Shown: positions 1 to 64,000 of the stretch, in pieces
Numbering within the stretch: position 1 is the stretch's first letter
How the letters are laid out: each line of letters opens with the position of its first letter
Source: Xenophilus azovorans DSM 13620
GTDB taxonomy: Bacteria; Pseudomonadota; Gammaproteobacteria; Burkholderiales; Burkholderiaceae_C
Direction of reading: 5' to 3'
Length of the DNA: 64,000 nucleotides
NCBI RefSeq assembly: GCF_000745855.1
Contig: NZ_JQKD01000004.1
Location: forward strand, 186,001 to 250,000
Position numbers and translations under genes: made by a program
The notes under the pieces: model-generated
Told to the model about the DNA's origin: nothing
What the model saw: only the letters and a program-made list of their open reading frames with translations
Databases searched by the model: none

Positions 1-434
1 GGAAGCAGGTGACGAGCGAGCTCGCCTACGAGCGCAGCGGGCCCGAGCGATTCCTAAGCACGATGCCGATCGTCGAGCGCTGTCTGCGCCTCGTGCTGGA
101 GGCGCCCGCCGCTGGGTCCGATGCAGCGGCCGGCCGGCTGCTCGCGCGGCTGATCACGCTGCGCAACATGAGCCTGGCGATCTGGGGCGCGCTCGAGGCC
201 GGGCGCTCGCCGGCCATCGAAGCAGCGATGGTGAAGGACCTGGGCACGAACTTCGAGCGCGACACGCTGGAGATCGTGCGCGAGGCGATCGATGCCGACG
301 AGCGCGTCGCGGGCGATGCCGTGCTGGCCGGCTTGCTCGCCAGCGCCTGGCCGCTGGCGCCCACCTACAACCTGCGCGGCGGCACCAACGAGGTCTTGCG
401 CAACATGATCGCCAAGCAACTGCAGGCACGATGA
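1..434 (+). CDS. Acyl-CoA dehydrogenase, C-terminal part (5' end outside window)
   Basis: The frame is open back to base 3, so this is the last ~144 codons of a gene that begins before the window. Acyl-CoA dehydrogenases are FAD enzymes that form the alpha,beta double bond in beta-oxidation and pass electrons to ETF. What remains is the C-terminal helical bundle, ending in the family tail motif GGTNEVLRNMIA. Its stop overlaps the start of the next gene (ATGA), so the two are translationally coupled. A complete-looking dehydrogenase coupled to a degenerate one is the arrangement of heteromeric dehydrogenases such as the ChsE1/ChsE2 pair of steroid degradation; that pairing is inference. Family call is firm, substrate unknown. 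Confidence 0.85.
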   Translation, partial: KQVTSELAYERSGPERFLSTMPIVERCLRLVLEAPAAGSDAAAGRLLARLITLRNMSLAIWGALEAGRSPAIEAAMVKDLGTNFERDTLEIVREAIDADERVAGDAVLAGLLASAWPLAPTYNLRGGTNEVLRNMIAKQLQAR

Positions 435-1522
435 GCGAACTCTCGCTGCCCCTCGCCGAAGCGGCCGATCGTCTGCTGTCGCAGCGCTGCGACAGCCGCC
501 TCGTGGCCGCGGCCGACGCCGGCCAATGGCCGCAGGCGCTGTGGCAGGCGGTCGAGGAACTCGGTCCGGGCCAGCTGCTCGCCCCGGAAGCCGAAGGCGG
601 TGCCGGCGGCGACTGGCTCGACGCCTGCGCCCTGCTCGAACGCGCGGCGGCGCGCTGCGCACCGCTGCCGATCGCGCAGACGCTGCTGGCCGGCTGGTTG
701 CGCTCGCGCGTCGGGCTGGCACCCGCTGCCGGGCCGGCCGCCGTGGCCTTCACCACGGCGCCGCTGGACGCGCTGCGCGCGGCCGGCCGTGCCGACCTGA
801 CCGAAGCCGACGGCCCGGTCGTCGCCTGGGCAGACCAGGCCAGCCATGTCGCCCTGCTCGGCGCAGACGACGCCGGCACGGCCCAGCTGCTTTGGCTGCC
901 GCGAGCGTGCGTCCAAGTGCGTGCGGTCGCGGGCGGCGCCTGGCCTGCGGCGCGCGTCGGCAGCGCCGGCATCCCGCTGCACGCGGCGGCGGGCGCGCGC
1001 CCGACCCAGGCCTGGTGCATCGCGTTGCCGGGCCTGAGCCTGGCCGAGGTGAGGGCGCGCGCCGCTTTGCTCAGCGCCGCGCAGATCGCCGGGGCGCTGG
1101 GGCGCCTGCTCGAGATGACCGTCACCTACACCGGCGAGCGCGTGCAGTTCGGGCGGTCGATCGGCCAGTTCCAGGGCGTGCAGCACCAGCTGGCGCAGCT
1201 GGCCGAGGAGGCCGCCGCAGCGCGCGTGGCGGTGCAGGCGGCCGCGGCCACCGAAGACCCGCGCTGGTTCGTCGCCGCGGCCGCCGCGGCGAAGGCGCGC
1301 GCGGGCGAGGCCGCGGGACTGGGCACGCGCATCGCGCACCAGCTGCATGGCGCCATCGGCGTCACCGCCGAGCACACGCTGCACCTCTACACCCGCAGGC
1401 TGCGCGAGTGGCGCGACGAGCACGGCAGCGAGACCTTCTGGGCCCGCGCCCTGGTGCAGGCCATCCGGCAGGGTGGCGAGCGTTCGGCGTGGCAGGCCGT
1501 GGTGGCCTGCACCTCGCGCTGA
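431..1522 (+). CDS. Acyl-CoA dehydrogenase-like protein, probable non-catalytic partner subunit
   Basis: 363 residues, somewhat short for the family (about 380-400). The C-terminal half is recognisable: GERVQFGRSIGQFQGVQHQL (about residues 237-256) is the usual RxQFGxxIxxFQ helix, followed by QLHGAIGVTAEH. The N-terminal and middle domains are Ala-rich and degenerate, and I cannot find the TEPxxGSD flavin/substrate motif of the middle domain. With the upstream dehydrogenase overlapping by 4 bases, the likely role is the partner subunit of a heteromeric acyl-CoA dehydrogenase (known in steroid and related catabolism). A CoA-transferase gene follows after 13 bases, so all three probably share one transcript. 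Confidence 0.8.
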   Translation: MSELSLPLAEAADRLLSQRCDSRLVAAADAGQWPQALWQAVEELGPGQLLAPEAEGGAGGDWLDACALLERAAARCAPLPIAQTLLAGWLRSRVGLAPAAGPAAVAFTTAPLDALRAAGRADLTEADGPVVAWADQASHVALLGADDAGTAQLLWLPRACVQVRAVAGGAWPAARVGSAGIPLHAAAGARPTQAWCIALPGLSLAEVRARAALLSAAQIAGALGRLLEMTVTYTGERVQFGRSIGQFQGVQHQLAQLAEEAAAARVAVQAAAATEDPRWFVAAAAAAKARAGEAAGLGTRIAHQLHGAIGVTAEHTLHLYTRRLREWRDEHGSETFWARALVQAIRQGGERSAWQAVVACTSR

Positions 1523-1535
1523 CGGGACCCCAACG

Positions 1536-2744
1536 ATGAGCGCGCTGAACGGCATCCGCGTGCTCGATCTCACCGCGTACCTGCTAGGGCCCTTCGCCAC
1601 GCAGATTCTCGGCGACATGGGCGCCGACATCATCAAGGTCGAGTCGCACGAGGGCGACATCGCGCGCGGCATCGGGCCCACCCGCTCGCCGGGCATGGGC
1701 GGCATCTTCCAGCAGAACAACCGCAACAAGCGCAGCGTCGTGCTCGACCTCAAGCAGCCGGCTGGCCGAGACGCGCTGCTGCGGCTGGCCACCACCGCCG
1801 ACGTGTTCGTCTACAACGTGCGCCCGGCGGCGATGGCCCGGCTGGGGCTGTCGTACGAGGCGCTGGCCGCCGTGAACCCGGGCATCGTCTACGTCGGCGC
1901 GGTCGGCTTTGGGCAGGACGGCCCCTACGCCGCGCGGCCGGCGCTCGACGACCTGATGCAGGGCATGTCGGGCATCGCCGGCCTGTACGCGCGCGCCAGC
2001 GGCGGCGAGCCGCGCTACGTCCCGATGGCGATGGCCGACCGCTACACCGGCACCGTGCTCGTCAATGCCATCCTCGGCGCCCTGGTGCACAAGCTGCGCA
2101 CGGGCCAGGGGCAGTCGCTGGAGGTGCCGATGTTCGAATCGCTGGTGCAGGGCGTGCTCGGCGACCACCTGATGGGCCACTCCTTCGACCCGCCGCTGGG
2201 CCCGCCGGGCTATCCTCGCCACCTGAGCCCCGACCGGCGGCCGTTCCGTACCCTGGGCGGCTGGCTGTGCGCCTTTCTCATCAGCGACGGCCAGTGGCGC
2301 GCGGTGCTTGAGCGCCTGGGCCAGCCCGAGCTGCTGCTGGACCCGCGCTTCGCCACGCTGCAGGCGCGCACCGAGCATTCGCGCGAGGTCTACGCCTGGC
2401 TCGATGCCACCTTCCGCACGCGCACCACCGGGCAGTGGCTCGCGCTGCTGGGCGAGGCCGACGTGCCGGCCGGCCCGCTGCACACGCTGGAGTCGCTGCT
2501 CGACGATCCGCACCTCAACGCCGTGGGCTTCTTCCAGCGCCTGGAGCATCCCACCGAAGGCACGCTGGTGACCCTTCGGCCGCCCTCGCGCTGGTCGCGC
2601 ACGCCGCCGGAAGTCCGGCGCGCGCCGCCACGCCTGGGCGAGCACAGTGCCCAGCTGCTCGCCGAGGCCGGCTACTCGGGCGCGGAGATTGCCGCGCTGG
2701 TGGCCGCCGGCGTCACGGTCGCGGAGCGCGGCGGGAGCGACTGA
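1536..2744 (+). CDS. Family III CoA-transferase (CaiB/BaiF)
   Basis: 402 residues from the ATG, close to the normal length of this family, which moves CoA between carboxylic acids through a mixed-anhydride and Asp-thioester intermediate. The N-terminal fold motif is clear (GIRVLDLTAYLLGPFATQIL, then ADIIKVESHEGD). RPALDDLMQGMSG at about residue 130 carries the Asp expected to be the catalytic nucleophile. The ATG is chosen because the family motif begins 5 residues later; a longer upstream reading would run into the preceding gene. It closely resembles the transferase at 32424-33662 (shared FDPPL and DRRP segments). Probable role: activation of a growth substrate to its CoA ester. Substrate unknown. 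Confidence 0.9.
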   Translation: MSALNGIRVLDLTAYLLGPFATQILGDMGADIIKVESHEGDIARGIGPTRSPGMGGIFQQNNRNKRSVVLDLKQPAGRDALLRLATTADVFVYNVRPAAMARLGLSYEALAAVNPGIVYVGAVGFGQDGPYAARPALDDLMQGMSGIAGLYARASGGEPRYVPMAMADRYTGTVLVNAILGALVHKLRTGQGQSLEVPMFESLVQGVLGDHLMGHSFDPPLGPPGYPRHLSPDRRPFRTLGGWLCAFLISDGQWRAVLERLGQPELLLDPRFATLQARTEHSREVYAWLDATFRTRTTGQWLALLGEADVPAGPLHTLESLLDDPHLNAVGFFQRLEHPTEGTLVTLRPPSRWSRTPPEVRRAPPRLGEHSAQLLAEAGYSGAEIAALVAAGVTVAERGGSD

Positions 2745-2782
2745 TGTCGATCACCCCCGCGCTCAATCGGCGGCGCGCGAAG

Positions 2783-3565
2783 CTACTGCCCGCGAAATTG
2801 CGGCGTCCGCTTCTCGAGCAGGGCGGCGACGCCTTCTTTGGCATCGGCCATGTCCAGCGTGCGCGACTGCAGCAGCGCCTCGATCTCGCCAGCCGATTTC
2901 GGGTCCCAGTCGAGACCACGGTAGAGCGAACGCTTCATCATCCGCACCGCCACCGGCGCGTTAGCCGCGATTTCGTCGGCCAGCTCGCGCGCGCGCGCCA
3001 GCACCTGCGCCGGCTCGACCGCGTGGTTGGCGATGCCCATCTCGGCAGCCTCGGCGCCCGAGAACACGCGCCCGGTGAACAGCAGTTCGGCAGCGCGCGG
3101 CACGCCGCACACCCGCGGCAGCAGGTAGCTGATGGCCATGCCCGAATGCAGCCCCAGGCGCGCGAAATTGGCGCCGTAGCGCGCCTCGCGGTTGGCCACG
3201 CGCAGGTCGCACACCAGGCCCAGGCCGAAGCCGCCGCCGATGGCGTGGCCGTTCATCGCCGCGATCACCGGCACCTGCACATCGAGGATGCTCAGGAACG
3301 GACGGTAGATCGCGTAGGACGCCTCGTGCGGCAACTCGTTGCCACGATCGAGAATGGTGCTGCGGAAGTCCGCGCCCGAGCAGAAATTGGTACCGGCGCC
3401 GGTGATGACGACACAGCGGATGTCGCGATCCGCTTTCACCTGGTCGATCACCTGCTGGAACGCCTGCAGCAGTTCGGGCGCCATGGCGTTGCGTTGCTCG
3501 GGCCGGTTCAGCGTGATCTCGCAGATGGCGTCACGGCGGGCGACGAGGACGGCGGCTTCGGTCAT
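2783..3565 (-). CDS. Enoyl-CoA hydratase/isomerase family (crotonase fold), lacking both hydratase glutamates
   Basis: 260 residues, a full-length crotonase. The oxyanion-hole segments are present: GTNFCSGADFR near residue 60 and GHAIGGGFGLGLVCDL near residue 105. At the two positions where classical enoyl-CoA hydratases have Glu, this protein has Gly (GGGFGLGL) and Arg (NFARLGL), so ordinary syn-hydration is unlikely; isomerase, hydrolase or retro-Claisen chemistry, all known in this fold, is possible. It stands alone on the minus strand, convergent with the CoA-transferase gene and divergent from the binding-protein operon that starts 103 bases away. Fold call firm, reaction unknown. Confidence 0.85.
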   Translation of the reverse strand: MTEAAVLVARRDAICEITLNRPEQRNAMAPELLQAFQQVIDQVKADRDIRCVVITGAGTNFCSGADFRSTILDRGNELPHEASYAIYRPFLSILDVQVPVIAAMNGHAIGGGFGLGLVCDLRVANREARYGANFARLGLHSGMAISYLLPRVCGVPRAAELLFTGRVFSGAEAAEMGIANHAVEPAQVLARARELADEIAANAPVAVRMMKRSLYRGLDWDPKSAGEIEALLQSRTLDMADAKEGVAALLEKRTPQFRGQ

Positions 3566-3667
3566 GCGTTTTCCTTCGGTGGATGGGTCTGCTGCTCAGC
3601 GCAGTGTAGGCGCGCCGGGTGATCGCGATGAACGAACGGTGATGACGTCCAACGTGTAGGAGGGACC

Positions 3668-4639
3668 ATGAACGCGTTGTACAAAATTCTCCTTTGCCTG
3701 CTGGCAACGGCCGGCTCCATCGTCTCCAAGCCGGCAGCGGCACAGGCCTGGCCGTCGAAACCGGTGCAGCTGATCGTGCCGCAGGGCGCGGGCGGCAGCA
3801 CCGACGCGCTGGCGCGGCTGTTGGCCCCGCTGCTCGGCGAGCGTCTGGGGCAGACCGTGGTCATCGACAACCGCGCCGGCGCCGGCGGCGTGCTCGGCGT
3901 CAGCACGCTGGCCAAGGCGCCCGCCGACGGCTATACGCTGCTCTTCGGCTCGAGCACCACGGTGGCGGCCAACGCCTTCCTGTATGCCAGCTTCCCCATC
4001 GATCCGCTGAAGGACCTGGTGCCGCTGGCGCTGGCGGCCGACGCGCCCTTCGTCATCGTCGTTCCCGGGTCCTCGCCGAGCAAGTCGTTGCGCGAGCTGG
4101 TCGCCACGGCCAAGGCGTCGCCCGGCAAGCTCAACTACGGCTTCGGCACCAGTTCGGGCCTGCTGTGCATGGAACTGCTCAAGAGTGCCGCCGGCATCGA
4201 CATCGCGAAGGTGCCCTACAAGGCTTCGGCGCAGGCGCTCACCGACCTGATCGGCGGCCAGCTCGACGTGGTCTGCGAACCCTTGTCGAGCAGCGCGCCC
4301 AACGCCAAGGCCGGCCGGCTGCGCATCCTGGCCGGCACCGGCGCGCAGCGCAGCTCGCTGGCGCCGGAAACCGAAACCGTCGGCGAGACAGGCGTCAAGG
4401 GCATGGCGTACTCGGCCTGGGTGGGCTTCTTCGCACCGGCCGGCGTGCCCCGCGACATCAGCGCCAGGCTCGGCCGCGAAATGATGGCGATCCTCAGGGA
4501 CCCGGCGGTGCAGGACAAGATGCGCTCCATCTCGTGGGAGCCCCGCCCCGGCGACGCCGAGGCGCTGGCTGAAATCCACCGTGCCGAGATGAAGGCCATT
4601 GCGGCCACCGTGAAGGCCGCCGGCATCAAGGCCGAATGA
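3668..4639 (+). CDS. Bug-family (TctC-like) periplasmic tricarboxylate-transporter binding protein
   Basis: 323 residues with an N-terminal signal peptide (LLCLLATAG hydrophobic core, Ala-x-Ala site near residue 25) followed by the Bug signature WPSKPVQLIVPQGAGGSTD. Bug proteins are periplasmic receptors for carboxylates and are greatly expanded in Burkholderiales. No TctA or TctB membrane subunits occur in the window, so this is an orphan receptor that would have to use a distant permease or act in sensing. A strong ribosome binding site (AGGAGG) lies 4 bases before the ATG. It leads a five-gene plus-strand unit with a second Bug protein, two thioesterases and a CoA-transferase. The ligand is presumably the carboxylate handled by the neighbouring enzymes (inference). 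Confidence 0.92.
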   Translation: MNALYKILLCLLATAGSIVSKPAAAQAWPSKPVQLIVPQGAGGSTDALARLLAPLLGERLGQTVVIDNRAGAGGVLGVSTLAKAPADGYTLLFGSSTTVAANAFLYASFPIDPLKDLVPLALAADAPFVIVVPGSSPSKSLRELVATAKASPGKLNYGFGTSSGLLCMELLKSAAGIDIAKVPYKASAQALTDLIGGQLDVVCEPLSSSAPNAKAGRLRILAGTGAQRSSLAPETETVGETGVKGMAYSAWVGFFAPAGVPRDISARLGREMMAILRDPAVQDKMRSISWEPRPGDAEALAEIHRAEMKAIAATVKAAGIKAE

Positions 4640-4683
4640 TGGCCACGCCTTTGCAACCCGCCCCAGGATGGAGAAAGCGGCCG

Positions 4684-5655
4684 ATGAAGCGCATCCCTCG
4701 CCTGCCGCGCCGCCTGCTGCTCGCCGCGGCCCTGCTGCTGCCGCTGCTGGCCGGCGCCGCCGAGCCCTATCCGTCGCGGCCGATCCGCATGGTCGTGCCG
4801 TTCGGCGCCGGCGGCACCAGCGACGTGGTGGCACGGCTGCTCAGCGCCAAGCTCTCGGAATCGCTGAAGCAGACCGTCAACGTCGACCCCAAGCCCGGTG
4901 CCAACGGCATCATCGGCACCGACATCGTGGCCAAGGCCACGCCCGACGGCTACACGCTGCTGCTCACCGTGGCCAGCGCGCAGACGCTGACCCCGGCGCT
5001 GTACAAGCTGCCCTTCGATCCGGTCAAGGACTTCGCGCCGATCTCGCTGGTGGCCAACCTGGGCGGCGTGTTCCTCGTCAATGCCAACGTGCCGGCGCGC
5101 ACGATGCAGGAGTTTGTCGCCCAAGCGCGCACGCGTCCGGGGCGCTTCAGCTACGGCGCCGGCACGAGCCTGCTGCGCCTGATCGGCGAGCAGCTGAAGC
5201 AGGCCACTGGCGCCGACATCACGATGGTACCCTACAAGGGCACCGGTCCACAGATGGCGGCGGTGGTGGGCGGCGAGGTGGATGCGGTGGTCGACCCCTT
5301 CGTCGGCATGGCCCACGTCAAGTCGGGCAAGGTGCGCCCGTTGGCCGTGCTGATGAACAAGCGCTCGGCGCTGCTGCCCGACGTGCCCACGCTCGAAGAG
5401 ACCGGCATCAAGGGCATCGCGCTGGATTCCTGGGCCGCGGTGCTGGCGCCGGCGGGCACGCCGCCGGAGATCGTCAACAGGCTGTCGACGGAGATCGCGC
5501 GCATCGTCGCGCTGCCCGACGTGCGCGAGCGCCTGGCGGCCCTCAACTACGACCCGGTGGGCAGCACGCCGTCCGAGCTGGGCCGCACCATCGACGCCGA
5601 GATCGCCAAGTGGAAGCGCGTGGTCAAGGAAGCCAACTACAAGGCCGAGGACTGA
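4684..5655 (+). CDS. Second Bug-family (TctC-like) periplasmic binding protein
   Basis: 323 residues from the ATG at 4684. This start gives a clean signal peptide (KRIPRLPRRLLLAAALLLPL, cleavage after the Ala-Gly-Ala region) and sits behind a GGAGAAAG ribosome binding site; an in-frame ATG 48 bases upstream overlaps the previous stop but would add a non-signal extension. The mature protein starts with EPYPSRPIRMVVPFGAGGTS, the Bug signature. It is a paralogue of the preceding protein, sharing the pattern of KATPDGYTLLL and VPYKGTGPQ segments. Tandem Bug receptors without permease genes are common in Burkholderiales catabolic islands. Ligand unknown. Confidence 0.9.
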   Translation: MKRIPRLPRRLLLAAALLLPLLAGAAEPYPSRPIRMVVPFGAGGTSDVVARLLSAKLSESLKQTVNVDPKPGANGIIGTDIVAKATPDGYTLLLTVASAQTLTPALYKLPFDPVKDFAPISLVANLGGVFLVNANVPARTMQEFVAQARTRPGRFSYGAGTSLLRLIGEQLKQATGADITMVPYKGTGPQMAAVVGGEVDAVVDPFVGMAHVKSGKVRPLAVLMNKRSALLPDVPTLEETGIKGIALDSWAAVLAPAGTPPEIVNRLSTEIARIVALPDVRERLAALNYDPVGSTPSELGRTIDAEIAKWKRVVKEANYKAED

Positions 5656-5684
5656 ACCCTCCTCCCGCGCCCCGGAGCCTGCCC

Positions 5685-6113
5685 TTGTTCATCGAAACCC
5701 ACCTCGGTCGCGTGTCGCCGCTGGAGTGCGACCAGCTCGGCCACATGAACGTGCAGTTCTACGTCGCCAAGGTCTCCGACGCGGCATGGCACGTGATGGC
5801 GTCCATCGGCCTCACGCCCGCCTACATCCGCGAGCGGCGCCGCGCGCCTGCGGCGGTGAAGCAAGAGGTGCTGTACCTGAAGGAACTGCTGGCCGGCGAC
5901 CTGGTGCGCATGGAAAGCGGCGTGCTCGAGGTGAGCGAGCGCAAGATCACCTTCTTCCACCGCCTGAGCAACGTCGAGACCGGCCAGCTGGCGATGAAGA
6001 GCAAGGTCTACACGGTGATGATGGATCTCGACGCGCGCCGTTCCACCACGATCGATGCCGTGGTGCTGGGGCGCGCACGCGAGCGCTTGCTGCCTGCGGG
6101 GAGCGACGCATGA
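5685..6113 (+). CDS. Acyl-CoA thioesterase, 4HBT hotdog family
   Basis: 142 residues with one hotdog domain. The 4-hydroxybenzoyl-CoA thioesterase motif appears as DQLGHMNVQFYV near residue 17, with the Asp that acts in catalysis in this family. The proposed start is a TTG with a CGGAG ribosome binding site 7 bases upstream; no in-frame ATG lies before the domain. The stop overlaps the ATG of the next gene (ATGA), and that protein repeats the same motif, suggesting gene duplication. Likely role: hydrolysis of an acyl- or aroyl-CoA, freeing CoA or releasing a dead-end thioester. The TTG start is the least certain point. Confidence 0.82.
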   Translation: MFIETHLGRVSPLECDQLGHMNVQFYVAKVSDAAWHVMASIGLTPAYIRERRRAPAAVKQEVLYLKELLAGDLVRMESGVLEVSERKITFFHRLSNVETGQLAMKSKVYTVMMDLDARRSTTIDAVVLGRARERLLPAGSDA

Positions 6114-7033
6114 CGGCCGTGGAAGAACCCGGCGCCGAACGCGTCTTCGTCACCGGCCGCGGCGCGGTGAACATGGCCGACTGCGACCAGTGGGGCCACA
6201 TGAACGTGCAGTTCTACCTGGCGCGCGCCAGCGACGCGCAGGCCCACCTCGCCGCGCGCCTGGGGCTCGCGCCGCGGCGGTTGCGCGCCGATCAGTTGGC
6301 CTTGCGGCCGCTCACCGACCGAACGCTCTTCAAGCGCGAGCTGCACGGCGGCGGCATCCATGCCATCCGCTCCGGCATCCGCGCCGTGCACGACGACGGC
6401 ACGATCGACATCGCCAGCCGCATGACGAACCTGGGCACCGGCGTCGAATCGGCGGCGTTCGAGACGCGGCTGCGCCTGGTGGGCGCCGACGACAGCACGC
6501 GGCCGTGGCCCGCCGACGTGCTGGCGGCGGCGCGCGCGCACGCCGGCGAGCTGCCCGAGATGCCTGCGCCGGCGCCGATGGCCGCGCTCCTCCCGCCGGG
6601 CCCGCCGCCGCTCGACCGGCTGCTGCTCACCTACCGCGGCTCGATCGAACCCTGGGACTGCGACGCCGACGGCGTGGCGCCGCCGCGCGCGCACATCGCG
6701 CGCTTCAACGACGCCATCACGCACCTCTTTCGCGCGATGCAGTTGGACCGCAAGGCGCTGCTGGCCGCCGGCACCGGATCGGCGGCGCTCGACTACGACA
6801 TCACTTACCACCGCGCGCTGCGCGCCGGCACCGGGGTGGAAGTGCGCAGCGGCGTCCTCGCGGCGGGCGAGAAGCTCTATCACATCGTCCACCACGTGGT
6901 CGACTCGAACGACGGCAGCCTGTACACGACGATCGTCGTCGTCGCTCTGTTCTTCGACCTAAAACAACGCAAGTCGGTGCCGATGCCGGCGGCCGTCCGC
7001 GCCGCAGCCGAGCGCCTCATCGTCCATGCCTGA
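6110..7033 (+). CDS. Tandem-hotdog thioesterase-like protein
   Basis: 307 residues, twice the size of a single 4HBT protein. The first half contains DQWGHMNVQFYLARASDAQ, almost the same as the preceding gene. The second half starts near residue 165 with TYRGSIEPWDCDADG, where the D..GH.N motif has decayed to DADGVAPPRAH; the fold appears kept but catalytic residues may be lost. This is therefore a fused or internally duplicated hotdog protein with probably one active half. It overlaps its upstream neighbour by 4 bases and the downstream CoA-transferase by 8 bases, so all three are translated together. Function beyond acyl-CoA thioesterase or thioester binding is unknown. Confidence 0.82.
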   Translation: MTAVEEPGAERVFVTGRGAVNMADCDQWGHMNVQFYLARASDAQAHLAARLGLAPRRLRADQLALRPLTDRTLFKRELHGGGIHAIRSGIRAVHDDGTIDIASRMTNLGTGVESAAFETRLRLVGADDSTRPWPADVLAAARAHAGELPEMPAPAPMAALLPPGPPPLDRLLLTYRGSIEPWDCDADGVAPPRAHIARFNDAITHLFRAMQLDRKALLAAGTGSAALDYDITYHRALRAGTGVEVRSGVLAAGEKLYHIVHHVVDSNDGSLYTTIVVVALFFDLKQRKSVPMPAAVRAAAERLIVHA

Positions 7034-8264
7034 ACCCACCGCACCCACCCCCACGGCAGCCGGGACGCCGCCGCCGCGCGCGCTGGCCGGCCTGCGCGTG
7101 CTGGATCTCTCGCGCGTGCTCGCCGGCCCGCTGTGCGCGCAGATGCTGGCCGACCACGGCGCCGCGGTGATCAAGGTCGAGCCGCCCGAAGGCGACGAGG
7201 CACGCCGCATCGGCCCACCGCTGGACGAGCGCGGTGAGTGCGCCTACTTTGCGGCGCTCAACCGCGGCAAGCGGTCGATCGCGCTCGACCTGTCGCGCGC
7301 CGACGGTCGCGCCGTGCTCGGGCGGCTGCTCGACGAGGCCGACGTGCTGATCGAGAACTTCCTGCCCGGCACGATGGAGAAGTGGGGCCTGGGCTACGAG
7401 ACCACGCTCGCCGCCCGCCACCCGCGGCTCATTTACTGCAACGTCAGCGGCTTCGGCGCCGACGGGCCGCTGGGCGGCCTGCCGGGCTACGACGCCGTCG
7501 CGCAGGCCATCTCCGGGCTGATGAGCATCAACGGCACGCCCGAGTCGGGCCCGGTGCGGCTGGGCGTGCCGGTGGTGGACTACCTCACCGGCTACAACGC
7601 GATGGTCGGCGTGCTGCTGGCCCTGGCCGCACGCGCGCATACGGGCGCCGGCCAGCGGGTGGAAGCCACGCTGTTCGACACCGGCCTGGCGCTGCTGTTG
7701 GCGCCGCATGCCTCGAACTGGTTCTACTCCGGGCGGATCCCGCAGCGCATGGGCAGCTCGCATCCGAACATCGTGCCCTACGACTGCTACGCGGCGGCGG
7801 ACGGGCCGATCTTCCTGGGTGTCGTCAACAACGGCCAGTTCGCCCGGCTGTGCGAATGCGTGCAGCGTCCCGACCTCGCGTCCGACCCCCGTTTCGCCGA
7901 CCCCGTCAGACGCCGCGAGCACCGCGACGTGCTGCGCGCCGAGCTCGAACGCACGCTGGCACGCTACCCCGCCGCCGAGCTGTGCGACACGCTGATGCGC
8001 CGCGGCGTGCCCGCCGGCGTGGTGAACAACGTCGAGCAGGCGCTGACGCACCCGCACGCCCTGCACCGCGAAATGGTGGTGCAGGCCGACGGGCACCGCC
8101 ACATCGGCGTGCCGGTCAAGCTGAGCGCGACGCCGGGCCGCGTGGCGAGCCTGCCGCCGCGGCTGAGCGAGCATGCCGACGGCATCCTAGCCGAACTGGG
8201 CCTGAGCACGGCCGAACGCGAGACGCTCTACCGCGAGGGCACCGTGGCCCCCCCGCCGGCGTAG
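7026..8264 (+). CDS. Family III CoA-transferase (CaiB/BaiF)
   Basis: 412 residues. The start region reads LAGLRVLDLSRVLAGPLCAQ and VIKVEPPEGDEARRIGPP, the typical N-terminal fold of this family, followed by GYDAVAQAISGLMSINGTP near residue 155, which carries the expected nucleophilic Asp. This last motif is closer to formyl-/succinyl-CoA transferases than that of the transferase at 1536. It is the last gene of the plus-strand unit with two Bug receptors and two hotdog proteins, and overlaps the preceding gene by 8 bases. Likely role: CoA activation of the acid captured by the receptors (inference). The next gene is convergent, 28 bases away. Confidence 0.9.
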   Translation: MPEPTAPTPTAAGTPPPRALAGLRVLDLSRVLAGPLCAQMLADHGAAVIKVEPPEGDEARRIGPPLDERGECAYFAALNRGKRSIALDLSRADGRAVLGRLLDEADVLIENFLPGTMEKWGLGYETTLAARHPRLIYCNVSGFGADGPLGGLPGYDAVAQAISGLMSINGTPESGPVRLGVPVVDYLTGYNAMVGVLLALAARAHTGAGQRVEATLFDTGLALLLAPHASNWFYSGRIPQRMGSSHPNIVPYDCYAAADGPIFLGVVNNGQFARLCECVQRPDLASDPRFADPVRRREHRDVLRAELERTLARYPAAELCDTLMRRGVPAGVVNNVEQALTHPHALHREMVVQADGHRHIGVPVKLSATPGRVASLPPRLSEHADGILAELGLSTAERETLYREGTVAPPPA

Positions 8265-8292
8265 CGCCGGCGCACACACTCGACCGACGGCC

Positions 8293-9366
8293 TCAGCGGC
8301 GGTACCAGGCCACGCCGTCGGCGTCGAACTCGCGCCGCAGCTCGCCGCGGTTGAGCAGGTAGTTCAGACTGGCCATGCTCTCGCCGCTGGCCAGGCCGAG
8401 CTGCATGCTGCCCTCGGCGGGGTCGATGGCGCGTGCGAACAGCGCACCGAACACGTCGATCACGCGCCTGGGCTGGTCCAGCGTCTTCAGCAGCCGCGCC
8501 AGCGAGCGGTGGTGCCCCTGGGCCAGGTAGTCCAGCCGCGCATGCAGGCCGCGGAAGGGCTCGTTGTGCGCCGGCAGCACCAGCACGTCGTCCGGTACCT
8601 CGGCCTTGATCTTCTCGATCGACGCCAGCCAGTCGGACATCGGATCGGCCTCAGGCTCGGTGGGATACACCGACACGTTCGACGAGATGCGCGGCAGCAC
8701 CTGGTCGCCGCTGATCAGCAGCTTCAACTCAGGGCAATGCAGGCAGGCGTGCTCGGGCGAGTGGCCGTTGCCGACGACGATGCGCCAGTCATGCTCGCCG
8801 ATGCGCAGCGTCTCGCCGTCGCGGATACGGCGGTAGCTGTCGGGCAGCGCGTGAATGAACTGGCCGAACTTGCCGAAGCGGGCGCGGTAGTCTTCGATCG
8901 CGGCTTCGCCCCAGCCGGCGCGACGGTAGAAGCGGATCGCGTCGGTTGGGGCCTCGCGGCCGGTGTCGGCCGCCAGCACGCGGCAGTTCAGGTACTCCGT
9001 CTTGGTCATCCACAGCTGGCAGTCGAACTTCCGAGTCAGCCAGCCGGCCATGCCGACATGGTCGGGATGCATGTGGGTGACGAAGACGCGGCCGATCCGC
9101 CGGCCGTCGTCGCCCGCGGCCAGCAGTTGCCGCCAGGCGGCCAGCGTCTCGTCGGTGCGCATGCCGGTGTCCACCACCGCCCAGCTGTCGCCATCCTCGA
9201 TCGCCCACAGGTTGATGTGGTTCAGCTGCATCGGCATGGGCATGCGGAGCCACATCACGCCGGGTGCCACCGACAGCGCAACGCCGGGCGCGGGCGGCGA
9301 CTCGAAGGGGTAGACGAGCGTCGGTCTGGCGTTGGCGGTGGCTGGGGCAGAGGAGGATGTGCTCAT
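8293..9366 (-). CDS. Metallo-beta-lactamase-fold hydrolase
   Basis: 357 residues. The metal-binding motif THMHPDHVG (HxHxDH) lies near residue 100, followed by a further His in GNGHSPEHACL and the Asp of ISGDQVLP, so a binuclear metal site is intact. The family includes glyoxalase II, lactonases and thioesterases; in a cluster of CoA-ester enzymes a thioester or lactone hydrolase is plausible, but nothing shows the substrate. The chosen ATG is the last one before the conserved domain; reading on upstream gives a non-conserved, charged extension. It is the most downstream gene of the long minus-strand run and is separated by 161 bases from its upstream neighbour, so it may have its own promoter. 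Confidence 0.87.
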   Translation of the reverse strand: MSTSSSAPATANARPTLVYPFESPPAPGVALSVAPGVMWLRMPMPMQLNHINLWAIEDGDSWAVVDTGMRTDETLAAWRQLLAAGDDGRRIGRVFVTHMHPDHVGMAGWLTRKFDCQLWMTKTEYLNCRVLAADTGREAPTDAIRFYRRAGWGEAAIEDYRARFGKFGQFIHALPDSYRRIRDGETLRIGEHDWRIVVGNGHSPEHACLHCPELKLLISGDQVLPRISSNVSVYPTEPEADPMSDWLASIEKIKAEVPDDVLVLPAHNEPFRGLHARLDYLAQGHHRSLARLLKTLDQPRRVIDVFGALFARAIDPAEGSMQLGLASGESMASLNYLLNRGELRREFDADGVAWYRR

Positions 9367-9453
9367 GGTCTCGTGGGTGGAAGTCGAAGCGGGTTGCGCG
9401 GCGTCCGCACTGGCCGCTAGATCCTGTCGTTCGTGATCACTCCGGTACTCCTC

Positions 9454-9475
9454 CAGGTGCCCGGAAACGCACCTG
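9454..9475. repeat. Hairpin-forming inverted repeat between synthetase and hydrolase genes
   Basis: CAGGTGC, 8-base spacer, GCACCTG: a perfect 7-bp inverted repeat in the 161-base gap between the synthetase gene and the hydrolase gene, both transcribed leftwards. No T-run follows on the minus strand, so it is not a standard intrinsic terminator. It may be a weak attenuator or a regulator site for the hydrolase gene. Nothing else convincing is seen in this gap. Confidence 0.35.
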
Positions 9476-9527
9476 CGGCTTCGTCGCGCGCGGTGCACCC
9501 CCGAACGACCGGACGTCGGTCAACGGT

Positions 9528-11129
9528 TCATGAAGCGGTCGCGTTCGCATTGGCGTACTCCGCCTTCAACTCGCGCTTGAGCAGCTTGTTGGCCGCGCTG
9601 ATCGGCATCGAGGTGCGGAAGAACACCCGCTTGGGCGTCTTGAAACCGGCGAGCTTGTCGCGGCAGTGGGCGACGAGCTCGGCCTCTTCCACCTGCACCC
9701 CCGGACGCAAGATGACCGCAGCCGTGACCGATTCGCCCCAGCGCTCGTCGGGCAGCCCGAACACCGCGCACTGCAGCACCGCCGGGTGGGTGCCGAGCAC
9801 GCTCTCCACCTCCTGGCAGTAGACGTTCTCGCCGCCGCTCTTGATCATGTCCTTCTTGCGATCGGCGAAGTAGTAGTTGCCCGCCTCGTCGCGGAACAGC
9901 ACGTCGCCGGTGCGGAACCAGCCGCCGCGCAGCGCGCGCGCGTTGGCTTCGTCGTTCTTGTAGTAGCCCTTCATGACGATCGGCCCGCGCACGATCTGTT
10001 CGCCGGCCACGCCGGGCGGCACGTCGCGATCGTCGTCGTCGACCAGGCGCACGTCGGCACCGAACGCAGTGAGCGTGCCGACCCAGCGCCCGTCGCCGTT
10101 GGGCATCTCGGCCCAGCTGCGCACGCTGCCCGTGGTGTAGGCCGCCGCGGTCGATTCGGTCATGCCCTGCACCGAGTGCAGCCGCGCGTGCGGCGCCGCC
10201 TCCATCCAGCCGTCGACCATGGCCTTGGGGATCGTCGAGGCCCAGCTCATCAGCTTGCGCATGCTGTCCAGGCGGCGGGTGCGGAAGTTCGGGCAGGCCA
10301 CCATCGCCACGTACAGCGTGGGCGGCAATGCCGTGCTCGTGATCTGATGTCGCTCGATGAGATCGATCATCTGCGGCGGCTGGGGTGTCTGTGTCATGAC
10401 GATCGTCATCTGGTTCGTCAGGCATAGCGTGGAGAGCAGGAAAGCCGCAGTGTGGATCAACGGGATGCTGAGCAGGAAGACCTCGCTGCGGTCGAAGCCC
10501 GCATTCAGCATCCAGCTCAGGTGCGCCGCGTGGTAATTGGCATGCGTCGTCAGCACGCCCTTGGGCGCGGACTCGGTGCCGCTGGTGAACAGCATCGTGG
10601 CCACGTCGTCGCTGTCGATCAGCACCTGCGGCTCGTCGTCGGGCCCCTGCAGCAGTTCGGCAAAGGCCATGAAGCCGGCCGGCGCCGTCTTGCCGAACTG
10701 CACGAACTGCCGAACGCCCGTCATCCGGTCGATCACCGAGGCGAGGTTGCCCAGCAGCGCGTCTTCGACGAAGAACCACTTCGCTTCGGAGAACTCGACC
10801 AGGTGGCGCACATCGGCCGGCTGCAGCATGAAGTTGATCGGCACGAACCACGCACCGATGCGGTTTGCCGCGTAGCCCAGCACCAGGAACTCCACGCTGT
10901 TGCGGGACATCGCGGCGAGCTTGTCGCCCTTGGCGACGCCACGCCGCATGAGGTTGTTGGCCACCACGTTGGCCATGCGGTCCAGCGAGGCGTAGCTGAC
11001 CTCGCTGTGCTCGCCTTGCGCGGTGTAGAAGTGGATCGCGGTCTTGTCGCCGACGCCGCGGGCAGAACGCCGCAGACTGTCGCCCAGGTTCTGCCGGTGC
11101 AGCAGGTTCATCTCAAGGTCTGTCACCAT
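9528..11129 (-). CDS. AMP-forming acyl-CoA synthetase
   Basis: 533 residues of the ANL superfamily, which makes acyl-adenylate and then acyl-CoA. Visible motifs: phosphate loop FTSGTESAPKGVLTTHANY (about residue 170), GMTESTAAAY (A5), GGWFRTGDVLFRDEAGNYYF with the ribose-binding Asp (A7), DRKKDMIKSGGENVY (A8 hinge) and the C-terminal ANKLLKREL with the catalytic Lys. The phosphate-loop sequence TSGTESAPKG departs from the usual TSGTTGxPKG. The ATG was chosen because the conserved N-terminus begins there and longer readings enter the neighbouring dehydrogenase. It probably activates a free acid for the dehydrogenases and hydratases encoded upstream. Substrate unknown. Confidence 0.9.
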   Translation of the reverse strand: MVTDLEMNLLHRQNLGDSLRRSARGVGDKTAIHFYTAQGEHSEVSYASLDRMANVVANNLMRRGVAKGDKLAAMSRNSVEFLVLGYAANRIGAWFVPINFMLQPADVRHLVEFSEAKWFFVEDALLGNLASVIDRMTGVRQFVQFGKTAPAGFMAFAELLQGPDDEPQVLIDSDDVATMLFTSGTESAPKGVLTTHANYHAAHLSWMLNAGFDRSEVFLLSIPLIHTAAFLLSTLCLTNQMTIVMTQTPQPPQMIDLIERHQITSTALPPTLYVAMVACPNFRTRRLDSMRKLMSWASTIPKAMVDGWMEAAPHARLHSVQGMTESTAAAYTTGSVRSWAEMPNGDGRWVGTLTAFGADVRLVDDDDRDVPPGVAGEQIVRGPIVMKGYYKNDEANARALRGGWFRTGDVLFRDEAGNYYFADRKKDMIKSGGENVYCQEVESVLGTHPAVLQCAVFGLPDERWGESVTAAVILRPGVQVEEAELVAHCRDKLAGFKTPKRVFFRTSMPISAANKLLKRELKAEYANANATAS

Positions 11130-11181
11130 GGTCTCGTCTCCTTTCGCTGATGAAACTCGGGGGCGGTGACGGTCTGCTTCT

Positions 11182-12354
11182 TCAGCCGCGCCGCTGGTCG
11201 AACGCGCGCCCGTACACCATCGACGCGATGGTGTTGCGCAGGATCTCGGTGGTGCCGCCGCCGAGCGCGAAGCCGCGCGAGTCGCGCACCATGCGCTCCA
11301 GCGGCAGCGCGCGAGTGAAGCCAGCGTGGCCGTGGATCTGCAGCGCCTCGTTCGTGACGCGCTGCACCATCTCGTTGGCGTAAAGCTTGGCCATCGCCGC
11401 TTCCAGCGGGTCGGGAAAGCCGTCCACCAGGTGGGTGGCGGCACGGTAGATCATCAGCCGCGCGGCGTGGATCTGCACCGCCATGTCGGCAATCTTCCAC
11501 TGCAGTCCCTGGAACTCGCAGATCGGGCGACCGAACTGCTCGCGCTGCTGCGAGTAAGCCTTGGCGGCTTCATAGGCGGCCTGCGCCACGCCCAGGCACA
11601 TGGCGGCGTTGCCCACGCGCTCGGGGCCAAACGAACTCATCAGGCGCTTGAAGCTGCGCGTGGAGTTCGGGTCGCCTTCCATGATGACGTTGGCACGCGG
11701 CACGCGGCAGCGGTCGAAGAACAGCTCGACTTCGGGCATGCCGCGCCCGCCCATCTTTCGCTCGGGGTGGCCGACCTCGAAGCCCGGGGTGCCGCGCTCG
11801 ACCACCAGCGCGCCGATGCCCTTGGGCCCGTGCGTCTTGCCCCAGCGCGCGAACACGAAGACGTGCGTGGCCAGGTGGCCGCCGGTGCAATAAGCCTTCT
11901 GCCCGTGCAGCAAGACGTGGTCGCCGTTGGGCGTGGCCGAGGTCACCATGTCGGTCATCGCCGAGCCGGCGCCAGGCTCGCTGATGCCGATGGCGAAGCT
12001 GTGCTCGCCGCTGACGCAGCCGGGCAGCCAGCGCTGCTTCTGCGCGTCGCTGGCCATGATGGCAATGGCGCGCGACGGCCCGTTGATGGCGATCTGCGCC
12101 ACCAGCGCGGTGTTGAAGCACACGCGCGCCACTTCCTCCAGCAGGATGGTGCCCTGGATCACCGGCGCGCCCGAGCCGCCGTAGGCCTCGGGGATGACCA
12201 TGCCGAGGTAGCCGAGCCTGGCGAGCAGGTCGCGGTTCTCGGTTGGGAACTCTTCCTTCTCGTCCCAGTACGCGGCCTTGGCGGCGAAGGCGCGCTCGGC
12301 GGTCTTGCGGATGTCCTGGCGGAAGGCTTCGAGGTCGGGGTCGAGCTGGAACAT
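11182..12354 (-). CDS. Acyl-CoA dehydrogenase
   Basis: 390 residues. N-terminal helical domain with YLGMVIPEAYGGSG; middle domain motif ISEPGAGSAMTD (usual TEPxxGSD, here with Ser-Ala-Met); C-terminal helices with QQREQFGRPICEFQGLQWKI and the tail GGGTTEILRNTIA that contacts FAD. Full length for the family. The ATG chosen has a GGAAG ribosome binding site; an in-frame ATG 24 bases upstream is possible. It is encoded 20 bases downstream of a crotonase gene and just upstream of the synthetase gene, in a unit encoding activation, dehydrogenation and a crotonase step. Electron acceptor would be ETF, linked to the ETF:ubiquinone oxidoreductase encoded at 28978. Confidence 0.92.
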   Translation of the reverse strand: MFQLDPDLEAFRQDIRKTAERAFAAKAAYWDEKEEFPTENRDLLARLGYLGMVIPEAYGGSGAPVIQGTILLEEVARVCFNTALVAQIAINGPSRAIAIMASDAQKQRWLPGCVSGEHSFAIGISEPGAGSAMTDMVTSATPNGDHVLLHGQKAYCTGGHLATHVFVFARWGKTHGPKGIGALVVERGTPGFEVGHPERKMGGRGMPEVELFFDRCRVPRANVIMEGDPNSTRSFKRLMSSFGPERVGNAAMCLGVAQAAYEAAKAYSQQREQFGRPICEFQGLQWKIADMAVQIHAARLMIYRAATHLVDGFPDPLEAAMAKLYANEMVQRVTNEALQIHGHAGFTRALPLERMVRDSRGFALGGGTTEILRNTIASMVYGRAFDQRRG

Positions 12355-12374
12355 GGGCGTCTTCCGTGATGGGG

Positions 12375-13145
12375 TCAATGGCCGACGAAGTTGGCCTTGC
12401 GCTTTGCCAGGAAGGCCGCCACGCCCTCCTTGCGGTCGTCGCTCTGCAGCACCAGGCCCTGCACGTGCGCCTCAAGGTCGAGAAAGGCTTCCAGGCTCGG
12501 CTGCATCGAGGCGCGGAACATGCGCTTGCCCATCGCCAGCGCGAAGGTGGCCGATTCGGCGAGTTCGCGCGCGAGATCGAGCGCGCGCGCATCGAGCTGG
12601 TCGTCGGCCAGCACCTCGTTGACCATGCCGAGCGCGCACGCCTCGGCCGCCGGCACCTTGCGCGCGCTCATCATCAGCTCGCGCGCGCGCAGCACACCGA
12701 TGTACTGCGTCAGGAAGTAGGCCGCCGCGCCATCGGGCGCCAGACCGATCTTCTTGAACACGAGGCTGAAGCTCGCGTTCTCCGAGGCGAGGATCAGGTC
12801 ACAGGCCAGGGCGAGGCTCCAGCCCACGCCCACCGCGGCGCCCCGCACCGCGGCGATCACCGGCTTGTCCATGTTCGCCAGGCCCGCGATGACGCGGTGC
12901 GCGCGCTGGATGCGCTGGCGGCCCGACAGCACGTCCAGGCCCTTCATCGTGCCCACGTCGGCGCCGGCGCAGAACGCGCGGCCCTCGCCGCACAGCAGCA
13001 CGGCGCGCACGCCGCGGTCCTGCTGCAACGTGGTGGTGGCCTCGGCGAGCTGCTCCATCATCTCCGGCGTCAGCGCGTTCAGCCGCTCGGGCCGGGCCAG
13101 GGTGACGAGGGCGAGCGCGCCCTCGCGTTCGACGCGGACGGTCAT
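12375..13145 (-). CDS. Enoyl-CoA hydratase/isomerase family protein, isomerase-type active site
   Basis: 256 residues with crotonase motifs GRAFCAGADVG (residue ~65) and GAAVGVGWSLALACDLIL (~105). The two Glu of classical hydratases are replaced by Ser (GVGWSLAL) and Lys (FKKIGLAP), while Asp follows in LAPDGAAAYFL, the position used by enoyl-CoA isomerases of the PaaG/ECI type. A double-bond isomerase is therefore the better guess. It lies 20 bases upstream of the dehydrogenase gene, likely co-transcribed. A second protein of the same type is encoded at the right edge of the window. Confidence 0.87.
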   Translation of the reverse strand: MTVRVEREGALALVTLARPERLNALTPEMMEQLAEATTTLQQDRGVRAVLLCGEGRAFCAGADVGTMKGLDVLSGRQRIQRAHRVIAGLANMDKPVIAAVRGAAVGVGWSLALACDLILASENASFSLVFKKIGLAPDGAAAYFLTQYIGVLRARELMMSARKVPAAEACALGMVNEVLADDQLDARALDLARELAESATFALAMGKRMFRASMQPSLEAFLDLEAHVQGLVLQSDDRKEGVAAFLAKRKANFVGH

Positions 13146-13298
13146 CGGGTGCTCCTGCTGCGGCTGTCGACCATGTGGCTGGCGGCGGTGCTCTGCATCG
13201 GTGCGGTGCCACCGGCGGGTCGGCGCATGCGCGCGTGGCGCCGCTGGCCTTGCTCGTCGTTCCGGTCGAACCCCATGCGCCGCTTCTCACTCGGGCTG

Positions 13299-14456
13299 CT
13301 ACTTCGTCTTCAGGCCCATCAGCCCGGCGATCAGGTTGCGCTGCATCTGCGAGGTGCCGGCCGTGATGGTGGTGGCGCGCGCGTCGCGGTAGTGGCGCTG
13401 CATGTCGAACTCCATGATGTAGCCGTAGCCACCCATGATCTGCATGCCCTGGTTGGCGATGTTCGCGTAGGCCTCCGAGCCGAACAGCTTGGCCTGCGAG
13501 ATCGCCATCAGCGCGTCTTCGCCGCGTTCGAGCTGCCAGGCGGCGCGCCACAGCAGCATGCGGCTCGCGTCCACTGCGGTCTGCATGTCGGCCAGCATGT
13601 GGGCGATCGCCTGGAAGCTGCCGATCGGCTTGCCGAACTGCTGGCGCTCCTTGGCGTAGGCGAGCGCCAGGTCCACCGCCGCCTGCGCGCCGCCGGCATA
13701 GCCGGCCGCCGTCATCAGCCGCTCGAGCTGCAGGCCCGCGAGCATGTAGCCCCAGCCCTTGTGCGGCTCGCCCACCAACCGGTCGGCCGGCACCCGCACG
13801 TCGTCGAAGAAGACTTCGTAGGTACCGAGCGCGCGGCGGCCCAGCGTGTCGAGCTTGCGCAGCGTGATGCCGGGCGTGTCCTTGTCGACGAGGAACAGCG
13901 ACAGCGCTTCCTGGTGCGGCCCCTCGGGCTTGCTGCGCGCATACAGGTTGATGACGTTGCGCTCGGCGCCGGCGCCGGTCGAGAAGACCTTCTGGCCGTT
14001 GATGACCCAGTGCTCGCCGTCGCGCCGCGCGCTGGTGCGCATGGCGCCGGCGTCCGAGCCCGCGCCCGGCTCAGTCATCGAGATCGACATCTTGATGCGG
14101 CCGTCCAGCAGCCGCGGCAGCCAGTGCTGGCGCTGCGCCTCGGTGCCGTTGTGGAGGATGTTCAGGCCGTTGAAGACGCAGGTGCCGTAGGCGCCCAGGA
14201 AGTCGTAGCTCTTGCGGCCGAGTTCCTCGGCAATGATGGCGAAGTCGATCACGCTGCCGCCCAGGCCGCCCGCCGCCTCGGGGAAGGGCATGCGCAGCAG
14301 GCCCATCTCGACGTAGGCGTCGTAGAGCTCGCTCGGGTAGCGCGGCTCCTGGTCGCAGCGACGGACGTACTCGGGCGTGGCGATGCGGTTGAGCATCGCG
14401 CGCACGCTGTCGCGCAGCAGGTTCTGCTCTTCGGTGAACGAGAAGTCGATCGGCAT
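13299..14456 (-). CDS. Acyl-CoA dehydrogenase
   Basis: 385 residues starting PIDFSFTEEQNLLRDSVRAM. Middle-domain motif MTEPGAGSDAGAMRT near residue 122; C-terminal KERQQFGKPIGSFQAIAHML and the active-site region MGGYGYIMEFDMQRHYRDAR, ending GTSQMQRNLIAGLMG. All canonical features are present, so it should be active. It is separated by 153 bases from the downstream crotonase gene; that gap shows no clear operator or terminator. Upstream it is 10 bases from an SDR gene and reads as the end of the unit dehydrogenase-carboxylase ... thioesterase-reductase-MaoC-SDR-dehydrogenase. Substrate not predictable. Confidence 0.92.
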   Translation of the reverse strand: MPIDFSFTEEQNLLRDSVRAMLNRIATPEYVRRCDQEPRYPSELYDAYVEMGLLRMPFPEAAGGLGGSVIDFAIIAEELGRKSYDFLGAYGTCVFNGLNILHNGTEAQRQHWLPRLLDGRIKMSISMTEPGAGSDAGAMRTSARRDGEHWVINGQKVFSTGAGAERNVINLYARSKPEGPHQEALSLFLVDKDTPGITLRKLDTLGRRALGTYEVFFDDVRVPADRLVGEPHKGWGYMLAGLQLERLMTAAGYAGGAQAAVDLALAYAKERQQFGKPIGSFQAIAHMLADMQTAVDASRMLLWRAAWQLERGEDALMAISQAKLFGSEAYANIANQGMQIMGGYGYIMEFDMQRHYRDARATTITAGTSQMQRNLIAGLMGLKTK

Positions 14457-14466
14457 GGGCGGCTTG

Positions 14467-15255
14467 TCAGAGGGTGACGTAGGGCGGCAGCCCGCTGGCG
14501 GCGGTGAGCCCGCCGTCGGCCACCAGCGCGGCGCCGGTGATAAAGGCAGCCTCGTCGGAGGCCAGGAAGGCGATCACCGCCGCGATCTCCTCGGCGCTGC
14601 CCATGCGCTGCAGCGGGTGCACTGCGGCCATCGTGCGGCGCAATTCGTCGGCGCGGTCGCCAGCCAGGATCTGCGTCACCCGCGTGTCGATGCCGCCCGG
14701 GCAGACGCAGTTGACGCGGATGCCCTGCCCGGCGCACTCCAGCGCCGCGGCGCGCGTGAGGTTCACGACGCCGGCCTTGGCCGCGTTGTACGCCGGCATG
14801 CCGATGTCGCCGGCGATGCCCGACACCGAGGCCGTGTTGACCACCGCGCCGCGGCCCTGCCGGCGCATCACCGGCAGCGCGTGCTTCAGGCCGAGGAACA
14901 CGCTGGTGAGCGTGACCGCGAGCGTGCGGTTCCACGAATCGAGCGTGGTGTCGCACAGCAGCGCCGGCTCGCCATGGCCGGCATTGTTGACGAGCACGTC
15001 GAGCCGGCCCCAGCGTTGCAGCGCGAGCGCGACGGTGGCCTCGACGGCGGCCGGCTCGGCGGCGTCCATCTTGAGCCAGGCGACCTCGCCGCCCGCGGCG
15101 GCGATGGCGTCGGCCGTGGCGCGGGCGCGCGTGCCGCTGAGATCGGCGATGACGAGCGGCGCACCCTCGGCGGCCAGCCGCTTCGCGGTGGCGGCCCCGA
15201 TGCCCGAACCGGCGGCGGTGACGATCGCCACGCGGCCTTCGAAGCGGCGGCTCAT
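14467..15255 (-). CDS. SDR-family oxidoreductase, 3-hydroxyacyl-CoA dehydrogenase-like
   Basis: 262 residues, classical SDR. NAD(P) motif VTAAGSGIGAATAK (residue ~12), acidic residue in VIADLSG suggesting NAD(H), NNAGHGEPALL, catalytic Ser in TASVSG, and the YxxxK pair in PAYNAAKAG. With MaoC-type hydratase, dehydrogenases and thioesterases on both sides, oxidation of a 3-hydroxyacyl-CoA to the 3-oxo form is the likely step. The gene is 10 bases from both neighbours and sits inside the minus-strand run. Exact substrate unknown. Confidence 0.9.
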   Translation of the reverse strand: MSRRFEGRVAIVTAAGSGIGAATAKRLAAEGAPLVIADLSGTRARATADAIAAAGGEVAWLKMDAAEPAAVEATVALALQRWGRLDVLVNNAGHGEPALLCDTTLDSWNRTLAVTLTSVFLGLKHALPVMRRQGRGAVVNTASVSGIAGDIGMPAYNAAKAGVVNLTRAAALECAGQGIRVNCVCPGGIDTRVTQILAGDRADELRRTMAAVHPLQRMGSAEEIAAVIAFLASDEAAFITGAALVADGGLTAASGLPPYVTL

Positions 15256-15265
15256 CGCAGCACCC

Positions 15266-15757
15266 TCACTCGGACTCGACCGCGCCCTTGGGAAGGAAGG
15301 TGATGGTTTCAGTGAAGTCGACGAGCACCTCGCCGTGCTGGTTGACGACGCGGTGGCGCAGGTCCATCAAGGTGTAGCCCCGCGATGTCGGCGGGCGCAG
15401 CCAGGCCTCGCCCTCGACGTGGATGGTGTCGCCCGGAAAGAGCGCGCCCTTCACGCGCGCATCGACGCTGGTCATGCCGCCGAAGGGGCCGTGCTCGCGG
15501 CCCTCGAGCGTCTTGTCGATGACACCGGCGACCGTCGGCGCTAGCAGCCCCATGCCCACTGAGATGATCATCGGCCCCGGCGCAAAGCGGTTGCGGTGCT
15601 TGCCCGACATGTTGGCCTTGATGTACTCCATGTCGATGAAGAAGGGCTCGTGCAGCCCGACCACGTTGACGAAGGTGACGATGTCGGTCTCGGTGATGGT
15701 GCGGTTGTGCGTGCGGAACGGAACGCTGCGCACGCCGGCGGGGGCTTCGGTAGGCAT
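15266..15757 (-). CDS. MaoC-like (R)-specific hydratase / hotdog dehydratase
   Basis: 163 residues, single hotdog. FVNVVGLHEPFFIDMEYI around residue 30 corresponds to the MaoC active-site loop but lacks the full D-x-N-P-x-H hydratase-2 motif (here VGLHEPFFID), so catalytic competence is uncertain. The start has a GGAG ribosome binding site 6 bases upstream; a longer reading would add a proline-rich segment encoded by the intergenic bases. It lies between an SDR gene and a trans-2-enoyl-CoA-reductase-like gene, supporting a role on enoyl/3-hydroxyacyl-CoA. It resembles the MaoC protein encoded at 28438 in the segment around the active loop. Confidence 0.82.
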   Translation of the reverse strand: MPTEAPAGVRSVPFRTHNRTITETDIVTFVNVVGLHEPFFIDMEYIKANMSGKHRNRFAPGPMIISVGMGLLAPTVAGVIDKTLEGREHGPFGGMTSVDARVKGALFPGDTIHVEGEAWLRPPTSRGYTLMDLRHRVVNQHGEVLVDFTETITFLPKGAVESE

Positions 15758-15789
15758 GTGGATCTCCGGGGGTGGCGGGCGGGGGGGCT

Positions 15790-16677
15790 TCAGGGCGCAC
15801 CTGGCTTCAGGCACTCGGGCATCTTCGCCAGCGGGAAGCCTTCATAGGGCTGGTTGCGGCTGTGCTCCTCGAGCTTCCAGGTCTGGCGCGCGTTGGGCAC
15901 GCCGCCGTCGACGCGGATGAACGAGCCAGTGATGTAGGCCGCCCCTTCCGACAGCAGGTAGACGACGGCCGACGACACCTCGGCCTCGGTGCCGTAGCGC
16001 TGCAGCGGCGCGGCCTTCATCAGGCTGCGGAACTTGGCCTTCATTTCCGGGCCGTAGGTGTCGAAGCCGCTGCTCGCCACGAAACCGGGCGCCACCGCGT
16101 TGACGCGGACACCCGCGTGGCCCCATTCGCAGGCCGCCGTCTCGGTGAACGACAGCATGCCGGCGCGCGCGGCGCCGCTGTGTGCCATGCCGGGCATGCC
16201 CATCCACATGTCGGCGATGATGTTGACGATGGCGCCGCCATGGCCCTCCATCCACTGCGTGTAGGCCTCGCGCGAGACGAGGAAGCCGCCGTGCAGGTTG
16301 TTGCGCACCACCGCATCCCAGCCCTTGAGCGAGATGTCGCGCACAGGCTGCGGGTACTGGCCGCCGGCGTTGTTGACGAGGCCGTCGATGCGGCCGTGCG
16401 CGGCCAGCACGTCGGTCACCATCTGCTTGACGCCGGCCTCGTCGCGGATGTCGCAGGAATGCAGCGTTACCTTGGCGGCCGGCACCGCAGAGGCGATCTC
16501 GGCCTGCACGGATTCGAGCTTCTCCAGCTTGCGGCCGACCAGCGCGAGCGCCGCGCCCAGGCTGGCCAGCTCGTGCGCGATGCAGCGGCCGATGCCGCTG
16601 CCGCCACCGGTGACGATGACGGTCTGCCCGGCAAACAGACCCGGCTTGTAGATGGAACGATAGGCGCTCGTGTTCAA
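15790..16677 (-). CDS. SDR resembling peroxisomal trans-2-enoyl-CoA reductase (PECR/DECR type)
   Basis: 295 residues. NADP motif VTGGGSGIGRCIAHEL, NNAGGQYPQPVRDIS, and GMAHSGAARAGMLSFTETAA, where classical SDRs have YxxxK; the Tyr is absent and the Lys is Arg, as in PECR-type enoyl-CoA reductases (HSGAARAG is nearly identical there). It probably reduces a 2-enoyl- or 2,4-dienoyl-CoA with NADPH. The proposed start is a TTG with GGAAG 6 bases upstream; it overlaps the stop of the upstream thioesterase gene as TTGA, implying coupling. Two more genes of this subtype are tandem at 30674 and 31546. An upstream in-frame reading enters the thioesterase gene. Confidence 0.85.
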   Translation of the reverse strand: MNTSAYRSIYKPGLFAGQTVIVTGGGSGIGRCIAHELASLGAALALVGRKLEKLESVQAEIASAVPAAKVTLHSCDIRDEAGVKQMVTDVLAAHGRIDGLVNNAGGQYPQPVRDISLKGWDAVVRNNLHGGFLVSREAYTQWMEGHGGAIVNIIADMWMGMPGMAHSGAARAGMLSFTETAACEWGHAGVRVNAVAPGFVASSGFDTYGPEMKAKFRSLMKAAPLQRYGTEAEVSSAVVYLLSEGAAYITGSFIRVDGGVPNARQTWKLEEHSRNQPYEGFPLAKMPECLKPGAP

Positions 16678-17132
16678 GATGCTTCCTTCGGTTGGGCTCC
16701 GGGCTTGACCATGAAATTGCCGTGGCCGATGGCGATGGGCTTGTCGGGGCTGGACTGCCAGGCCTCGATGCGCAGGTGCGCGACGCGTTGCCCCTGCTTG
16801 ACCATGAACACGCTGGCGTAGGTGTCCACCGGGCGGCCGGAGCGCAGGAACTCGAAGGTGAAGTTGATGGTTCGGGGCAGCTCGACACTGTCCCTGTCCC
16901 ACAGCAGGTAGAACAGGCCCGCGCTCTCGAGGAAGCCGCCGGTAGCGCCGCCGTGCAGCGCCGGCAATGCGGGGTTGCCGATGAGCTTCTTGTCGAAGGG
17001 CATGCAGGCGCTGAACTGGTCGCCGCGGATGTCCAGGCGCATGCCGAGGAACTGTGCGTAAGGCACCAGCCCCAGCAGCGGCGCCCAGTCGCGGCTGGCG
17101 CGCGCCGCAGCGACGATGGCTTCGATCGTCAT
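16674..17132 (-). CDS. PaaI-type hotdog thioesterase
   Basis: 152 residues. PALHGGATGGFLESAGLFYL near residue 68 matches the PaaI/YdiI motif HGGxxxxxxD region, though the usual Asp/Glu is in FLESAG. GLVPYAQFLGMRLD at the start matches the substrate-loop of these enzymes. Such proteins hydrolyse accumulated acyl- or aryl-CoA esters, rescuing CoA. It is one of two adjacent hotdog genes: its ATG overlaps the stop of the upstream one (ATGA), and its stop overlaps the TTG of the downstream reductase. Possibly the two form a heteromer (inference). Confidence 0.85.
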   Translation of the reverse strand: MTIEAIVAAARASRDWAPLLGLVPYAQFLGMRLDIRGDQFSACMPFDKKLIGNPALPALHGGATGGFLESAGLFYLLWDRDSVELPRTINFTFEFLRSGRPVDTYASVFMVKQGQRVAHLRIEAWQSSPDKPIAIGHGNFMVKPGAQPKEAS

Positions 17133-17620
17133 GGCTTGAATCCTTCCAGCAGCTTCAATGCGTCATCCAGCGCGATGACCGGCCCGTCGGTGAACATGAA
17201 GATCGCCGATGAGGTGGCAATCGGGTCGTCGGGGCTGTCGTGGTAGGCCGCGCCGCGCACGAAGGCCAGCTCGTGTCCGAGCTTGTAGCAAACGGCGCCA
17301 CCGAAGATCTCGCGCCCCGGCGTGGCCGGCTTCAGGTAGTCGATGCGCAGGTCGAGCGTGGCCATGGGCCGCAGCTTGTCCAGCTTCACGAAGATCGCCA
17401 GGCCGTAGCAGCTGTCCAGCAGCGCCGTGATCACGCCGCCATGCACCACCCCGGTGGCCGGATTGCCAACCAGGCGCTCGTCGGGCAGCACCTTGATCAC
17501 GCACCAGCCGGGCTCGACCCCGTGCAACCGCAGCCCCAGCTCGCGGCTGTAGGGCGAGATCACGGTGATCTGCTGCCATTTGCGGACCTTGTCCGCCTGA
17601 TCGCTTTCGACATTCGACAT
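17129..17620 (-). CDS. PaaI-type hotdog thioesterase
   Basis: 163 residues. GVVHGGVITALLDSCYGLAI near residue 70 is the complete PaaI-family motif with Asp in LLDSC, so catalysis is plausible. SPYSRELGLRLHGVEPG at the start is typical. The start chosen gives the family's usual length and is preceded by an AGGAGAGGA-like purine run; longer readings enter the upstream dehydrogenase gene. Stop overlaps the next thioesterase start by 4 bases. Positioned right after the dehydrogenase/carboxylase block, it may recycle CoA from dead-end products of that pathway. Confidence 0.85.
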   Translation of the reverse strand: MSNVESDQADKVRKWQQITVISPYSRELGLRLHGVEPGWCVIKVLPDERLVGNPATGVVHGGVITALLDSCYGLAIFVKLDKLRPMATLDLRIDYLKPATPGREIFGGAVCYKLGHELAFVRGAAYHDSPDDPIATSSAIFMFTDGPVIALDDALKLLEGFKP

Positions 17621-17658
17621 CCGATTCCTCTCCTTCAACGGGTGCGCGCTCGCGCCCC

Positions 17659-18804
17659 TCACATCCGCTTGGCCACTTCCTCGAGCATGACCTCGGTGGC
17701 GCCGCCGCCGATGGCCTCGACACGCGCATCGCGCACCATGCGCTCGATCGCTGCCTCGCGCATGTAGCCGAAGCCGCCGTGGAACTGCTGGCAGTCGTAG
17801 AGCACCTCGTTGACGAGCTCGCCGCACAGCGCCTTCACCATCGATACCTCCTTGACGCACTCCTGGTCCTGCGCGTCCAGCCAGGCGGCGTGGTAGACCA
17901 GCGCGCGCGCCGCTTCCACCTGCGCGGCGCGCGCCGCCAGGCGCTGGCGGATCGCCTGCTTGTCCCACAGCGTGGCGCCGAAGGCCTTGCGCTCGCGAAC
18001 GTAGGCCAGCGTCAGCTCGATCGCCCGCGACGCCTCGCCCACGCAGGCCGCCCCCAGCACCATGCGCTCGTTCTGGAAGTTGCGCATGATCTGGTAGAAG
18101 CCCTTGTTCTCCTCTCCGATCAGGTTGGCAGCGGGAACGCGGCAGTTCTCGAACACGAGTTCCGCGGTGTCGCTGGACAGCCAGCCGCTCTTCTTCAACG
18201 CGCGGCCGACCCTGAAACCAGGCGTGCCCTTCTCGACGGCGAAGATCGAGATGCCGCGCGAGCCCTTGGCCGAAGGATCAGTCTTGGCGCCCACGAAGTA
18301 CAGGTCGGCATGCACGCCGTTGGTGATAAACATCTTGCTGCCGTCGATCACCCAGTGGTCGCCGTCACGCACGGCGCGGGTGCGGATGCCGGCCACGTCG
18401 GAGCCTGCGTCGGGCTCGGTCACCGCCACCGCGCAGACCTTCTCGCCCCGAATCACCGCCGGCAACCAGCGCTGCAGTTGCTCGGGCGTGCCGAAATTGG
18501 CCAGGTGCGGCGAGGCCATGTCGGTGTGCACCGTGACCGTGACCGCAAAGCCGCCGAAGGTGGAGCGGCCGAGTTCCTCGGCCAGGATGGCGCTGTACAC
18601 GGTATCCAGCGCCGAGCCGCCGTACTGCTCCGGATAGCGGACGCCCAGGAAGCCCAGGCTGCCCATCTGCCGCAGCACGTCGCGCGGCACCATGCCCGCC
18701 TCTTCCCAGGCATCGGCCTTGGGCACGATCTCCTGCGCAATGAAGCGGCGCAGGTTGTCGCGGAACTGGCGGTGCTCGTCGGTGAAGTAGATCGGCTCGT
18801 TCAT
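17659..18804 (-). CDS. Acyl-CoA dehydrogenase of the carboxylase block
   Basis: 381 residues. N-terminal domain with GFLGVRYPEQYGGSALDTVY; middle motif VTEPDAGSDVAGIRT; C-terminal RERKAFGATLWDKQAIRQRL and FHGGFGYMREAAIERMVRDA, where the Glu before the ERMVRDA helix is available as base. Its ATG overlaps the stop of the biotin carboxylase gene (ATGA), tying it to that enzyme. In leucine (liu) and terpene (atu) clusters a dehydrogenase supplies the 3-methyl-2-enoyl-CoA that is then carboxylated, so the same job is likely here. The N-terminus does not resemble isovaleryl-CoA dehydrogenase as I recall it, so a citronellyl-CoA-like or other 3-methylacyl substrate should be considered. Confidence 0.9.
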   Translation of the reverse strand: MNEPIYFTDEHRQFRDNLRRFIAQEIVPKADAWEEAGMVPRDVLRQMGSLGFLGVRYPEQYGGSALDTVYSAILAEELGRSTFGGFAVTVTVHTDMASPHLANFGTPEQLQRWLPAVIRGEKVCAVAVTEPDAGSDVAGIRTRAVRDGDHWVIDGSKMFITNGVHADLYFVGAKTDPSAKGSRGISIFAVEKGTPGFRVGRALKKSGWLSSDTAELVFENCRVPAANLIGEENKGFYQIMRNFQNERMVLGAACVGEASRAIELTLAYVRERKAFGATLWDKQAIRQRLAARAAQVEAARALVYHAAWLDAQDQECVKEVSMVKALCGELVNEVLYDCQQFHGGFGYMREAAIERMVRDARVEAIGGGATEVMLEEVAKRM

Positions 18805-20822
18805 GTCTTGGCTTCGGGTTCGATGGTCAACAAGATATCTCCGCCGCGCACGGACTCGCCGACGCGGCAGCGCAGCTCCACCACCGTGCCATCGGCGGGT
18901 GCCACCAGCGTGTGCATCATCTTCATCGCCTCGATGATCAGTAAGGCCTCGCCGGCCCGCACGCGTGCGCCCGCCACCGTGGGCACTGCCGACACCAGCC
19001 CGGGCATGGGCGCGCGCAGCGTGTTGCCGGCAGCGGCCTTGGCGGCCGTCGTGCCGGCCAGCGCATGCGCCGTGCGGTCCACCCGCGTGAAGGCGTGGAT
19101 GCCATGAGCGCCGTGCAGCCACACGCGTTCGGAACCGGTGTCGCGAGCGGCGACGAAGGTGAACGCTTCGCTCACGCCGCCGCTTTCGATTTCCAGCCGC
19201 TGGCCGTCGAGCTGGGCCGTGACGACGAGGGCGACGATGCGCGGCCCGTCGCTCGATTCGACGCACCAGCGCGCACCGTCGGCCCGCACACGCAGCCGGT
19301 GCACGGTGCGTTGCGCATCCTCCAGCAGCACGAGCACGCTGCCCGGAGCCACATCGCCCAGCAGACGCCAGGCGCCCAGAGCCTGCCACGGCGAGGCGGT
19401 CGCCGGGGCCGCAGCCGCCAGCACACAGCCCAGCGCCGCCAGGGCCAGCGCGCGCCCGGCGTCGTCGCGCGGTGCCCAGCCGCCGGCAAAGGTGCGCTCG
19501 ATGTAGTGGGTGGTCAGGCTCGCCGCAAAGGCTGGCGCACGTACCAGGTCGGCCAGGAAGGCGAGATTGCAGCGCACGCCCAGCAGCCGGTAGGCGCCCA
19601 GCGCGGTGCTCAATCGCCGCGCGGCCTGGTCGCGCGTGTCGCCGAAGGCAATGACCTTGGCGAGCATCGAGTCGTAATGCGGCGTGACCGCGCTGCCGAC
19701 GCGCAGCCCGCTGTCGACGCGCACGCCCTCGCCCGCCGGCTCGTCGCTGACGAGCACGGTGCCCACCTCGGGCGTGAAGCCGACCGCCGGGTCTTCGGCG
19801 CAGACGCGCGCCTCGATGGCCCAGCCGCGGCGCGCCAGCTGCTGCTGCGTGAACGCCAGCGGCTCGCCCGCGGCCACGCGCAGCTGCCACTCGACGAGGT
19901 CGATGCCGACGGTGGCCTCGGTCACCGGGTGCTCGACCTGCAGCCGCGTGTTCATCTCGAGGAAGAAGGTGTCGCCGCTGGCCGCGTCGTGGATGAACTC
20001 CACCGTGCCGGCCGAGTGGTAGCCGATGGCGCGGCCGACCGCCAGCGCGTGGCGGTACAGCGCCTCGCGGTGCCCATCGCTCAGGTGGGCGGCCGGCGCC
20101 TCCTCGATCACCTTCTGGTGGTTGCGCTGGATCGAGCATTCGCGCTCGAACAGGTGTACCAGGTGGCCGTGCCGGTCGCCCAGCAGTTGCACTTCGAGGT
20201 GGCGCGGCTCGGCGAGGTAGCGTTCGAGCAGCACGCGCTCGTCGCCGAACGCAGCCCTGGCCTCGCGGCGCACGGTGGCCAGCGCGGCGGCGAAGTCGGC
20301 TGCCGCGCGCACCACGCGCATGCCCTTGCCACCGCCGCCGGCCGAGGCCTTGATGAGCACCGGCCAGCCGATGCGCGCGGCGGCCTCGGCCAGCACGGCG
20401 TCGGCCTGGTCGTCTTCGTGGTAGCCCGGCACCACCGGCACGCCGTGTTCGATGGCAATGCGCTTGGACTCGATCTTCGAGCCCATGCGCCGGATCGCCT
20501 CGCGCGAGGGGCCGACGAAGGCGATGCCCGCCGCCTCGCAGGCCTCGATCAGCGCCGGGCTCTCGGAGAGGAAGCCGTAGCCGGGGTGCACCGCCTGCGC
20601 GCCGCTGGCCTGGGCGGCGGCCACGATGGTGGCCGCATCGAGGTAGCTGCGCGCGGCCTCGGCCGGGCCGATGCGCACCGCGGCATCACACTCGGCCACA
20701 TGGCGCGCGCCGCGGTCGGCGTCGGAGTACACGGCCACGCTGCGCAGGCCCAGCCGGCGCGCGGTGCGCGCAATGCGGCAGGCGATCTCGCCGCGGTTGG
20801 CGATGAGCAGGGTGTCGAACAT
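18801..20822 (-). CDS. Biotin-dependent acyl-CoA carboxylase alpha subunit (methylcrotonyl-/geranyl-CoA type)
   Basis: 673 residues combining biotin carboxylase and biotin carrier. The start DTLLIANRGEIACRIARTAR and HPGYGFLSESP are biotin carboxylase hallmarks; the ATP-grasp glycine loop is KASAGGGGKGMRVV near residue 160; HLEVQLLGDRHGHL and ECSIQRNHQKVIEEAP follow. The C-terminal biotinyl domain has EAMKMM with the biotinylated Lys near residue 634. Length fits alpha subunits of methylcrotonyl-CoA (LiuD) or geranyl-CoA carboxylase (AtuF). Partner beta subunit is encoded two genes upstream at 21641. It makes carboxybiotin from ATP and bicarbonate for transfer to a 3-methylenoyl-CoA. Which of the two substrates is used cannot be decided by eye. 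Confidence 0.93.
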   Translation of the reverse strand: MFDTLLIANRGEIACRIARTARRLGLRSVAVYSDADRGARHVAECDAAVRIGPAEAARSYLDAATIVAAAQASGAQAVHPGYGFLSESPALIEACEAAGIAFVGPSREAIRRMGSKIESKRIAIEHGVPVVPGYHEDDQADAVLAEAAARIGWPVLIKASAGGGGKGMRVVRAAADFAAALATVRREARAAFGDERVLLERYLAEPRHLEVQLLGDRHGHLVHLFERECSIQRNHQKVIEEAPAAHLSDGHREALYRHALAVGRAIGYHSAGTVEFIHDAASGDTFFLEMNTRLQVEHPVTEATVGIDLVEWQLRVAAGEPLAFTQQQLARRGWAIEARVCAEDPAVGFTPEVGTVLVSDEPAGEGVRVDSGLRVGSAVTPHYDSMLAKVIAFGDTRDQAARRLSTALGAYRLLGVRCNLAFLADLVRAPAFAASLTTHYIERTFAGGWAPRDDAGRALALAALGCVLAAAAPATASPWQALGAWRLLGDVAPGSVLVLLEDAQRTVHRLRVRADGARWCVESSDGPRIVALVVTAQLDGQRLEIESGGVSEAFTFVAARDTGSERVWLHGAHGIHAFTRVDRTAHALAGTTAAKAAAGNTLRAPMPGLVSAVPTVAGARVRAGEALLIIEAMKMMHTLVAPADGTVVELRCRVGESVRGGDILLTIEPEAKT

Positions 20823-20832
20823 CGCCCCTCGC

Positions 20833-21630
20833 TCAGCCCTTCCGCCAGGCCGGCGCCCGCTTGGCGAAGAAGGCTGCGATGCCCTCGTGGCCTTCTTCGG
20901 TCTCCCAGGCGTCGGCCAGCTTGTCGGCGGCGTAGATCATGCTCGTGGGCAGGTCGTGGCTGTCGACGTAGGACACGAGCTTCTTGGTCGCCGCCACCGC
21001 GCCCGGCGCACACTGCAGCAGCTCGGCGAGCTCTCGTTCGACGGCGGCGTCGAGCTGCTCGGCGCCCACCACCTCGGAGACGAGGCCGAGCCGCCGCGCC
21101 TCGGCGGCATTCATGCGCTTGGCGGTGAGGAAGGTGCGGCGCGCGTTGGCCTCGCCCATGCGCGCAACGACATAGGGCGCGATGTTGGCCGGCAGCAGGC
21201 CCAGGCGCACCTCGGTCAGACAGTAGACGCCGGTGTCCACCGCCACCGACACGTCGCACACCGAGATCATGCCCACGCCACCGCCATAGGCCGGCCCGTT
21301 GATGCGGCCGATCAGCGGCATCGGCAACTCGTTCAGCGCGCGCAGCATCAGCGCCAGCTCGAAGCTCTCGGCCACGCGCTCGGCGCGCGACTTCTTCATG
21401 TTCTGCTGCATCCAGCCGAGGTCGCCACCGGCGCAGAAGCTGGCGCCGGCGCCGGTGAGCACCACGGCGCGCAGGCTGCTCTGGCCCGTCAGCCAGTCGG
21501 CGGCCCGCTTCAGCTCGGCAATGAGCGTGGCGTTCAGCGCATTGTGGGTGGCGGGGCGATTGAGCGCCAGCGTGGCGACGTTGCGCGCGTCGACGCTGAG
21601 CAGCAGGGTTTCGAAAGCGGGAATGTCCAA
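20833..21630 (-). CDS. 3-methylglutaconyl-CoA hydratase-like crotonase (LiuC/AtuE type)
   Basis: 265 residues. GASFCAGGDLGWMQ forms the oxyanion hole; GGGVGMISVCDVSVA and LTEVRLGLLPANIAPYVV match the methylglutaconyl-/isohexenylglutaconyl-CoA hydratase signature, which keeps the second Glu (LTEV) but has Gly at the first position. It hydrates the carboxylated product to an HMG-CoA-type intermediate. The start codon is TTG; there is no ATG before the conserved region. The gene lies between the two carboxylase subunit genes, 10 bases from each, the same neighbourhood as in liu/atu operons. No clear ribosome binding site, so translation probably depends on the upstream gene. Confidence 0.9.
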   Translation of the reverse strand: MDIPAFETLLLSVDARNVATLALNRPATHNALNATLIAELKRAADWLTGQSSLRAVVLTGAGASFCAGGDLGWMQQNMKKSRAERVAESFELALMLRALNELPMPLIGRINGPAYGGGVGMISVCDVSVAVDTGVYCLTEVRLGLLPANIAPYVVARMGEANARRTFLTAKRMNAAEARRLGLVSEVVGAEQLDAAVERELAELLQCAPGAVAATKKLVSYVDSHDLPTSMIYAADKLADAWETEEGHEGIAAFFAKRAPAWRKG

Positions 21631-21640
21631 GTGTCTGAGC

Positions 21641-23236
21641 TCACATGCGGTAAACGGGGGTTGCAGTGCGCGGCAGCGGGCGCCGGGTGCACAGGGCCAG
21701 CGCCAGGCCCAGCACGTCGCGCGAGGCCGAAGGCGCGATCAGCCCGTCGTCCCACAGGCGCGAGGTGGCGTAGTAGGGGTCGGACTGGCGCTGGTACTGC
21801 TCGCGCACCGCACGCTCGGTCTCGGCCAGGCGCGCCTCGTCAGCCGGACCGCGCAGGTTGGAGCGCGCGAGTTCCAACATCACGTTGCTGGCGATGTCGG
21901 CGCTCATCGTCGCCACCTGCGCGCTCGGCCAGGCGAACAGGAACTCGGGCTCGAAGCCGCGCCCGCACATGCCGTAGTTGCCGGCGCCATACGATCCGCC
22001 GACGATCAGCGTGAGCTTGGGCACGCGCGCACACGACACCGCGTAGACCATGTTCGCGCTGTGCTTGGCGATGCCGCCACGCTCGGCCTCGCTGCCGACC
22101 ATGAAGCCGGCGATGTTCTGCAGGAACAAGAGCGGCACGCCGCGCTGGTTGGCCAGTTCGATGAAGTGCGTGCCCTTGAGCGCCGCCTCGGCCACCAGCG
22201 GCCCGTTGTTGCCGAGGATGCCCACCGGATGGCCGTGGATGCTGGCGAAGCCGGTGACGAGCTGGGCGCCCCAGTCGGGCTTGAACTCGTGCCACTCGCT
22301 GCCGTCGACGAGCCGGGCGATGATCTCGCGCGCGTCGTAGGGTTGCTTCGGGTCGGCGGGCACGAGCGTGTCGAGTTCGGCCGGGTCGTGCAGCGGCGGC
22401 CGCGGCGGGTTCGGGGGCGCAGGCAGCGCCGCCGCCGGCAGGCTGGCGACGACCTCGCGCAGCCGCGCCAGCGCCTGCGGCTCGTCGTCGGCCAGGTGGT
22501 CGTTCACGCCCGAGACGAAAGTGTGCATCTCGGCGCCGCCGAGCGTCTCGCCATCGACGGTCTCGTTGATGGCGATCTTCACGATCGACGGACCGCCGAG
22601 GTGGATGCGCGCGTTGCCGCGCACCATGATCGTCTCGTCGGACAGCGCCGGGATATAGGCGCCGCCCGCCGTGCAGCCGCCGAACACGGCCGAGATCTGC
22701 GGCACGCCGTCCTGCGACATACGGCACTGGTTGAAGAAGTTGTTGCCGAAGTGATCGCGGTCCGGGAACACGCGATCCTGCTCGGGCAGATAGGCGCCGC
22801 CGCAGTCCACCAGATACAGCACCGGCAGGCGCAGCCGCCAGGCGATCTCCTGCGCGCGGCGGTGCTTCTTCACCGTCTCGTGGAAGAACGAGCCGCCCTT
22901 CACCGTGGCGTCGTTGGCGATGAACATGCAGGGCTGGCCGGCGACGATGCCGATGCCGGTGACGATGCCGGCCGCCGGCACCTCGTTGCCATACTGGCCC
23001 CAGGCAGCCAGCGGCGAGAGTTCGAGAAAGGCGGTGGCGTCGTCGCAGGCCAGGTCGATGCGCTCGCGCGCCAGCAGCTTGCCGCGCGCGCGATGGCGCT
23101 GGATGTGGGCGTCGCGCCCGCCGGTGGCCACCCAGGCCAGGCGCTCGCGCAGCAAAGCCAGCTGCCGCTGCGAGTGGTCGGCCGCGCCAGGCTCGGCCGC
23201 GGGGCCGAGACGGCTCATGATCACAGCCATGGGCAC
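21641..23236 (-). CDS. Acyl-CoA carboxylase beta (carboxyltransferase) subunit, methylcrotonyl-/geranyl-CoA type
   Basis: 531 residues, the usual size. RARGKLLARERIDL, NDATVKGGSFFHETVKKHRR, DCGGAYLPEQ, FGGCTAGGAYIPALSDE and, in the C-terminal half, LFLQNIAGFMVGSEAERGGI and GGSYGAGNYGMCGR are carboxyltransferase motifs of this subgroup. It moves CO2 from biotin to a 3-methyl-2-enoyl-CoA. A GTG, an ATG 6 bases on, and an ATG 18 bases on are all possible starts; none has a strong ribosome binding site. It is the first gene of the carboxylase block. A regulator dyad lies about 105 bases upstream. The segment MSADIASNVMLELARS differs from the MGGEQAAGV segment I recall in LiuB, hinting at a divergent substrate class. 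Confidence 0.92.
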   Translation of the reverse strand: MPMAVIMSRLGPAAEPGAADHSQRQLALLRERLAWVATGGRDAHIQRHRARGKLLARERIDLACDDATAFLELSPLAAWGQYGNEVPAAGIVTGIGIVAGQPCMFIANDATVKGGSFFHETVKKHRRAQEIAWRLRLPVLYLVDCGGAYLPEQDRVFPDRDHFGNNFFNQCRMSQDGVPQISAVFGGCTAGGAYIPALSDETIMVRGNARIHLGGPSIVKIAINETVDGETLGGAEMHTFVSGVNDHLADDEPQALARLREVVASLPAAALPAPPNPPRPPLHDPAELDTLVPADPKQPYDAREIIARLVDGSEWHEFKPDWGAQLVTGFASIHGHPVGILGNNGPLVAEAALKGTHFIELANQRGVPLLFLQNIAGFMVGSEAERGGIAKHSANMVYAVSCARVPKLTLIVGGSYGAGNYGMCGRGFEPEFLFAWPSAQVATMSADIASNVMLELARSNLRGPADEARLAETERAVREQYQRQSDPYYATSRLWDDGLIAPSASRDVLGLALALCTRRPLPRTATPVYRM

Positions 23237-23342
23237 ACGGCGACGCGGCGACGCATCGACGGGTTGAGGGGAGCAGGCACATTCAAGGTGGCGGGCGCCC
23301 TTGTGGGCAGAGCAGGCCGGGCTTGCAGCATATCCAATCGGT

Positions 23343-23356
23343 CGAACATACGTTAG
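23343..23356 (-). promoter_or_regulatory. TetR-type operator dyad, copy A
   Basis: On the minus strand the site reads CTAACGTATGTTCG, one base away from the palindromic pattern CNAACGNNCGTTNG reported for TetR regulators such as PaaR. It lies about 105 bases before the carboxylase beta gene and slightly overlaps the stop codon of the MFS gene. It is also embedded in a larger inverted repeat: TCGAAC at 23342 and GTTCGA at 23363, 15 bases apart. A 22-base stretch around it recurs with one mismatch at copy B (27711). Operator function is inference. Confidence 0.6.
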
Positions 23357-24615
23357 TTAGCCGTTCGAGAACGCAGCGGCCACAGCGCCGCGCCGGTCAG
23401 CCCGGCAATCAGCACAAAGGCCAGGCGGTAGCCACCACCGGCCGCCAGGACCAGCCCGAACAGCACCAGCGCTGCCCCGTAGGCGGCCAGCAGCAGCAGC
23501 GTCGCGCCGGCCATCGCCTCGCCCAGCGACTCGCGCGGCGCCAGGCGGGCCACCTCGGCGAACTGGATGCCGTTCCAGCTGGCCACCGTCAGGCCGGCCA
23601 GCACCGCGAGCGCGACCACCACCCAGGCCGGCCAGGCCGGCGTGCAGAAGGCGAACACCAGCGTGGTGCCGGCCGAGCCGGCCGCCATCCATCGCAACAC
23701 GCGTAGGCCGTCGCCGAGCCGGTCGGACAGGAAGCCCGCCAGCGGGCGGCCAAGCGCACTGAGCACCTGCATCAGCGCGAACAGCGCGCCGGCCGCCACC
23801 AGCGACCAGCCCAGCCGCGACACGAGGTAGGTCACGAGGAAGGCGAACCAAGCGCTTTGCCCCGTTGCGAGGCACGCACCCGCGACGCCCATGCGGCGCA
23901 TCGCCGGCATCGCGGCCAACACCGCCAGCGGCCGCCGCACGGCGTCGATCGAACCGAACTGCCGCCAGTGCAAGCGCAACGACCGGTCGCGCAGCGCATC
24001 CACCTGCTCGCGCCAGGGCTGCACCAGCCACAGCGCCGCAGCACCCAGGGCGGCGGCGGCCACGAACGCGCCCTCCAGCCCCAGCCCCTGCACGGCGCCC
24101 GGCAGCAGCAGCCCGGCGGCCACGCCGCCCAGCGGCACGCCGGCCTGCTTCACAGAGAACAGCAGGTTGCGGTGGCGCAGCGGCGCGTAGCGTTGCAGCA
24201 CGTCCATTCCGGCCGTGGACGGCGGGCCGATCGCCAGGCCGATGAGCAGCGAGCCGGCCACCAGCGCCAGCGCCGAGGGCAGCGCACTGAGCAGCGTGCC
24301 GACGACGCCCAGCGCCACGCCGATCTGCAGCGTGCGCATCGAGCCGGCCCGGCGCTGCAGCGGCGCGGCCAGCAGCAGCACGACGATGGAGCCGCCGGTG
24401 ATCAGCGACGACAGGTAGCCCACACTCTCGGCCGGCCAGCCCACGCGCGGCGCCAAGGTCGGCGCCAGCGTGGGCGGAATGCGCGACAGGAAGGAGACGG
24501 CCGTCTGCACCACCAGCATCGCCAGCAGCGGGCCCAGCCACGGCTCGGCAGGCTCGGGGGGCCCGGGCTGAGAGCCCGGCGGCGGGCGCGATCCGGTGGC
24601 GGGCCCGCCGTGCAC
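23353..24615 (-). CDS. MFS transporter
   Basis: 420 residues, strongly hydrophobic with about 12 predicted membrane segments, starting at LGPLLAMLVVQTAVSFLSR and ending LVLAAGGGYRLAFVLIAGL. The major-facilitator loop signature is visible between the early helices as AAPLQRRAGSMR and later GRPLAGFLSDRLGDGL. It sits directly downstream of the HMG-CoA-lyase-like gene and upstream of the carboxylase block on the same strand, so uptake of the pathway's acid or export of an intermediate is plausible. The N-terminal 25 residues are proline/glycine rich and the exact start is uncertain. Substrate unknown. Confidence 0.87.
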   Translation of the reverse strand: MHGGPATGSRPPPGSQPGPPEPAEPWLGPLLAMLVVQTAVSFLSRIPPTLAPTLAPRVGWPAESVGYLSSLITGGSIVVLLLAAPLQRRAGSMRTLQIGVALGVVGTLLSALPSALALVAGSLLIGLAIGPPSTAGMDVLQRYAPLRHRNLLFSVKQAGVPLGGVAAGLLLPGAVQGLGLEGAFVAAAALGAAALWLVQPWREQVDALRDRSLRLHWRQFGSIDAVRRPLAVLAAMPAMRRMGVAGACLATGQSAWFAFLVTYLVSRLGWSLVAAGALFALMQVLSALGRPLAGFLSDRLGDGLRVLRWMAAGSAGTTLVFAFCTPAWPAWVVVALAVLAGLTVASWNGIQFAEVARLAPRESLGEAMAGATLLLLAAYGAALVLFGLVLAAGGGYRLAFVLIAGLTGAALWPLRSRTAN

Positions 24616-24631
24616 GATGGAGTGGCACGGC

Positions 24632-25609
24632 TCAGCTGCGGATGGCGGCCAGCGCTCCGCTGCGCATGGCGGTCAGTGTGCCGCTGCGCATCAGGCGGCC
24701 ATTCAGCGGGCGGCCGATGATGCGCTCGGCCAGACGCGCGGCCTCGACGAGCTGTTCGAGGTCGAGCCCGGTATCGATGCCCATCTCCTCGCACATGAAG
24801 GCCATGTCCTCGGTGCAGATGTTGCCGGCCGCGCCGCCATGCTTGTGGCCCGCGAAGGGGCAGCCGCCGAGACCCGCCACCGAACTGTCGAACAGCTCCA
24901 CGCCCATCTGCAGCGCGGCGTACACGTTGGCACCGCCCACGCCGCGGGTGTCGTGCAGGTGCAGGCCGATACGGGCCTGGGGCACCAGGTCGCGCACGGC
25001 GCCAATGCGGCGCTTGATCTCCTCGGGGTTGGCCCAGCCCATCGTGTCGGCGAGGTAGAAGGCCGGGAACGGGATGCGGCGGTCGGCGCAGGTGTCCTTC
25101 AGCCAGCGCACCACGTCGGCCACGGCCGACAGCGGCACCGGCCCGCCGAGATTGCAGCCGAAGGCGGTGACGACGTAGGCCTGCTCGAAGGGGATGCCGA
25201 GTCCGATGTAGCGGTCGATCCACGCCAGCTGGCGCTCACGGTTCTCGGCCACGCTGCAGTTGTTGTTGCGCCGGGAGAAGGGCTCGGTGACGTAGAACAC
25301 CACCTTGCCGTCGATGTCGACGTTGTCGCAGGCGCGCGCACGCTCGAAACCGTTCTCGTTGAGCCACAGCGCCGTGTAGCGCGTGCCGGGTCGCTTCTTC
25401 AGGCTGGCGAAGAGTTCCGGCGAATCGGCCATCTGCGGCACCGCGCGCGGGCTGACGAACGAGGCGCACTGCACCTGCTTCAGGCCGGAAGCGGCCAGGG
25501 CGTCGATCAGCGCCAGCCGATCGTGCAGCGGAAAGCTCCCCTGCTCCATCTGGAAGCCTTCGCGCGGCCCCTCTTCGTGGAACTCGACGCGTCGCGGCAG
25601 GTCGGACAT
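24632..25609 (-). CDS. 3-hydroxy-3-methylglutaryl-CoA lyase-like protein
   Basis: 325 residues, TIM-barrel of the HMG-CoA lyase family, which splits HMG-CoA to acetyl-CoA and acetoacetate. FVSPRAVPQMADSPELF, LHLHDTRGVGGANVYAA (metal-binding His pair) and GLGGCPFAGHKHGGAAGN (catalytic Cys loop) are conserved. The normal GPRDGLQ motif is EGPREGFQ here (residues 13-20): the metal-binding Asp is replaced by Glu. That suggests a variant lyase subgroup, perhaps with a larger substrate. It is encoded with a carboxylase, methylglutaconyl-CoA-hydratase-like protein and dehydrogenase in the same strand run, completing a liu-like route. Start chosen at the ATG directly before the conserved N-terminus. 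Confidence 0.87.
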   Translation of the reverse strand: MSDLPRRVEFHEEGPREGFQMEQGSFPLHDRLALIDALAASGLKQVQCASFVSPRAVPQMADSPELFASLKKRPGTRYTALWLNENGFERARACDNVDIDGKVVFYVTEPFSRRNNNCSVAENRERQLAWIDRYIGLGIPFEQAYVVTAFGCNLGGPVPLSAVADVVRWLKDTCADRRIPFPAFYLADTMGWANPEEIKRRIGAVRDLVPQARIGLHLHDTRGVGGANVYAALQMGVELFDSSVAGLGGCPFAGHKHGGAAGNICTEDMAFMCEEMGIDTGLDLEQLVEAARLAERIIGRPLNGRLMRSGTLTAMRSGALAAIRS

Positions 25610-25625
25610 GGGTGCGGCTCCTCGT

Positions 25626-26414
25626 TCAGGCCTTGAAGACCGGCGGCCGGCGCGCCTCGAAGGCGGCCAGTCCCTCGGAGACATCGTCGTTGAGCAGTTC
25701 GCGCGAGATCTGCACCTGCTCCATTTCGAGGCCTTCGTTCAGCGGCCGATCGAGACCCTGACGTGCCAGGCGCTTCATCGTCGCCAGGCCGATGCGGCTG
25801 CGCGAGGCAAGCTGGGTGCAGTAGGCCATCGAGGCGTCGGCCAGCTTGTCGGGCTCGACGACGTAGTTCACCAGGCCCCAGGCCAGCGCCGTGGGCGCAT
25901 CGATCCAGCGTGCGTTGAAGAAGAGATCGAGCGCGCGTCGCAGGCCCACGATGCGTGGCAGCCGCTGCGAGCCGCCCCAGCCCGGCACCAGGCCGTATTG
26001 CGCGTGCTGGTCGCCGATCTTGAAGTCGCTCGATGCGAAGACCACGTCGCAGGCCAGCATCAGCTCGCTGCCGCCGGCCAGTGCCAGGCCCTGGCAGGCG
26101 GCCACCACCGGCAACGGGCTTTCCTCCAGGCGCTGCAACACCACGTGACCGTAGCGGATGAAGTGCTCGACATCGGCGGGGTGGCTTCGCAGGCGCTTGA
26201 CTTCATCGAGGTCGGCGCCGGTGCAGAAGTGCTTGCCCTGGGCGCGAATGAGCACCGCCCGGACCCCCGAACCCGGCGCCTCGAACTCGTCGAGCGCGGC
26301 CGCAATCGCGCCATGAACCGACAACGACAGGCAATTGAACTTGTCGGGCCGCGCCAGCTCGATGACGCCCACCGCGCCGTCGCGGCCTACCCATACCGGG
26401 CTGGCGCCGCTCAC
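25626..26414 (-). CDS. Enoyl-CoA hydratase/isomerase family protein
   Basis: 262 residues. GKHFCTGADLDEVKRL and GLALAGGSELMLACDVVFAS carry the oxyanion hole and the first catalytic Glu (GGSELML); the second Glu position is Gln (GDQHAQYGLVPGWGGSQ). Activity is likely but could differ from plain hydration. The start is a GTG overlapping the TGA of the upstream dehydrogenase gene (GTGA), a sign of coupling; no ATG precedes the fold. Dehydrogenase followed by crotonase is a two-step beta-oxidation unit controlled from the region near 27.7 kb. Ends 16 bases before the HMG-CoA-lyase-like gene. Confidence 0.88.
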   Translation of the reverse strand: MSGASPVWVGRDGAVGVIELARPDKFNCLSLSVHGAIAAALDEFEAPGSGVRAVLIRAQGKHFCTGADLDEVKRLRSHPADVEHFIRYGHVVLQRLEESPLPVVAACQGLALAGGSELMLACDVVFASSDFKIGDQHAQYGLVPGWGGSQRLPRIVGLRRALDLFFNARWIDAPTALAWGLVNYVVEPDKLADASMAYCTQLASRSRIGLATMKRLARQGLDRPLNEGLEMEQVQISRELLNDDVSEGLAAFEARRPPVFKA

Positions 26415-27577
26415 TTGCGGTTCTCCGCCGCGTACTGCACCGCCATGCGCCCAGCGCGCTCGCGCGCGACGATGAGCTTCATCACCTGCGCGGTGCCGTC
26501 GCCGATCTCCAGGCCCATCACGTCGCGCAGGCGCTGCTGGTGCGGCAGGTCCATGCTCCAGCCGTAGTGGCCGAAGGTCAGGATGCACTGGTGGATGGCG
26601 TCGAACGAGGTCTTGGGGCCCATCCACTTGACCATCGCCGCCTCGGCGGTGTGCGGCTGCCCGGCATCGCGCAGCGCCAGCGCGTGATAGCTCAGCTGGC
26701 GACACGCCGCGATCAGGGTCTCGAACTCGACGATCGGGAACGACACGCCCTGGTACTGCACCAGCGGCGCGCCCATGGCCTGGCGCTCCTTCACGTACGC
26801 CCAGGTCTCGTCGATCGAGGCCTGCGCCGCGCCCAGACACTGCAGTGCGATCAGGATGCGACTGAAGTCGAAGCCCTGCATCACCTGTGTGAAGCCCTTG
26901 CCCTCGGCGCCCATCATGTTCTCGGCCGGGACGCGCACCTCGTCGAAGAACACCGAGCCGCGGCCGATGATCTTGCTGCCCACGTCGTTGAAGCGCGTGC
27001 GTTGGATGCCGGGCAGGTCCATCGGCACCAGGAAGGCGCTGATGCCGCGTGCGCCCGCGTCGGCGGCGCCGGTGCGCGCGAATAGGATCATCGCGTCGCA
27101 CTGGTCGGAGAAGGTGATCGAGGTCTTCTCGCCCGACAGCACGAAGTGCTTGCCGTCGCGCTTGGCCTTGAGTTGCAGGTTGGCGGCGTCGGAGCCTCCG
27201 CGTGGTTCCGTCAGCCCGAGGCCGATGATGGCCTCCCCGGCAACGAGCCTGGAGTTCCAGTGGCGCGCCAGTTCGGGGTTGGCGTTGCGGTGGACGATGG
27301 CGCCCATCAGCGAGCCGAGCAGTTGCAGGTAGCTGATGTTGAAGTCGCCATACGCCATCTCCTCGGTGATGACGCCCGAGGTGACACCGCTCAACCCGAG
27401 GCCCCCGTACTCCTCCGGCAGGTCCACTCCGATCAGCCCGAGCGCACCGATCTCCTTCATCAGCCCGCGGTCGAAGCCGGACTCGGCTTCGCGCGCCTGG
27501 TAACGGGGCTTGAGCTTCTCGCGGGCAAAGCGGCGGGCGACGTCGCGCAGCGCGATCTGGTCTTCGTTGAGCAGCAT
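26411..27577 (-). CDS. Acyl-CoA dehydrogenase
   Basis: 388 residues. LIGVDLPEEYGGLGLSGVTS in the N-terminal domain, GLTEPRGGSDAANLQL in the middle domain (note Arg-Gly), KERQAMGAPLVQYQGVSFPI and GLEIGDGTAQVMKLIVARE in the C-terminal domain. These variants are typical of dehydrogenases acting on cyclic or dicarboxylic-type acyl-CoAs, but I cannot name the substrate. The ATG has a strong AGGAG ribosome binding site 6 bases upstream. This is the first gene of the leftward unit divergent from the TetR gene; operator copy B lies 135 bases before its start. Confidence 0.91.
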   Translation of the reverse strand: MLLNEDQIALRDVARRFAREKLKPRYQAREAESGFDRGLMKEIGALGLIGVDLPEEYGGLGLSGVTSGVITEEMAYGDFNISYLQLLGSLMGAIVHRNANPELARHWNSRLVAGEAIIGLGLTEPRGGSDAANLQLKAKRDGKHFVLSGEKTSITFSDQCDAMILFARTGAADAGARGISAFLVPMDLPGIQRTRFNDVGSKIIGRGSVFFDEVRVPAENMMGAEGKGFTQVMQGFDFSRILIALQCLGAAQASIDETWAYVKERQAMGAPLVQYQGVSFPIVEFETLIAACRQLSYHALALRDAGQPHTAEAAMVKWMGPKTSFDAIHQCILTFGHYGWSMDLPHQQRLRDVMGLEIGDGTAQVMKLIVARERAGRMAVQYAAENRK

Positions 27578-27711
27578 GCGGAACTCCTGAGGGCTGTGAT
27601 CGATGGACTGGCGCCGACCTGCCGCCGAGGGACGCAGTTGCCGCGCACTCGCGCGTCGGCGCGTGCCTTGCACCTCCGATTGGCAGGACTCAAGCGCCAT
27701 GATAGCATTGT

Positions 27712-27725
27712 CGAACAGACGTTAG
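27712..27725 (-). promoter_or_regulatory. TetR-type operator dyad, copy B
   Basis: Minus strand CTAACGTCTGTTCG, one mismatch to CNAACGNNCGTTNG, in the 230-base divergent region between the dehydrogenase gene at 27577 and the TetR gene at 27808. The surrounding 22 bases match copy A except for one base. A -10-like TATCAT on the minus strand follows a few bases downstream of the site, so binding there would block transcription toward the dehydrogenase. A further half-site TCGAACA sits at 27802-27808 at the TetR start codon, which could serve autoregulation. All functional roles are inferred. Confidence 0.6.
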
Positions 27726-27807
27726 TTAGCCGCACACCCAGAGAAAGGCGTCGCCGCTTGCACCGCTAGAATGCCTGCTTCGTTTGTAACCTGCCCAACC
27801 TTCGAAC

Positions 27808-28431
27808 ATGGCCACCAAGACTCGTGAAGGCACCGCAAGCGCGGAGGTCGACACCGCCACGCGCGAGCGCATCCTGCTCGAGGCATCGCGGCTGTTTCGC
27901 CACCACGGCTACGCGGCGACGACGCTGCGCGAAGTGGCCGACGCGGCGGGCATCAAGGCCGGCAGCATCTACTACCACTTCGAGTCGAAGGAGCAGATCC
28001 TGGGCGAGGTGCTGGACAAGGGCATTCTCGCGGTCGCCAAGGCGGTGCGCGAGCGGGTGGAGGCCCTGCCCCAGGGTGCCACCGCGCGCAAGAAGGTGGC
28101 CGCGGCCATCGAGGGGCATCTCTGGGGGCTTCTGCACCACGGCGACTTCACGTCGGCCAACATCCGCATCTACGGCCAGATTCCACCGGCGGCGAAGAAC
28201 CGCCACCGCAAGGTGCGGCGCGACTACGCCGACTACTGGGATGCGCTGCTCGACGAAGCGTTGCAGCGGGGCGAGTTGCGCCGCGACATCGGGGCCACCA
28301 TTGCCCGCCTGTTCGTGATCGGCGCGCTGAACTGGACGGTCGAGTGGTACAACCCGCAGAAGGGTTCCTTCGACGACTTCGTCGAACAGATCACCACGAT
28401 CGTGTTCGACGGCACCTTCGTGAAGGAGTAA
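27808..28431 (+). CDS. TetR-family transcriptional regulator of acyl-CoA catabolism
   Basis: 207 residues. The N-terminal helix-turn-helix spans about residues 20-65 (RILLEASRLFRHHGYAATTL, IKAGSIYYHFESKEQILGEV). SIYYHFxSKEQIL and the C-terminal GALNWTVEWYNPQKG pattern are typical of the acyl-CoA-responsive TetR group (FadR-Bacillus, PaaR, LiuQ-like), whose members release DNA on binding acyl-CoA. It is central in the cluster, divergent from a dehydrogenase gene, and first in a plus-strand unit with MaoC and ETF:ubiquinone oxidoreductase genes. It is the only regulator in the window and the natural candidate to bind the five 14-bp dyads. The inducing acyl-CoA is unknown. Confidence 0.92.
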   Translation: MATKTREGTASAEVDTATRERILLEASRLFRHHGYAATTLREVADAAGIKAGSIYYHFESKEQILGEVLDKGILAVAKAVRERVEALPQGATARKKVAAAIEGHLWGLLHHGDFTSANIRIYGQIPPAAKNRHRKVRRDYADYWDALLDEALQRGELRRDIGATIARLFVIGALNWTVEWYNPQKGSFDDFVEQITTIVFDGTFVKE

Positions 28432-28437
28432 TCCGCG

Positions 28438-28944
28438 GTGAGTGTGAAGCCGGGTTGGCAGGGGCGCTTCTTCGAGGACTTCGAGGTCGGCGACGAATAC
28501 CGCCATCCGCTGGGCCGCACCGTCACCCAGCACGACAACATCTGGTTCACGCTGCTGACGCAGAACGTGGCCAACGTCCACTTCGACGCGCACTACGCCG
28601 CCAAGACCGAGTTCGGCAAGCCGCTGGTGAACTCGTGCTTCACGTTGGCCCTGGTCACCGGCCAGTCGGTCATCGACGTCTCGTACAACGTCTTCGCCAA
28701 TCTTGGCTGGGACGAGGTGCGCCTGCCGAACCCGGTGTTCGAGGGCGACACGATCTATGCACGCTCCACGGTGCTCGAAATGCGCGAATCGAAGTCGCGC
28801 CCGAACCTCGGCGTGGTGAGCGTGGCGACCGAAGGCTTCAACCAGGACGGCGTGGTCGTTTGCATCTTCAAGCGCACGCTGCTGGTCTACCGGCGCGGCA
28901 TGGCGCCAGACCGCGCGCCGCCCGTCCCCCCATCCACAAGCTGA
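28438..28944 (+). CDS. MaoC-like hydratase (mesaconyl-/enoyl-CoA hydratase type)
   Basis: 168 residues, single hotdog. The start FFEDFEVGDEYRHPLGRTVT and TQNVANVHFDAHYAAKTEFG near residue 40 match the MaoC loop of the group that hydrates 2-enoyl-CoAs, with the VHFD replacing the more usual PxHxD. TRGTVL-type later motifs are seen as YARSTVLEMRESKSRPN. The GTG start has AAGGAG 8 bases upstream, inside the end of the TetR gene; only 6 bases separate the genes. It likely provides the hydration step for the unit controlled by the TetR protein. Confidence 0.87.
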   Translation: MSVKPGWQGRFFEDFEVGDEYRHPLGRTVTQHDNIWFTLLTQNVANVHFDAHYAAKTEFGKPLVNSCFTLALVTGQSVIDVSYNVFANLGWDEVRLPNPVFEGDTIYARSTVLEMRESKSRPNLGVVSVATEGFNQDGVVVCIFKRTLLVYRRGMAPDRAPPVPPSTS

Positions 28945-28952
28945 ACGAAAGC

Positions 28953-28972
28953 GCGCACGCAGCGGCGTGCGC
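28953..28972 (+). repeat. GC-rich hairpin directly before the ETF:ubiquinone oxidoreductase start
   Basis: GCGCACGC, loop AGCG, GCGTGCGC: a perfect 8-bp stem ending 5 bases before the ATG at 28978. There is no T-run. In RNA it would cover the place where a ribosome binding site is expected, and none is visible. It could limit translation of the downstream gene, act as an attenuator, or mean that the true start is a later in-frame ATG. Confidence 0.5.
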
Positions 28973-28977
28973 GGGCC

Positions 28978-30657
28978 ATGCCAGTGAACACACAGGAACT
29001 CATCGAGCGTTACGGCCCGCGCGAGGCCATGGAATACGACGTCGTCGTGGTCGGCGCCGGCCCGGCCGGGCTGGCCGCGGCAATCCGTCTCAAGCAGCTA
29101 CAACCCGAGGCATCGGTCGTCGTCATCGAGAAGGGCTCGGAACCCGGCGCGCACATCCTGTCCGGTGCGGTGATGGACCCGCGCGCCATCACCGAGCTGC
29201 TGCCTGACTGGAAGGCGCGCGACGCCCCGTTGCTGCAGCCGGTGACCGGCGACGACGTGCTGTTCCTGTCGCCCACCGGGAGCCGGCGCACGCCCGACTG
29301 GCTGGTGCCGCGCAACCTGCACAACCACGGCTGCTACGTGGTCTCGCTCGGCAACGTGGTGCGCTGGCTGGCCCAGCAGGCCGAGGCCCTGGGCGTGGAG
29401 ATCTTCCCGGGCTTCGCTGCCGCCGAGGTGCTCCACGACGAGCAGGGCGCGGTGCGCGGCGTGGCCACCGGTAACATGGGCATCGGCAAGAGCGGCGAGC
29501 CCGGTGATGCGTTCCAGCTCGGCATGGAACTGGTGGGCAAGTACACGGTGTTCGCCGAGGGCGCGCGCGGGCACCTGGGCAAGCAGCTCATCGCGCGCTA
29601 CCGCCTCGACGAGGGTCGCGACCCGCAGAGCTTCGCCATCGGCATCAAGGAGCTGTGGGAGATCGATCCGCAGCGCGCCCAGCCCGGCCGCGTGGTGCAC
29701 ACCGCCGGCTGGCCGATGACCGACGACACCTTCGGCGGTGGATTCCTGTACCACCTGTCGGACAACAAGGTGACGCTGGGCTTCGTGATCGGGCTCGATT
29801 ACCGCAACCCGCACCTGAGCCCGTTCGAGGAGATGCAGCGCTGGAAGACCCATCCGGCGATCCGCGCCCACATCGAAGGCGGCAAGCGCCTGGCCTACGG
29901 TGCGCGCGCCATCAACAACGGCACGCCGCAGGCGCTGCCCAAGACGGTGTTCCCGGGCGGCGCGCTGGTGGGCTGCGATGCCGGCTACCTGAATGCGGCG
30001 CGCATCAAGGGCAGCCACGCCGCCATCAAGAGCGGCATGCTGTGCGCCGAGGCCCTGGCCGCGGCGCTTACCGCGGGGCGACAACGCGACGAGTTGAGCG
30101 CCTACCCCGAAGCCTTCGCCGCCAGCTGGCTGCACGACGAGCTGAAGCAGACGCGCAACTTCAAGCTGTGGTTCAAGAAGGGCAAGCTCACGGGGCAGCT
30201 GATGACGGGCATCGAGCAGTGGCTGCTGCCCAAGCTCGGCATCACGAGCCCGCCGTGGACGCTGCACGCGAGCCAACGCGACCACGAAACGCTGCTGCCG
30301 GCCGACCAGGCCACACCGATCGCCTACCCCAAGCCGGACGGCGTGATCAGCTTCGACCGACTGGGCTCGGTGTTCCTGAGCAACACCAACCACGAAGAGA
30401 ACCAGCCCGCGCACCTGACGCTGAAGAATGCCTCGGTGCCCGTGGCGGTGAACCTGAAGCGCTTCGCTGGGCCCGAGACGCGCTACTGCCCGGCCGGGGT
30501 GTACGAGTTCGTCGAAGAGGCCGGCGGCCCGCGGCGGCTGCAGATCAACGCGCAGAACTGCGTGCACTGCAAGACCTGCGACATCAAGGACCCGACGCAG
30601 AACATCGTCTGGGTCACGCCCGAGGGCGGCGGCGGCCCGGTCTATGCCGGCATGTGA
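28978..30657 (+). CDS. Electron-transfer flavoprotein:ubiquinone oxidoreductase
   Basis: 559 residues, full length for this inner-membrane-associated FAD/4Fe-4S enzyme that passes electrons from ETF to quinone. FAD motif DVVVVGAGPAGLAAAIRLKQ (about residues 21-40), GSEPGAHILSGAVMDP, GYLNAARIKGSHAAIKSGM for the quinone-site domain, and the C-terminal cluster ligands RYCPAGVYEF plus NCVHCKTCDIKDP (four Cys). Its presence matches the nine acyl-CoA dehydrogenases in the window, although no etfA or etfB gene is seen. The conserved part begins at about residue 19, and an in-frame ATG at 29029 is an alternative start given the hairpin before the annotated one. Confidence 0.95.
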   Translation: MPVNTQELIERYGPREAMEYDVVVVGAGPAGLAAAIRLKQLQPEASVVVIEKGSEPGAHILSGAVMDPRAITELLPDWKARDAPLLQPVTGDDVLFLSPTGSRRTPDWLVPRNLHNHGCYVVSLGNVVRWLAQQAEALGVEIFPGFAAAEVLHDEQGAVRGVATGNMGIGKSGEPGDAFQLGMELVGKYTVFAEGARGHLGKQLIARYRLDEGRDPQSFAIGIKELWEIDPQRAQPGRVVHTAGWPMTDDTFGGGFLYHLSDNKVTLGFVIGLDYRNPHLSPFEEMQRWKTHPAIRAHIEGGKRLAYGARAINNGTPQALPKTVFPGGALVGCDAGYLNAARIKGSHAAIKSGMLCAEALAAALTAGRQRDELSAYPEAFAASWLHDELKQTRNFKLWFKKGKLTGQLMTGIEQWLLPKLGITSPPWTLHASQRDHETLLPADQATPIAYPKPDGVISFDRLGSVFLSNTNHEENQPAHLTLKNASVPVAVNLKRFAGPETRYCPAGVYEFVEEAGGPRRLQINAQNCVHCKTCDIKDPTQNIVWVTPEGGGGPVYAGM

Positions 30658-30673
30658 CGACGAGGATGAAGCC

Positions 30674-31549
30674 TTGATTCAGGAAGAAGCCCCATCGTTC
30701 GGATTCGACGACGCTGCGCTGGCCGCACTGCCGCTCGTCTACCAGCCCGGCCTCTGCGACGGCCTGGTCGTGATGGTCTCCGGCGCCGGCAGCGGCATCG
30801 GCAAGGCCATCGCCTTCCTCTACGCGCGGCTGGGCGCACGGCTTGTCATCTGCGGCCGCGACCGCGCCAAGCTCGAGGCCTGCGAACGCTGGCTGCGCCG
30901 GCTGGGCAGCCCCGACGTGCTGGTGCAGCCCACCGACATCCGCCACACCGAGGCCATCGCAGCGCTGTTCGACGCCACCTACCAGCACTTCGGCCGCCTG
31001 GACGTGCAGGTCAACAACGCCGGCGGCCAGTTTCCGAAAGCCGCGCTGGACATCAGCCCCAAGGGCTGGAAGGCGGTGGTCGACAACAACCTCAACGGCA
31101 CATGGTTCATGATGCACGAGGCCGCCAGGCGCTGGCGCGACGCAGGCCAGCCGGGCAGCATCGTCAACATCGTGCTCACCTTCCAGCGCGGCTTTCCTGG
31201 TGTGGCGCACAGCTGCGCGGCGCGCGCCGCCGTCACCTACCTGTCCAAGACGGTGGCGGTGGAGTGGGCGCCCTACGGTATCCGCGTCAACTGCGTGGCG
31301 CCCGGCGTCATCGAGAGCAGTGGCTTCGCGGCCTACTCGCCCGAGGCGCGGGCCAAGTTCTCGCGCGGCAACCCGATGCTGCGCCACGGCAACGTGCAGG
31401 ACATCGCCAACGCGGTGGTCTACCTCACGGGCCCGAGCGGCGAATTCGTCAACGGCGAGCTGCTCAACGTCGATGGTGGCGGCATCCTCTGGGGCGAGCT
31501 GTGGACCATCCCCAAGCCGGCCTACTTCAGCGCAGAGGAGACGGCATGA
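30674..31549 (+). CDS. SDR resembling trans-2-enoyl-CoA reductase (PECR/DECR type)
   Basis: About 291 residues from the proposed TTG, which has GAGGA 8 bases upstream and gives the same N-terminal length as its tandem paralogue; an in-frame ATG at 30644 overlaps the previous gene and is the alternative. NADP motif VSGAGSGIGKAIAFLYARLG, NNAGGQFPKAALDISP, then GFPGVAHSCAARAAVTYLSK, where YxxxK is replaced by S..R as in PECR. Likely NADPH-dependent reduction of an enoyl- or dienoyl-CoA. Stop overlaps the start of the next reductase gene (ATGA). Close paralogue, so a heteromer or two chain-length specificities are possible. Confidence 0.85.
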   Translation: MIQEEAPSFGFDDAALAALPLVYQPGLCDGLVVMVSGAGSGIGKAIAFLYARLGARLVICGRDRAKLEACERWLRRLGSPDVLVQPTDIRHTEAIAALFDATYQHFGRLDVQVNNAGGQFPKAALDISPKGWKAVVDNNLNGTWFMMHEAARRWRDAGQPGSIVNIVLTFQRGFPGVAHSCAARAAVTYLSKTVAVEWAPYGIRVNCVAPGVIESSGFAAYSPEARAKFSRGNPMLRHGNVQDIANAVVYLTGPSGEFVNGELLNVDGGGILWGELWTIPKPAYFSAEETA

Positions 31550-32427
31550 CTGCCGCCGAAGAGCAACCCCGCTTCGGCCCCGGCGACCGCGCGCTGGCCG
31601 AGTTGCCCACGGTCTACCGCGACGATCTCTTCGCCGGCAAGGTGGTGCTCGTGTCCGGCGCCGGCAGCGGCATCGGCAAGGCCATCGCCTTCCTGTATGC
31701 CCGCCTCGGAGCCACGCTGGCCATCTGCGGCCGCAAGGCCGATGCGCTGGAGCGCTGCGCCGAGCAGTTGCGCACGCTCGGCGGCGGCCGTGAGGTTCTG
31801 GCCTTCCCGATGAGCATCCGCGACCCCGAGCAGGTCGAAGCCCTCTTCGAAGCCGTGTGGCGGCGCTTTGGCGGCCTGGACGTGCTGATCAACAACGCCG
31901 GCGGCCAGTTCGCGGCGCACGCGATGGACTTCACCGAGAAGGGCTGGAACGCGGTCATCGACACCAACCTCAACGGCACCTGGTACATGATGCAGGCCGC
32001 CGCCAAGCGCTGGGTGCGCGACGGCAAACGCGGCGGCAACATCGTCACCATCGCAGCGGCGGTGGACCGCGGCCTGCCGGGCATGGCACACACCGCGGCC
32101 TCGCGGGCCGGCGTGATCGCGCTGTCGAAGACGCTGGCCGTCGAGTGGGCCGAGCACGACATCCGCGTCAACTGCATCGGCGCCGGTGCGATCGAGAGCA
32201 ACGGCTTCAACAACTACAAGGAAGAGCACGTCGACGGGCTCTTCCGCACCAACCCCATGAAGCGCGCCGGCGACGTGCAGGACGTGGCCGAAGCGGTGGT
32301 CTACCTCACCGCCCCCTCGGGCAAGTACATCACGGGCGAAACCATCAACATCGACGGCGGCATGGTGCTGTGGGGCGAGTTCTGGCCCGCCGGCATGCCC
32401 GACCACTTCCGGCCGCCTGCTGCATGA
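31546..32427 (+). CDS. SDR resembling trans-2-enoyl-CoA reductase (PECR/DECR type), tandem paralogue
   Basis: 293 residues. LPTVYRDDLFAGKVVLVSGA then GSGIGKAIAFLYARLGATLA near the N-terminus, NNAGGQFAAHAMDFTEKGW, and GLPGMAHTAASRAGVIALSK in the catalytic region, again with Ser/Thr and Arg instead of Tyr and Lys. The sequence is strongly similar to the preceding gene over its whole length, showing tandem duplication. Both ends overlap neighbours by 4 bases (ATGA), so reductase, reductase and CoA-transferase are translated as one coupled unit. Role: reduction of an unsaturated or dienoyl-CoA intermediate; details unknown. Confidence 0.88.
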   Translation: MTAAEEQPRFGPGDRALAELPTVYRDDLFAGKVVLVSGAGSGIGKAIAFLYARLGATLAICGRKADALERCAEQLRTLGGGREVLAFPMSIRDPEQVEALFEAVWRRFGGLDVLINNAGGQFAAHAMDFTEKGWNAVIDTNLNGTWYMMQAAAKRWVRDGKRGGNIVTIAAAVDRGLPGMAHTAASRAGVIALSKTLAVEWAEHDIRVNCIGAGAIESNGFNNYKEEHVDGLFRTNPMKRAGDVQDVAEAVVYLTAPSGKYITGETINIDGGMVLWGEFWPAGMPDHFRPPAA

Positions 32428-33662
32428 CCCCACGAGACCCTTCCCACCCGCTGCCCGCAGGACCGCTTGCCGGCGTGCGCATCGTCGACCTCACAGGCGT
32501 CGTGATGGGGCCCTTTGCCTCGCAGATCCTGGCCGACTTCGGCGCCGACGTGATCAAGGTCGAGTCGCCCGAAGGCGACACTGTGCGCCACATCGGGCCC
32601 AGCCGCAGCAAGGGCATGGGGCCGATGTACCTGGCGCTCAACCGCAACAAGCGCAGCGTCGCGCTCGACCTGCGCCACCCCGACGCGCTGGCCGCGTTGC
32701 AGCGGCTGATCGAGGGCGCCGACGTGCTCCTGTTCAACCTGCGGCCGGCCTCGATGGCGCGCCTGGGGCTGAGCTACGACGAGGTGGCGCTCCTGAACCC
32801 GCGCATCGTCTACTGCGGCTGCTACGGCTTCGGCGAAGGCGGGCGCTATGCCGGCAAACCGGCCCTCGACGACCTGATCCAGGGCTCGGTGGCGCTGCCG
32901 TCGCTGGTGGGCCGCGTCACCGGCGAGCCGCGCTACCTGCCCACCAACCTGTGCGACCGCACGACCGGCCTCACGGCCGTGTACAGCGTGCTGGCCGCGC
33001 TCTACGCACGCGAGAAGACCGGCCGCGGCCAGGCCATCGAAGTGCCGATGTTCGAGACCATGACGCAGTTCGTGCTCTCCGACCACATGTTCGGCAAGAC
33101 CTTCGACCCTCCGCTGGCCGACGCCGGCTACGTGCGGCTGCTAGCCAAGGACCGCCGGCCGCTGTGCACGAAGGACGGCCACATCTGCGTGCTGATCTAC
33201 ATCGACCGCCACTGGAAGAGCTTCTGCGAGATGCTCGGCCGCCGCGACATGCTCGAGGATCCGCGCTTCCTGCGCATGTCCGACCGCACGCGCAACGTCG
33301 ATGCCCTCTACGCCTTCGTGGCCGAGGTGATTGCCACGCGCACCACGGCCGAGTGGATGGAGGCGCTGGCCCGGGCCGACATCCCGGTGGCGCCGATGCA
33401 CACGCCCGACAGCCTGATGGACGACCCGCACCTGGCCGACGTGGGGATGTTCGAGTGGATCGAGCACCCGAGCGAGGGCCGCATCCGGCAGATGAACGTG
33501 CCGGGCTCGTGGTCCGACACGCCGCCCGCGGTACGCCGGCATGCGCCGCTGCTGGGCGAGAACACGCGCGAGATCCTGGCCGAGGCGGGCTATGCGGCCG
33601 AAGAGATCGATCGGCTGTTGGCCGGCGGCGCGGCACGCGAGCCCGCGGCAGAAGGCGACTGA
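32424..33662 (+). CDS. Family III CoA-transferase (CaiB/BaiF)
   Basis: 412 residues. AGVRIVDLTGVVMGPFASQI and VIKVESPEGDTVRHIGPSR mark the N-terminal fold; KPALDDLIQGSVALPSLVGR holds the expected nucleophilic Asp. TFDPPLADAGYVRLLAKDRR parallels the equivalent region of the transferase at 1536, so these two are paralogues of one subgroup. It closes the plus-strand unit TetR-MaoC-ETF:QO-reductase-reductase. It may activate the pathway's entry acid using a CoA ester made later in the route, saving ATP (inference). The following racemase gene is convergent 88 bases away. Confidence 0.9.
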   Translation: MTPRDPSHPLPAGPLAGVRIVDLTGVVMGPFASQILADFGADVIKVESPEGDTVRHIGPSRSKGMGPMYLALNRNKRSVALDLRHPDALAALQRLIEGADVLLFNLRPASMARLGLSYDEVALLNPRIVYCGCYGFGEGGRYAGKPALDDLIQGSVALPSLVGRVTGEPRYLPTNLCDRTTGLTAVYSVLAALYAREKTGRGQAIEVPMFETMTQFVLSDHMFGKTFDPPLADAGYVRLLAKDRRPLCTKDGHICVLIYIDRHWKSFCEMLGRRDMLEDPRFLRMSDRTRNVDALYAFVAEVIATRTTAEWMEALARADIPVAPMHTPDSLMDDPHLADVGMFEWIEHPSEGRIRQMNVPGSWSDTPPAVRRHAPLLGENTREILAEAGYAAEEIDRLLAGGAAREPAAEGD

Positions 33663-33707
33663 GGAGCGGTGGCGGCTGTTGCGCGGCCACCCACCGCAAC
33701 CTGCCCG

Positions 33708-33731
33708 GCGGCCCGGCCTCCGCGGGGCCGC
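33708..33731. terminator. Possible bidirectional terminator hairpin between convergent genes
   Basis: GCGGCCC, 10-base loop, GGGCCGC in the 88-base gap between two convergent genes. The stem is strong but not followed by a T-run on either strand, so it is at best a Rho-assisted or weak terminator. Position is the main argument. Confidence 0.35.
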
Positions 33732-33750
33732 TACGAGCTTCCTGCCCGCA

Positions 33751-34926
33751 TCACGCCTTTGTCGCGCGCGATGGCGCGCCGGCGCGCAGCCGGCCGCTGC
33801 CGCGCAGCGCCTCGATCTCGCCGGCATCGATGCCCCAGCGGCGCAGCTGTTCGAAGGCCGCCGCGTCGTCGCTGTGCGGCGGCAGCGGCAGCCCCGTGGG
33901 CGTGCCCTCGAAGCGCGGCGCGGGCGCCGGCTGGCGCACGCCGCCGATCTCGACGAAGGTGTCGCGCTCGCGGTTGTGCGGGTGCAGGTGCGCCTCCTGC
34001 GGAGCCAGCACCGGCGCGAAGCAGGCATCGCTGCCTTCCAGCAGCTCGCACCACTGAGCGCGCGTGCGCGTGGCGAAGATCGCCGCCAGCCGCGCCTTGT
34101 TCTCGCGCCAGCGCGACGCATCGTCGAAGTCCATCGTGCCGGCGGGCAGGCCCAGGCGCTCGAACAACACGTTGCGGAACTTGGCCTCGATCGGCGCCAC
34201 GCTCACGTAGGCGCCGTCGGCGCAGCGGTAGACCTCGTAGTGCGGCGCGCCGGAGTCGAGCAGGTTGGTGCCGCGTTCGGCCATGTGGGCGCCGGCGCCG
34301 AACAGGCCGAACATCGAGGTCATCAGCATCGCTGCGCCGTCGACCATCGCGGCGTCGACCACCTGGCCCTCGCCGCCGCGCTGCACCCGCCACAGCGCGG
34401 CCAGCATGCCGTAGGCCAGCAGCAGCCCGCCGCCACCGAAATCGCCCACCAGGTTCAGCGGCGGTGTCGGCGGGCCGCCCTCGCGGCCGATGGCATGCAG
34501 CGCACCGGACAGCGCGATGTAGTTCAGGTCGTGCCCTGCCGCCGGCGCCAGCGGGCCCTTCTGGCCGAAGCCTGTGACGCGGCCGTAGACGAGCTTCGGA
34601 TGCTCGGCCCGGCACACATCGGGGCCCAGTCCCAGGCGCTCCATCGTGCCGGGCCGGAAGCCCTCGATCAGCGCATCGCTGGCGGCCACGACGCGGCGCG
34701 CGAAGGCAATGCCCTCGTCGGCCTTCAGATCCAGCGACACCGTGCGCTTGCCGCGGTTGAGCAGGTCGAACTGCGGCGCGCGCTCGATGCCCAGCCCGCT
34801 GGCCACCAGGCGGTCCAGCCGCAGCACCTCGGCACCGAGGTCAGCCAGCAGCATGCCGCACATCGGCCCGGGGCCGATGCCCGCAAACTCCACCACCTTC
34901 ATGCCGGCCAGCGGTCCCTTGCCCAT
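33751..34926 (-). CDS. Alpha-methylacyl-CoA racemase
   Basis: 391 residues, same fold as the family III CoA-transferases but with racemase motifs: GMKVVEFAGIGPGPMCGMLL, EGFRPGTMERLGLGPD, GRVTGFGQKGPLAPAAGHDL (the His used in racemisation), NYIALSGALHAIG and PPLNLVGDFGGGG (catalytic Asp). These are the hallmarks of AMACR/MCR, which interconverts (R)- and (S)-2-methylacyl-CoA so that stereospecific dehydrogenases can act. Its presence is the best single indication that the cluster handles methyl-branched chains. Start chosen at the ATG before the conserved N-terminus, giving family length. Transcribed alone leftwards from a 230-base divergent region containing a dyad. Confidence 0.92.
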   Translation of the reverse strand: MGKGPLAGMKVVEFAGIGPGPMCGMLLADLGAEVLRLDRLVASGLGIERAPQFDLLNRGKRTVSLDLKADEGIAFARRVVAASDALIEGFRPGTMERLGLGPDVCRAEHPKLVYGRVTGFGQKGPLAPAAGHDLNYIALSGALHAIGREGGPPTPPLNLVGDFGGGGLLLAYGMLAALWRVQRGGEGQVVDAAMVDGAAMLMTSMFGLFGAGAHMAERGTNLLDSGAPHYEVYRCADGAYVSVAPIEAKFRNVLFERLGLPAGTMDFDDASRWRENKARLAAIFATRTRAQWCELLEGSDACFAPVLAPQEAHLHPHNRERDTFVEIGGVRQPAPAPRFEGTPTGLPLPPHSDDAAAFEQLRRWGIDAGEIEALRGSGRLRAGAPSRATKA

Positions 34927-35039
34927 CGATGCACGCTCCTGTGCCAGTGAGATCACAGCCGCAGCGACCAGGCACGTCCCCGGTTCCGCCATGGCGGTTC
35001 AAAGTCCGAAACTGGTCTAGCATACCGCCAATGACGCAC

Positions 35040-35057
35040 CTAACGGTCAACCGTTCG
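35040..35057. promoter_or_regulatory. Palindromic operator-like site in the racemase/MaoC divergent region
   Basis: CTAACGGTCAACCGTTCG contains the perfect dyad AACGGT-CA-ACCGTT (35042-35055). Its outer half-sites CTAACG and CGTTCG are the same as in the five 14-bp dyads but are spaced by 6 bases rather than 2. It lies 114 bases before the racemase start and 103 bases before the MaoC start, between divergent genes. It may be bound by the same TetR protein on a different face, or by another regulator. Confidence 0.5.
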
Positions 35058-35159
35058 ATCAATTCGCTGTACCGCCCGGCCCCGCTTAGGCGCGACAGGC
35101 GGCGCCGCGCCCTGCCGCCCTGCGCCACGCCGCGGCGTCGCTTCCATCAGGAGTGACCG

Positions 35160-35624
35160 ATGCGCGCCACCCACGCCCTCTGGCTCGACGCTGTCCGACC
35201 CGGCATGCGCCTCGATCTGCCGGCCTTCGACTGCAGCGCCGAGCTCGTCGCGGGCTACGCCGATCTGCTCGATGCCCGCCATCCGATCCATGTCGACGAC
35301 GAGTACGCCAATACCACCCGCTACGGGCGCCTCATCGCCCACGGCCCGCTGATCATTGCCAAGCTGCTGGCGATGCTCGGCGGCGTTTTCGGCGATGCGC
35401 TCCAGGTGCTGCTGGGCGTGGGTGGATGGCGCTTCTACGGGCCCGTGTTCGTCGGCGACCACGTCGCCGTCGAGTGCACGGTGCTCGATGTGAGCGCCGC
35501 CAAGGGCAGCAGCGCTGGTGCGGTGGAACTGGAGTTCCGCGTGCTGGGTGCCGACGGCTCGCTCGCGCAGCGCGGCACTGCCAGCGTGCTCGTTGCCCGC
35601 GCGCCGTCTGCCAGCCCGGCCTGA
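35160..35624 (+). CDS. MaoC-like dehydratase/hotdog protein
   Basis: 154 residues. LDARHPIHVDDEYANTTRYG near residue 38 is the hydratase-2 loop (PIHVD) and RLIAHGPLIIAKLLAML follows, as in enoyl-CoA hydratase 2; the Asp before the loop (LLDARHP) and the His are present. It should hydrate a 2-enoyl-CoA to an (R)-3-hydroxyacyl-CoA. AGGAG lies 7 bases before the ATG. It starts a plus-strand unit with two dehydrogenases and a flavin oxidoreductase, divergent from the racemase gene. Confidence 0.87.
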   Translation: MRATHALWLDAVRPGMRLDLPAFDCSAELVAGYADLLDARHPIHVDDEYANTTRYGRLIAHGPLIIAKLLAMLGGVFGDALQVLLGVGGWRFYGPVFVGDHVAVECTVLDVSAAKGSSAGAVELEFRVLGADGSLAQRGTASVLVARAPSASPA

Positions 35625-35648
35625 CCCACCTCTGCTTCTTCGCATCGA

Positions 35649-36806
35649 ATGAGCAACACCGAACGCCGCACCCCTGCCAACAGCGTCAATCGCGATGCCT
35701 TCCGCGACATGGCCCGCAAGTTCGCCGAGCGCGAGATCAAACCGCGCTGGCAGCAGGCCGACCGTGAAGCGAAGTTCCCGCGCGAGTTCTACGTCGCGGC
35801 GGCGAAGGCCGGCCTGATCGGCCTGCACATCCCCGAGCCGCTGGGCGGCGCCGACCTCGGCGTCACCGAGGAGGCGATCTCGATCGAGGAGCAGGCCAAG
35901 GTCAACCCCAACCTCGCGATCGTTGCGCTGATCCAGGGCGTGGCCGGCTCGCTGCTGGCCGAGCATGGCCACGCGCTGCATCACGCCATGGTGCGCGAGA
36001 ACATCGCCGGCGATCGCCTTCTCGCGCTGGCGGTCACCGAGCCCGAGGCGGGCAGCGACGTGCAGAATCTCAAGACCACCGCACGGCGCGACGGCGACGA
36101 CTGGGTGCTCGACGGCATAAAGTCCTTCATCACGCTGGGCGGCGACTGCGACACGATGGCCGTGCTGGCACGCACCGACCCGGCCAAGGGCCGCCACGGC
36201 ATGCACTTCTTCGCCGTAGACCGCAACACGCCGGGGCTCGAAACCTCGCAGATCAACACCTACGCCAACCGCCCGGTGCCGACCTACCGCGTGATGCTCA
36301 ACGAGGTGCGCGTGCCCGAGTCGCGGCGACTAACGGCCGGTTTCGGCGCGATCATGGAAGGCTTCAACCGCGAGCGCGTGATGGTGGCCGCGCGCTGGCT
36401 CGGCCACATGCAGACCGCGCTGGCCTGGGCGATGGACTACGCCAAGGTACGCCAGCAGTTCGGTAAGCCGATCGGCGCCAACCAGAGCATCGCCTTCAAG
36501 CTGGCGCAGGGCCATGTCGACGTGGAGGCCTCGCGCCACCTCACCTACCATGCCGCCGCGCGCTGGGACAGCGGCGCGCCGGTGAAGGACATCATCCTCG
36601 ACGTCTCCTCGGCCAAGCTGTTCGTCACGCAGGCGGTCTACCGCGTGACGCAGGACGCGCTGCACATCGGCGGCGGCTGGGGCATCACCGAGGAGCTGCC
36701 GGCGATGCGCATGGCGCTGGACGCGCTCGTCGCACCGGTCACGGTGGGCTCCTACGAGATCCAGCTGCGCGTGATCGCCAAGCAGCTCGGACTGCCGTGC
36801 GACTGA
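35649..36806 (+). CDS. Acyl-CoA dehydrogenase
   Basis: 385 residues. FYVAAAKAGLIGLHIPEPLG at the N-terminus, VTEPEAGSDVQNLKTTARRD in the middle domain, KVRQQFGKPIGANQSIAFKL and LHIGGGWGITEELPAMRMAL in the C-terminal domain. The tail VTVGSYEIQLRVIAKQLG differs from the common GTNEIxR tail. All core FAD-binding elements are present. It lies 24 bases after the MaoC gene and 52 bases before a second dehydrogenase gene. No strong ribosome binding site precedes the ATG. Substrate unknown, probably a branched acyl-CoA as for its neighbours. Confidence 0.91.
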   Translation: MSNTERRTPANSVNRDAFRDMARKFAEREIKPRWQQADREAKFPREFYVAAAKAGLIGLHIPEPLGGADLGVTEEAISIEEQAKVNPNLAIVALIQGVAGSLLAEHGHALHHAMVRENIAGDRLLALAVTEPEAGSDVQNLKTTARRDGDDWVLDGIKSFITLGGDCDTMAVLARTDPAKGRHGMHFFAVDRNTPGLETSQINTYANRPVPTYRVMLNEVRVPESRRLTAGFGAIMEGFNRERVMVAARWLGHMQTALAWAMDYAKVRQQFGKPIGANQSIAFKLAQGHVDVEASRHLTYHAAARWDSGAPVKDIILDVSSAKLFVTQAVYRVTQDALHIGGGWGITEELPAMRMALDALVAPVTVGSYEIQLRVIAKQLGLPCD

Positions 36807-36858
36807 TCGACTCCCACTGACACCCAACTTTCCCTCGACCCCCTGGAGAAACCCCGAC

Positions 36859-38016
36859 ATGGACTTCGACCCGAGCCCCGAGCAGCGCGCCATCGCCGAG
36901 ACGACGCGCCGTTTCGTCGAGAAGGAGATGCCGCGCCACAAGGTGCTGCAATGGGCACGCGACAAGGTCGAGCCGCCGCAGGAGCTGTTCATGAAGCTCG
37001 GCGCGCTCGGCTACTACGGCTTCCTGCTGCCCGAGGCCTACAGCGGCCTGGAGAAGCCCGATCCGATGGGCATGCTGGCCTTCGTCGAGCAGTTCGCCCG
37101 GGCGTCGTCGGCCATCACCACCGCCTGGGGCCGTGCGGCGGTGATCCTGGCCCCGCTGGTCGCCCGCTTCGGCACCCAGGCGCAGAAGGACCTGGTGCTG
37201 CCGCGCGTGATGCGCGGCGAGGTGTTCATGGCGCTCGGCCTCACCGAGCCCGGCTCGGGCAGCGACGCCGCGTCGCTGCGCACCACCGCCGTGCGCCGCG
37301 ACGACGGGCACTGGGTGATCAACGGCGAGAAGCTGTACTGCTCGCAGGTGAAGTCAGCCGGCTTCCTGATCCTGGCTGCGCGCACCGACCCGCAGGCGGT
37401 CAAGCAGGAAGGCATCACCACCTTCCTGATCCCCGACCCCGGCAGCAACCCGGCCATCAAGCTGACGCGCATCGAGACCATGGGCCTCGGCCCGGTGCCG
37501 ACCTTCGCCGCGCACTTCGACGAACTGGTGCTGCCGCCCGATGCGGTGATCGGCCAGGTCAACAAGGGCTGGCAGTGCGTCCTGGGCGGGCTGGACAACG
37601 AGCGCCTGTACCACGGCGCCATCGGTGTCGGCGCTTCGCAGTCCATCATCGACGAGGTCAGCGCCTACCTGAAGCAGCGCGTGCAGTTCGGCAAGCCGTT
37701 GTCCAAGCTGCAGTCGGTGCGGCACAAGATCGTCGACATGCAGCTGCGCGTGGAGGCGGCGCGGCTGCTCGTCTACCGCGGCGGCAGCGTGCTCGAAAGG
37801 ACGGGCGCCTGCCACAACGAGGCCTCGTTCGCCAAGGTGGCCGGCGCCGAGTGCTACATGCACTGCGCCACCACCGGGCTGCACCTGCTGGGCGGCTACG
37901 GTTACACCGTGGACTCGGGCATGCCGATGCACTTCCAGGACGCGAAGCTGTTCGAGATCGGCGGCGGCGCGATGGAAGTGCAGCGCGACATCATCGCTCG
38001 CGGGCTCGGCCTGTAG
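36859..38016 (+). CDS. Acyl-CoA dehydrogenase
   Basis: 385 residues. ALGYYGFLLPEAYSGLEKPD, then GLTEPGSGSDAASLRTTAVR, QRVQFGKPLSKLQSVRHKIV and LLGGYGYTVDSGMPMHFQDA; the tail is GGGAMEVQRDIIARGLGL. Where many dehydrogenases have Glu in the GGxGYxxE segment, this one has Asp/Ser (GYTVDSG), so the catalytic base may lie elsewhere. GGAGAAA lies 11 bases before the ATG. Two adjacent dehydrogenases may act at successive chain positions or form a heteromer; their similar lengths and complete motifs favour two separate homomers. Followed 29 bases later by the flavin oxidoreductase gene. Confidence 0.91.
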   Translation: MDFDPSPEQRAIAETTRRFVEKEMPRHKVLQWARDKVEPPQELFMKLGALGYYGFLLPEAYSGLEKPDPMGMLAFVEQFARASSAITTAWGRAAVILAPLVARFGTQAQKDLVLPRVMRGEVFMALGLTEPGSGSDAASLRTTAVRRDDGHWVINGEKLYCSQVKSAGFLILAARTDPQAVKQEGITTFLIPDPGSNPAIKLTRIETMGLGPVPTFAAHFDELVLPPDAVIGQVNKGWQCVLGGLDNERLYHGAIGVGASQSIIDEVSAYLKQRVQFGKPLSKLQSVRHKIVDMQLRVEAARLLVYRGGSVLERTGACHNEASFAKVAGAECYMHCATTGLHLLGGYGYTVDSGMPMHFQDAKLFEIGGGAMEVQRDIIARGLGL

Positions 38017-38045
38017 CGTGGCGCCGCGCTGACCGGAGGCCGCAC

Positions 38046-39029
38046 ATGACACTGCCGGCCTCGCTGGCGCAGGGCCTGCGCCTGCCGCTGATCGCCGCGC
38101 CGATGCTGCGCGTCTCGGGCGTGGAACTGGTGTCGGCGGCCTGCTGTGCCGGCGTGATCGGCGCCTTCCCCACCGTCAACGCGCGTTCGTCACAGGAGCT
38201 GGACGCGTGGCTGGCACGCATCGCTGCCGACCGCGACCGCGTGGAACGGCCGACCGCCCCGCCCTGCCCCAACCTCATCATGCGGCGCGACCGCGACGCC
38301 ATCGCCGACGACCTGCGCGTGCTGGTGCGCCGCCGTGTGACCATGGTGATCGTCAGCGTCGGCTCGCCAGCGGCGGTGGTGGGGCCGCTGCACGACGCCG
38401 GCTGCCGCGTGTTCGCCGACGTGGCCTCGCTGCGCCACGCCGAGAAGGCGCTCGCGGCCGGGGTCGACGGCCTGGTGCTGCTGAGCGCGGGGGCAGGCGG
38501 CCAGACCGGCTGGGTCAACGGCATGTCCTTCGTGCGCGCGGTGCGTGGCATCCATGACGGGCCGCTGGTGCTGGCTGGCGGCATCCACGACGGCGCAGCA
38601 CTGTGGGCGGCGCGCGTGCTCGGCTGCGATCTCGGGATGATGGGCACCCGCTTCATCGCCACGCCGGAGAGTCTGGCGAGCGACGCCTACCGCCGCATGC
38701 TGGTGGACAGCCGGCTCGATGACGTGTTGCTGACGCGCGCCTTCACCGGCCTGGACACCAACATGCTGCGGCAGTCCATCGCTGCCGCCGGGCTCGACCC
38801 TGCCGCGCTGCCGACCCCCTCACCCGACGAAGCGCGCCAGGTCTTCGGCTCCGAGGGCTCGGCGCACGTTCGGCGCTGGGTCGACGTGTGGAGCGCGGGG
38901 CACACCGTGTCGGGGGTCGACGCGGTGCGGCCGGTGGCCGAGCTCGTCGAGCGCATCGATGCCGAGTACGCCGCGGCGCAGCGCGAGACGGCGGCCCTGC
39001 TGGCCAGGCCGCCACAGCCACAGCCGTGA
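38046..39029 (+). CDS. Nitronate monooxygenase/2-enoyl reductase-like FMN protein, atypical active site
   Basis: 327 residues, TIM-barrel of the NMO/FabK-like group: RLPLIAAPMLRVSGVELVSA at the start, VDGLVLLSAGAGGQTGWVN for the FMN phosphate/active loop, and GPLVLAGGIHDGAALWAARV and CDLGMMGTRFIATPES at the C-terminal FMN site. The usual active-site His in the EAGGHxG loop is Gln here (GAGGQTG), so classical nitronate oxidation is doubtful. In acyl-CoA clusters such proteins have been proposed as flavin reductases of unsaturated intermediates. GGAGG lies 7 bases before the ATG. Last gene of its unit. Compare the protein encoded at 51595, which keeps the His. Confidence 0.85.
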   Translation: MTLPASLAQGLRLPLIAAPMLRVSGVELVSAACCAGVIGAFPTVNARSSQELDAWLARIAADRDRVERPTAPPCPNLIMRRDRDAIADDLRVLVRRRVTMVIVSVGSPAAVVGPLHDAGCRVFADVASLRHAEKALAAGVDGLVLLSAGAGGQTGWVNGMSFVRAVRGIHDGPLVLAGGIHDGAALWAARVLGCDLGMMGTRFIATPESLASDAYRRMLVDSRLDDVLLTRAFTGLDTNMLRQSIAAAGLDPAALPTPSPDEARQVFGSEGSAHVRRWVDVWSAGHTVSGVDAVRPVAELVERIDAEYAAAQRETAALLARPPQPQP

Positions 39030-39122
39030 TACGCGCCCGGGCACGTCACACCACCGTCTGCAACGGGACGTCCGCAACGTCGCCGAAGGTCGACGACCGG
39101 CAGCGCGGCGCCCACTCGTCGT

Positions 39123-39136
39123 CTAACGTTTGTTTG
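39123..39136 (+). promoter_or_regulatory. TetR-type operator dyad, copy D
   Basis: CTAACGTTTGTTTG, one mismatch to CNAACGNNCGTTNG (T for C in the right half). Located 94 bases after the flavin oxidoreductase gene and about 165 bases upstream of copy E, in the long gap before the ABC operon. It may be an auxiliary site that acts together with the promoter-proximal copy. Confidence 0.5.
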
Positions 39137-39289
39137 GTTTGTGGTAAGCGTGCACCACATCGACCGACCACCTGTGCGAGCGACACCAGCCGCAGCGGGG
39201 GCTCTCTTAGAGGCATCAGGGTCGCGTCTCATCAGTGGGTCAGGCGCGCATGGGCACCCTCGGGTGGGTTTTCCGCATTGACGCCTCAT

Positions 39290-39303
39290 CGAACGCTTGT
39301 TAG
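39290..39303 (-). promoter_or_regulatory. TetR-type operator dyad, copy E
   Basis: Minus strand CTAACAAGCGTTCG, one mismatch to CNAACGNNCGTTNG. It directly abuts and overlaps the putative -35 element of the ABC-operon promoter, the classical position for repression. Immediately downstream a second dyad, TAGAA-ACGTG-TTCTA, begins, so the site may hold two dimers or two regulators. Confidence 0.6.
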
Positions 39304-39328
39304 AAACGTGTTCTAGTTTGTCTTATAC
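39300..39328 (+). promoter_or_regulatory. Putative sigma-70 promoter of the ABC transporter operon
   Basis: TTAGAA (39300-39305), 17-base spacing, TTATAC (39323-39328). The -10 is a good match, the -35 only partial, which suits a regulated promoter. Operator copy E overlaps the -35 and a perfect dyad fills the spacer. Start of transcription would be near 39335, leaving a leader of about 110 bases before the ATP-binding protein gene. Prediction only. Confidence 0.5.
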
Positions 39329-39448
39329 CCGAAACCCTGAGCGGCGCCTCCGCGCGCGACCCGCCCGAATCACCGAAGCCGCCCCAAACCGCAGCCGACC
39401 GTACCGCATGCAACCGAATCACTGCAACGCCGAACCTTGGGCGCCCCG

Positions 39449-40240
39449 ATGAACGCCACTGCCGTGCCCGTCCTGGAGTGCAGCGGCCTCGAGCGTCGTT
39501 TCGGCGGCCTGGTGGCTGTCACCGGCGTGGACCTGCGCATCGATCGCGGCGAGATCTTCGGCCTCGTCGGCCCAAATGGCAGCGGCAAGACCACGCTGGT
39601 GAACGCGATCACCGGCTTCTACCCGCCGCAGAAGGGGCGCATCGTTCTCGAAGGCGCCGACATCACCGCGATGAAGCCGCATCTGGTGGCCAAGCGCAAG
39701 GTCGCGCGCACCTTCCAGAACCTGGCGCTGTTCAACGGCATGTCGGTGCTGGACAACATCCTGCTCGGCCGGCACGTGCACCTGAAGCCCAGCGTGGCCA
39801 AGACGGCGCTGTACTGGTGGCTGGGGCAGCCGCAGGAAATCGCCCACCGCCGCGTGTGCGAGGAGATCATCGAGTTCCTCCAACTGCAGGGCGTGCGCGA
39901 CGAGCCTGTGGAATCGCTGTCGATCGGACTGAAGAAGCGCGTCGAGCTGGCGCGCGCGCTGGTCGCCGAACCCACCTTCCTGATCCTCGACGAACCGATG
40001 GCCGGCATGAACCAGGAGGAAAAGGAGTACATGGCGCGATTCGTTCTCGACGCGCGCGACGAGCGCGGCATCACGGTGCTGCTGATCGAACACCACATGG
40101 ACATCGTCACCGGCATCTGCGACCGCATCATGGCGCTCAACTACGGCGAGGTCATCGGCACCGGGCTGCCGCGCGAGGTGGTGGCCAACCCGCGCGTGGT
40201 CGAAGCCTATCTCGGAAAGGGCCATCAGCATGCAGCGTGA
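39449..40240 (+). CDS. livG: Branched-chain-type ABC transporter ATP-binding protein (LivG-like)
   Basis: 263 residues. Walker A GPNGSGKTT (residues 41-49), signature VESLSIGLKKRVELARAL (LSxGxxxR variant) and Walker B LILDEPMAGMN, with the LivG-type C-terminal VVEAYLGKG. It powers uptake together with the second ATPase, two permeases and two binding proteins in the same operon. ATG at 39449 is preferred over a TTG 12 bases upstream, although neither has a strong ribosome binding site. It overlaps the synthetase gene by 11 bases. Liv-type systems with an embedded acyl-CoA synthetase usually carry aromatic or other carboxylic acids rather than amino acids. Confidence 0.93.
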   Translation: MNATAVPVLECSGLERRFGGLVAVTGVDLRIDRGEIFGLVGPNGSGKTTLVNAITGFYPPQKGRIVLEGADITAMKPHLVAKRKVARTFQNLALFNGMSVLDNILLGRHVHLKPSVAKTALYWWLGQPQEIAHRRVCEEIIEFLQLQGVRDEPVESLSIGLKKRVELARALVAEPTFLILDEPMAGMNQEEKEYMARFVLDARDERGITVLLIEHHMDIVTGICDRIMALNYGEVIGTGLPREVVANPRVVEAYLGKGHQHAA

Positions 40241-42203
40241 AGACCGCGCGCTGGCGGCATCCCCGGCCTCTCGGGCGCCCACCGGCGCTGACGCGGCCGG
40301 CCAGTGGGATCTCGACCCGAACACCACGCTGGCGCGCCTGCTGGCGCTCAACGCGCGCACCCACGGGTCGCGGGTGGCGCTGCGCGAGAAGGCGCTGGGC
40401 ATCTGGCAGGAGTTCACCTGGGCCCAGGTGCTCGACGAGGTGCTGGCTGTGGCGGCAGGGCTCGAGCACTTGGGCTTCACGGCCGGCGATTCGCTGCTGG
40501 TCCTGGGCGACAACCGGGCACGCCTGTACATGGGCATGCTCGCCGCCGGCGCGCTCGGCGGCTACGCGATGCCGGTGTACCCGGATGCCACGCCCGCCGA
40601 GGTGCTGCACTTCGCCAGCGAAGCGCAGGCGCATTTCGCGCTGGCCGAGGACCAGGAGCAGGTCGACAAGGTGCTTGAGCTGCGCGAGAAGGCGCCGGGC
40701 CTCTCGCACGTGGTTTACGACGACCCGCGCGGACTGAACAACTACCGGGTCGAGGGCCTGATCGGCTGGGAGAAGCTGCGCGACGCCGGGGCCGCGCGGC
40801 TGCGCGAGCACCCGGCCCTGCGCGACGAGATCATCCAGCGCTCGCGGCCCGACGGCCCCGCGGTGTTCGTGCACTCATCGGGCACGACCGGTAAGCCCAA
40901 GGGGGTGGTGCTGCAGCAGCGCAACGTCCTGGCCGGGGTGAGTAACGCCTTCAAGGGCCAGGTCTTCGGCTTCGAGGAGAAGATCCTCGCCTACCTGCCG
41001 ATGGCCTGGATCGGCGACTTCGCGGTGACCATGGCCGCGGGCGTCGCGCTTCGATTCACCATCAACATCCCCGAGCGATCGGAGACGGTGCTGCGCAACC
41101 TGCGCGAGATCGCCCCCACGCTGTACCTGGCCGCACCGCGCAGCTGGGACAACATGCTGACGACCATCCGCGTGCGCATGGAAGATTCCACGCCGCTGAA
41201 GAAGCGGGTCTTCGATCGCTTCGTCGCGCTGGGCATCGCGGCCGAGCGCCTGAAGCTCGAAGGCAAGGCACCTTCAACCGCGCAGCGCCTGCTGCTGCGC
41301 CTGGGCGAGTGGATGGTGTTCGGCCCGGTGAAGGACCAGCTCGGCCTGAGCCGCATGCGTGTGGCACTGACCGGCGGCGAGGCCATGGGCGAGGACACCT
41401 TTCTCTTCTACCGTGCGCTGGGCATCAACCTGCGCCAGCTCTACGGCCAGACCGAGAGCAGCGCCTTCAACTCCGTGCAGGCGGCCGACGAGGTGCGTCT
41501 GCACACCGTGGGCCGTCCGTTGCCCGGCGTGGACTGCGGCATCGCCGACGACGGCGAAATCCTGCTGCGATCGGGCAGTATCTTCAGCGGCTATTTCCAG
41601 AACGAGGAAGCGACGAGCAAGACGCTGGTCGACGGCTGGCTGCACACCGGCGACGCCGGCTACGTCGAAAAGGACGGGCATCTGGTGGTGCTGGGCCGCG
41701 TGTCCGAGGTCGTGCACACGGCCAAGGGCGAGCGCTACATCCCCGGCTACATCGAGAACCGCATCAAGTTCAGCCCCTACGTTCGCGACGTGGCCGTGCT
41801 GGGCACGGACCGCGACCACCTGTGTGCGATGGTCTGCATCGACAGCGAAGCCGTCGGGCACTGGGCCGAGGTGCGCGGCATTCCCTACATCTCGTATGCC
41901 GACCTGTCGCAGAAGCCCGAGGTAAGCGAACTCGTGGCCGGCGTGATCCGGCACGTCAACCAGGCCCAGCCGGAGGGCTTGCGCATCCGGCGCTTCGTCA
42001 ACCTGCACAAGGAGTTCGATGCCGACGATGGCGAGATCACCCGCACGCGAAAGCTGCGGCGCAGCGTGATCGACGAGCACTACGCGGCCGTCATCCAGGC
42101 GCTCTATTCCGACGCACGATCCGTGCGGATGAAGGCGCAGATCACCTACGACACCGGGGACACCGGCGTCATCGAGCGTGAACTCGCGTTGAAGGATCTC
42201 TGA
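40230..42203 (+). CDS. AMP-forming long-chain-type acyl-CoA synthetase within the ABC operon
   Basis: 657 residues, FadD15-like size class. Phosphate loop VHSSGTTGKPKGVVLQQRN (~residue 213), GQTESSAFN (A5), DGWLHTGDAGYVEKDGHLVV (A7), RVSEVVHTAKGERYIPGYIE (A8), C-terminal GEITRTRKLRR with the catalytic Lys. It would trap the imported acid as its CoA ester, driving net uptake (vectorial acylation). Encoded between LivG- and LivH-like genes, overlapping the former by 11 bases and 2 bases from the latter, so it is expressed as part of the transporter. Substrate is inferred to be whatever the ABC system imports. Confidence 0.93.
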   Translation: MQREDRALAASPASRAPTGADAAGQWDLDPNTTLARLLALNARTHGSRVALREKALGIWQEFTWAQVLDEVLAVAAGLEHLGFTAGDSLLVLGDNRARLYMGMLAAGALGGYAMPVYPDATPAEVLHFASEAQAHFALAEDQEQVDKVLELREKAPGLSHVVYDDPRGLNNYRVEGLIGWEKLRDAGAARLREHPALRDEIIQRSRPDGPAVFVHSSGTTGKPKGVVLQQRNVLAGVSNAFKGQVFGFEEKILAYLPMAWIGDFAVTMAAGVALRFTINIPERSETVLRNLREIAPTLYLAAPRSWDNMLTTIRVRMEDSTPLKKRVFDRFVALGIAAERLKLEGKAPSTAQRLLLRLGEWMVFGPVKDQLGLSRMRVALTGGEAMGEDTFLFYRALGINLRQLYGQTESSAFNSVQAADEVRLHTVGRPLPGVDCGIADDGEILLRSGSIFSGYFQNEEATSKTLVDGWLHTGDAGYVEKDGHLVVLGRVSEVVHTAKGERYIPGYIENRIKFSPYVRDVAVLGTDRDHLCAMVCIDSEAVGHWAEVRGIPYISYADLSQKPEVSELVAGVIRHVNQAQPEGLRIRRFVNLHKEFDADDGEITRTRKLRRSVIDEHYAAVIQALYSDARSVRMKAQITYDTGDTGVIERELALKDL

Positions 42204-42205
42204 AC

Positions 42206-43093
42206 ATGGATTGGCCCTTTTTCCTCGAACTGGCGATCAACGGCGCGCTGTCCGGGCTGATGTATTCGCTGGTGGCGCTGGGCATCGTGCTGATCTACAA
42301 GTCCTCGTCGGTGCCCAACCTGGCGCAGGGTGCGCTCGCGATGCTCGGCGCCTACGTGGTGCTGGCGCTGTTCGAGACGCTCAAGATGCCCATCTGGGCG
42401 GCGTTGCCCTTGGGCATGCTGGTCATGTTCGGCATCGGCATGGGCATCGAGCGCGTGGCGCTGCGCCGCCTGGCGGGCCGCCCGTTGATCATGATTCTCA
42501 TGATGACGCTGGCGCTGGACATCTTCGTGCGCGCCGCGGCGCTCGTCGCCTGGGGCGGCACGAACCGTCCGCTGCCGCTGCCGATTTCGTCGGATCCGCT
42601 GTTCATCGGGCCGGTGCTCATCAACCGCAGCTACGTCGCCGGCGGCGCGGTGGCAATCGGCCTGTTCGGCTTCTTCCTGCTGTTCTTCCGGACGCGCATG
42701 GGCATCGTGCTGCGCGCGATCTCCGACGACTACACCGCCTCCTGGTCGGTGGGCATCTCGGTGGAGCGCGGCGTGGCGCTGTCGTGGGCGATGTCGGCCG
42801 TGGTGGCCACGCTGGCCGGCGCGCTGTGGGGCTCGATCCAGGGCGTGGACCAGTCGCTGTCGCTGCTGCTGCTGATGGGCATCACCGTCGCGGTGTTGGG
42901 TGGCCTGGACAGCATCGGCGGCACCATCGTCGCGGGCCTGCTGCTGGGCATGTTCCAGGGCGTCGCCTCGGGCTACCTCGACCGCCTCGTCGGCGGCGGC
43001 AGCCGCGAGCTGGTGGTGGCCGCCACGCTCGTGCTGACCATCCTGATCCGCCCCCATGGCCTGTTCGGCCGCGAAGACATCCAGAGGATCTGA
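42206..43093 (+). CDS. livH: Branched-chain-type ABC transporter permease (LivH-like)
   Basis: 295 residues with about 8 membrane segments. LAINGALSGLMYSLVALGIV at the start and GLDSIGGTIVAGLLLGMFQG near the C-terminus are LivH-family hallmarks, the latter being the ATPase-coupling loop. It forms the inner-membrane channel with the LivM-like protein encoded next. AAGGA lies 9 bases before the ATG; the gene begins 2 bases after the synthetase gene. No unusual features. Confidence 0.95.
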   Translation: MDWPFFLELAINGALSGLMYSLVALGIVLIYKSSSVPNLAQGALAMLGAYVVLALFETLKMPIWAALPLGMLVMFGIGMGIERVALRRLAGRPLIMILMMTLALDIFVRAAALVAWGGTNRPLPLPISSDPLFIGPVLINRSYVAGGAVAIGLFGFFLLFFRTRMGIVLRAISDDYTASWSVGISVERGVALSWAMSAVVATLAGALWGSIQGVDQSLSLLLLMGITVAVLGGLDSIGGTIVAGLLLGMFQGVASGYLDRLVGGGSRELVVAATLVLTILIRPHGLFGREDIQRI

Positions 43094-43098
43094 TCACC

Positions 43099-44172
43099 AT
43101 GTTCTTTCGTCAGGCCGGCATCCACCACAGCACCTACCGCGGCGACCGGCAGCTGTTTCCCATTCCCTTCGACCGCTGGCAGATCGCCGTGCTGCTGGTG
43201 CTGGCGGTCGCTGCGCCGGTGCTGCTGAGCCCGCTGTACATGAAGAGCTACATGCTGCCGTGGCTCATCTGGACGGCCGCTGCGCTGGGCCTGAACCTGA
43301 TCCTTGGCTGGGCCGGGCAGTTCCACTTCGGCTACGCCGCCATCATGGGCATCGGCGCCTACACCGCGGTGCATGCCACGCTGAAGGGAATCCCGTTCGA
43401 GATCGCGCTGCTGCTGGCCGGTGTCGTGTCCACACTCATCGGCAGCGCGTTCGCGATCACCGCACTGCGGGTGCGCGGCCTGTACCTCGCGCTGAGCACG
43501 CTGGCGCTGCAGTTCGTGATGGACTGGGTGATCAACAAGGTGCCCGCGGTCAGCGGCGGCACCCAGGCCACCATCCAGGCACCGCCGCTGCGCCTGCTGG
43601 GGATCGAGGTGAGCTCGGATGCCGGGCTCTACTACGTGGCGCTCGTCTGGTGCGTGCTGGTCACCATCTTCATGCTCAACCTGCGCCGCTCCGGCCTCGG
43701 CCGCGCCCTGGTGGCCGTGCGCGAGAAGGACTTTGCCGCGGCGGTGATCGGCGTCAACAGCTTCTACTACAAGCTGGTGGCCTTCGCGATGTCGTCGTTC
43801 ATCGGCGGCGTCACGGGCGCGATCCTGATCTTCACCTTTTACCGCGCGGTCACGCCGGAGCAGTTCGCCGTGAACGTGTCGATCCAGGTGCTGGCGATGG
43901 TGATCGTGGGCGGCCTGGGCAGCGTGATCGGCTGCTACTTCGGCGTGGCCTTCATCCTGCTGCTGCCCGGCATCGTGGCCAATCTCATCTTTGCCGCCGC
44001 CCAGGCCGCCGACCTGAAGATCGGCATCGAGCTGCTGGCGCACATCCCTGCGTTCCTCTATGGCGTGCTGATCATCGGGTTTCTCCTGTTTGAACCGCTG
44101 GGCCTGGCCAAGATCTACAGCAACCTGCGCAACTACTTCATCTTCTGGCCTTTCGGTTACGCCCGCCGCTAA
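43099..44172 (+). CDS. livM: Branched-chain-type ABC transporter permease (LivM-like)
   Basis: 357 residues, about 9 or 10 membrane segments. LIWTAAALGLNLILGWAGQF, FGYAAIMGIGAYTAVHA and the coupling loop VIVGGLGSVIGCYFGVAFIL identify the LivM family. The N-terminus carries ~30 hydrophilic residues before the first helix, and the C-terminus ends with an aromatic-rich tail (NYFIFWPFGYARR), common in Burkholderiales versions. Starts 5 bases after livH with a GAGGA ribosome binding site. Confidence 0.95.
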   Translation: MFFRQAGIHHSTYRGDRQLFPIPFDRWQIAVLLVLAVAAPVLLSPLYMKSYMLPWLIWTAAALGLNLILGWAGQFHFGYAAIMGIGAYTAVHATLKGIPFEIALLLAGVVSTLIGSAFAITALRVRGLYLALSTLALQFVMDWVINKVPAVSGGTQATIQAPPLRLLGIEVSSDAGLYYVALVWCVLVTIFMLNLRRSGLGRALVAVREKDFAAAVIGVNSFYYKLVAFAMSSFIGGVTGAILIFTFYRAVTPEQFAVNVSIQVLAMVIVGGLGSVIGCYFGVAFILLLPGIVANLIFAAAQAADLKIGIELLAHIPAFLYGVLIIGFLLFEPLGLAKIYSNLRNYFIFWPFGYARR

Positions 44173-44219
44173 GCGAGTTCCATCCCACCGCAACCTCAAC
44201 CCTGACGAGGAGTGTCTCC

Positions 44220-45464
44220 ATGATCCGACGACTCAAACTGCTGATCGGCGCCGCCGCGTTCGCGGTGGGGGCCCAAGCTTCGTTCGCCGCCGAACCGATC
44301 CGCTTCGCGCTGTGCTACGACCTGACGAAGGCCTACACCTTCGTCACCCCCCAGTTCGCCCAAGCTGCCAAAGACTACGCGGCGCTGACCAATCTGCGGG
44401 GAGGCATCGAAGGCAACCCGGTCGAGATCATCGTGCAGGACCACGGCAACGAGCCGCAGCGCGGCATCGAGTGCTACGAGCGGGTGAAAGGCCAGGTACT
44501 GACGGTTGACCTGTTGTCCACACCGGTGTCGCGTGCCGTCCTTCCGCGCGCCATGAAGGACGGGGAAGTCATGATCCAGGCCATGGTCGGCCGAGGTGAC
44601 GCCGTTGACGGCGAAGTCTTCAAGTGGGTCTTCCCCTTGGGCCCGACCTACTGGGGCCAGGCGGCCAACATCGTCGGTCACTTCAAGAAGCAGTCCGGCG
44701 GCAATCTGAAGGGCAAGAAGATCGCCTTCCTGTACATCGACTACCCGTTCGGCCAGGAGCCCATTCCCGTCATGCAGGAACTGCAGAAGCGGGAAGGGTT
44801 CGAGCTCCAACTGTTCCCCTACCCGCTTCCCGGCAACGACCAGACTTCGGCGTGGTCGCAGTTGCGGCGGTTCCAGCCCGACCTGATCGTGCACTGGGCC
44901 TTCTCGGCCATGCACGTGGTGGCGGCCAAGGAAGCCAAGCGCAACGGCATCCCGCTGGACCGGGTGGTCAGCGTGAACTGGCTGAACGACGTGGACATCG
45001 CCAATATCGGCGCCGAGGCGGCCAAGGGAATCCGGCGCGCCACGCCGGTGGTCAGTGGCACCGATCACCCCACCATCAAGGCCATCCTCCAGGAGCTCTA
45101 CGACAAGGGCAAAGGCAATGGCGATCGGAAACTCGTGTCTGACATCTACTACGGGCTGGGATTGGCGACCTATGCCACGATCTTCGAAGGTGCCCGTCTG
45201 GCCCTGAAGAGCGAACGGGCCCCGCTGACGGCGGAGAAGATGCGCAAGGGGCTCGAGAGCATTCGCAACTTCGACGCCGGCGGGCTGCAACCCGCCCTGA
45301 CCGTGACCGGCAAGGATCATGGCGGTGGCGGCAAGACGCGCATTGAGATGTGGGACGGCACCAAATGGGTCCCGCAGAGCGATTGGTCCGCCGAATACAC
45401 CGACCTGGTCTGGAGCACCGTCAAGCAGCACTCGGGCGACTTCGCCAAGTCAGCTGGCAAGTAA
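44220..45464 (+). CDS. Periplasmic ABC binding protein (LivK-like), first copy
   Basis: 414 residues. Signal peptide LKLLIGAAAFAVGAQASFAA with cleavage near residue 22, then EPIRFALCYDLTKAYTFVTP, the start of a type I periplasmic binding protein. QDHGNEPQRGIECYERVKGQ and GKDHGGGGKTRIEMWDGTKW are conserved with the second copy. It delivers the substrate to the LivHM-like channel. A strong GAGGAG ribosome binding site precedes the ATG, and a hairpin follows the gene, both fitting the usual excess of binding protein over membrane subunits. Ligand likely a carboxylic acid; not readable from sequence. Confidence 0.92.
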   Translation: MIRRLKLLIGAAAFAVGAQASFAAEPIRFALCYDLTKAYTFVTPQFAQAAKDYAALTNLRGGIEGNPVEIIVQDHGNEPQRGIECYERVKGQVLTVDLLSTPVSRAVLPRAMKDGEVMIQAMVGRGDAVDGEVFKWVFPLGPTYWGQAANIVGHFKKQSGGNLKGKKIAFLYIDYPFGQEPIPVMQELQKREGFELQLFPYPLPGNDQTSAWSQLRRFQPDLIVHWAFSAMHVVAAKEAKRNGIPLDRVVSVNWLNDVDIANIGAEAAKGIRRATPVVSGTDHPTIKAILQELYDKGKGNGDRKLVSDIYYGLGLATYATIFEGARLALKSERAPLTAEKMRKGLESIRNFDAGGLQPALTVTGKDHGGGGKTRIEMWDGTKWVPQSDWSAEYTDLVWSTVKQHSGDFAKSAGK

Positions 45465-45478
45465 ACACAAACCCTGCA

Positions 45479-45504
45479 GCGGCGGCCCGGCTTCCGGGCG
45501 CCGC
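45479..45504 (+). repeat. Stable hairpin between the two binding-protein genes
   Basis: GCGGCGGCCCGG, loop CTT, CCGGGCGCCGC: an 11-bp stem with one bulged G in the 62-base gap between the paralogous binding-protein genes. No T-run follows. Such hairpins often protect upstream mRNA from 3' exonucleases or partly terminate transcription, raising the amount of the upstream binding protein. Confidence 0.55.
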
Positions 45505-45526
45505 TCCTTCAACGAGGAGACCGCCC

Positions 45527-46777
45527 ATGCGCGCCGGCTTGATTCAAACATTCGCAGCTGCCCTGTTCGCAGCCGCCTCGGCGGCCGCAGAAGCACAGGC
45601 CGCCGATCCGGTGCGCTTCGGACTGTGCTACGACCTCACCAAGATCTACGTCGCCGCGGTGCCGCAGGTGGCGCAGGCGGCCAAGGATTACGCCGATCTG
45701 CTCAACCTTCGCGGCGGGCTCGAGGGGCGGCCGATCCAGGTGATCGTGCAGGACCACGGCAACGAACCCCAGCGCGGCATCGACTGCTACGAGCGCCTCA
45801 AGCGCGAGGGCGTGATGGTCTTCGACTTCTTCTCCACGCCGGTGTCGCGCGCCGCGCTGCCGCGCATCATGCAGGACGGCAATATCCTCGTGCAGCCGCT
45901 GGTGGGGCGCGGCGACGCGGTGGACGGCGAGGTGTTCAAGAACGTCTTCGTACTGGCGCCCACGTACTGGGGTCAGGCCGCCAACATCATCAGTTACTTC
46001 AAGAAGCAGGCAGGCGGCAATCTGAAAGGCAAGAAGGTCGCGTTCCTCTACCTGGATACACCGTTCGGCAGAGAGCCGATGCCGGTCTTCGAAGCGCTCA
46101 AGCGCCTGGAGGGCTACGACTTCCAGACCTTCCCGTTCCCGGTGCCTGGCAACGACCAAAGCGCCGCCTTCGCGCAGATCCGTCGCTTCCAGCCCGACTG
46201 GGTGGTGCTGTGGTCCTTCTCGCCGCTGAACCCGATCTCGTTCCGCGAGATGCAGCGCAACGGCATCCCGATCGACCGCATGGTGACCGGCAACTGGATC
46301 AACGAGGTCGACATCAACAACTTCGGCGCCGCTGCCGCCAAGGGATTGAAGCGTTCTGCCGTGGTGAGCGGCGGCGCCGAACACCCTCTGGTGCAGGACA
46401 TCCTGCGAGAGCTGTACGACAAGGGCAAGGGCAATGGCGACCGCAAGCTGGTGGCCGATTCCTACTACAACACCGGCCTGGCCGTGTATTCCTCGGTGTT
46501 CGAAGGTGTGCGTCTGGCGATCAAGACGCAGGGCATGCCGCTGACGGCGGAAAAGATCCGCCAAGGCATGTACGGTCTGAAGAACTTCGACGCCAAGGGC
46601 TTCATGGCGCCGATCACGGTGACTCCACAAGACCACGGCGGCGGCGGCAAGACCCGCATCGACATGTGGGACGGCACGAAGTGGGTGCCGCAGACGCCCT
46701 GGTTCGCGGACTACACCGGCTTGGTGAACACGCTCATCAAGGCCAATTCGGCCGACTTCGCCAAAGCGAACAAGTGA
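45527..46777 (+). CDS. Periplasmic ABC binding protein (LivK-like), second copy
   Basis: 416 residues. Signal peptide (FAAALFAAASAAAEAQAA) then DPVRFGLCYDLTKIYVAAVP. It closely resembles the preceding protein along its full length (QDHGNEPQRGIDCYERLK, PTYWGQAANIISYFKKQAGG, DHGGGGKTRIDMWDGTKWVP), showing tandem duplication. Differences cluster in the ligand-lobe regions, so the pair may widen substrate range for one channel. AGGAG lies 7 bases before the ATG. The ATPase gene follows 28 bases later. Confidence 0.92.
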   Translation: MRAGLIQTFAAALFAAASAAAEAQAADPVRFGLCYDLTKIYVAAVPQVAQAAKDYADLLNLRGGLEGRPIQVIVQDHGNEPQRGIDCYERLKREGVMVFDFFSTPVSRAALPRIMQDGNILVQPLVGRGDAVDGEVFKNVFVLAPTYWGQAANIISYFKKQAGGNLKGKKVAFLYLDTPFGREPMPVFEALKRLEGYDFQTFPFPVPGNDQSAAFAQIRRFQPDWVVLWSFSPLNPISFREMQRNGIPIDRMVTGNWINEVDINNFGAAAAKGLKRSAVVSGGAEHPLVQDILRELYDKGKGNGDRKLVADSYYNTGLAVYSSVFEGVRLAIKTQGMPLTAEKIRQGMYGLKNFDAKGFMAPITVTPQDHGGGGKTRIDMWDGTKWVPQTPWFADYTGLVNTLIKANSADFAKANK

Positions 46778-46805
46778 TCGCAACCTCTACGCGCCCGAGC
46801 CTCCG

Positions 46806-47600
<795 letters not shown>

Positions 47601-47636
47601 ATGTAACGGGGTCCGAGCCTTGCCGGCCAACGAAGG

Positions 47637-48035
47637 TCACACCGGCACGAACACCGGCAGCGGCGACCCACCCTCGCTCGGTTGGAACCGCACCGCCACG
47701 CGCTGGCCGATGCGAATCGCGTCGGCATCGGCATCGACGATGTTGGTCATCATCGACGGGCCCTCGTCGAGCGTCACGTAGGCGACGACATAGGGCACCT
47801 CGGCACGGCGCATGACGCTGAAGCTGTAGATCGTGCCCTGCCCGCCGGCCTGTCGCCACTCGGTGTTCAGGCTGCCGCAGAACGGGCAGCCGTCGCGCGG
47901 ATAGTGGTGGTGCTCGCCGCAGTCGCGGCAGCGCTTGACGAGCAGCCGGCCCTCGGCGGCAGCATCCCAGAACGGCTTGGCGTCGGGGTAGACGGTGGGC
48001 GCCGGCATCTGGCGCCGGCCGATGTTCAGACTCAT
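47637..48035 (-). CDS. DUF35/OB-fold zinc-ribbon protein, thiolase partner B
   Basis: 132 residues. Zinc ribbon VKRCRDCGEHHHYPRDGCPF with two Cys-x-x-Cys pairs (about residues 34-53), followed by an OB-fold with YSFSVMRRAEVPYVVAYVTL. DUF35 proteins bind thiolase-like enzymes and are needed for their stability or activity, as in ChsH2-Ltp2 of steroid degradation. Its ATG overlaps the stop of thiolase-like gene B (ATGA), making that the partner. Last gene of the 53.5-47.6 kb unit. Confidence 0.9.
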   Translation of the reverse strand: MSLNIGRRQMPAPTVYPDAKPFWDAAAEGRLLVKRCRDCGEHHHYPRDGCPFCGSLNTEWRQAGGQGTIYSFSVMRRAEVPYVVAYVTLDEGPSMMTNIVDADADAIRIGQRVAVRFQPSEGGSPLPVFVPV

Positions 48036-49198
48036 GCGCGCTCCAGGATCAGGGTGGCACTGCCGTGCCGGGTGCCGAGCGAACCGCCTGTGCCGTGCGC
48101 GAGCGCAAGCCGGCAGTTCGGCACCTGCACCTTGGGGTGGGCCTCGCCGCGCAGCTGGCGAACGGCCTCGATCACCTTGGTCATGCCGCCGCGGTTACCC
48201 GGGTGGTTGTTGCACAGGCCGCCGCCGTCGGTGTTGAAGGGCAGCTTGCCGCTGCCCGAGATTAGGTTGCCGTCGCTGACGAAGCGGCCGCCCTGCCCCT
48301 TGGCGCAGAAGCCCAGGTCCTCCAGCGTGAGCAGCACGGTGATCGTGAAGCTGTCGTAGATCGACGCGTACTGGATGTCCGAGGGCTTCACGCCGGCCTC
48401 GGCGAACGCGGCCTTGCCGGTCCACGCCGCGCCGGTGGTCAGCAGGTCGACCTTGCCGCCGCTCTGCGCGCGCTGGTACTCGCCGGTGCCGATGATGTCG
48501 ACGACCGGACGCTCCAGGCTGCGCGCGATCTCGGGCCGCACCACCACCAGCGCGCCGCCGCCGTCGCTGATGACGCAGCAGTCCAGCCGGTGCAGCGGGT
48601 CGGCGATCATCGGCGAGCCGACCACGTCCTTCACCGTGACCACGTCGCGCACCATCGCGTGCGGGTTGTGCTGCGCGTGGTGCGAGGCGGCGACGCGGAT
48701 CCACGCGAGCTGCTCGCTCGTCGTGCCGTGCTCGTGCATGTGGCGCATCGCCGCCATCGCGTACATGTTGACCGTGGTCGGCGCATAGGGCAGCTCAAAG
48801 GGCACGTCGGGCGCGGGGCCGTAGTTGCGCGGCGCGGTGCCGGTGGCCATGCCCTCGGCCTTGGGCCGGCCGGCCAGCGTGATCAGCGCGACGTTGCAGC
48901 GCCCGGCGGCGATGGCGGCGGCGGCGTGCGCCACGTGCACCAGGTACGACGAACCGCCGGTCTCGGTGGTGTCCACGTGGCGCACTTTCATGCCGAGGTA
49001 GTCAACCATCGACAGCGCGCCCAGGCCGGGCGCATCGCCGGCGCAGAAGTAGCCGTCGACGTCCTTCAGCGTCAGCCCAGCGTCGGCCAGCGCGCCGCGC
49101 GCGACCTCGCCGTGCAGTTGCGCGACCGACTTGTCGTCCGCGCGCCGGATTGGGTGTTCGTAGGCGCCTGCGATGCAGGCGGAGTTCTTCAGACTCAT
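48032..49198 (-). CDS. Thiolase-like protein B (SCPx/Ltp2 type, no nucleophilic Cys)
   Basis: 388 residues of thiolase fold, lipid-transfer/SCPx subgroup. At the place where thiolases carry the Cys nucleophile (C-A-T-G), it has TTETGGSS. IYDSFTITVLLTLEDLGFC and LCNNHPGNRGGMTKVIEAVR retain other active-site loops. Cys-less members such as Ltp2 are aldolases that split beta-hydroxyacyl-CoAs by retro-aldol reaction rather than thiolysis. Coupled by 4-base overlaps to a MaoC gene upstream and a DUF35 gene downstream, the same partners as Ltp2 has. Aldolase function is inference from the family. Confidence 0.88.
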   Translation of the reverse strand: MSLKNSACIAGAYEHPIRRADDKSVAQLHGEVARGALADAGLTLKDVDGYFCAGDAPGLGALSMVDYLGMKVRHVDTTETGGSSYLVHVAHAAAAIAAGRCNVALITLAGRPKAEGMATGTAPRNYGPAPDVPFELPYAPTTVNMYAMAAMRHMHEHGTTSEQLAWIRVAASHHAQHNPHAMVRDVVTVKDVVGSPMIADPLHRLDCCVISDGGGALVVVRPEIARSLERPVVDIIGTGEYQRAQSGGKVDLLTTGAAWTGKAAFAEAGVKPSDIQYASIYDSFTITVLLTLEDLGFCAKGQGGRFVSDGNLISGSGKLPFNTDGGGLCNNHPGNRGGMTKVIEAVRQLRGEAHPKVQVPNCRLALAHGTGGSLGTRHGSATLILERA

Positions 49199-49590
49199 CG
49201 TGTTCTTTCCGCTGGCTTGATAGTGGCGGTGCCCTTGATCACGTCCTGGCTCTTGGCGTTGCGCACCCACACGTCGTACAGGGGCGGCTCGCTGCCGGCG
49301 CGCAGTTCGCCGCCGCCGGTCACGTCGTCGTCGATGCGCACCGGCTGCACGAACTTGATCTCCAGGTGGATCCTGTTCAGCATCTGCACGCCGAGCGTGT
49401 TCTTCAAGGCCTGCCAGATCAGCGCCACCGACATCGTGCCGTGGGCGATGATGCCGCCCATCGGGCTCTTGGCGGCGAATTCCTTGTCGACGTGGATCGG
49501 GTTGTAGTCGTTCGTCACCGCCGCATACTTCATGATGGTGTCGAAGTCGACGTGCTTGGTCGATGGTGTCAGTTGCGCCTGCACGGGCAC
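49195..49590 (-). CDS. MaoC-like hydratase subunit with catalytic motif
   Basis: 131 residues. NDYNPIHVDKEFAAKSPMGG followed by GIIAHGTMSVALIW is the intact hydratase-2 motif with catalytic Asp and His. At this half size the domain normally pairs with a second hotdog. The neighbouring gene at 49607 codes for such a motif-less MaoC domain, so the two probably form a heteromeric hydratase like ChsH1/ChsH2. The stop overlaps the thiolase-like gene B start (ATGA). Product would be a beta-hydroxyacyl-CoA for the aldolase-type protein. Confidence 0.88.
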   Translation of the reverse strand: MPVQAQLTPSTKHVDFDTIMKYAAVTNDYNPIHVDKEFAAKSPMGGIIAHGTMSVALIWQALKNTLGVQMLNRIHLEIKFVQPVRIDDDVTGGGELRAGSEPPLYDVWVRNAKSQDVIKGTATIKPAERTR

Positions 49591-49606
49591 TCCTCCTCTG
49601 CTGCGT

Positions 49607-50008
49607 CTAATGCGCCACCAGCGTCGTCATGACGCCGGTGAACAGCAGTTCGTTCGATCCCACGGCACGCGTCTCGCTGCGCACGCGCACCCACTTGCGT
49701 TCCTTCTTGATCTCCTTGTCGAGGCACCACACGTCGGTGCGGATGTTCTCGCCGATGCGCGGCATGCGCCAGACGTCGAAGGTCTGGCCGCCGTGCACGC
49801 CGCCGGGCGGGCGCGGCGAGTTGAGCGTCAGCACCGCGTCGATGACGATCATCGCCAGCATGCCGGCCGGCATCACACCGGGGTCGTCGTCGTTCGGGTA
49901 GACGGAACGCCATTTGGCGACGGTCGATTCGTCGACGGCAAAGTCGCGCGCGCCGTAGTGCTTGCCCGGCTCGTAGTGGGCGTAGTTGAAGATCGGTTTT
50001 TCGCTCAT
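49607..50008 (-). CDS. MaoC-like structural partner subunit (N-terminal hotdog type)
   Basis: 133 residues. FNYAHYEPGKHYGARDFAVD, PAGMLAMIVIDAVLTLNSPR and GGVHGGQTFDVWRMPRIGEN match the FAS1-like N-terminal MaoC domain, which lacks the D..N.P..H catalytic loop. Such domains complete the substrate tunnel of the catalytic partner, here most likely the protein encoded 16 bases downstream. Its ATG overlaps the stop of DUF35 gene A (ATGA). Start has an upstream AGGTGGAG sequence that can serve as ribosome binding site. Confidence 0.86.
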   Translation of the reverse strand: MSEKPIFNYAHYEPGKHYGARDFAVDESTVAKWRSVYPNDDDPGVMPAGMLAMIVIDAVLTLNSPRPPGGVHGGQTFDVWRMPRIGENIRTDVWCLDKEIKKERKWVRVRSETRAVGSNELLFTGVMTTLVAH

Positions 50009-50418
50009 GCGGGCTCCACCTGGGGAATCTTCTGTTCGCTGCCCGGGCGCGACTCGAAGCACACGCGCACCGGCATGCCGATGCGCACCTGCGCCGGGTC
50101 GCAGCGCAGCACGTTGCACATGAAGCGCAAGCCCTCGTCGAGGTCCACCAGCGCGAGCACGTAGGGCGTGTCGCCGGCGAAGGCGGCCAGCGGCGCGCGG
50201 TGGATCACCGAGAAGCTGGCGATGCGCCCGCCCCCGCCCGCCTTGTGCCAGGCCAGGTCGGTGGCGTGGCAGTGCACGCAGGCGTTGCGCGCGTAGAACT
50301 GCGCCTTGCCGCAGGCGCCGCAGCGCTGGTAGCGGAATTCGCCGAGGCTGGCGCCTTCCCAGTAGGTGCGGCTGATGCCGTCGGGCACCGGCACCGGCTT
50401 GGCTTGCACGTCGGCCAT
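50005..50418 (-). CDS. DUF35/OB-fold zinc-ribbon protein, thiolase partner A
   Basis: 137 residues. FRYQRCGACGKAQFYARNAC and then VHCHATDLAWHKAGGGGRIA give the zinc ribbon (two C-x-x-C pairs, about residues 32-54) and the start of the OB-fold. Paralogue of the protein encoded at 47637, here adjacent to thiolase-like gene A (2 bases apart) and overlapping the non-catalytic MaoC gene. Likely it recruits or stabilises thiolase-like protein A, and perhaps docks it to the MaoC heteromer as in the ChsH2 fusion of actinobacteria. Confidence 0.9.
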   Translation of the reverse strand: MADVQAKPVPVPDGISRTYWEGASLGEFRYQRCGACGKAQFYARNACVHCHATDLAWHKAGGGGRIASFSVIHRAPLAAFAGDTPYVLALVDLDEGLRFMCNVLRCDPAQVRIGMPVRVCFESRPGSEQKIPQVEPA

Positions 50419-50420
50419 GG

Positions 50421-51572
50421 TCAGACCCTCCCCAGCAGGATCGAGCAATGGCCCGAGAAGATGCCGCCCAGCGTGTGCGCAAGCGCCACCTCGGCGTCCT
50501 TCACCTGGCGCGGCCCGCATTCGCCGCGCAGCTGGCGCACCGCCTCGACCACATGGAACATGCCGCCCGCCGCGCCGGACGAGCCGTACGACAGCAGGCC
50601 GCCGTTGGTGTTGACCGGGAACCTGCCGCCGATCGCGAACTCGCCGGCCAGCGCCGCCGGCCCCGCCGCGCCGCGCTCGTAGAAGCCCATCGACTCGAGC
50701 GTGATGAGCAGCGTGCTGGTGAAGCAGTCGTAGATGTGCGCGCAGTCCACGTCGGCATGCTTCAGTCCGGCGTGGCCGAGCGCGTCGGCCACCGATTCGC
50801 GGCAGCCGAAGTCCACCAGCGACGGCGCGGCGAAGATGTGCTCGTGCGTGTGGCCCTCGCCGGTGGCGAGCAGCTCGACGGAACGCTTGGGCCTGTCGCG
50901 CCCGGTCTCGGAAGCACTGACGATCACCGCCGCGCCGCCGTCGGAGACGGGACAGCAGTCGAGCATACGCAGCGGCGACGCAATCACCTTGGACCTGCGC
51001 ACGTCGTCCATCGTGATCGGCTTCTTCATGTGCGACTGCGGGTGCAGCGCCGCGTTGGCGCGCTGGTTCACCGCCACCGCGGCGAGGTGGTCGCCGTTCA
51101 GCCAGCCTTCGTGAAAGTAGACTTGCGCGGCCATCGCGAAAGCCGCCGGCACGCTCATGCCGTAGGGCTGCTCGTACTGCGCGTGTCCCACGTCGGCGAG
51201 CGCGGCCTGCACCTTCTCGCCCATGCCGGTGAGGCGGTTGTCGCCGGTCACGCACAGCACGTGGCGGCACATGCCCGAGCGCACCAGCGACTCGGCGTGC
51301 CGCACCAGCAGCCCGCCGGTCATGCCTCCCATGCAGATCGAGGCGTTGACCTTGGGCCCGAAGCCGAGATACTCGGCGAGCACGCCGCCGAGCATCAGCT
51401 GCGGCGAGGCGAAAGAATACGCGGTGAGCAGGCCGTCGATGTCCGACAGCTTCAACCCCGCATCGGCGAGCGCGCCGAGGGTGGCCTCGGTGTGCAGCGA
51501 CATGCAGGTGCTTTCCGGCAGCGAGCCGACCTGAGTGTCGTACACGCCGCTGACGATGGCTTTGCTGGCCAT
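50421..51572 (-). CDS. Thiolase-like protein A (SCPx/Ltp2 type)
   Basis: 383 residues of thiolase fold. The region of the nucleophile reads ASICMGGMTGGLLVRHAE: a Cys is present but three residues before the expected place, so thiolysis is doubtful. The His loop (usually GHPxGxxG) reads SYGSSGAAGGMFHVVEAVR, with the His lost. HIYDCFTSTLLITLESMGFY matches protein B. Both features suggest an aldolase-type or otherwise non-thiolytic enzyme. Paired with DUF35 gene A. The upstream gene is the flavin oxidoreductase at 51595, 22 bases away. Confidence 0.87.
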   Translation of the reverse strand: MASKAIVSGVYDTQVGSLPESTCMSLHTEATLGALADAGLKLSDIDGLLTAYSFASPQLMLGGVLAEYLGFGPKVNASICMGGMTGGLLVRHAESLVRSGMCRHVLCVTGDNRLTGMGEKVQAALADVGHAQYEQPYGMSVPAAFAMAAQVYFHEGWLNGDHLAAVAVNQRANAALHPQSHMKKPITMDDVRRSKVIASPLRMLDCCPVSDGGAAVIVSASETGRDRPKRSVELLATGEGHTHEHIFAAPSLVDFGCRESVADALGHAGLKHADVDCAHIYDCFTSTLLITLESMGFYERGAAGPAALAGEFAIGGRFPVNTNGGLLSYGSSGAAGGMFHVVEAVRQLRGECGPRQVKDAEVALAHTLGGIFSGHCSILLGRV

Positions 51573-51594
51573 GGTTCTCCTTGGTGGGGTCCGT

Positions 51595-52722
51595 TCAGGG
51601 CAGGCTGACGACGAGGTCGCGCTGCAGGCGGCGCAACTGCTCGACGGCGCCGTCGACCAGATCGGCCATGATGTCCTTCGCGGGCCGGCGGCCCTTGACG
51701 AGCCCGCCCGCCTGCCCCGCGATGTTGTAGAAGAGGTCGTGCCGCCCGGCGGCGAGCGCCGCGGCGAGGAAGTCCTCCATCAGGATGCGCTGGTGCGGCG
51801 TTTCCAGCGTCGGCAGGCCCGACTCGGCCCAAGCCTGCGAAATCTCGCCGTGGAAAGCGCGCACCGTCTTGCCCGTCCAGATCTTGCTGATTCGAAAGGC
51901 CTCCGAATCGGAGGCGACGATCTGGTCCTTGCAGGCGTCGAACAACTCGCCCTCGTCGGCAACGAGGAAGGCGGTGCCGATCCAGACCGCCTGCGCGCCG
52001 AGCGCGAGCGCGGCCACGATGCCGCGGCCGTCGGCGATGCCACCCGCGGCGAGCACCGGCGTCGGACTGACGGCGTCGACCACCTGCGGGATCAGCGGCA
52101 GCGTGGCCACGGTACCCGTGTGGCCGCCCGCCTCGGTGCCCTGCGCCACGATGGCGTCGACGCCGCTCTTCTGCTGCCGCACCGCGTTGCGCACCGAACC
52201 GGACAGGCCGATTAGCTTCATGCCCTGAGCGCGCGCACGCTCGAGCAGGAAGTCGGGGTCGCCCAGGCCGGCGGCAAACACCGGCACGCGCTCGTCGAAG
52301 ATGACCTCGAGCACCGACTTCGCGTACTCGATGTTGACCACCGTCTCGTCGGCCGGCTTCACGTCGGGCAGGCCGTAGCGGCGAATCAGCTCCTGCATGA
52401 ACGCGGCGTGCTTGGGGAAGCGCGCGCGGATCTCGTCGCGCACCCCGGTGCGCGTCGGCGGCGCGTCGGCAATACGCGCCGGCAGCAGCAGGTCCACGCC
52501 GAAGGGCTTGTCGGTCAGCGCGCGCACGGCGCGGATGCGCCGGCGCGTCTCCTCCGGCGACAGGCCCGAGCAGCCGAGCACGCCGAGCCCGCCGGCCTGC
52601 GACACCGCGGCCACCAGCGCCGGCGGCGTGGCCCGGCCGCCCACGCCCATGCCGGCCAGGAAGATAGGCACCTCGATGCCCCAGCCATCGCAGAACGCGT
52701 TGTGCAGCACCGTGCGGCTCAT
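51595..52722 (-). CDS. Nitronate monooxygenase/enoyl reductase-like FMN protein
   Basis: 375 residues. IEVPIFLAGMGVGGRATPPA, AIVAQGTEAGGHTGTVATLP (FMN loop with the active-site His) and VLAAGGIADGRGIVAALALG then QAVWIGTAFLVADEGE are intact motifs of the NMO family. In steroid and terpenoid clusters related proteins are annotated as 2-nitropropane dioxygenase-like and are thought to act on unsaturated CoA esters or protect against nitro toxins; the true role is open. It sits 7 bases after a crotonase gene and leads into the thiolase/MaoC module, all apparently co-transcribed. Confidence 0.88.
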   Translation of the reverse strand: MSRTVLHNAFCDGWGIEVPIFLAGMGVGGRATPPALVAAVSQAGGLGVLGCSGLSPEETRRRIRAVRALTDKPFGVDLLLPARIADAPPTRTGVRDEIRARFPKHAAFMQELIRRYGLPDVKPADETVVNIEYAKSVLEVIFDERVPVFAAGLGDPDFLLERARAQGMKLIGLSGSVRNAVRQQKSGVDAIVAQGTEAGGHTGTVATLPLIPQVVDAVSPTPVLAAGGIADGRGIVAALALGAQAVWIGTAFLVADEGELFDACKDQIVASDSEAFRISKIWTGKTVRAFHGEISQAWAESGLPTLETPHQRILMEDFLAAALAAGRHDLFYNIAGQAGGLVKGRRPAKDIMADLVDGAVEQLRRLQRDLVVSLP

Positions 52723-52729
52723 GACCTCT

Positions 52730-53491
52730 TCACTTGAACGTCGGCTTGCGCTTGGCGCGGAACGCGGCCACGCCTTCCTTCACGTCGTCGGTCTGGAACA
52801 GGAAGGGGAAGGCGTCGATGGCGTAGCGCATGTCGTCGCCGCCTTTGCCCCTGTTGTAGAACGACTTGGCCATCTGCAGCGCCATCTGCGGCTTGGCCGC
52901 GAGCTTCTCGGCGAAGGCCATCGCCTCGTCCATCAGCTTGTCGGGCGCCACCGTGCGCAGCGCGAGGCCGAGCGCCACGGCCTCGGCGGCCGGGATCGGC
53001 TCGCCGAGCATGCTTAACTCCTTCGCCTTCGGCCGGCCGACGATCTGGTGCAGGCGCAGCAGCGCGAAACCCGGCAGCAGGCCGAGCTGGATCTCGGGCA
53101 CGCCGAACTTCGCGCGTTCGGAGGCGAGGATGAAGTCGCAGGCGATCGCGAGTTCGAATCCGCCGCCGAACGCGATGCCGTTGACCGCCGCGATCAGCGG
53201 CTTGCGGCAGCGCTCCGGCGCCTCGAGCACCGGCAGCACGCTGGCGATGAAGTCGCGCGCCTGCTCCGGGGTCTCGGGGAAGGAGCTGATGTCGGCGCCG
53301 GCGCAGAAGGCCTTGTCGCCGCGCCCGGTGACGATGCCGACACGGATCTCGGGGTCGGCCTCGACCATCGCGAGGCCTTCGGTGACACCCTGGCGGATGC
53401 CGACGGAGATGGCGTTCAGCTTGGTGGGCTCGTCGAGGGTCAGGACCGCGACGCGGCCCTTCTTCTCGAATTCGACGCTGCCGATGCGCAT
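52730..53491 (-). CDS. Enoyl-CoA hydratase, both catalytic Glu present
   Basis: 253 residues. GDKAFCAGADISSFPETPEQ, GIAFGGGFELAIACDFILAS and KFGVPEIQLGLLPGFALLRL contain the oxyanion hole and both hydratase Glu, so (S)-specific 2-enoyl-CoA hydration is likely. The ATG chosen has AGGAG 7 bases upstream; longer readings add a basic, low-complexity extension across the promoter region. It is the first gene of the 53.5-47.6 kb unit, and a perfect 14-bp palindrome lies 93 bases upstream as a likely operator. Confidence 0.91.
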   Translation of the reverse strand: MRIGSVEFEKKGRVAVLTLDEPTKLNAISVGIRQGVTEGLAMVEADPEIRVGIVTGRGDKAFCAGADISSFPETPEQARDFIASVLPVLEAPERCRKPLIAAVNGIAFGGGFELAIACDFILASERAKFGVPEIQLGLLPGFALLRLHQIVGRPKAKELSMLGEPIPAAEAVALGLALRTVAPDKLMDEAMAFAEKLAAKPQMALQMAKSFYNRGKGGDDMRYAIDAFPFLFQTDDVKEGVAAFRAKRKPTFK

Positions 53492-53583
53492 ACGGTGCTC
53501 CTGCGTGGACGGCGAAGGGCGCCTTCCGCCGTGGGGAAAAGGACATGCCGTGCAGACCGCGCCGGCACTGAGCATGTCAGACT

Positions 53584-53597
53584 ACCAAACGTTTGGT
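53584..53597. promoter_or_regulatory. Perfect 14-bp palindrome upstream of the thiolase/MaoC operon
   Basis: ACCAAACGTTTGGT, a perfect palindrome in the gap between the hydratase gene (start 53491) and the dehalogenase-like pseudogene. Its size and place suit a TetR-type operator, but its half-site differs from the CTAAC..GTTCG group, so a second regulator or a variant site is possible. The rest of the 172-base gap shows nothing else clear. Confidence 0.5.
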
Positions 53598-53663
53598 TGG
53601 CGGTCAATGCGGGTTGCCCGTCCGAAGCCCGCAACCGGCGCCCGGCCCGACGGCCCGGCCGCG

Positions 53664-54189
53664 TTACCGGGCGCCCAGCCGCCGCTGACCGGCAACACCT
53701 AGCCGACGAACAGTCCGCGGCCGGGCTGCACAGCTAGGCAGCGAACTCGGCCGCCTCGCGCGCGCCGACCGGCCGAGAGGCACCTCGCGCTTCAGGCGCT
53801 CCTGGAAGCGCGGATTGGCCTTCACCTCGGGCGGGAAGTAGGTCGGCGTGTCGACGAAGTTGAACGCCAGCGCATTGACCTGCACGCCGTGGCGCGTGAC
53901 CTCCGCGCCGACCGCCTGCGCCCAGGCCAAGTGCGCGCCGCGCGCGGCCCTGTACGACGACGCGCGGTTCTGGCCGCGCAGCGCCGCGGTATGCCGAGGT
54001 TGAGAGCAGCGCGTCGACCGTGCCGGCGTCGCGCACGATGCGCTCGGCCGCGGCGGGGTCGTCGAGCCGCTCGTCGCTGGCGACGACGTGGGCGCCGTGC
54101 GCCGCAAGCGCTTCGCACCGCGCCGGGCCGACGAAGACCGTCGACTGCGTGACCAGCACGCGCTGGCCTTTCAGGACCTCGGATGCCAC
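53664..54189 (-). pseudogene. Degenerate halohydrin dehalogenase-like SDR pseudogene
   Basis: From a GTG at 54189 the frame reads GQRVLVTQSTVFVGPA, containing T-x4-F-x-G, the nucleophile-pocket motif of halohydrin dehalogenases in place of the SDR glycine motif. After VDALL the text jumps, in another frame, to RASSYRAARGAHLAWAQ with the Y-x3-R pair typical of these enzymes, then FVDTPTYFPPEVKANPRFQE. It returns to the first frame for AREAAEFAA, hits TAG at 53734-53736, and after another shift reads LFVG, TAG (53699-53701), VLPVSGGW. About 50-60 residues seem deleted in the middle. So: a decayed gene with at least three frame changes and two in-frame stops. Living relatives remove halide from vicinal haloalcohols. 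Confidence 0.75.
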
Positions 54190-54235
54190 GGCGCTCGTCG
54201 CCTCGCTCCGTCGGACGCGCCGGGCGCGACCCGCG

Positions 54236-55780
54236 TCAGGTGCAGGTGTAGCTCGCCGCCGCGTTGACGTCGCCGCGGCCGTTGTAACGCGGGTACTTCG
54301 GATGGACGCAGAGCGGGCGCGAGAACAGGGTGGTGCCGTTCGTCGGGTCGAGCTTGAGCGCGGTGAGAGTGGCGGGAGCGGCGCCGCCGCCGGCCCAGGT
54401 GTCGAGCGCCGACAGCAGGTCCGCCGTGTCGGCACCGGGGCCGGCCAGGCAATGCGCAACCCCCGGCGCCTTGTAGTAGCGAACGAAGCCGTCGGCCGCG
54501 GCCTGGCCGCCGGCGGCGGTGACCACGCGGTTGTAGTAGTCGGTCGTGCCGTTCACGCTGATCGCAGGGTCGGTGGTGCCGTGCCAGAGGATCAGCTTGC
54601 CGCCGCGCGCCTTGAAGCCGGTGAGCAAGGCGTCGTTGGCGTCGGCGAGCGCCGCGAAAGCGGCAGCTGCTCCGACGTTGGCCGACAGGTCGTACGTCAG
54701 CGGGTCCTGCGCCGGGTCCTTGGCGAAGAAGTACTTCACGCCCCCATCCATGAACAGGTACTGCGCGCTCGGGATCCCGCCGCCGCCGAGGAACCACGGG
54801 CCCCAGGTCGCGGGGTCGTCCTCGTTGCCGGTCAGCGGATATCGCTTGGCTGCGATCGACGTGCCCGCCAGCGAAAAGTCGCTCGTCCAGGAGTGGACGA
54901 CGGCGACCTGCGCATCGGTCAGGCAGGCATCGCTGTCGGCGCCGGTACAGCGCAGCGCAGCCGGATCGAAGCTGCAGGCGGTCAGGTTGCCGACCACGCC
55001 GTCGGCCCGGCCGTCGAGCGCGTCGCAGGCCGTGCGCACGGCGCCGGCCAGAGTCGCGACCTTGCCCGCCGTGAACATGCCGCCCGGCGCCGCGAGCGCC
55101 TGCGCGCCACGCTGGAAGCTCGTCAGCAGGCCGGTGAGGTTGTAGGCCGGCGCGCGCGCGATCACCCCGTCGAACACGTCCGGGTTGCGCTGCGCCACCA
55201 TCAGGGCCTCGCGGCCGCCGTTCGAGCAGCCTTCGTAATAGGCCTTCGTCACGGCGCTGCCGTAGCGCATGCGCACGAACTCGCGCGCCGCCGCGGCCAC
55301 CTTGGGCACCGACAGGTTGGCGTAGTTCGCCACCGCCTCGGCGTCGTCGAGCGCCCAGGTCGCGTCGATGTCGGACAAGGGCGCGGTGCTGCGGTGGCCG
55401 GAGTCGCTCGCGACGTTGGCATAGCCCATCTTCAGCGCGTTCACGTTGGGCACCGGCATGAAGCCGTCGAAGCCGCCGGCCGAACCGTTGACCGAGTCGG
55501 CGCCGCCGTAGACGAGCTTGCCGTTCCAGCCGGTGGTGGGCATGCGCAGCTCGAATTTGAGCTTCGTCGGCAGCGTGGCCGCCACGCTGCAGTACTCGGG
55601 CACCGATGCAGCGGCCGGCACGATGGTGGCCGCCGTCACCGTCGCGCCCGCGATCGTCTTGCCGACGAAGTCGCCGCAGGCCATCGTCGTGACGGCCGGC
55701 GCATCGTCGTCATCGCTGCCGCCGCATGCAGCGAGCACGCTGCCAAGCAAAAGGACCGGAAGGATGCGCGGGGAGTGCAT
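54236..55780 (-). CDS. Tannase/feruloyl-esterase family lipoprotein
   Basis: 514 residues. The start RILPVLLLGSVLAACGGSDD is a lipoprotein signal with lipobox LAAC, so the enzyme is likely anchored in the outer membrane or exposed in the periplasm. EGCSNGGREALMVAQRNPDV holds the nucleophilic Ser, GTTDPAISVNGTTDYYNR the acid, and GVAHCLAGPGADT the His with its Cys, together the CS-D-HC disulfide-supported triad of the tannase family. It hydrolyses esters of phenolic or other acids, releasing an acid that could be imported and degraded by the cluster. It has its own operator-like site 33 bases upstream (copy F). The ATG chosen gives the signal; an upstream ATG would hide it. Confidence 0.92.
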   Translation of the reverse strand: MHSPRILPVLLLGSVLAACGGSDDDDAPAVTTMACGDFVGKTIAGATVTAATIVPAAASVPEYCSVAATLPTKLKFELRMPTTGWNGKLVYGGADSVNGSAGGFDGFMPVPNVNALKMGYANVASDSGHRSTAPLSDIDATWALDDAEAVANYANLSVPKVAAAAREFVRMRYGSAVTKAYYEGCSNGGREALMVAQRNPDVFDGVIARAPAYNLTGLLTSFQRGAQALAAPGGMFTAGKVATLAGAVRTACDALDGRADGVVGNLTACSFDPAALRCTGADSDACLTDAQVAVVHSWTSDFSLAGTSIAAKRYPLTGNEDDPATWGPWFLGGGGIPSAQYLFMDGGVKYFFAKDPAQDPLTYDLSANVGAAAAFAALADANDALLTGFKARGGKLILWHGTTDPAISVNGTTDYYNRVVTAAGGQAAADGFVRYYKAPGVAHCLAGPGADTADLLSALDTWAGGGAAPATLTALKLDPTNGTTLFSRPLCVHPKYPRYNGRGDVNAAASYTCT

Positions 55781-55812
55781 GGCTCTCTGTCTCGTCCGAA
55801 GGAGCGCGAAGC

Positions 55813-55826
55813 CTAACGAGCGTTCG
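55813..55826 (+). promoter_or_regulatory. TetR-type operator dyad, copy F (perfect match)
   Basis: CTAACGAGCGTTCG matches CNAACGNNCGTTNG at every fixed base. It lies in the 65-base gap between the SDR gene and the tannase gene, 33 bases before the tannase start, where it would overlap a promoter. This is the best copy of the five. Confidence 0.62.
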
Positions 55827-55845
55827 CCAGTCGAGTCATCAGGGT

Positions 55846-56628
55846 TCACCTGCATGTCCGCAAGCCGCCGTAGCTAGCCCACGGGATCGCGACGAGGTAG
55901 CCGGCATCGACCGGCAGGTTGATGCCGGTGATCGCCGAGGCCTGCTGCGAAGCGAGGAACGCGACTGCCTGGGCGATTTCCCGGGCCTGCACCAGCCGCC
56001 CGAGTGCGCTGTTGGCGGTCATGTCCTGCGAAGCGAGGGTGCGCGTGGCCACGCCCTTCTCGAGCGCCGGCGTCCGCGTGAAGCCGGGCGAGACCGCGTT
56101 CATGCGCACTTTCTTCGGGCCCCATTCGGCAGCCAGGCATTCGGTCAGGTTGATCACGCCCGCCTTGGCCGGCCCGTACGAATGCAGCGGCCCGGAGCCC
56201 ATGCCAGCCACCGAAGCGATGTTGACGATCGCGCCGCCGCCCGCGCGCGCCATCGCCGCGCCAAAGCGCGCGCAGCACAGATAGGTGCCGCGCAGGTCGA
56301 CGCGGGCGACGAAGTCCCACTCGCGCAGAGTCAGCTCCTCCGGCGGCAGCGTGCGCTGCAGGACGCCCGCGCTGTTGACGAGCACCCGCGGCACGCCGCA
56401 CTGGGCCTCGACGGCTGCCACGGCCGCATCGACCGAAGCCTCGTCACCCACGTCGAGCGCTACCGCAGTGCCACCGTTGGCGGCAGCCACGGCCTGCGCG
56501 GCAGCGAGGTTGCGGTCGGCCACCACCACGCGCGCACCGGCCGCGGCAAGCACTTGCACGCAGGCCTCGCCGATGCCGCTGGCGCCGCCGGTCACCACCG
56601 CCACCTGGTCCGAAAAGTCGATCTTCAT
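55846..56628 (-). CDS. SDR-family oxidoreductase, 3-hydroxyacyl-CoA dehydrogenase-like
   Basis: 260 residues, classical SDR. VTGGASGIGEACVQVL, VVVADRN (Asp after the second strand, NAD preference), NSAGVLQRTL, NIASVAGMGSG and the pair YGPAK (HSYGPAKAGVIN). All catalytic residues are there. It closes the minus-strand unit that runs from beyond 64 kb, one base from the synthetase gene. Likely oxidises a hydroxyacyl-CoA or an alcohol intermediate. It differs from the PECR-type SDRs of this window by its intact Tyr-Lys pair. Confidence 0.9.
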   Translation of the reverse strand: MKIDFSDQVAVVTGGASGIGEACVQVLAAAGARVVVADRNLAAAQAVAAANGGTAVALDVGDEASVDAAVAAVEAQCGVPRVLVNSAGVLQRTLPPEELTLREWDFVARVDLRGTYLCCARFGAAMARAGGGAIVNIASVAGMGSGPLHSYGPAKAGVINLTECLAAEWGPKKVRMNAVSPGFTRTPALEKGVATRTLASQDMTANSALGRLVQAREIAQAVAFLASQQASAITGINLPVDAGYLVAIPWASYGGLRTCR

Positions 56629-56629
56629 C

Positions 56630-58141
56630 TCAGTCTCCGCTCGCTTCGCTGGCCAATTCGGCGCGCAGCACCCGCTTCAGCACCTTGCCGGAGGGCAGGC
56701 GCGGCAGCGTCTCGCGCAGCACGAGCTGACGCGGCAGCTTGAAGCCGCCCAGCTTGCCTCGACAGAAGGCCTGCAGTTCCTCGAGCGCGAGCGTGGTGCC
56801 CGGCCGCAGCACCACCACCGCCGCCACGCGCTCGCCCCACTGCGCGTCGGGCAGGCCGACCGCCGCGGCTTCCAGCACCTGCGGCAGCTGGTAGAGCACG
56901 CGCTCGACCTCGCTCGACGCGATGTTCTCGCCGCCGCTGATGATCATGTCCTTCTTGCGATCGGTGAGGAACAGGAAGCCCTCGGCGTCGACGTAGCCGA
57001 CGTCGCCGGTGCGGAGCCAGCCGCCCGCGTGGAAGCTCGCGGCGGTCTTGTCCGGATCGCGCCAGTAGCCCGCCGTGACCTTGGGCCCGCGCAGGCAGAT
57101 CTCGCCAGCCTCGCCTGCCGGCAATGCCCGGCCGTCGTCGTCGCACACGCGCAGCTCGACGTGCGGCAGCACGCGCCCGGTCGAGCCGATCTTCTCGATC
57201 TCGCGGCCGGCTTCCATCAGCGTGTCGCCCGAGCAGCTTTCGGTCAGGCCGTAGCCGTCGATGTAGCGCCCATTGGGGAACAGCGAGCGGAACTCGCGGA
57301 TGCGCTCCTCAGGGGTGCGCTCGCCGCCGCCGATCTGCCAGCGCAGGCTCGAGAGGTCGAAGCGCGCGCGATCGGGCAGCGCGAGCAGCCGGTTCAGCAT
57401 CACCGGCGCCATCCACGCCGCGGTGAGCTTCTCGCGCTCGATCAGCGCCAGCGTCGGCTCGGGGTCGAACTCGCGCAGCACCGCGAGCAGGCCGCCCATC
57501 TGCAGCACCGCCAGGCCGGGCAGGTCGAACGCGCCGACGTGGTAGAGCGGGCCGACGACGAGCAGCCGCTCGTTGCCGTGCAGGCCGAGCACCGCGATGT
57601 GGTCGAGGCACTTCCAGTGGTAGTTGGCGTAGCTGTGGATCACGCCCTTCGGACGGTCGGTCGTGCCCGAGGTATACATGAGCCGGAACAGGTCGTGGGG
57701 CTGGCGCACGCAGGGCTCGGCCAAAGGCTCGGCCGCGGGGCCGATGCGGCGGCTGTCCGACTGCGCCGCCTCGTCGACGACGGCGACGTTGGCGAAGCCG
57801 CCGGCCAGCGCGCGCAGTTCTTCGTCCACGAGCAGCAGCTTCACGCCCGCGTGGCCGACGATGTAGGCGACCTCGTCGGCGCCCAACCGGTAGTTGATCG
57901 GCAGCAGCACCGCGCCGAGGTGGCTGACCGCGAGCGAGAGCTCGATGAACGCGGCGCTGTTCTTCATCAGCAGCGCGACGATGTCGCCCTCGCCGATGCC
58001 GCGCGCGCGCAGGCTCGCCGCGGTGGCGGCGATGCGCGCCGCGAGATCGCCGTAGCTCAGTCCCTGATCGCGGTACAGCAGCGCCGGCCGCGCCGGCTCG
58101 GCGCGCGCCCAGCGCAGGATGGCGGCACTCAGGTTGACCAT
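56630..58141 (-). CDS. AMP-forming acyl-CoA synthetase
   Basis: 503 residues. Phosphate loop MYTSGTTDRPKGVIHSYANY (~residue 158), GYGLTESCSGDTLMEAG, GGWLRTGDVGYVDAEGFLFL, DRKKDMIISGGENIASSEVE and the C-terminal LPSGKVLKR with catalytic Lys. All ANL motifs are canonical. Length and motifs fit the short/medium-chain or aryl-CoA ligase class. The start is the ATG 20 bases after the dehydrogenase stop; longer readings invade that gene. It probably activates the acid for this unit. Confidence 0.92.
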   Translation of the reverse strand: MVNLSAAILRWARAEPARPALLYRDQGLSYGDLAARIAATAASLRARGIGEGDIVALLMKNSAAFIELSLAVSHLGAVLLPINYRLGADEVAYIVGHAGVKLLLVDEELRALAGGFANVAVVDEAAQSDSRRIGPAAEPLAEPCVRQPHDLFRLMYTSGTTDRPKGVIHSYANYHWKCLDHIAVLGLHGNERLLVVGPLYHVGAFDLPGLAVLQMGGLLAVLREFDPEPTLALIEREKLTAAWMAPVMLNRLLALPDRARFDLSSLRWQIGGGERTPEERIREFRSLFPNGRYIDGYGLTESCSGDTLMEAGREIEKIGSTGRVLPHVELRVCDDDGRALPAGEAGEICLRGPKVTAGYWRDPDKTAASFHAGGWLRTGDVGYVDAEGFLFLTDRKKDMIISGGENIASSEVERVLYQLPQVLEAAAVGLPDAQWGERVAAVVVLRPGTTLALEELQAFCRGKLGGFKLPRQLVLRETLPRLPSGKVLKRVLRAELASEASGD

Positions 58142-58161
58142 CGCGTTCTTCGCTGCGCGCC

Positions 58162-59334
58162 TCAGTAAGACCGCGGCATGCCGAGGTCGTGGTTGGCCAC
58201 GTAGTTGAGGATCATCTCCTCGGACACCGGCGCGAAGCGGAACAGCCGTGCGTCGCGCCACAGCCGCTCGACGTGGAACTCGCTGGCGTAGCCCATGCCG
58301 CCCATCGTCTGCATCGCGCGCTCGGTGGCGCGCGCCACCGCCTGCGCGGCCAGCAGCTTGGCGGCGTTGGCCTCGCTGCCGTAGGGCAGGCCCATGTCGC
58401 AGTTGGTCGCGGCCTTCAGGTTCAGCAGTTTCGCCGCCTCGACCTCGACGTGGCATTGCGCGAGCGGGAACTGCAGGCCCTGGTAGCTGGAGACCGGCTT
58501 GTCGCCGAACACCTTGCGCTCGTTGGCGTACTGCACGGCGAGCCGGATCGCCAGCGTGCCGGTGCCTGCGAGCGCCGCGGTGGTGACGATGCGCTCGGTG
58601 TTGAGCACGTCGAGCAGTTCGTGCCAGCCGCGGTGCAGCGTTCCCACGAGTTCGTCGGCGCGCACGCGCACGTCGTCGAAGAAGACGCTGCTCGACGCGA
58701 GCGTGCGCGTGCCGACCTTGTCGATGGCGGTGTGCGTCAGCCCCTGGCGCTCGACGTCGACCATGAACATCGACAGGCCGTCGCTGCGCGACTTGCATTC
58801 CGCGAGCTTCTTCGTGCGCGCCACGACCAGCATCTTGGCCGCGTCGGGCACGCCGGTGATCCAGATCTTGCGGCCGTTGAGGCGCCAGCCGTCGCCGTCG
58901 GCCTCGGCGTAGCTGCGCAGCTCGAGCGTGTTGGTGCCGGCGTCGGGCTCGGTCAGCGCCATGCAGCAGTTGATCTCGCCCGACACGATCTTCGGCAGCA
59001 GCTCGGCCTTCATCGCCGGCGTGCCGAACTTCGACAACGCGACGCCACCGAAGATCGGATTGATCATGAACAGCTGGCCCACGGTGGCGCCCCCGCCGCA
59101 GGCCGCGAGCGTCTCGACCACCAGCGCGAGCTCGAGCATCCCGAGCCCGGCGCCGCCCACCGCGGTGGGCAAGGCCGCGCCGCACAGGCCCGCCTCGCAG
59201 ACGGCGAGCCAGAACTCCTTGGGGAACTGCTTGGCGGCATCCTGCTTGCGCCAGTACTCGGTGCCGAAGCGGTCGCCGACCTTGCGGGCGGCCTCAATCA
59301 TCAGGTTCTGTTCGTCGGTGAGTCGGAAATCCAT
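58162..59334 (-). CDS. Acyl-CoA dehydrogenase
   Basis: 390 residues starting DFRLTDEQNLMIEAARKVGD. ALTEPDAGTNTLELRSYAEA in the middle domain (GTN instead of GSD), NERKVFGDKPVSSYQGLQFP and MGGMGYASEFHVERLWRDAR in the C-terminal part; the tail VSEEMILNYVANHDLG is of the dicarboxyl/branched type. Glu in the SEFHVERLWRDA segment is available as base. Encoded between E2 and the synthetase genes, so the unit links a 2-oxoacid dehydrogenase with beta-oxidation. Confidence 0.91.
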   Translation of the reverse strand: MDFRLTDEQNLMIEAARKVGDRFGTEYWRKQDAAKQFPKEFWLAVCEAGLCGAALPTAVGGAGLGMLELALVVETLAACGGGATVGQLFMINPIFGGVALSKFGTPAMKAELLPKIVSGEINCCMALTEPDAGTNTLELRSYAEADGDGWRLNGRKIWITGVPDAAKMLVVARTKKLAECKSRSDGLSMFMVDVERQGLTHTAIDKVGTRTLASSSVFFDDVRVRADELVGTLHRGWHELLDVLNTERIVTTAALAGTGTLAIRLAVQYANERKVFGDKPVSSYQGLQFPLAQCHVEVEAAKLLNLKAATNCDMGLPYGSEANAAKLLAAQAVARATERAMQTMGGMGYASEFHVERLWRDARLFRFAPVSEEMILNYVANHDLGMPRSY

Positions 59335-59361
59335 CGCTCTCGCTCCTCAGCATTCATTCGT

Positions 59362-60591
59362 TCAATCGAACAACAGCCGCGTCGGATGCGCCAGCGCATC
59401 AACGATCGCGGCCAGCAATGCGGCACCGCCGACGCCGTCCAGCACCCGATGGTCCACGGAGAGCGTGAGCGCGACCTCGCGCCGCAGCACCGGCGCGCCC
59501 TGCGCGTCGGGGCGGAACAGCTCGCGCACCGCGCCCACGCCGAGGATCATGGACTGGCCCGGCACGATGATCGAGGCCATCGCCGCCAGCCCGTGCATGC
59601 CGGCGTTGGACACCGTGATCGCGCCGCCGGCCATCTCGTCGGCCGCCAGCCGCCCAGCGCGTGCGCGCTCCACCAGCGCGTTGGCCTGCCGCGCGAGCGC
59701 ACCCAGGCCCACGCGGCCGACGTTGCGCACCATCGGCACGACGAGACCGCGCTCGGTGTTCACCGCGATGCCGACGTCGGGCGCATCGAGCAGCAACGCG
59801 CCCTGCTCGCACCACACGCGGTTCAGGTCCGGATGTGCGACGAGCGCGCGGCCGACCGCGGCGACGATGAAGTGGTTGAGCGTGAGGCGCGGCTCGGCTT
59901 GCGGATCCTTCAGCCGCGCATACAGCTCGAGCAGCGCCGAGACCTCGGCCTCGCGCACGAGGTAGAAGTGCGGCACCTGCTGCTTGGCGGCCACCATGCG
60001 CGAGGCGATGGTGTGCTGCGGCGCGGTGAACGGCAGCACGCGGCCGCCGGGGGCGGGCGCCGCGACCACAGGCGCCGCCGCGGGCAACCCGGCGGCAGCC
60101 GCCGCCTCGACATCGCGGCCGCGCACGCGCCCGCGCGGGCCGGAGCCGGCGACGCGCGACAGATCGATGCCCTGTCGCTTGGCCAGCTGGCGCGCCCACG
60201 GCGTGACGGGTCGGCGCTCGGCGACGGACGCAGTGACCGCGGCAGCGGCACCCGCAGGCGTGCCGGCCCGCGCCGGGCCGGGCGGCGGTGTGGCCGGTGC
60301 TTCCGCCGCCTGCGCCGTCCGCTGCGGCTCGGCCGCCGCAGCGCCGCCGTCGAGCCCATCGTCCCAGTGCCCGACCACGTCGCCGACGGCCACCGTCTGC
60401 CCCACGGCGACCAGTGGCGCGCCCATCACGCCGTCGTGCTCGGCGGCGATCTCGCTCGCGGCCTTGTCGTTCTCGACCAGGAAGACGCATTCGCCCGCCT
60501 TGAAGCGCGCGCCGGGCGGCACCGTCCACTCGGCCAGCACGCCCTCGGTCATCGTCAGGCCCAGCTTGGGCATCAGCCAGGAGTGGCGCAC
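59362..60591 (-). CDS. 2-oxoacid dehydrogenase E2 (dihydrolipoamide acyltransferase)
   Basis: 409 residues in three parts. Lipoyl domain 1-80 with LVENDKAASEIAAEHDG (Lys 43 lipoylated); after a Pro/Ala-rich linker a peripheral subunit-binding domain RRPVTPWARQLAKRQGIDLS to GRVRGRDVEAA (about 145-180); then the acyltransferase core ending LSVDHRVLDGVGGAALLAAI with the catalytic His 381 and Asp 385. It transfers the acyl group from lipoamide to CoA. E1 alpha and beta genes are upstream in the same unit; a lipoamide dehydrogenase gene is not in the window. Acetoin- or branched-chain-type substrate cannot be told apart. Confidence 0.93.
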   Translation of the reverse strand: MRHSWLMPKLGLTMTEGVLAEWTVPPGARFKAGECVFLVENDKAASEIAAEHDGVMGAPLVAVGQTVAVGDVVGHWDDGLDGGAAAAEPQRTAQAAEAPATPPPGPARAGTPAGAAAAVTASVAERRPVTPWARQLAKRQGIDLSRVAGSGPRGRVRGRDVEAAAAAGLPAAAPVVAAPAPGGRVLPFTAPQHTIASRMVAAKQQVPHFYLVREAEVSALLELYARLKDPQAEPRLTLNHFIVAAVGRALVAHPDLNRVWCEQGALLLDAPDVGIAVNTERGLVVPMVRNVGRVGLGALARQANALVERARAGRLAADEMAGGAITVSNAGMHGLAAMASIIVPGQSMILGVGAVRELFRPDAQGAPVLRREVALTLSVDHRVLDGVGGAALLAAIVDALAHPTRLLFD

Positions 60592-60595
60592 GCGC

Positions 60596-61375
60596 TCAGG
60601 CCCCGGTGAAGTTCGCCTTGCGCTTCTCGAGGAACGCGCGGCAGCCCTCGTGCGCGTCGCGGCTGTCGAGCACTAGGCCGATCATCGCCTGCTCGTGCGC
60701 CAGCGCCTGCGGCAGCGGCATCTCGAGGCCGTCGCGCAGCGTGCGCTTGAGCAGCTTGAGCACCAGCGGCGACTTCTCGGCGATGCGCTGTGCCAGCGCC
60801 AGCGTCTCGGCGAGCAGCTTCTCGCGCGGCACGGCGCGGTTGACGAGGCCGAGCGTCACCGCCTCGGCGGCGGTGATCTGGTCGCCGGTGAACATCAGCT
60901 CCTTCGCGCGGCACAGCGGGATCTGCCGGATCAGCCGCTGCGTGCCGCCGGCGCCGGGGAACAGGCCGAGCGTGATCTCGGGCAGGCCGAGCCTGGCCTC
61001 CTCGGCGACGAGGCGGATGTCGAGCCCGAGCAGCAGTTCGGTGCCGCCGCCCAGCGCCCAGCCGTTGATCGCGCCGAGCGTCGGCTTGTCGCAGCGCTCG
61101 AAGCGGGCGATCAGGCGGTGGATGACTTCCGCGAACTGCTGGTAGTGAACGAGGCCCTGGCGGCTGTCGAGGTCGGCGATGTCGCCGCCGGCGATGAAGG
61201 CGCGCTCGCCGGCGCCGGTGACGACGATCGCGCGCACCGCGTCGTCGGCCTCGAAGGCGGCGAGCTCGGTGTCGAGCTCGTGCATCGTCGCCACGTCGAG
61301 CGCGTTCAGCGTCTTCGGGCGGTTGATCGTCAGCAGGCCCACCGGGCCGTGCTTCTCGCTCAGGATATTGGACAT
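60596..61375 (-). CDS. Enoyl-CoA hydratase, both catalytic Glu present
   Basis: 259 residues. GERAFIAGGDIADLDSRQGL, GWALGGGTELLLGLDIRLVA and GLPEITLGLFPGAGGTQRLI include the oxyanion hole and both Glu, followed by the normal GGTQRL helix, so it is a canonical enoyl-CoA hydratase. A second classical one is encoded at 52730. Inserted between E1 beta and E2 genes, 8 and 4 bases from its neighbours, it ties beta-oxidation to the dehydrogenase complex. Start is the only ATG before the fold. Confidence 0.92.
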   Translation of the reverse strand: MSNILSEKHGPVGLLTINRPKTLNALDVATMHELDTELAAFEADDAVRAIVVTGAGERAFIAGGDIADLDSRQGLVHYQQFAEVIHRLIARFERCDKPTLGAINGWALGGGTELLLGLDIRLVAEEARLGLPEITLGLFPGAGGTQRLIRQIPLCRAKELMFTGDQITAAEAVTLGLVNRAVPREKLLAETLALAQRIAEKSPLVLKLLKRTLRDGLEMPLPQALAHEQAMIGLVLDSRDAHEGCRAFLEKRKANFTGA

Positions 61376-61383
61376 GGAAGGGA

Positions 61384-62397
61384 TCACTCCAGGGTGCGCC
61401 GCAGTGCGGCGACGATGCCGGCGGCGCCGACGTTGTAGCCCTGCTCGAGGGACTTGGCGAAAGGCACCGGCATGAAGGGCGCGCCGACGCGCACCACCGG
61501 CGCGTCGAGATCGTCGAAGCCCTCGTCGGCCATCGTCGCGGCGATCTCGGCGCCGACGCCGAAGGCCTGCACCGCCTCGTGAACGACCACCGCGCGATGG
61601 GTGCGCGCCAGCGAGCCGAGCACGGTGGCGCGGTCCCACGGCTGCAGGCTGCGCAGGTCGATCACCTCGACCTCCACGCCTTCGGCGGCGAGCTGGCGCG
61701 CGGCCTCCAGCGACGCGGCCACGGTGGCGCCGTAGGTCACCACGGTGGCGTCGCGCCCGGGGCGCACGATGCGCACGATGCGCGCGGTGCCGAGCGTGGC
61801 GACGGCCGCGCGGTCCACCGGGCCCTTGCTGCCGTACAGCCCCTTGTGCTCGACGAAGACTACCGGGTCGGGGTCGCGGATCGCGGTACGCAGCAGCGCA
61901 TAAGCATCTCCCGGATTCGAAGGGCAGACCACCTTCAGCCCCGGCACGTGGGCGAGCCAAGCCTCGAGGCACTGCGAGTGCTGCGGCCCGGCATTCAGGC
62001 CGCCGCCGTGCGGCGTGCGCAGCACCATCGGCACGCTGCACTGGCCGCCGAACATGAAGCGCGCCTTCGCCGCCTGGTTGACGAGCGCGTCCATCGCCAG
62101 CGTCACGAAGTCCATGAACATGATCTCGACCACCGGCCGCAGGCCCGACAGCGCGGCGCCCACCGCGGCCGAGACGATCGAGGCCTCGGAGATCGGCGTG
62201 TCGATCACGCGCTGGGGGCCGTAGGCTTCGAGCAAGCCGCGCGTGGCCTTGAACGAGCCGCCAGGCGCGCCGATGTCCTCGCCCATCACGACCACGCTCG
62301 GGTCGTCGGCCATCGCATCGTGCAGCGCCTGCGCGACCGCGGCCATGGTCTTCATCTCGCCAGCCGGCGCCACCGGAGTCTCAGCCACCGCGTTCAT
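61384..62397 (-). CDS. 2-oxoacid dehydrogenase E1 beta subunit
   Basis: 337 residues. VVVMGEDIGAPGGSFKATRG, DTPISEASIVSAAVGAALSG (the TPP-binding Glu), EIMFMDFVTLAMDALVNQAA and GLNAGPQHSQCLEAWLAHVP are family-defining. With E1 alpha it binds TPP and decarboxylates a 2-oxoacid. Its ATG overlaps the E1 alpha stop (ATGA). Sequence fits the pyruvate/acetoin/branched-chain group. Confidence 0.94.
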   Translation of the reverse strand: MNAVAETPVAPAGEMKTMAAVAQALHDAMADDPSVVVMGEDIGAPGGSFKATRGLLEAYGPQRVIDTPISEASIVSAAVGAALSGLRPVVEIMFMDFVTLAMDALVNQAAKARFMFGGQCSVPMVLRTPHGGGLNAGPQHSQCLEAWLAHVPGLKVVCPSNPGDAYALLRTAIRDPDPVVFVEHKGLYGSKGPVDRAAVATLGTARIVRIVRPGRDATVVTYGATVAASLEAARQLAAEGVEVEVIDLRSLQPWDRATVLGSLARTHRAVVVHEAVQAFGVGAEIAATMADEGFDDLDAPVVRVGAPFMPVPFAKSLEQGYNVGAAGIVAALRRTLE

Positions 62398-63359
62398 CGT
62401 GCCTCCACGGCGGTGTAGACGCCGGCCAGCGCCGGCGCGAAGGTCGGCGCCGCGTCGGCCCGGGCCGCGGCGATGGCGACCTCGATGCGGGCGGCGATCT
62501 CGCGCCCGGCGTCTTCGAGCGCCGCCTCGTCCACGCCGGCTGCAAGCAGCGTGGCGCGCGCGCGTTCGAGCGGGTCGCCCTTGGCGCCGGGGTCCGGCTC
62601 GGCAGGGCTGCGGTACTTCTGCGGATCGCCCTCGAAGTGGCCGCGCACGCGGTGCGTCATGCACTCGAGCACGCGCGGCCCGGCACCGCCACGGATCGCG
62701 GCCACCGCGCGCGCGGCAGCGTCGGCCGCCGCGAGCGCGTCGTTGCCGTCGACCTTCTCGTGCGCGATGCCGAACGCCGCCGCCAGCCCCTCGAGCCGCG
62801 CGGCGAACTGGCGCGCGGTGGGCGAGAACTCGCTCCAGCCGTTGTTCTCGCACACGAGCAACAGCGGCGCCTTCCACAGCGCGGCCATGTTGAGCGTCTC
62901 GTGTAGCACGCCTTCGGCCATAGCGCCGTCTCCGAAGAAGCTCACCGCGAGGCCGCCGGTGCCGCGCACCGACTGCGCGATGGCGCTGCCGAGCGCGATC
63001 GGGATGCCCGCGCCGACGATGCCGTTGGCGCCGAGGATGCCCAGGCTGGTGTCGGCCACGTGCATCGAGCCGCCGCGGCCGCCGCAGATGCCGCCGGCAC
63101 GGCCCATCACCTCCTTGAAGAAGGCGTCGAGCCCGAGCCCGCGGGCGAGCACGTGGCCGTGGCCGCGGTGCGTGGTGGCCAGCGTGTCGGCCGGGCCGAG
63201 CGCGGAGGCCACGCCCGCGGCGATGGCTTCCTGGCCGATGCTCAGGTGGATGAAGCCCGGCACCTCGCCGTCGGCGAACAGCCGCGTGAGCGCGGACTCG
63301 GCCTGGCGCACGAGCTGCATCGTGCGGTACAGCGCCAGCAGGCGGGCGGTGTCAGCCAC
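62394..63359 (-). CDS. 2-oxoacid dehydrogenase E1 alpha subunit
   Basis: 321 residues from a GTG start overlapping the upstream crotonase by 8 bases. The TPP motif GDGAMAEG ... ENN is at residues 143-173; GICGGRGGSMHVADTSLGIL and GANGIVGAGIPIALGSAIA precede it and resemble acetoin dehydrogenase E1 alpha as well as pyruvate dehydrogenase. THRGHGHVLARG is the acetoin-type loop. Start region RLLALYRTMQLVRQAESALT is normal. The partner is encoded directly downstream. Confidence 0.93.
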   Translation of the reverse strand: MADTARLLALYRTMQLVRQAESALTRLFADGEVPGFIHLSIGQEAIAAGVASALGPADTLATTHRGHGHVLARGLGLDAFFKEVMGRAGGICGGRGGSMHVADTSLGILGANGIVGAGIPIALGSAIAQSVRGTGGLAVSFFGDGAMAEGVLHETLNMAALWKAPLLLVCENNGWSEFSPTARQFAARLEGLAAAFGIAHEKVDGNDALAAADAAARAVAAIRGGAGPRVLECMTHRVRGHFEGDPQKYRSPAEPDPGAKGDPLERARATLLAAGVDEAALEDAGREIAARIEVAIAAARADAAPTFAPALAGVYTAVEAR

Positions 63360-64000
63360 GGCCGGGCACGCGCTTGGGCGGCCACTCGAACGCGCGCGGC
63401 TGCTTGTTCAGGAAGCGCGCGACGGCGTTCTGGTGGTACTCGGTCTTCATCACCATCGCCTGGGCCGCGGCTTCCAGCTCGGCCAGGGTGTCCTGGTCGA
63501 GGTTGAACGAGCGGTTCAGGATGTTCTTCGAGATGCCGATGGCCTGCGTGGCGGCGCCGTGGAAGCGCGCGGCCATCGCGAGCGCCTCGTAGAGCAACTG
63601 CTCCTCGGGCACGATCTCGTAGACGAGCCGAGCGAGCGCGCCTCCTCGGCATCGACCTCGCGCGCCGAGAACACGAGTTCCTTCGCGCGCTGCAGCCCGA
63701 CGATGCGCGGAAGGAGGAAGAAAGCGCCCAGGTCCGGCACGAGCCCGACGCGCGTGAACACCGCGCAGAAGCGCGCGCTCGGCGCCGCGAGAACGAAGTC
63801 GCTCGCCAGCGCGAGGATGAAGCCGGCGCCGAACGCCGGCCCGTGCACGGCGGCGATGACCGGCTTCTCGAGGTTGGCCAGCTCGCGGAACCAGACGTGC
63901 AGCCGGCGGATGCGGTCGCGGTCGGCGAACACCGGGCGCGTCTCGGACGACAGCGACTTCAGGTCGCCGCCGGCACAGAAGGCCTTGCCCGACCCGGCGA
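63352..64000 (-). pseudogene. Enoyl-CoA hydratase/isomerase family gene, 5' end outside window, apparent frameshift
   Basis: Reading from the window edge: GKAFCAGGDLKSLSSETRPV, GPAFGAGFILALASDFVLAA, VGLVPDLGAFFLLPRIVGLQ, then AREVDAEEARSLG. Near 63636 a single base seems missing; shifting frame restores LVYEIVPEEQLLYEALAMAA through to the stop at 63352. The hydratase Glu positions hold Ile and Thr, but Asp is present in VPDLGAFFL, as in isomerase-type crotonases. Either a real frameshift that inactivates the gene or a sequencing error in a GC run; the intact sequence on both sides makes a recent event or an error more likely. It is upstream of, and overlaps, the E1 alpha gene. Confidence 0.75.

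Follow-up and report, generated by a model that had tools for sequence, protein, structure and literature searches.

Retro-aldol cleavage of acyl-CoA side chains has been characterised mainly for steroids. Proteobacterial Sal/Shy and ChsH1-ChsH2-Ltp2 systems are already described in the available text of three publications (PMC12329534, PMC11321319 and PMC12502768), so that the original prediction, which saw here an actinobacterial system new to betaproteobacteria, did not hold on this point. For ORF40-44 of Comamonas testosteroni TA441, the available text of PMC12502768 reports that both activities are retained when MaoC and DUF35 are expressed separately.

We examined a 64,000-nucleotide stretch of Xenophilus azovorans DSM 13620 (the window), in which eight genes were confirmed to lie in a single minus-strand run, seven of them with Pfam support and one, MaoC1, without (Table 1). 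Most of these genes had been thought to overlap by 4 bases; however, only 3 of the 7 junctions do so (DufA/MaoC1, MaoC2/ThB and ThB/DufB), while the remaining four have gaps of 7, 22, 2 and 16 bases. These junctions were measured in L020, a locus of the window's own species whose proteins are 99–100% identical to those of the window, and are identical in the window sequence. Our best reading of the operon is a non-steroid variant of the Sal/Ltp2 kind, with a hydratase-aldolase unit and a second aldolase. More fully, and with a probability of about 0.7, the operon would degrade CoA thioesters through a hydratase-aldolase unit that ends in retro-aldol cleavage rather than thiolysis, with ThB-DufB as a second retro-aldolase.

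Table 1. Genes of the operon and of its surroundings, in window coordinates
Feature	Position	Strand	Basis
ECH: crotonase-family enoyl-CoA hydratase/isomerase	52730-53491	(-)	PF00378, E=1.6e-57
FMN oxidoreductase, NMO/FabK kind	51595-52722	(-)	PF03060, E=2e-61
ThA: thiolase fold, predicted CoA-dependent retro-aldolase, Tyr/Cys type	50421-51572	(-)	PF22691
DufA: zinc-ribbon/OB-fold (DUF35), probable ThA partner	50005-50418	(-)	PF12172 + PF01796
MaoC1: motif-less subunit, probable inert hot-dog half of hydratase	49607-50008	(-)	no Pfam match itself
MaoC2: (R)-hydratase-type MaoC subunit, GTG start	49195-49590	(-)	PF01575, E=2.2e-19
ThB: thiolase fold, predicted retro-aldolase, Tyr/His type	48032-49198	(-)	PF22691; NF006010/PRK08142
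DufB: DUF35, probable ThB partner	47637-48035	(-)	PF12172 + PF01796
LivF-type ABC ATPase, neighbour in several relatives	46806-47600	(+)	named by eye from sequence
Short-chain dehydrogenase/reductase	55846-56628	(-)	PF13561
Upstream AMP-forming acyl-CoA ligase, likely substrate activation	56630-58156	(-)	PF00501
Acyl-CoA dehydrogenase, upstream	58162-59334	(-)	PF00441/PF02770/PF02771
E2, 2-oxoacid-dehydrogenase-type complex	59362-60591	(-)	PF00198, PF00364, PF02817; TIGR01349 below cut-off
E1 beta subunit, start approximate	61384-62388	(-)	PRK09212, 336 bits, above cut-off 321
E1 alpha subunit	62394-63359	(-)	PF00676; TIGR03182 below cut-off

ThA, DufA, MaoC1 and MaoC2 form a standing unit: of 75 related loci, 47 have all four genes close together, with ThA on the opposite strand in L079. 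A close ThB is present in 17 of the 75 loci, directly after MaoC2 in every one. Among culturable strains, Schlegelella koreensis ID0723 and Caenimonas sedimenti HX-9-20 have both the ThA unit and ThB, and Roseovarius indicus DSM 26383 has the ThA unit. Omega was 0.082–0.105 for ThA and 0.086–0.116 for ThB (six pairs each), and both are under purifying selection. Because order and strand are kept in 17 loci and both proteins show such low omega (0.08–0.12), the operon is not a chance arrangement. The NMO/FabK-type flavoprotein scored 222 bits against TIGR03151 (FabK; cut-off 453) and has a counterpart of >60% identity in 18 of the 75 loci; the available text of PMC5380842 gives 30% identity between FabK and the steroid-ring degradation protein IpdC. 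A literature search, mostly of papers outside subscription, returned no paper on the four-gene unit beyond steroid work and none on the Ser/His type.

As predicted, neither thiolase-fold protein has the nucleophilic Cys of thiolases: the alignment places Gly83 of ThA and Gly82 of ThB in that column, and Tyr replaces the His of the HDxF motif in both. ThA has a Cys80 three residues before Gly83, a position that varies among its relatives (Ala, Ser, Gln, Glu and others). Among 162 aligned sequences, Gly at the nucleophile column is always paired with Tyr (141/141), and the 19 rows that have Cys there all show His (16) or Asn (3); the other two rows are L160 (Ser/His) and 7pxp, which has no coverage at this column. 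Both aldolases with published studies, CtSal and Ltp2, belong to the Gly/Tyr group, and ThA matched the PDB entries 4u4e, 9myr (CtSal) and 6ok1 (Ltp2). From these residue patterns we infer aldolase chemistry, and there is support for the view that ThA and ThB are thiolase folds of the aldolase type, lacking the Cys and having DUF35 partners encoded by separate genes. Both belong to the family PF22691, with NCBIfam names such as 'thiolase domain-containing protein', and the branch closest to the Gly/Tyr group is that of BbsB, as would suit ordinary SCP2-type or BbsB-type thiolases that work with DUF35 and split a beta-ketoacyl-CoA with CoA. Since every ThA and close ThB aligned has Gly for the nucleophile Cys and Tyr for the HDxF His, we give ordinary thiolases only the slightest chance. 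Against NF006010/PRK08142, ThB scored 727.6 bits, above the cut-off of 462, and ThA 228.7, below it.

The two proteins carry different candidate acids. ThA has the motif Tyr281-Asp-Cys283-Phe and Ser331 at the position of Ltp2 Tyr344, whereas ThB has Tyr281-Asp-Ser283-Phe and His332. The CtSal-type Tyr/Cys pair occurs in ThA and throughout its Cys/Ser group (25/25 sequences). The C304S mutation killed CtSal according to the available text of PMC12329534, so Ser283 of ThB would not be enough by itself. A plausible proposal is that His332 is the acid in ThB; Tyr281 and His332 are both kept in 16/16 close ThB rows, which leave out the divergent L035 (Tyr/Ala/His) and L062 (a true thiolase). The retention of one acid is not a perfect rule, because three paralogues in the same genome, all Gly/Tyr, have other residues at the two acid positions (L157 Asn/Phe, L159 Asp/Gln and L156 Ala/Tyr).

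Is ThB catalytic at all? Its Ser283, the loss of the CoA-binding Arg (the column of CtSal Arg216 is Ser in 16/16 close ThB rows) and the occurrence of ThB-DufB away from the MaoC pair, given below, leave it possible, though in our view doubtful, that ThA is the sole active aldolase, with ThB-DufB as a structural or CoA-binding companion or as an aldolase of an unrelated pathway riding in the operon. The conserved Tyr281 and His332, an omega of about 0.1 and the fixed place of ThB behind MaoC2 in 17 loci speak for a working enzyme, as in our preferred reading with two retro-aldolases.

The thiolase/DUF35 pair had been described as duplicated. However, ThA and ThB share 34% identity, DufA and DufB share 38%, and ThA and ThB form separate clades; we therefore reject a recent duplication. 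They are members of two old families that came together in one clade. In the tree, CtSal and Ltp2 branch outside both families (support 0.918 for the ThA+ThB group) and pair with each other (0.876; one sequence each). ThB-DufB is a separate module that is present elsewhere: in L113-L116 it has no MaoC1/MaoC2 match within the stretches examined, and a MaoC protein of ~290 aa lies nearby in 3 of 7 plasmid regions. Its occurrence without the MaoC pair also counts against one physical complex in which the same hydratase would feed two aldolase centres in succession, as do the clade of their own (support 0.999) formed by the 15 DufB of close ThB loci and the absence of significant channeling in CtShy-CtSal in the available text of PMC12329534. 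None of these three points excludes contact between the A and B enzymes, and the operon is tight, ATGA overlaps joining ThB to DufB and, in 14 of the 16 loci measured, MaoC2 to ThB; on balance, we consider a single complex unlikely. Fusions among DUF35, MaoC1, MaoC2 and ThA, as proof of contact, were absent from the loci examined; apparent MaoC2 fusions of 521–524 aa were discarded, as a stop codon follows MaoC2 in L045 and L050 and the bases at this point of L077 are ambiguous.

All 97 DUF35 proteins examined, among them the L020 counterparts of the window's own, show a C4 pattern of zinc ligands, and none has the Shy-type C3H1 zinc finger (2 of 99 were dropped for short cover or a stop). A DUF35 gene lies ≤1.5 kb from ThA in 68 of the 75 ThA loci, and DufA is the probable partner of ThA, as DufB is of ThB.

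The expected division into one MaoC protein with the catalytic motif and one without was borne out, as D-x4-H is intact in MaoC2 (Asp28/His33) and missing from MaoC1. The dyad is invariant in the 26 rows of the MaoC2 alignment, and MaoC2 is the predicted active hydratase subunit. MaoC1 is probably an inert hot-dog half, the fold being assigned from weak family matches (at E≤1, PF13452 in 9 of 29 members and PF22622, the MFE-2 hydratase-2 N-terminal domain, in 4 of 29). The best PDB match of its profile was 5cpg (E=0.0044), and hhalign of MaoC1 against MaoC2 gave nothing useful (probability 5.6).

As for the substrate, a steroid side chain had been suggested. We used a single marker of aerobic steroid degradation, the steroid-ring gene KshA (PF19298), which had no match in the host genome and was positive in the control genome G093, which carries a CtSal-like protein. 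Because KshA is missing from the host but found in the control, a steroid substrate was rejected as unlikely. Ten other genomes with the unit were tested as well: nine lack KshA_C, and that of L069 has it. The parts list does equal those of ChsH1-ChsH2-Ltp2 and Shy-Sal, the ThA motif is near that of Sal, and one unit-bearing genome has KshA; yet the position of CtSal and Ltp2 outside the ThA and ThB families, the distribution of KshA and the C4 zinc ligands make it very unlikely that the operon is a steroid or bile-acid side-chain unit, that is, a betaproteobacterial ortholog set of Sal/Ltp2.

For the non-steroid route that we prefer, we infer the following order of steps. An imported acid would be turned into its CoA ester by the ligase, dehydrogenated by the acyl-CoA dehydrogenase and then hydrated; the hydratase would be a heteromer of MaoC1, which would shape the substrate pocket, and MaoC2, which would provide the Asp/His dyad. 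The beta-hydroxyacyl-CoA would next be cleaved by ThA-DufA, yielding a short acyl-CoA together with a free carbonyl compound (ketone, aldehyde or 2-oxo acid); as in CtSal, Tyr281 would deprotonate the beta-hydroxyl, and the enolate would receive its proton from Cys283. ThB-DufB, of the other lineage, may be a second retro-aldolase with Tyr281 as base and His332 replacing the acid Tyr344 of Ltp2; its substrate would be either the next, shortened intermediate or a different compound. The ligase scored 833.8 bits against PRK06145, just below the cut-off of 850, and its clustered relatives place it likewise. The LivF-type gene lies at the end of a set of uptake genes of the branched-chain-amino-acid type, which is convergent with the operon.

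BVMO/FMO-like ORFs were found in 12 of the 75 loci and 2-oxoacid dehydrogenase ORFs in another 12, the window's own species included; 51 loci have neither kind, 37 of them with ≥11 kb of sequence. By coordinate arithmetic, the sole PF00743 match in the genomes of L037, L039, L040 and L061 lies within the unit's neighbourhood, and the window operon has no monooxygenase gene. Such neighbours are fitting for a free carbonyl product, though they can be coincidental. No weight was given to a mutual exclusion of the two kinds (0/75 loci with both, ~1.9 expected by chance), and the tannase-like gene at 54236-55855 was dropped as an esterase of a Baeyer-Villiger route, since among the loci examined it matches only L020.

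We tentatively suggest that proteobacteria may generally degrade beta-branched non-steroid acids through retro-aldol side-chain cleavage by thiolases that lack the Cys. The catalytic acid would then come in at least three exchangeable designs (Tyr/Cys, Tyr/His and Tyr/Tyr), two of which this operon would join in series; depending on the lineage, the released ketone would go to a Baeyer-Villiger monooxygenase, or a released 2-oxo acid to its own 2-oxoacid dehydrogenase. If true, such units are candidates for orphan steps such as that from 3-(4-sulfophenyl)butyrate to 4-sulfoacetophenone; another chemically known step of this sort is that of (1-hydroxycyclohexyl)acetyl-CoA lyase (EC 4.1.3.35). 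The genes for the former were under study and unpublished in 2013 according to the available text of PMC3746432, and our search, mostly of papers outside subscription, returned no later paper naming them. If our reading is right, many PF22691 genes labelled 'thiolase domain-containing protein' or 'acetyl-CoA acetyltransferase' would be aldolases, separable from true thiolases by two alignment columns; many catabolic genes would be re-labelled, and the natural variants (Cys, His, Tyr) would test the acid residue of CtSal. In a phylum sample, 67 of 200 genomes have a PF22691 match above the cut-off.

Among known systems, the benzoylsuccinyl-CoA thiolase BbsA-BbsB (7pxp) also combines a thiolase fold with a DUF35 partner; BbsB has the thiolase-like His-Ala-His pattern in the three columns other than that of the nucleophile, which the aligned stretch does not cover. 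The closest PDB sequence to both ThA and ThB is the 'Thiolase' structure 4u4e, which has the Gly/Tyr/Ser/His pattern of ThB and for which, to our knowledge, no activity is known. In ibuprofen degradation, the IpfD-IpfE pair includes a DUF35 protein, IpfE. As described in the available text of PMC9195938, this pair resembles ours as a gene pair with a thiolase that gives propionyl-CoA from an aromatic side chain in a step termed retro-aldolase, but its substrate is hydroxylated by a dioxygenase and not by a MaoC protein. Ltp2-ChsH1-ChsH2, of actinobacteria and of C. testosteroni TA441, shares the inert and active MaoC pair and the DUF35-bound aldolase (available text of PMC12502768). However, Ltp2 has YDHF and the acid Tyr344, where ThA has YDCF/Ser and ThB YDSF with His, and that system has one aldolase, whereas this operon has two in a host without KshA. 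CtSal-CtShy, the bile-acid C5 side-chain aldolase/hydratase of C. testosteroni, agrees with ThA, in the available text of PMC12329534 and PMC11321319, in the nucleophile-column Gly, the Tyr/Cys pair in YDC[YF], the DUF35 partner and the MaoC hydratase of the preceding step. By the same text, Shy has DUF35 fused to one homodimeric MaoC and C3H1 zinc ligands, and CtSal has Gln at column 352, whereas here DUF35 is a separate protein next to a two-gene MaoC pair, DufA and DufB are C4, and ThA, which lies outside the Sal branch in the tree, has Ser.

The operon consists of eight genes on the minus strand: a crotonase-family hydratase/isomerase (ECH), an NMO/FabK-type flavoprotein, ThA, DufA, MaoC1, MaoC2, ThB and DufB. 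The intergenic gaps, in that order, were 7, 22, 2, −4, 16, −4 and −4 bases when measured in L020 (Comamonadaceae bacterium ALPHA2B), the closest named record, with proteins 99–100% identical to those of the window; thus 4-base overlaps occur at just 3 of the 7 junctions and not, as originally stated, at most of them. Further upstream, on the same strand, lie a tannase-like gene and genes for a short-chain dehydrogenase/reductase (SDR), an acyl-CoA ligase of the AMP-forming kind, an acyl-CoA dehydrogenase, and three components (E2, E1-beta and E1-alpha) of a 2-oxoacid-dehydrogenase type complex. Five related loci (L026, L029, L030, L033 and L034) showed much the same upstream order, minus the tannase-like gene. 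The host genome (6.5 Mb, 132 contigs) has 19 PF22691 matches.

Positions of the operon and of side features in the window and in two related loci
Sequence	Coordinates	Strand	Feature
Window	53491 to 47637	minus	Operon, ECH to DufB
Window	53664-54459	minus	Out-of-frame overlapping ORFs, located between ECH and the tannase-like gene, that resemble a disrupted SDR
Window	53664-54107		Piece of the preceding stretch; PF13561 match slightly below cut-off (26.4 vs 27 bits)
Window	44220-46777		Two LivK-type binding proteins in tandem (by eye), part of the adjoining transporter set
L032 (Panacagrimonas MAG)	5283-7196		BVMO-like gene adjoining the unit, interrupted by an in-frame TAG
L124 (L037 genome)	1869-4783	opposite to ThA unit	Second pair, MaoC1/MaoC2-like as judged by eye, next to genes for an acyl-CoA dehydrogenase and ECH; same contig as ThA unit

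The thiolase-like proteins were aligned with 7yvy (thiolase), 9myr (CtSal), 6ok1 (Ltp2), 7pxp (BbsB) and 4u4e. In every ThA and every close ThB (>85% identical) aligned, the nucleophile column held Gly and the CtSal Tyr302 column Tyr, which bears out the original prediction of Cys-less thiolases. The widest set comprised 162 rows, including 17 own-genome sequences and 27 best-scoring loci of a 200-genome phylum sample; 141 rows combined Gly with Tyr, 19 had Cys and either His or Asn, 1 had Ser/His, and 1 was uncovered. Two further columns hold the acid residues: CtSal 304, and CtSal 352, where Ltp2 has Tyr344 and thiolases have the His of GHP. Here 77 of the Gly/Tyr rows carried Ser/His, 25 Cys/Ser (a single tree group and hence few events rather than 25), 18 Ala/His, 14 Cys/His, 3 Cys/Gln and 1 His/Tyr, with unusual pairs in three own-genome paralogues (L156 from contig C33, Ala/Tyr; L157 from contig C10, Asn/Phe; L159 from contig C5, Asp/Gln). 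According to PMC12329534, the catalytic pair of CtSal is Tyr302 and Cys304, activity is abolished in C304A, C304S and C304H, and Ltp2 uses Tyr294 and Tyr344. Based on these published residues and the aligned columns, ThA reads as a Tyr/Cys aldolase of CtSal type, and ThB, by the Ltp2 layout, may be a Tyr/His-type aldolase.

Rather than being duplicates, as had been proposed, the two thiolase/DUF35 pairs represent two families, with 34% identity between ThA and ThB, 38% between DufA and DufB, and separate tree clades. In a FastTree phylogeny of 120 thiolase-fold sequences rooted on true thiolases, ThA fell within a 67-member clade (support 1.0) and ThB within a 31-member clade that includes 4u4e (0.999); ThA and ThB grouped together (0.918), with the CtSal and Ltp2 pair (0.876) outside both clades. 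Window-like ThAs formed a 25-member subclade on a long branch (0.33), the exact limits of which are insecure because its printed support is 0.0. The DUF35 tree placed the DufBs of close ThB loci (n = 15) in a single clade (0.999); its deeper nodes were weak, and the DUF35s beside divergent ThB-like proteins of two loci (L035 and L050) were placed elsewhere.

The predicted MaoC pair, one member with and one without the motif, held up: MaoC2 keeps Asp28 and His33 in the 26 aligned rows, while MaoC1 lacks the catalytic motif; positions that never vary across its 29 aligned rows include R66, P67, G69, Q75, C95 and K98. Matches of the MaoC1 family to PF13452 (9/29 members, best 2.2e-5) and PF22622, the hydratase-2 N-terminal half (4/29, best 0.032), and of MaoC1 to 5cpg in PDB (E = 0.0044) support a putative hot-dog fold; a MaoC1–MaoC2 profile comparison was negative.

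Scanning the genome collection for ThA gave 75 loci, 47 of which had DUF35, MaoC1 and MaoC2 all within 5 kb of ThA. These complete units are carried by alpha- and betaproteobacteria and the Panacagrimonas MAG; the other gammaproteobacterial loci miss part of the four-gene set. A close ThB was present at 17 of the 75 loci, each time immediately 3′ of MaoC2 (the copy in L028 is shortened), and a flavoprotein >60% identical at 18. Among 300 genomes of the order, MaoC1 turned up in four, the host's included. In Roseovarius indicus (L098), the entire unit lies near IS elements on plasmid pRIdsm_01, typed conjugative, accompanied by ligases, a TRAP transporter and acyl-CoA dehydrogenases.

ThB also occurs away from the unit. 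Of 274 genomes in the class, seven (host counted; 5 above cut-off) had a member of its family. Four of these neighbourhoods were examined (L113–L116; L116 below cut-off): each had ThB-DufB matches and none a MaoC1 or MaoC2 match, L114 and L116 ending at contig ends. On seven plasmid regions, ThB lay mostly among ligases, SDRs or acyl-CoA dehydrogenases, with a ~290-aa MaoC protein in three, a shorter MaoC in two and none listed in two; in L123, the DUF35 gene was not immediately 3′ of ThB. The Delftia acidovorans plasmid NZ_CP065696.1 (L118) carries ThB-DufB with two acyl-CoA dehydrogenases, a ligase, MaoC, ECH and SDR, bounded by two Tn3-family transposases, one of them that of IS1071, resembling a mobile catabolic cassette.

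BVMO/FMO-like ORFs were present at 12 of the 75 ThA loci, E1/E2 ORFs at another 12 and both kinds together at none; 51 loci, 37 of them spanning at least 11 kb, had neither. The Pfam check covered three of the BVMO/FMO-like ORFs, and the strict BVMO fingerprint is missing from some of the ORFs. The L040 monooxygenase begins 56 bases past MaoC2 on the same strand, and that of the L037 genome lies downstream of the unit on the same contig and strand. PF00743 counts ranged from 1 to 19 in 16 chosen genomes, which is not an unbiased rate since 10 were picked for having the monooxygenase neighbour. No monooxygenase was found in the operon of the window clade; in the host, a BVMO-like ORF of 639 aa lies on the contig that carries the operon, at a distance of ~127 kb. 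Judging from position, the BVMO/FMO and E1/E2 neighbours would use up free carbonyls, the product of a retro-aldolase and not of a thiolase.

As far as tested with a single steroid marker, PF19298, the operon does not appear to be a steroid unit: the host and 9 of the 10 other genomes examined that carry the unit gave no match, and matches came from the L069 genome (G769) and from G093, which encodes a protein resembling CtSal. Omega values (six pairs each) of 0.082–0.105 for ThA and 0.086–0.116 for ThB indicate purifying selection, and were looser for DufB (up to 0.45) and MaoC2 (up to 0.32). Our verdict, drawn from sequence comparison, is that the operon probably combines a conserved hydratase-aldolase unit with a second, independently inherited aldolase pair. 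Compared with Sal and Ltp2, it falls by the membership tests outside either clade, but on the evidence it would work like those systems.
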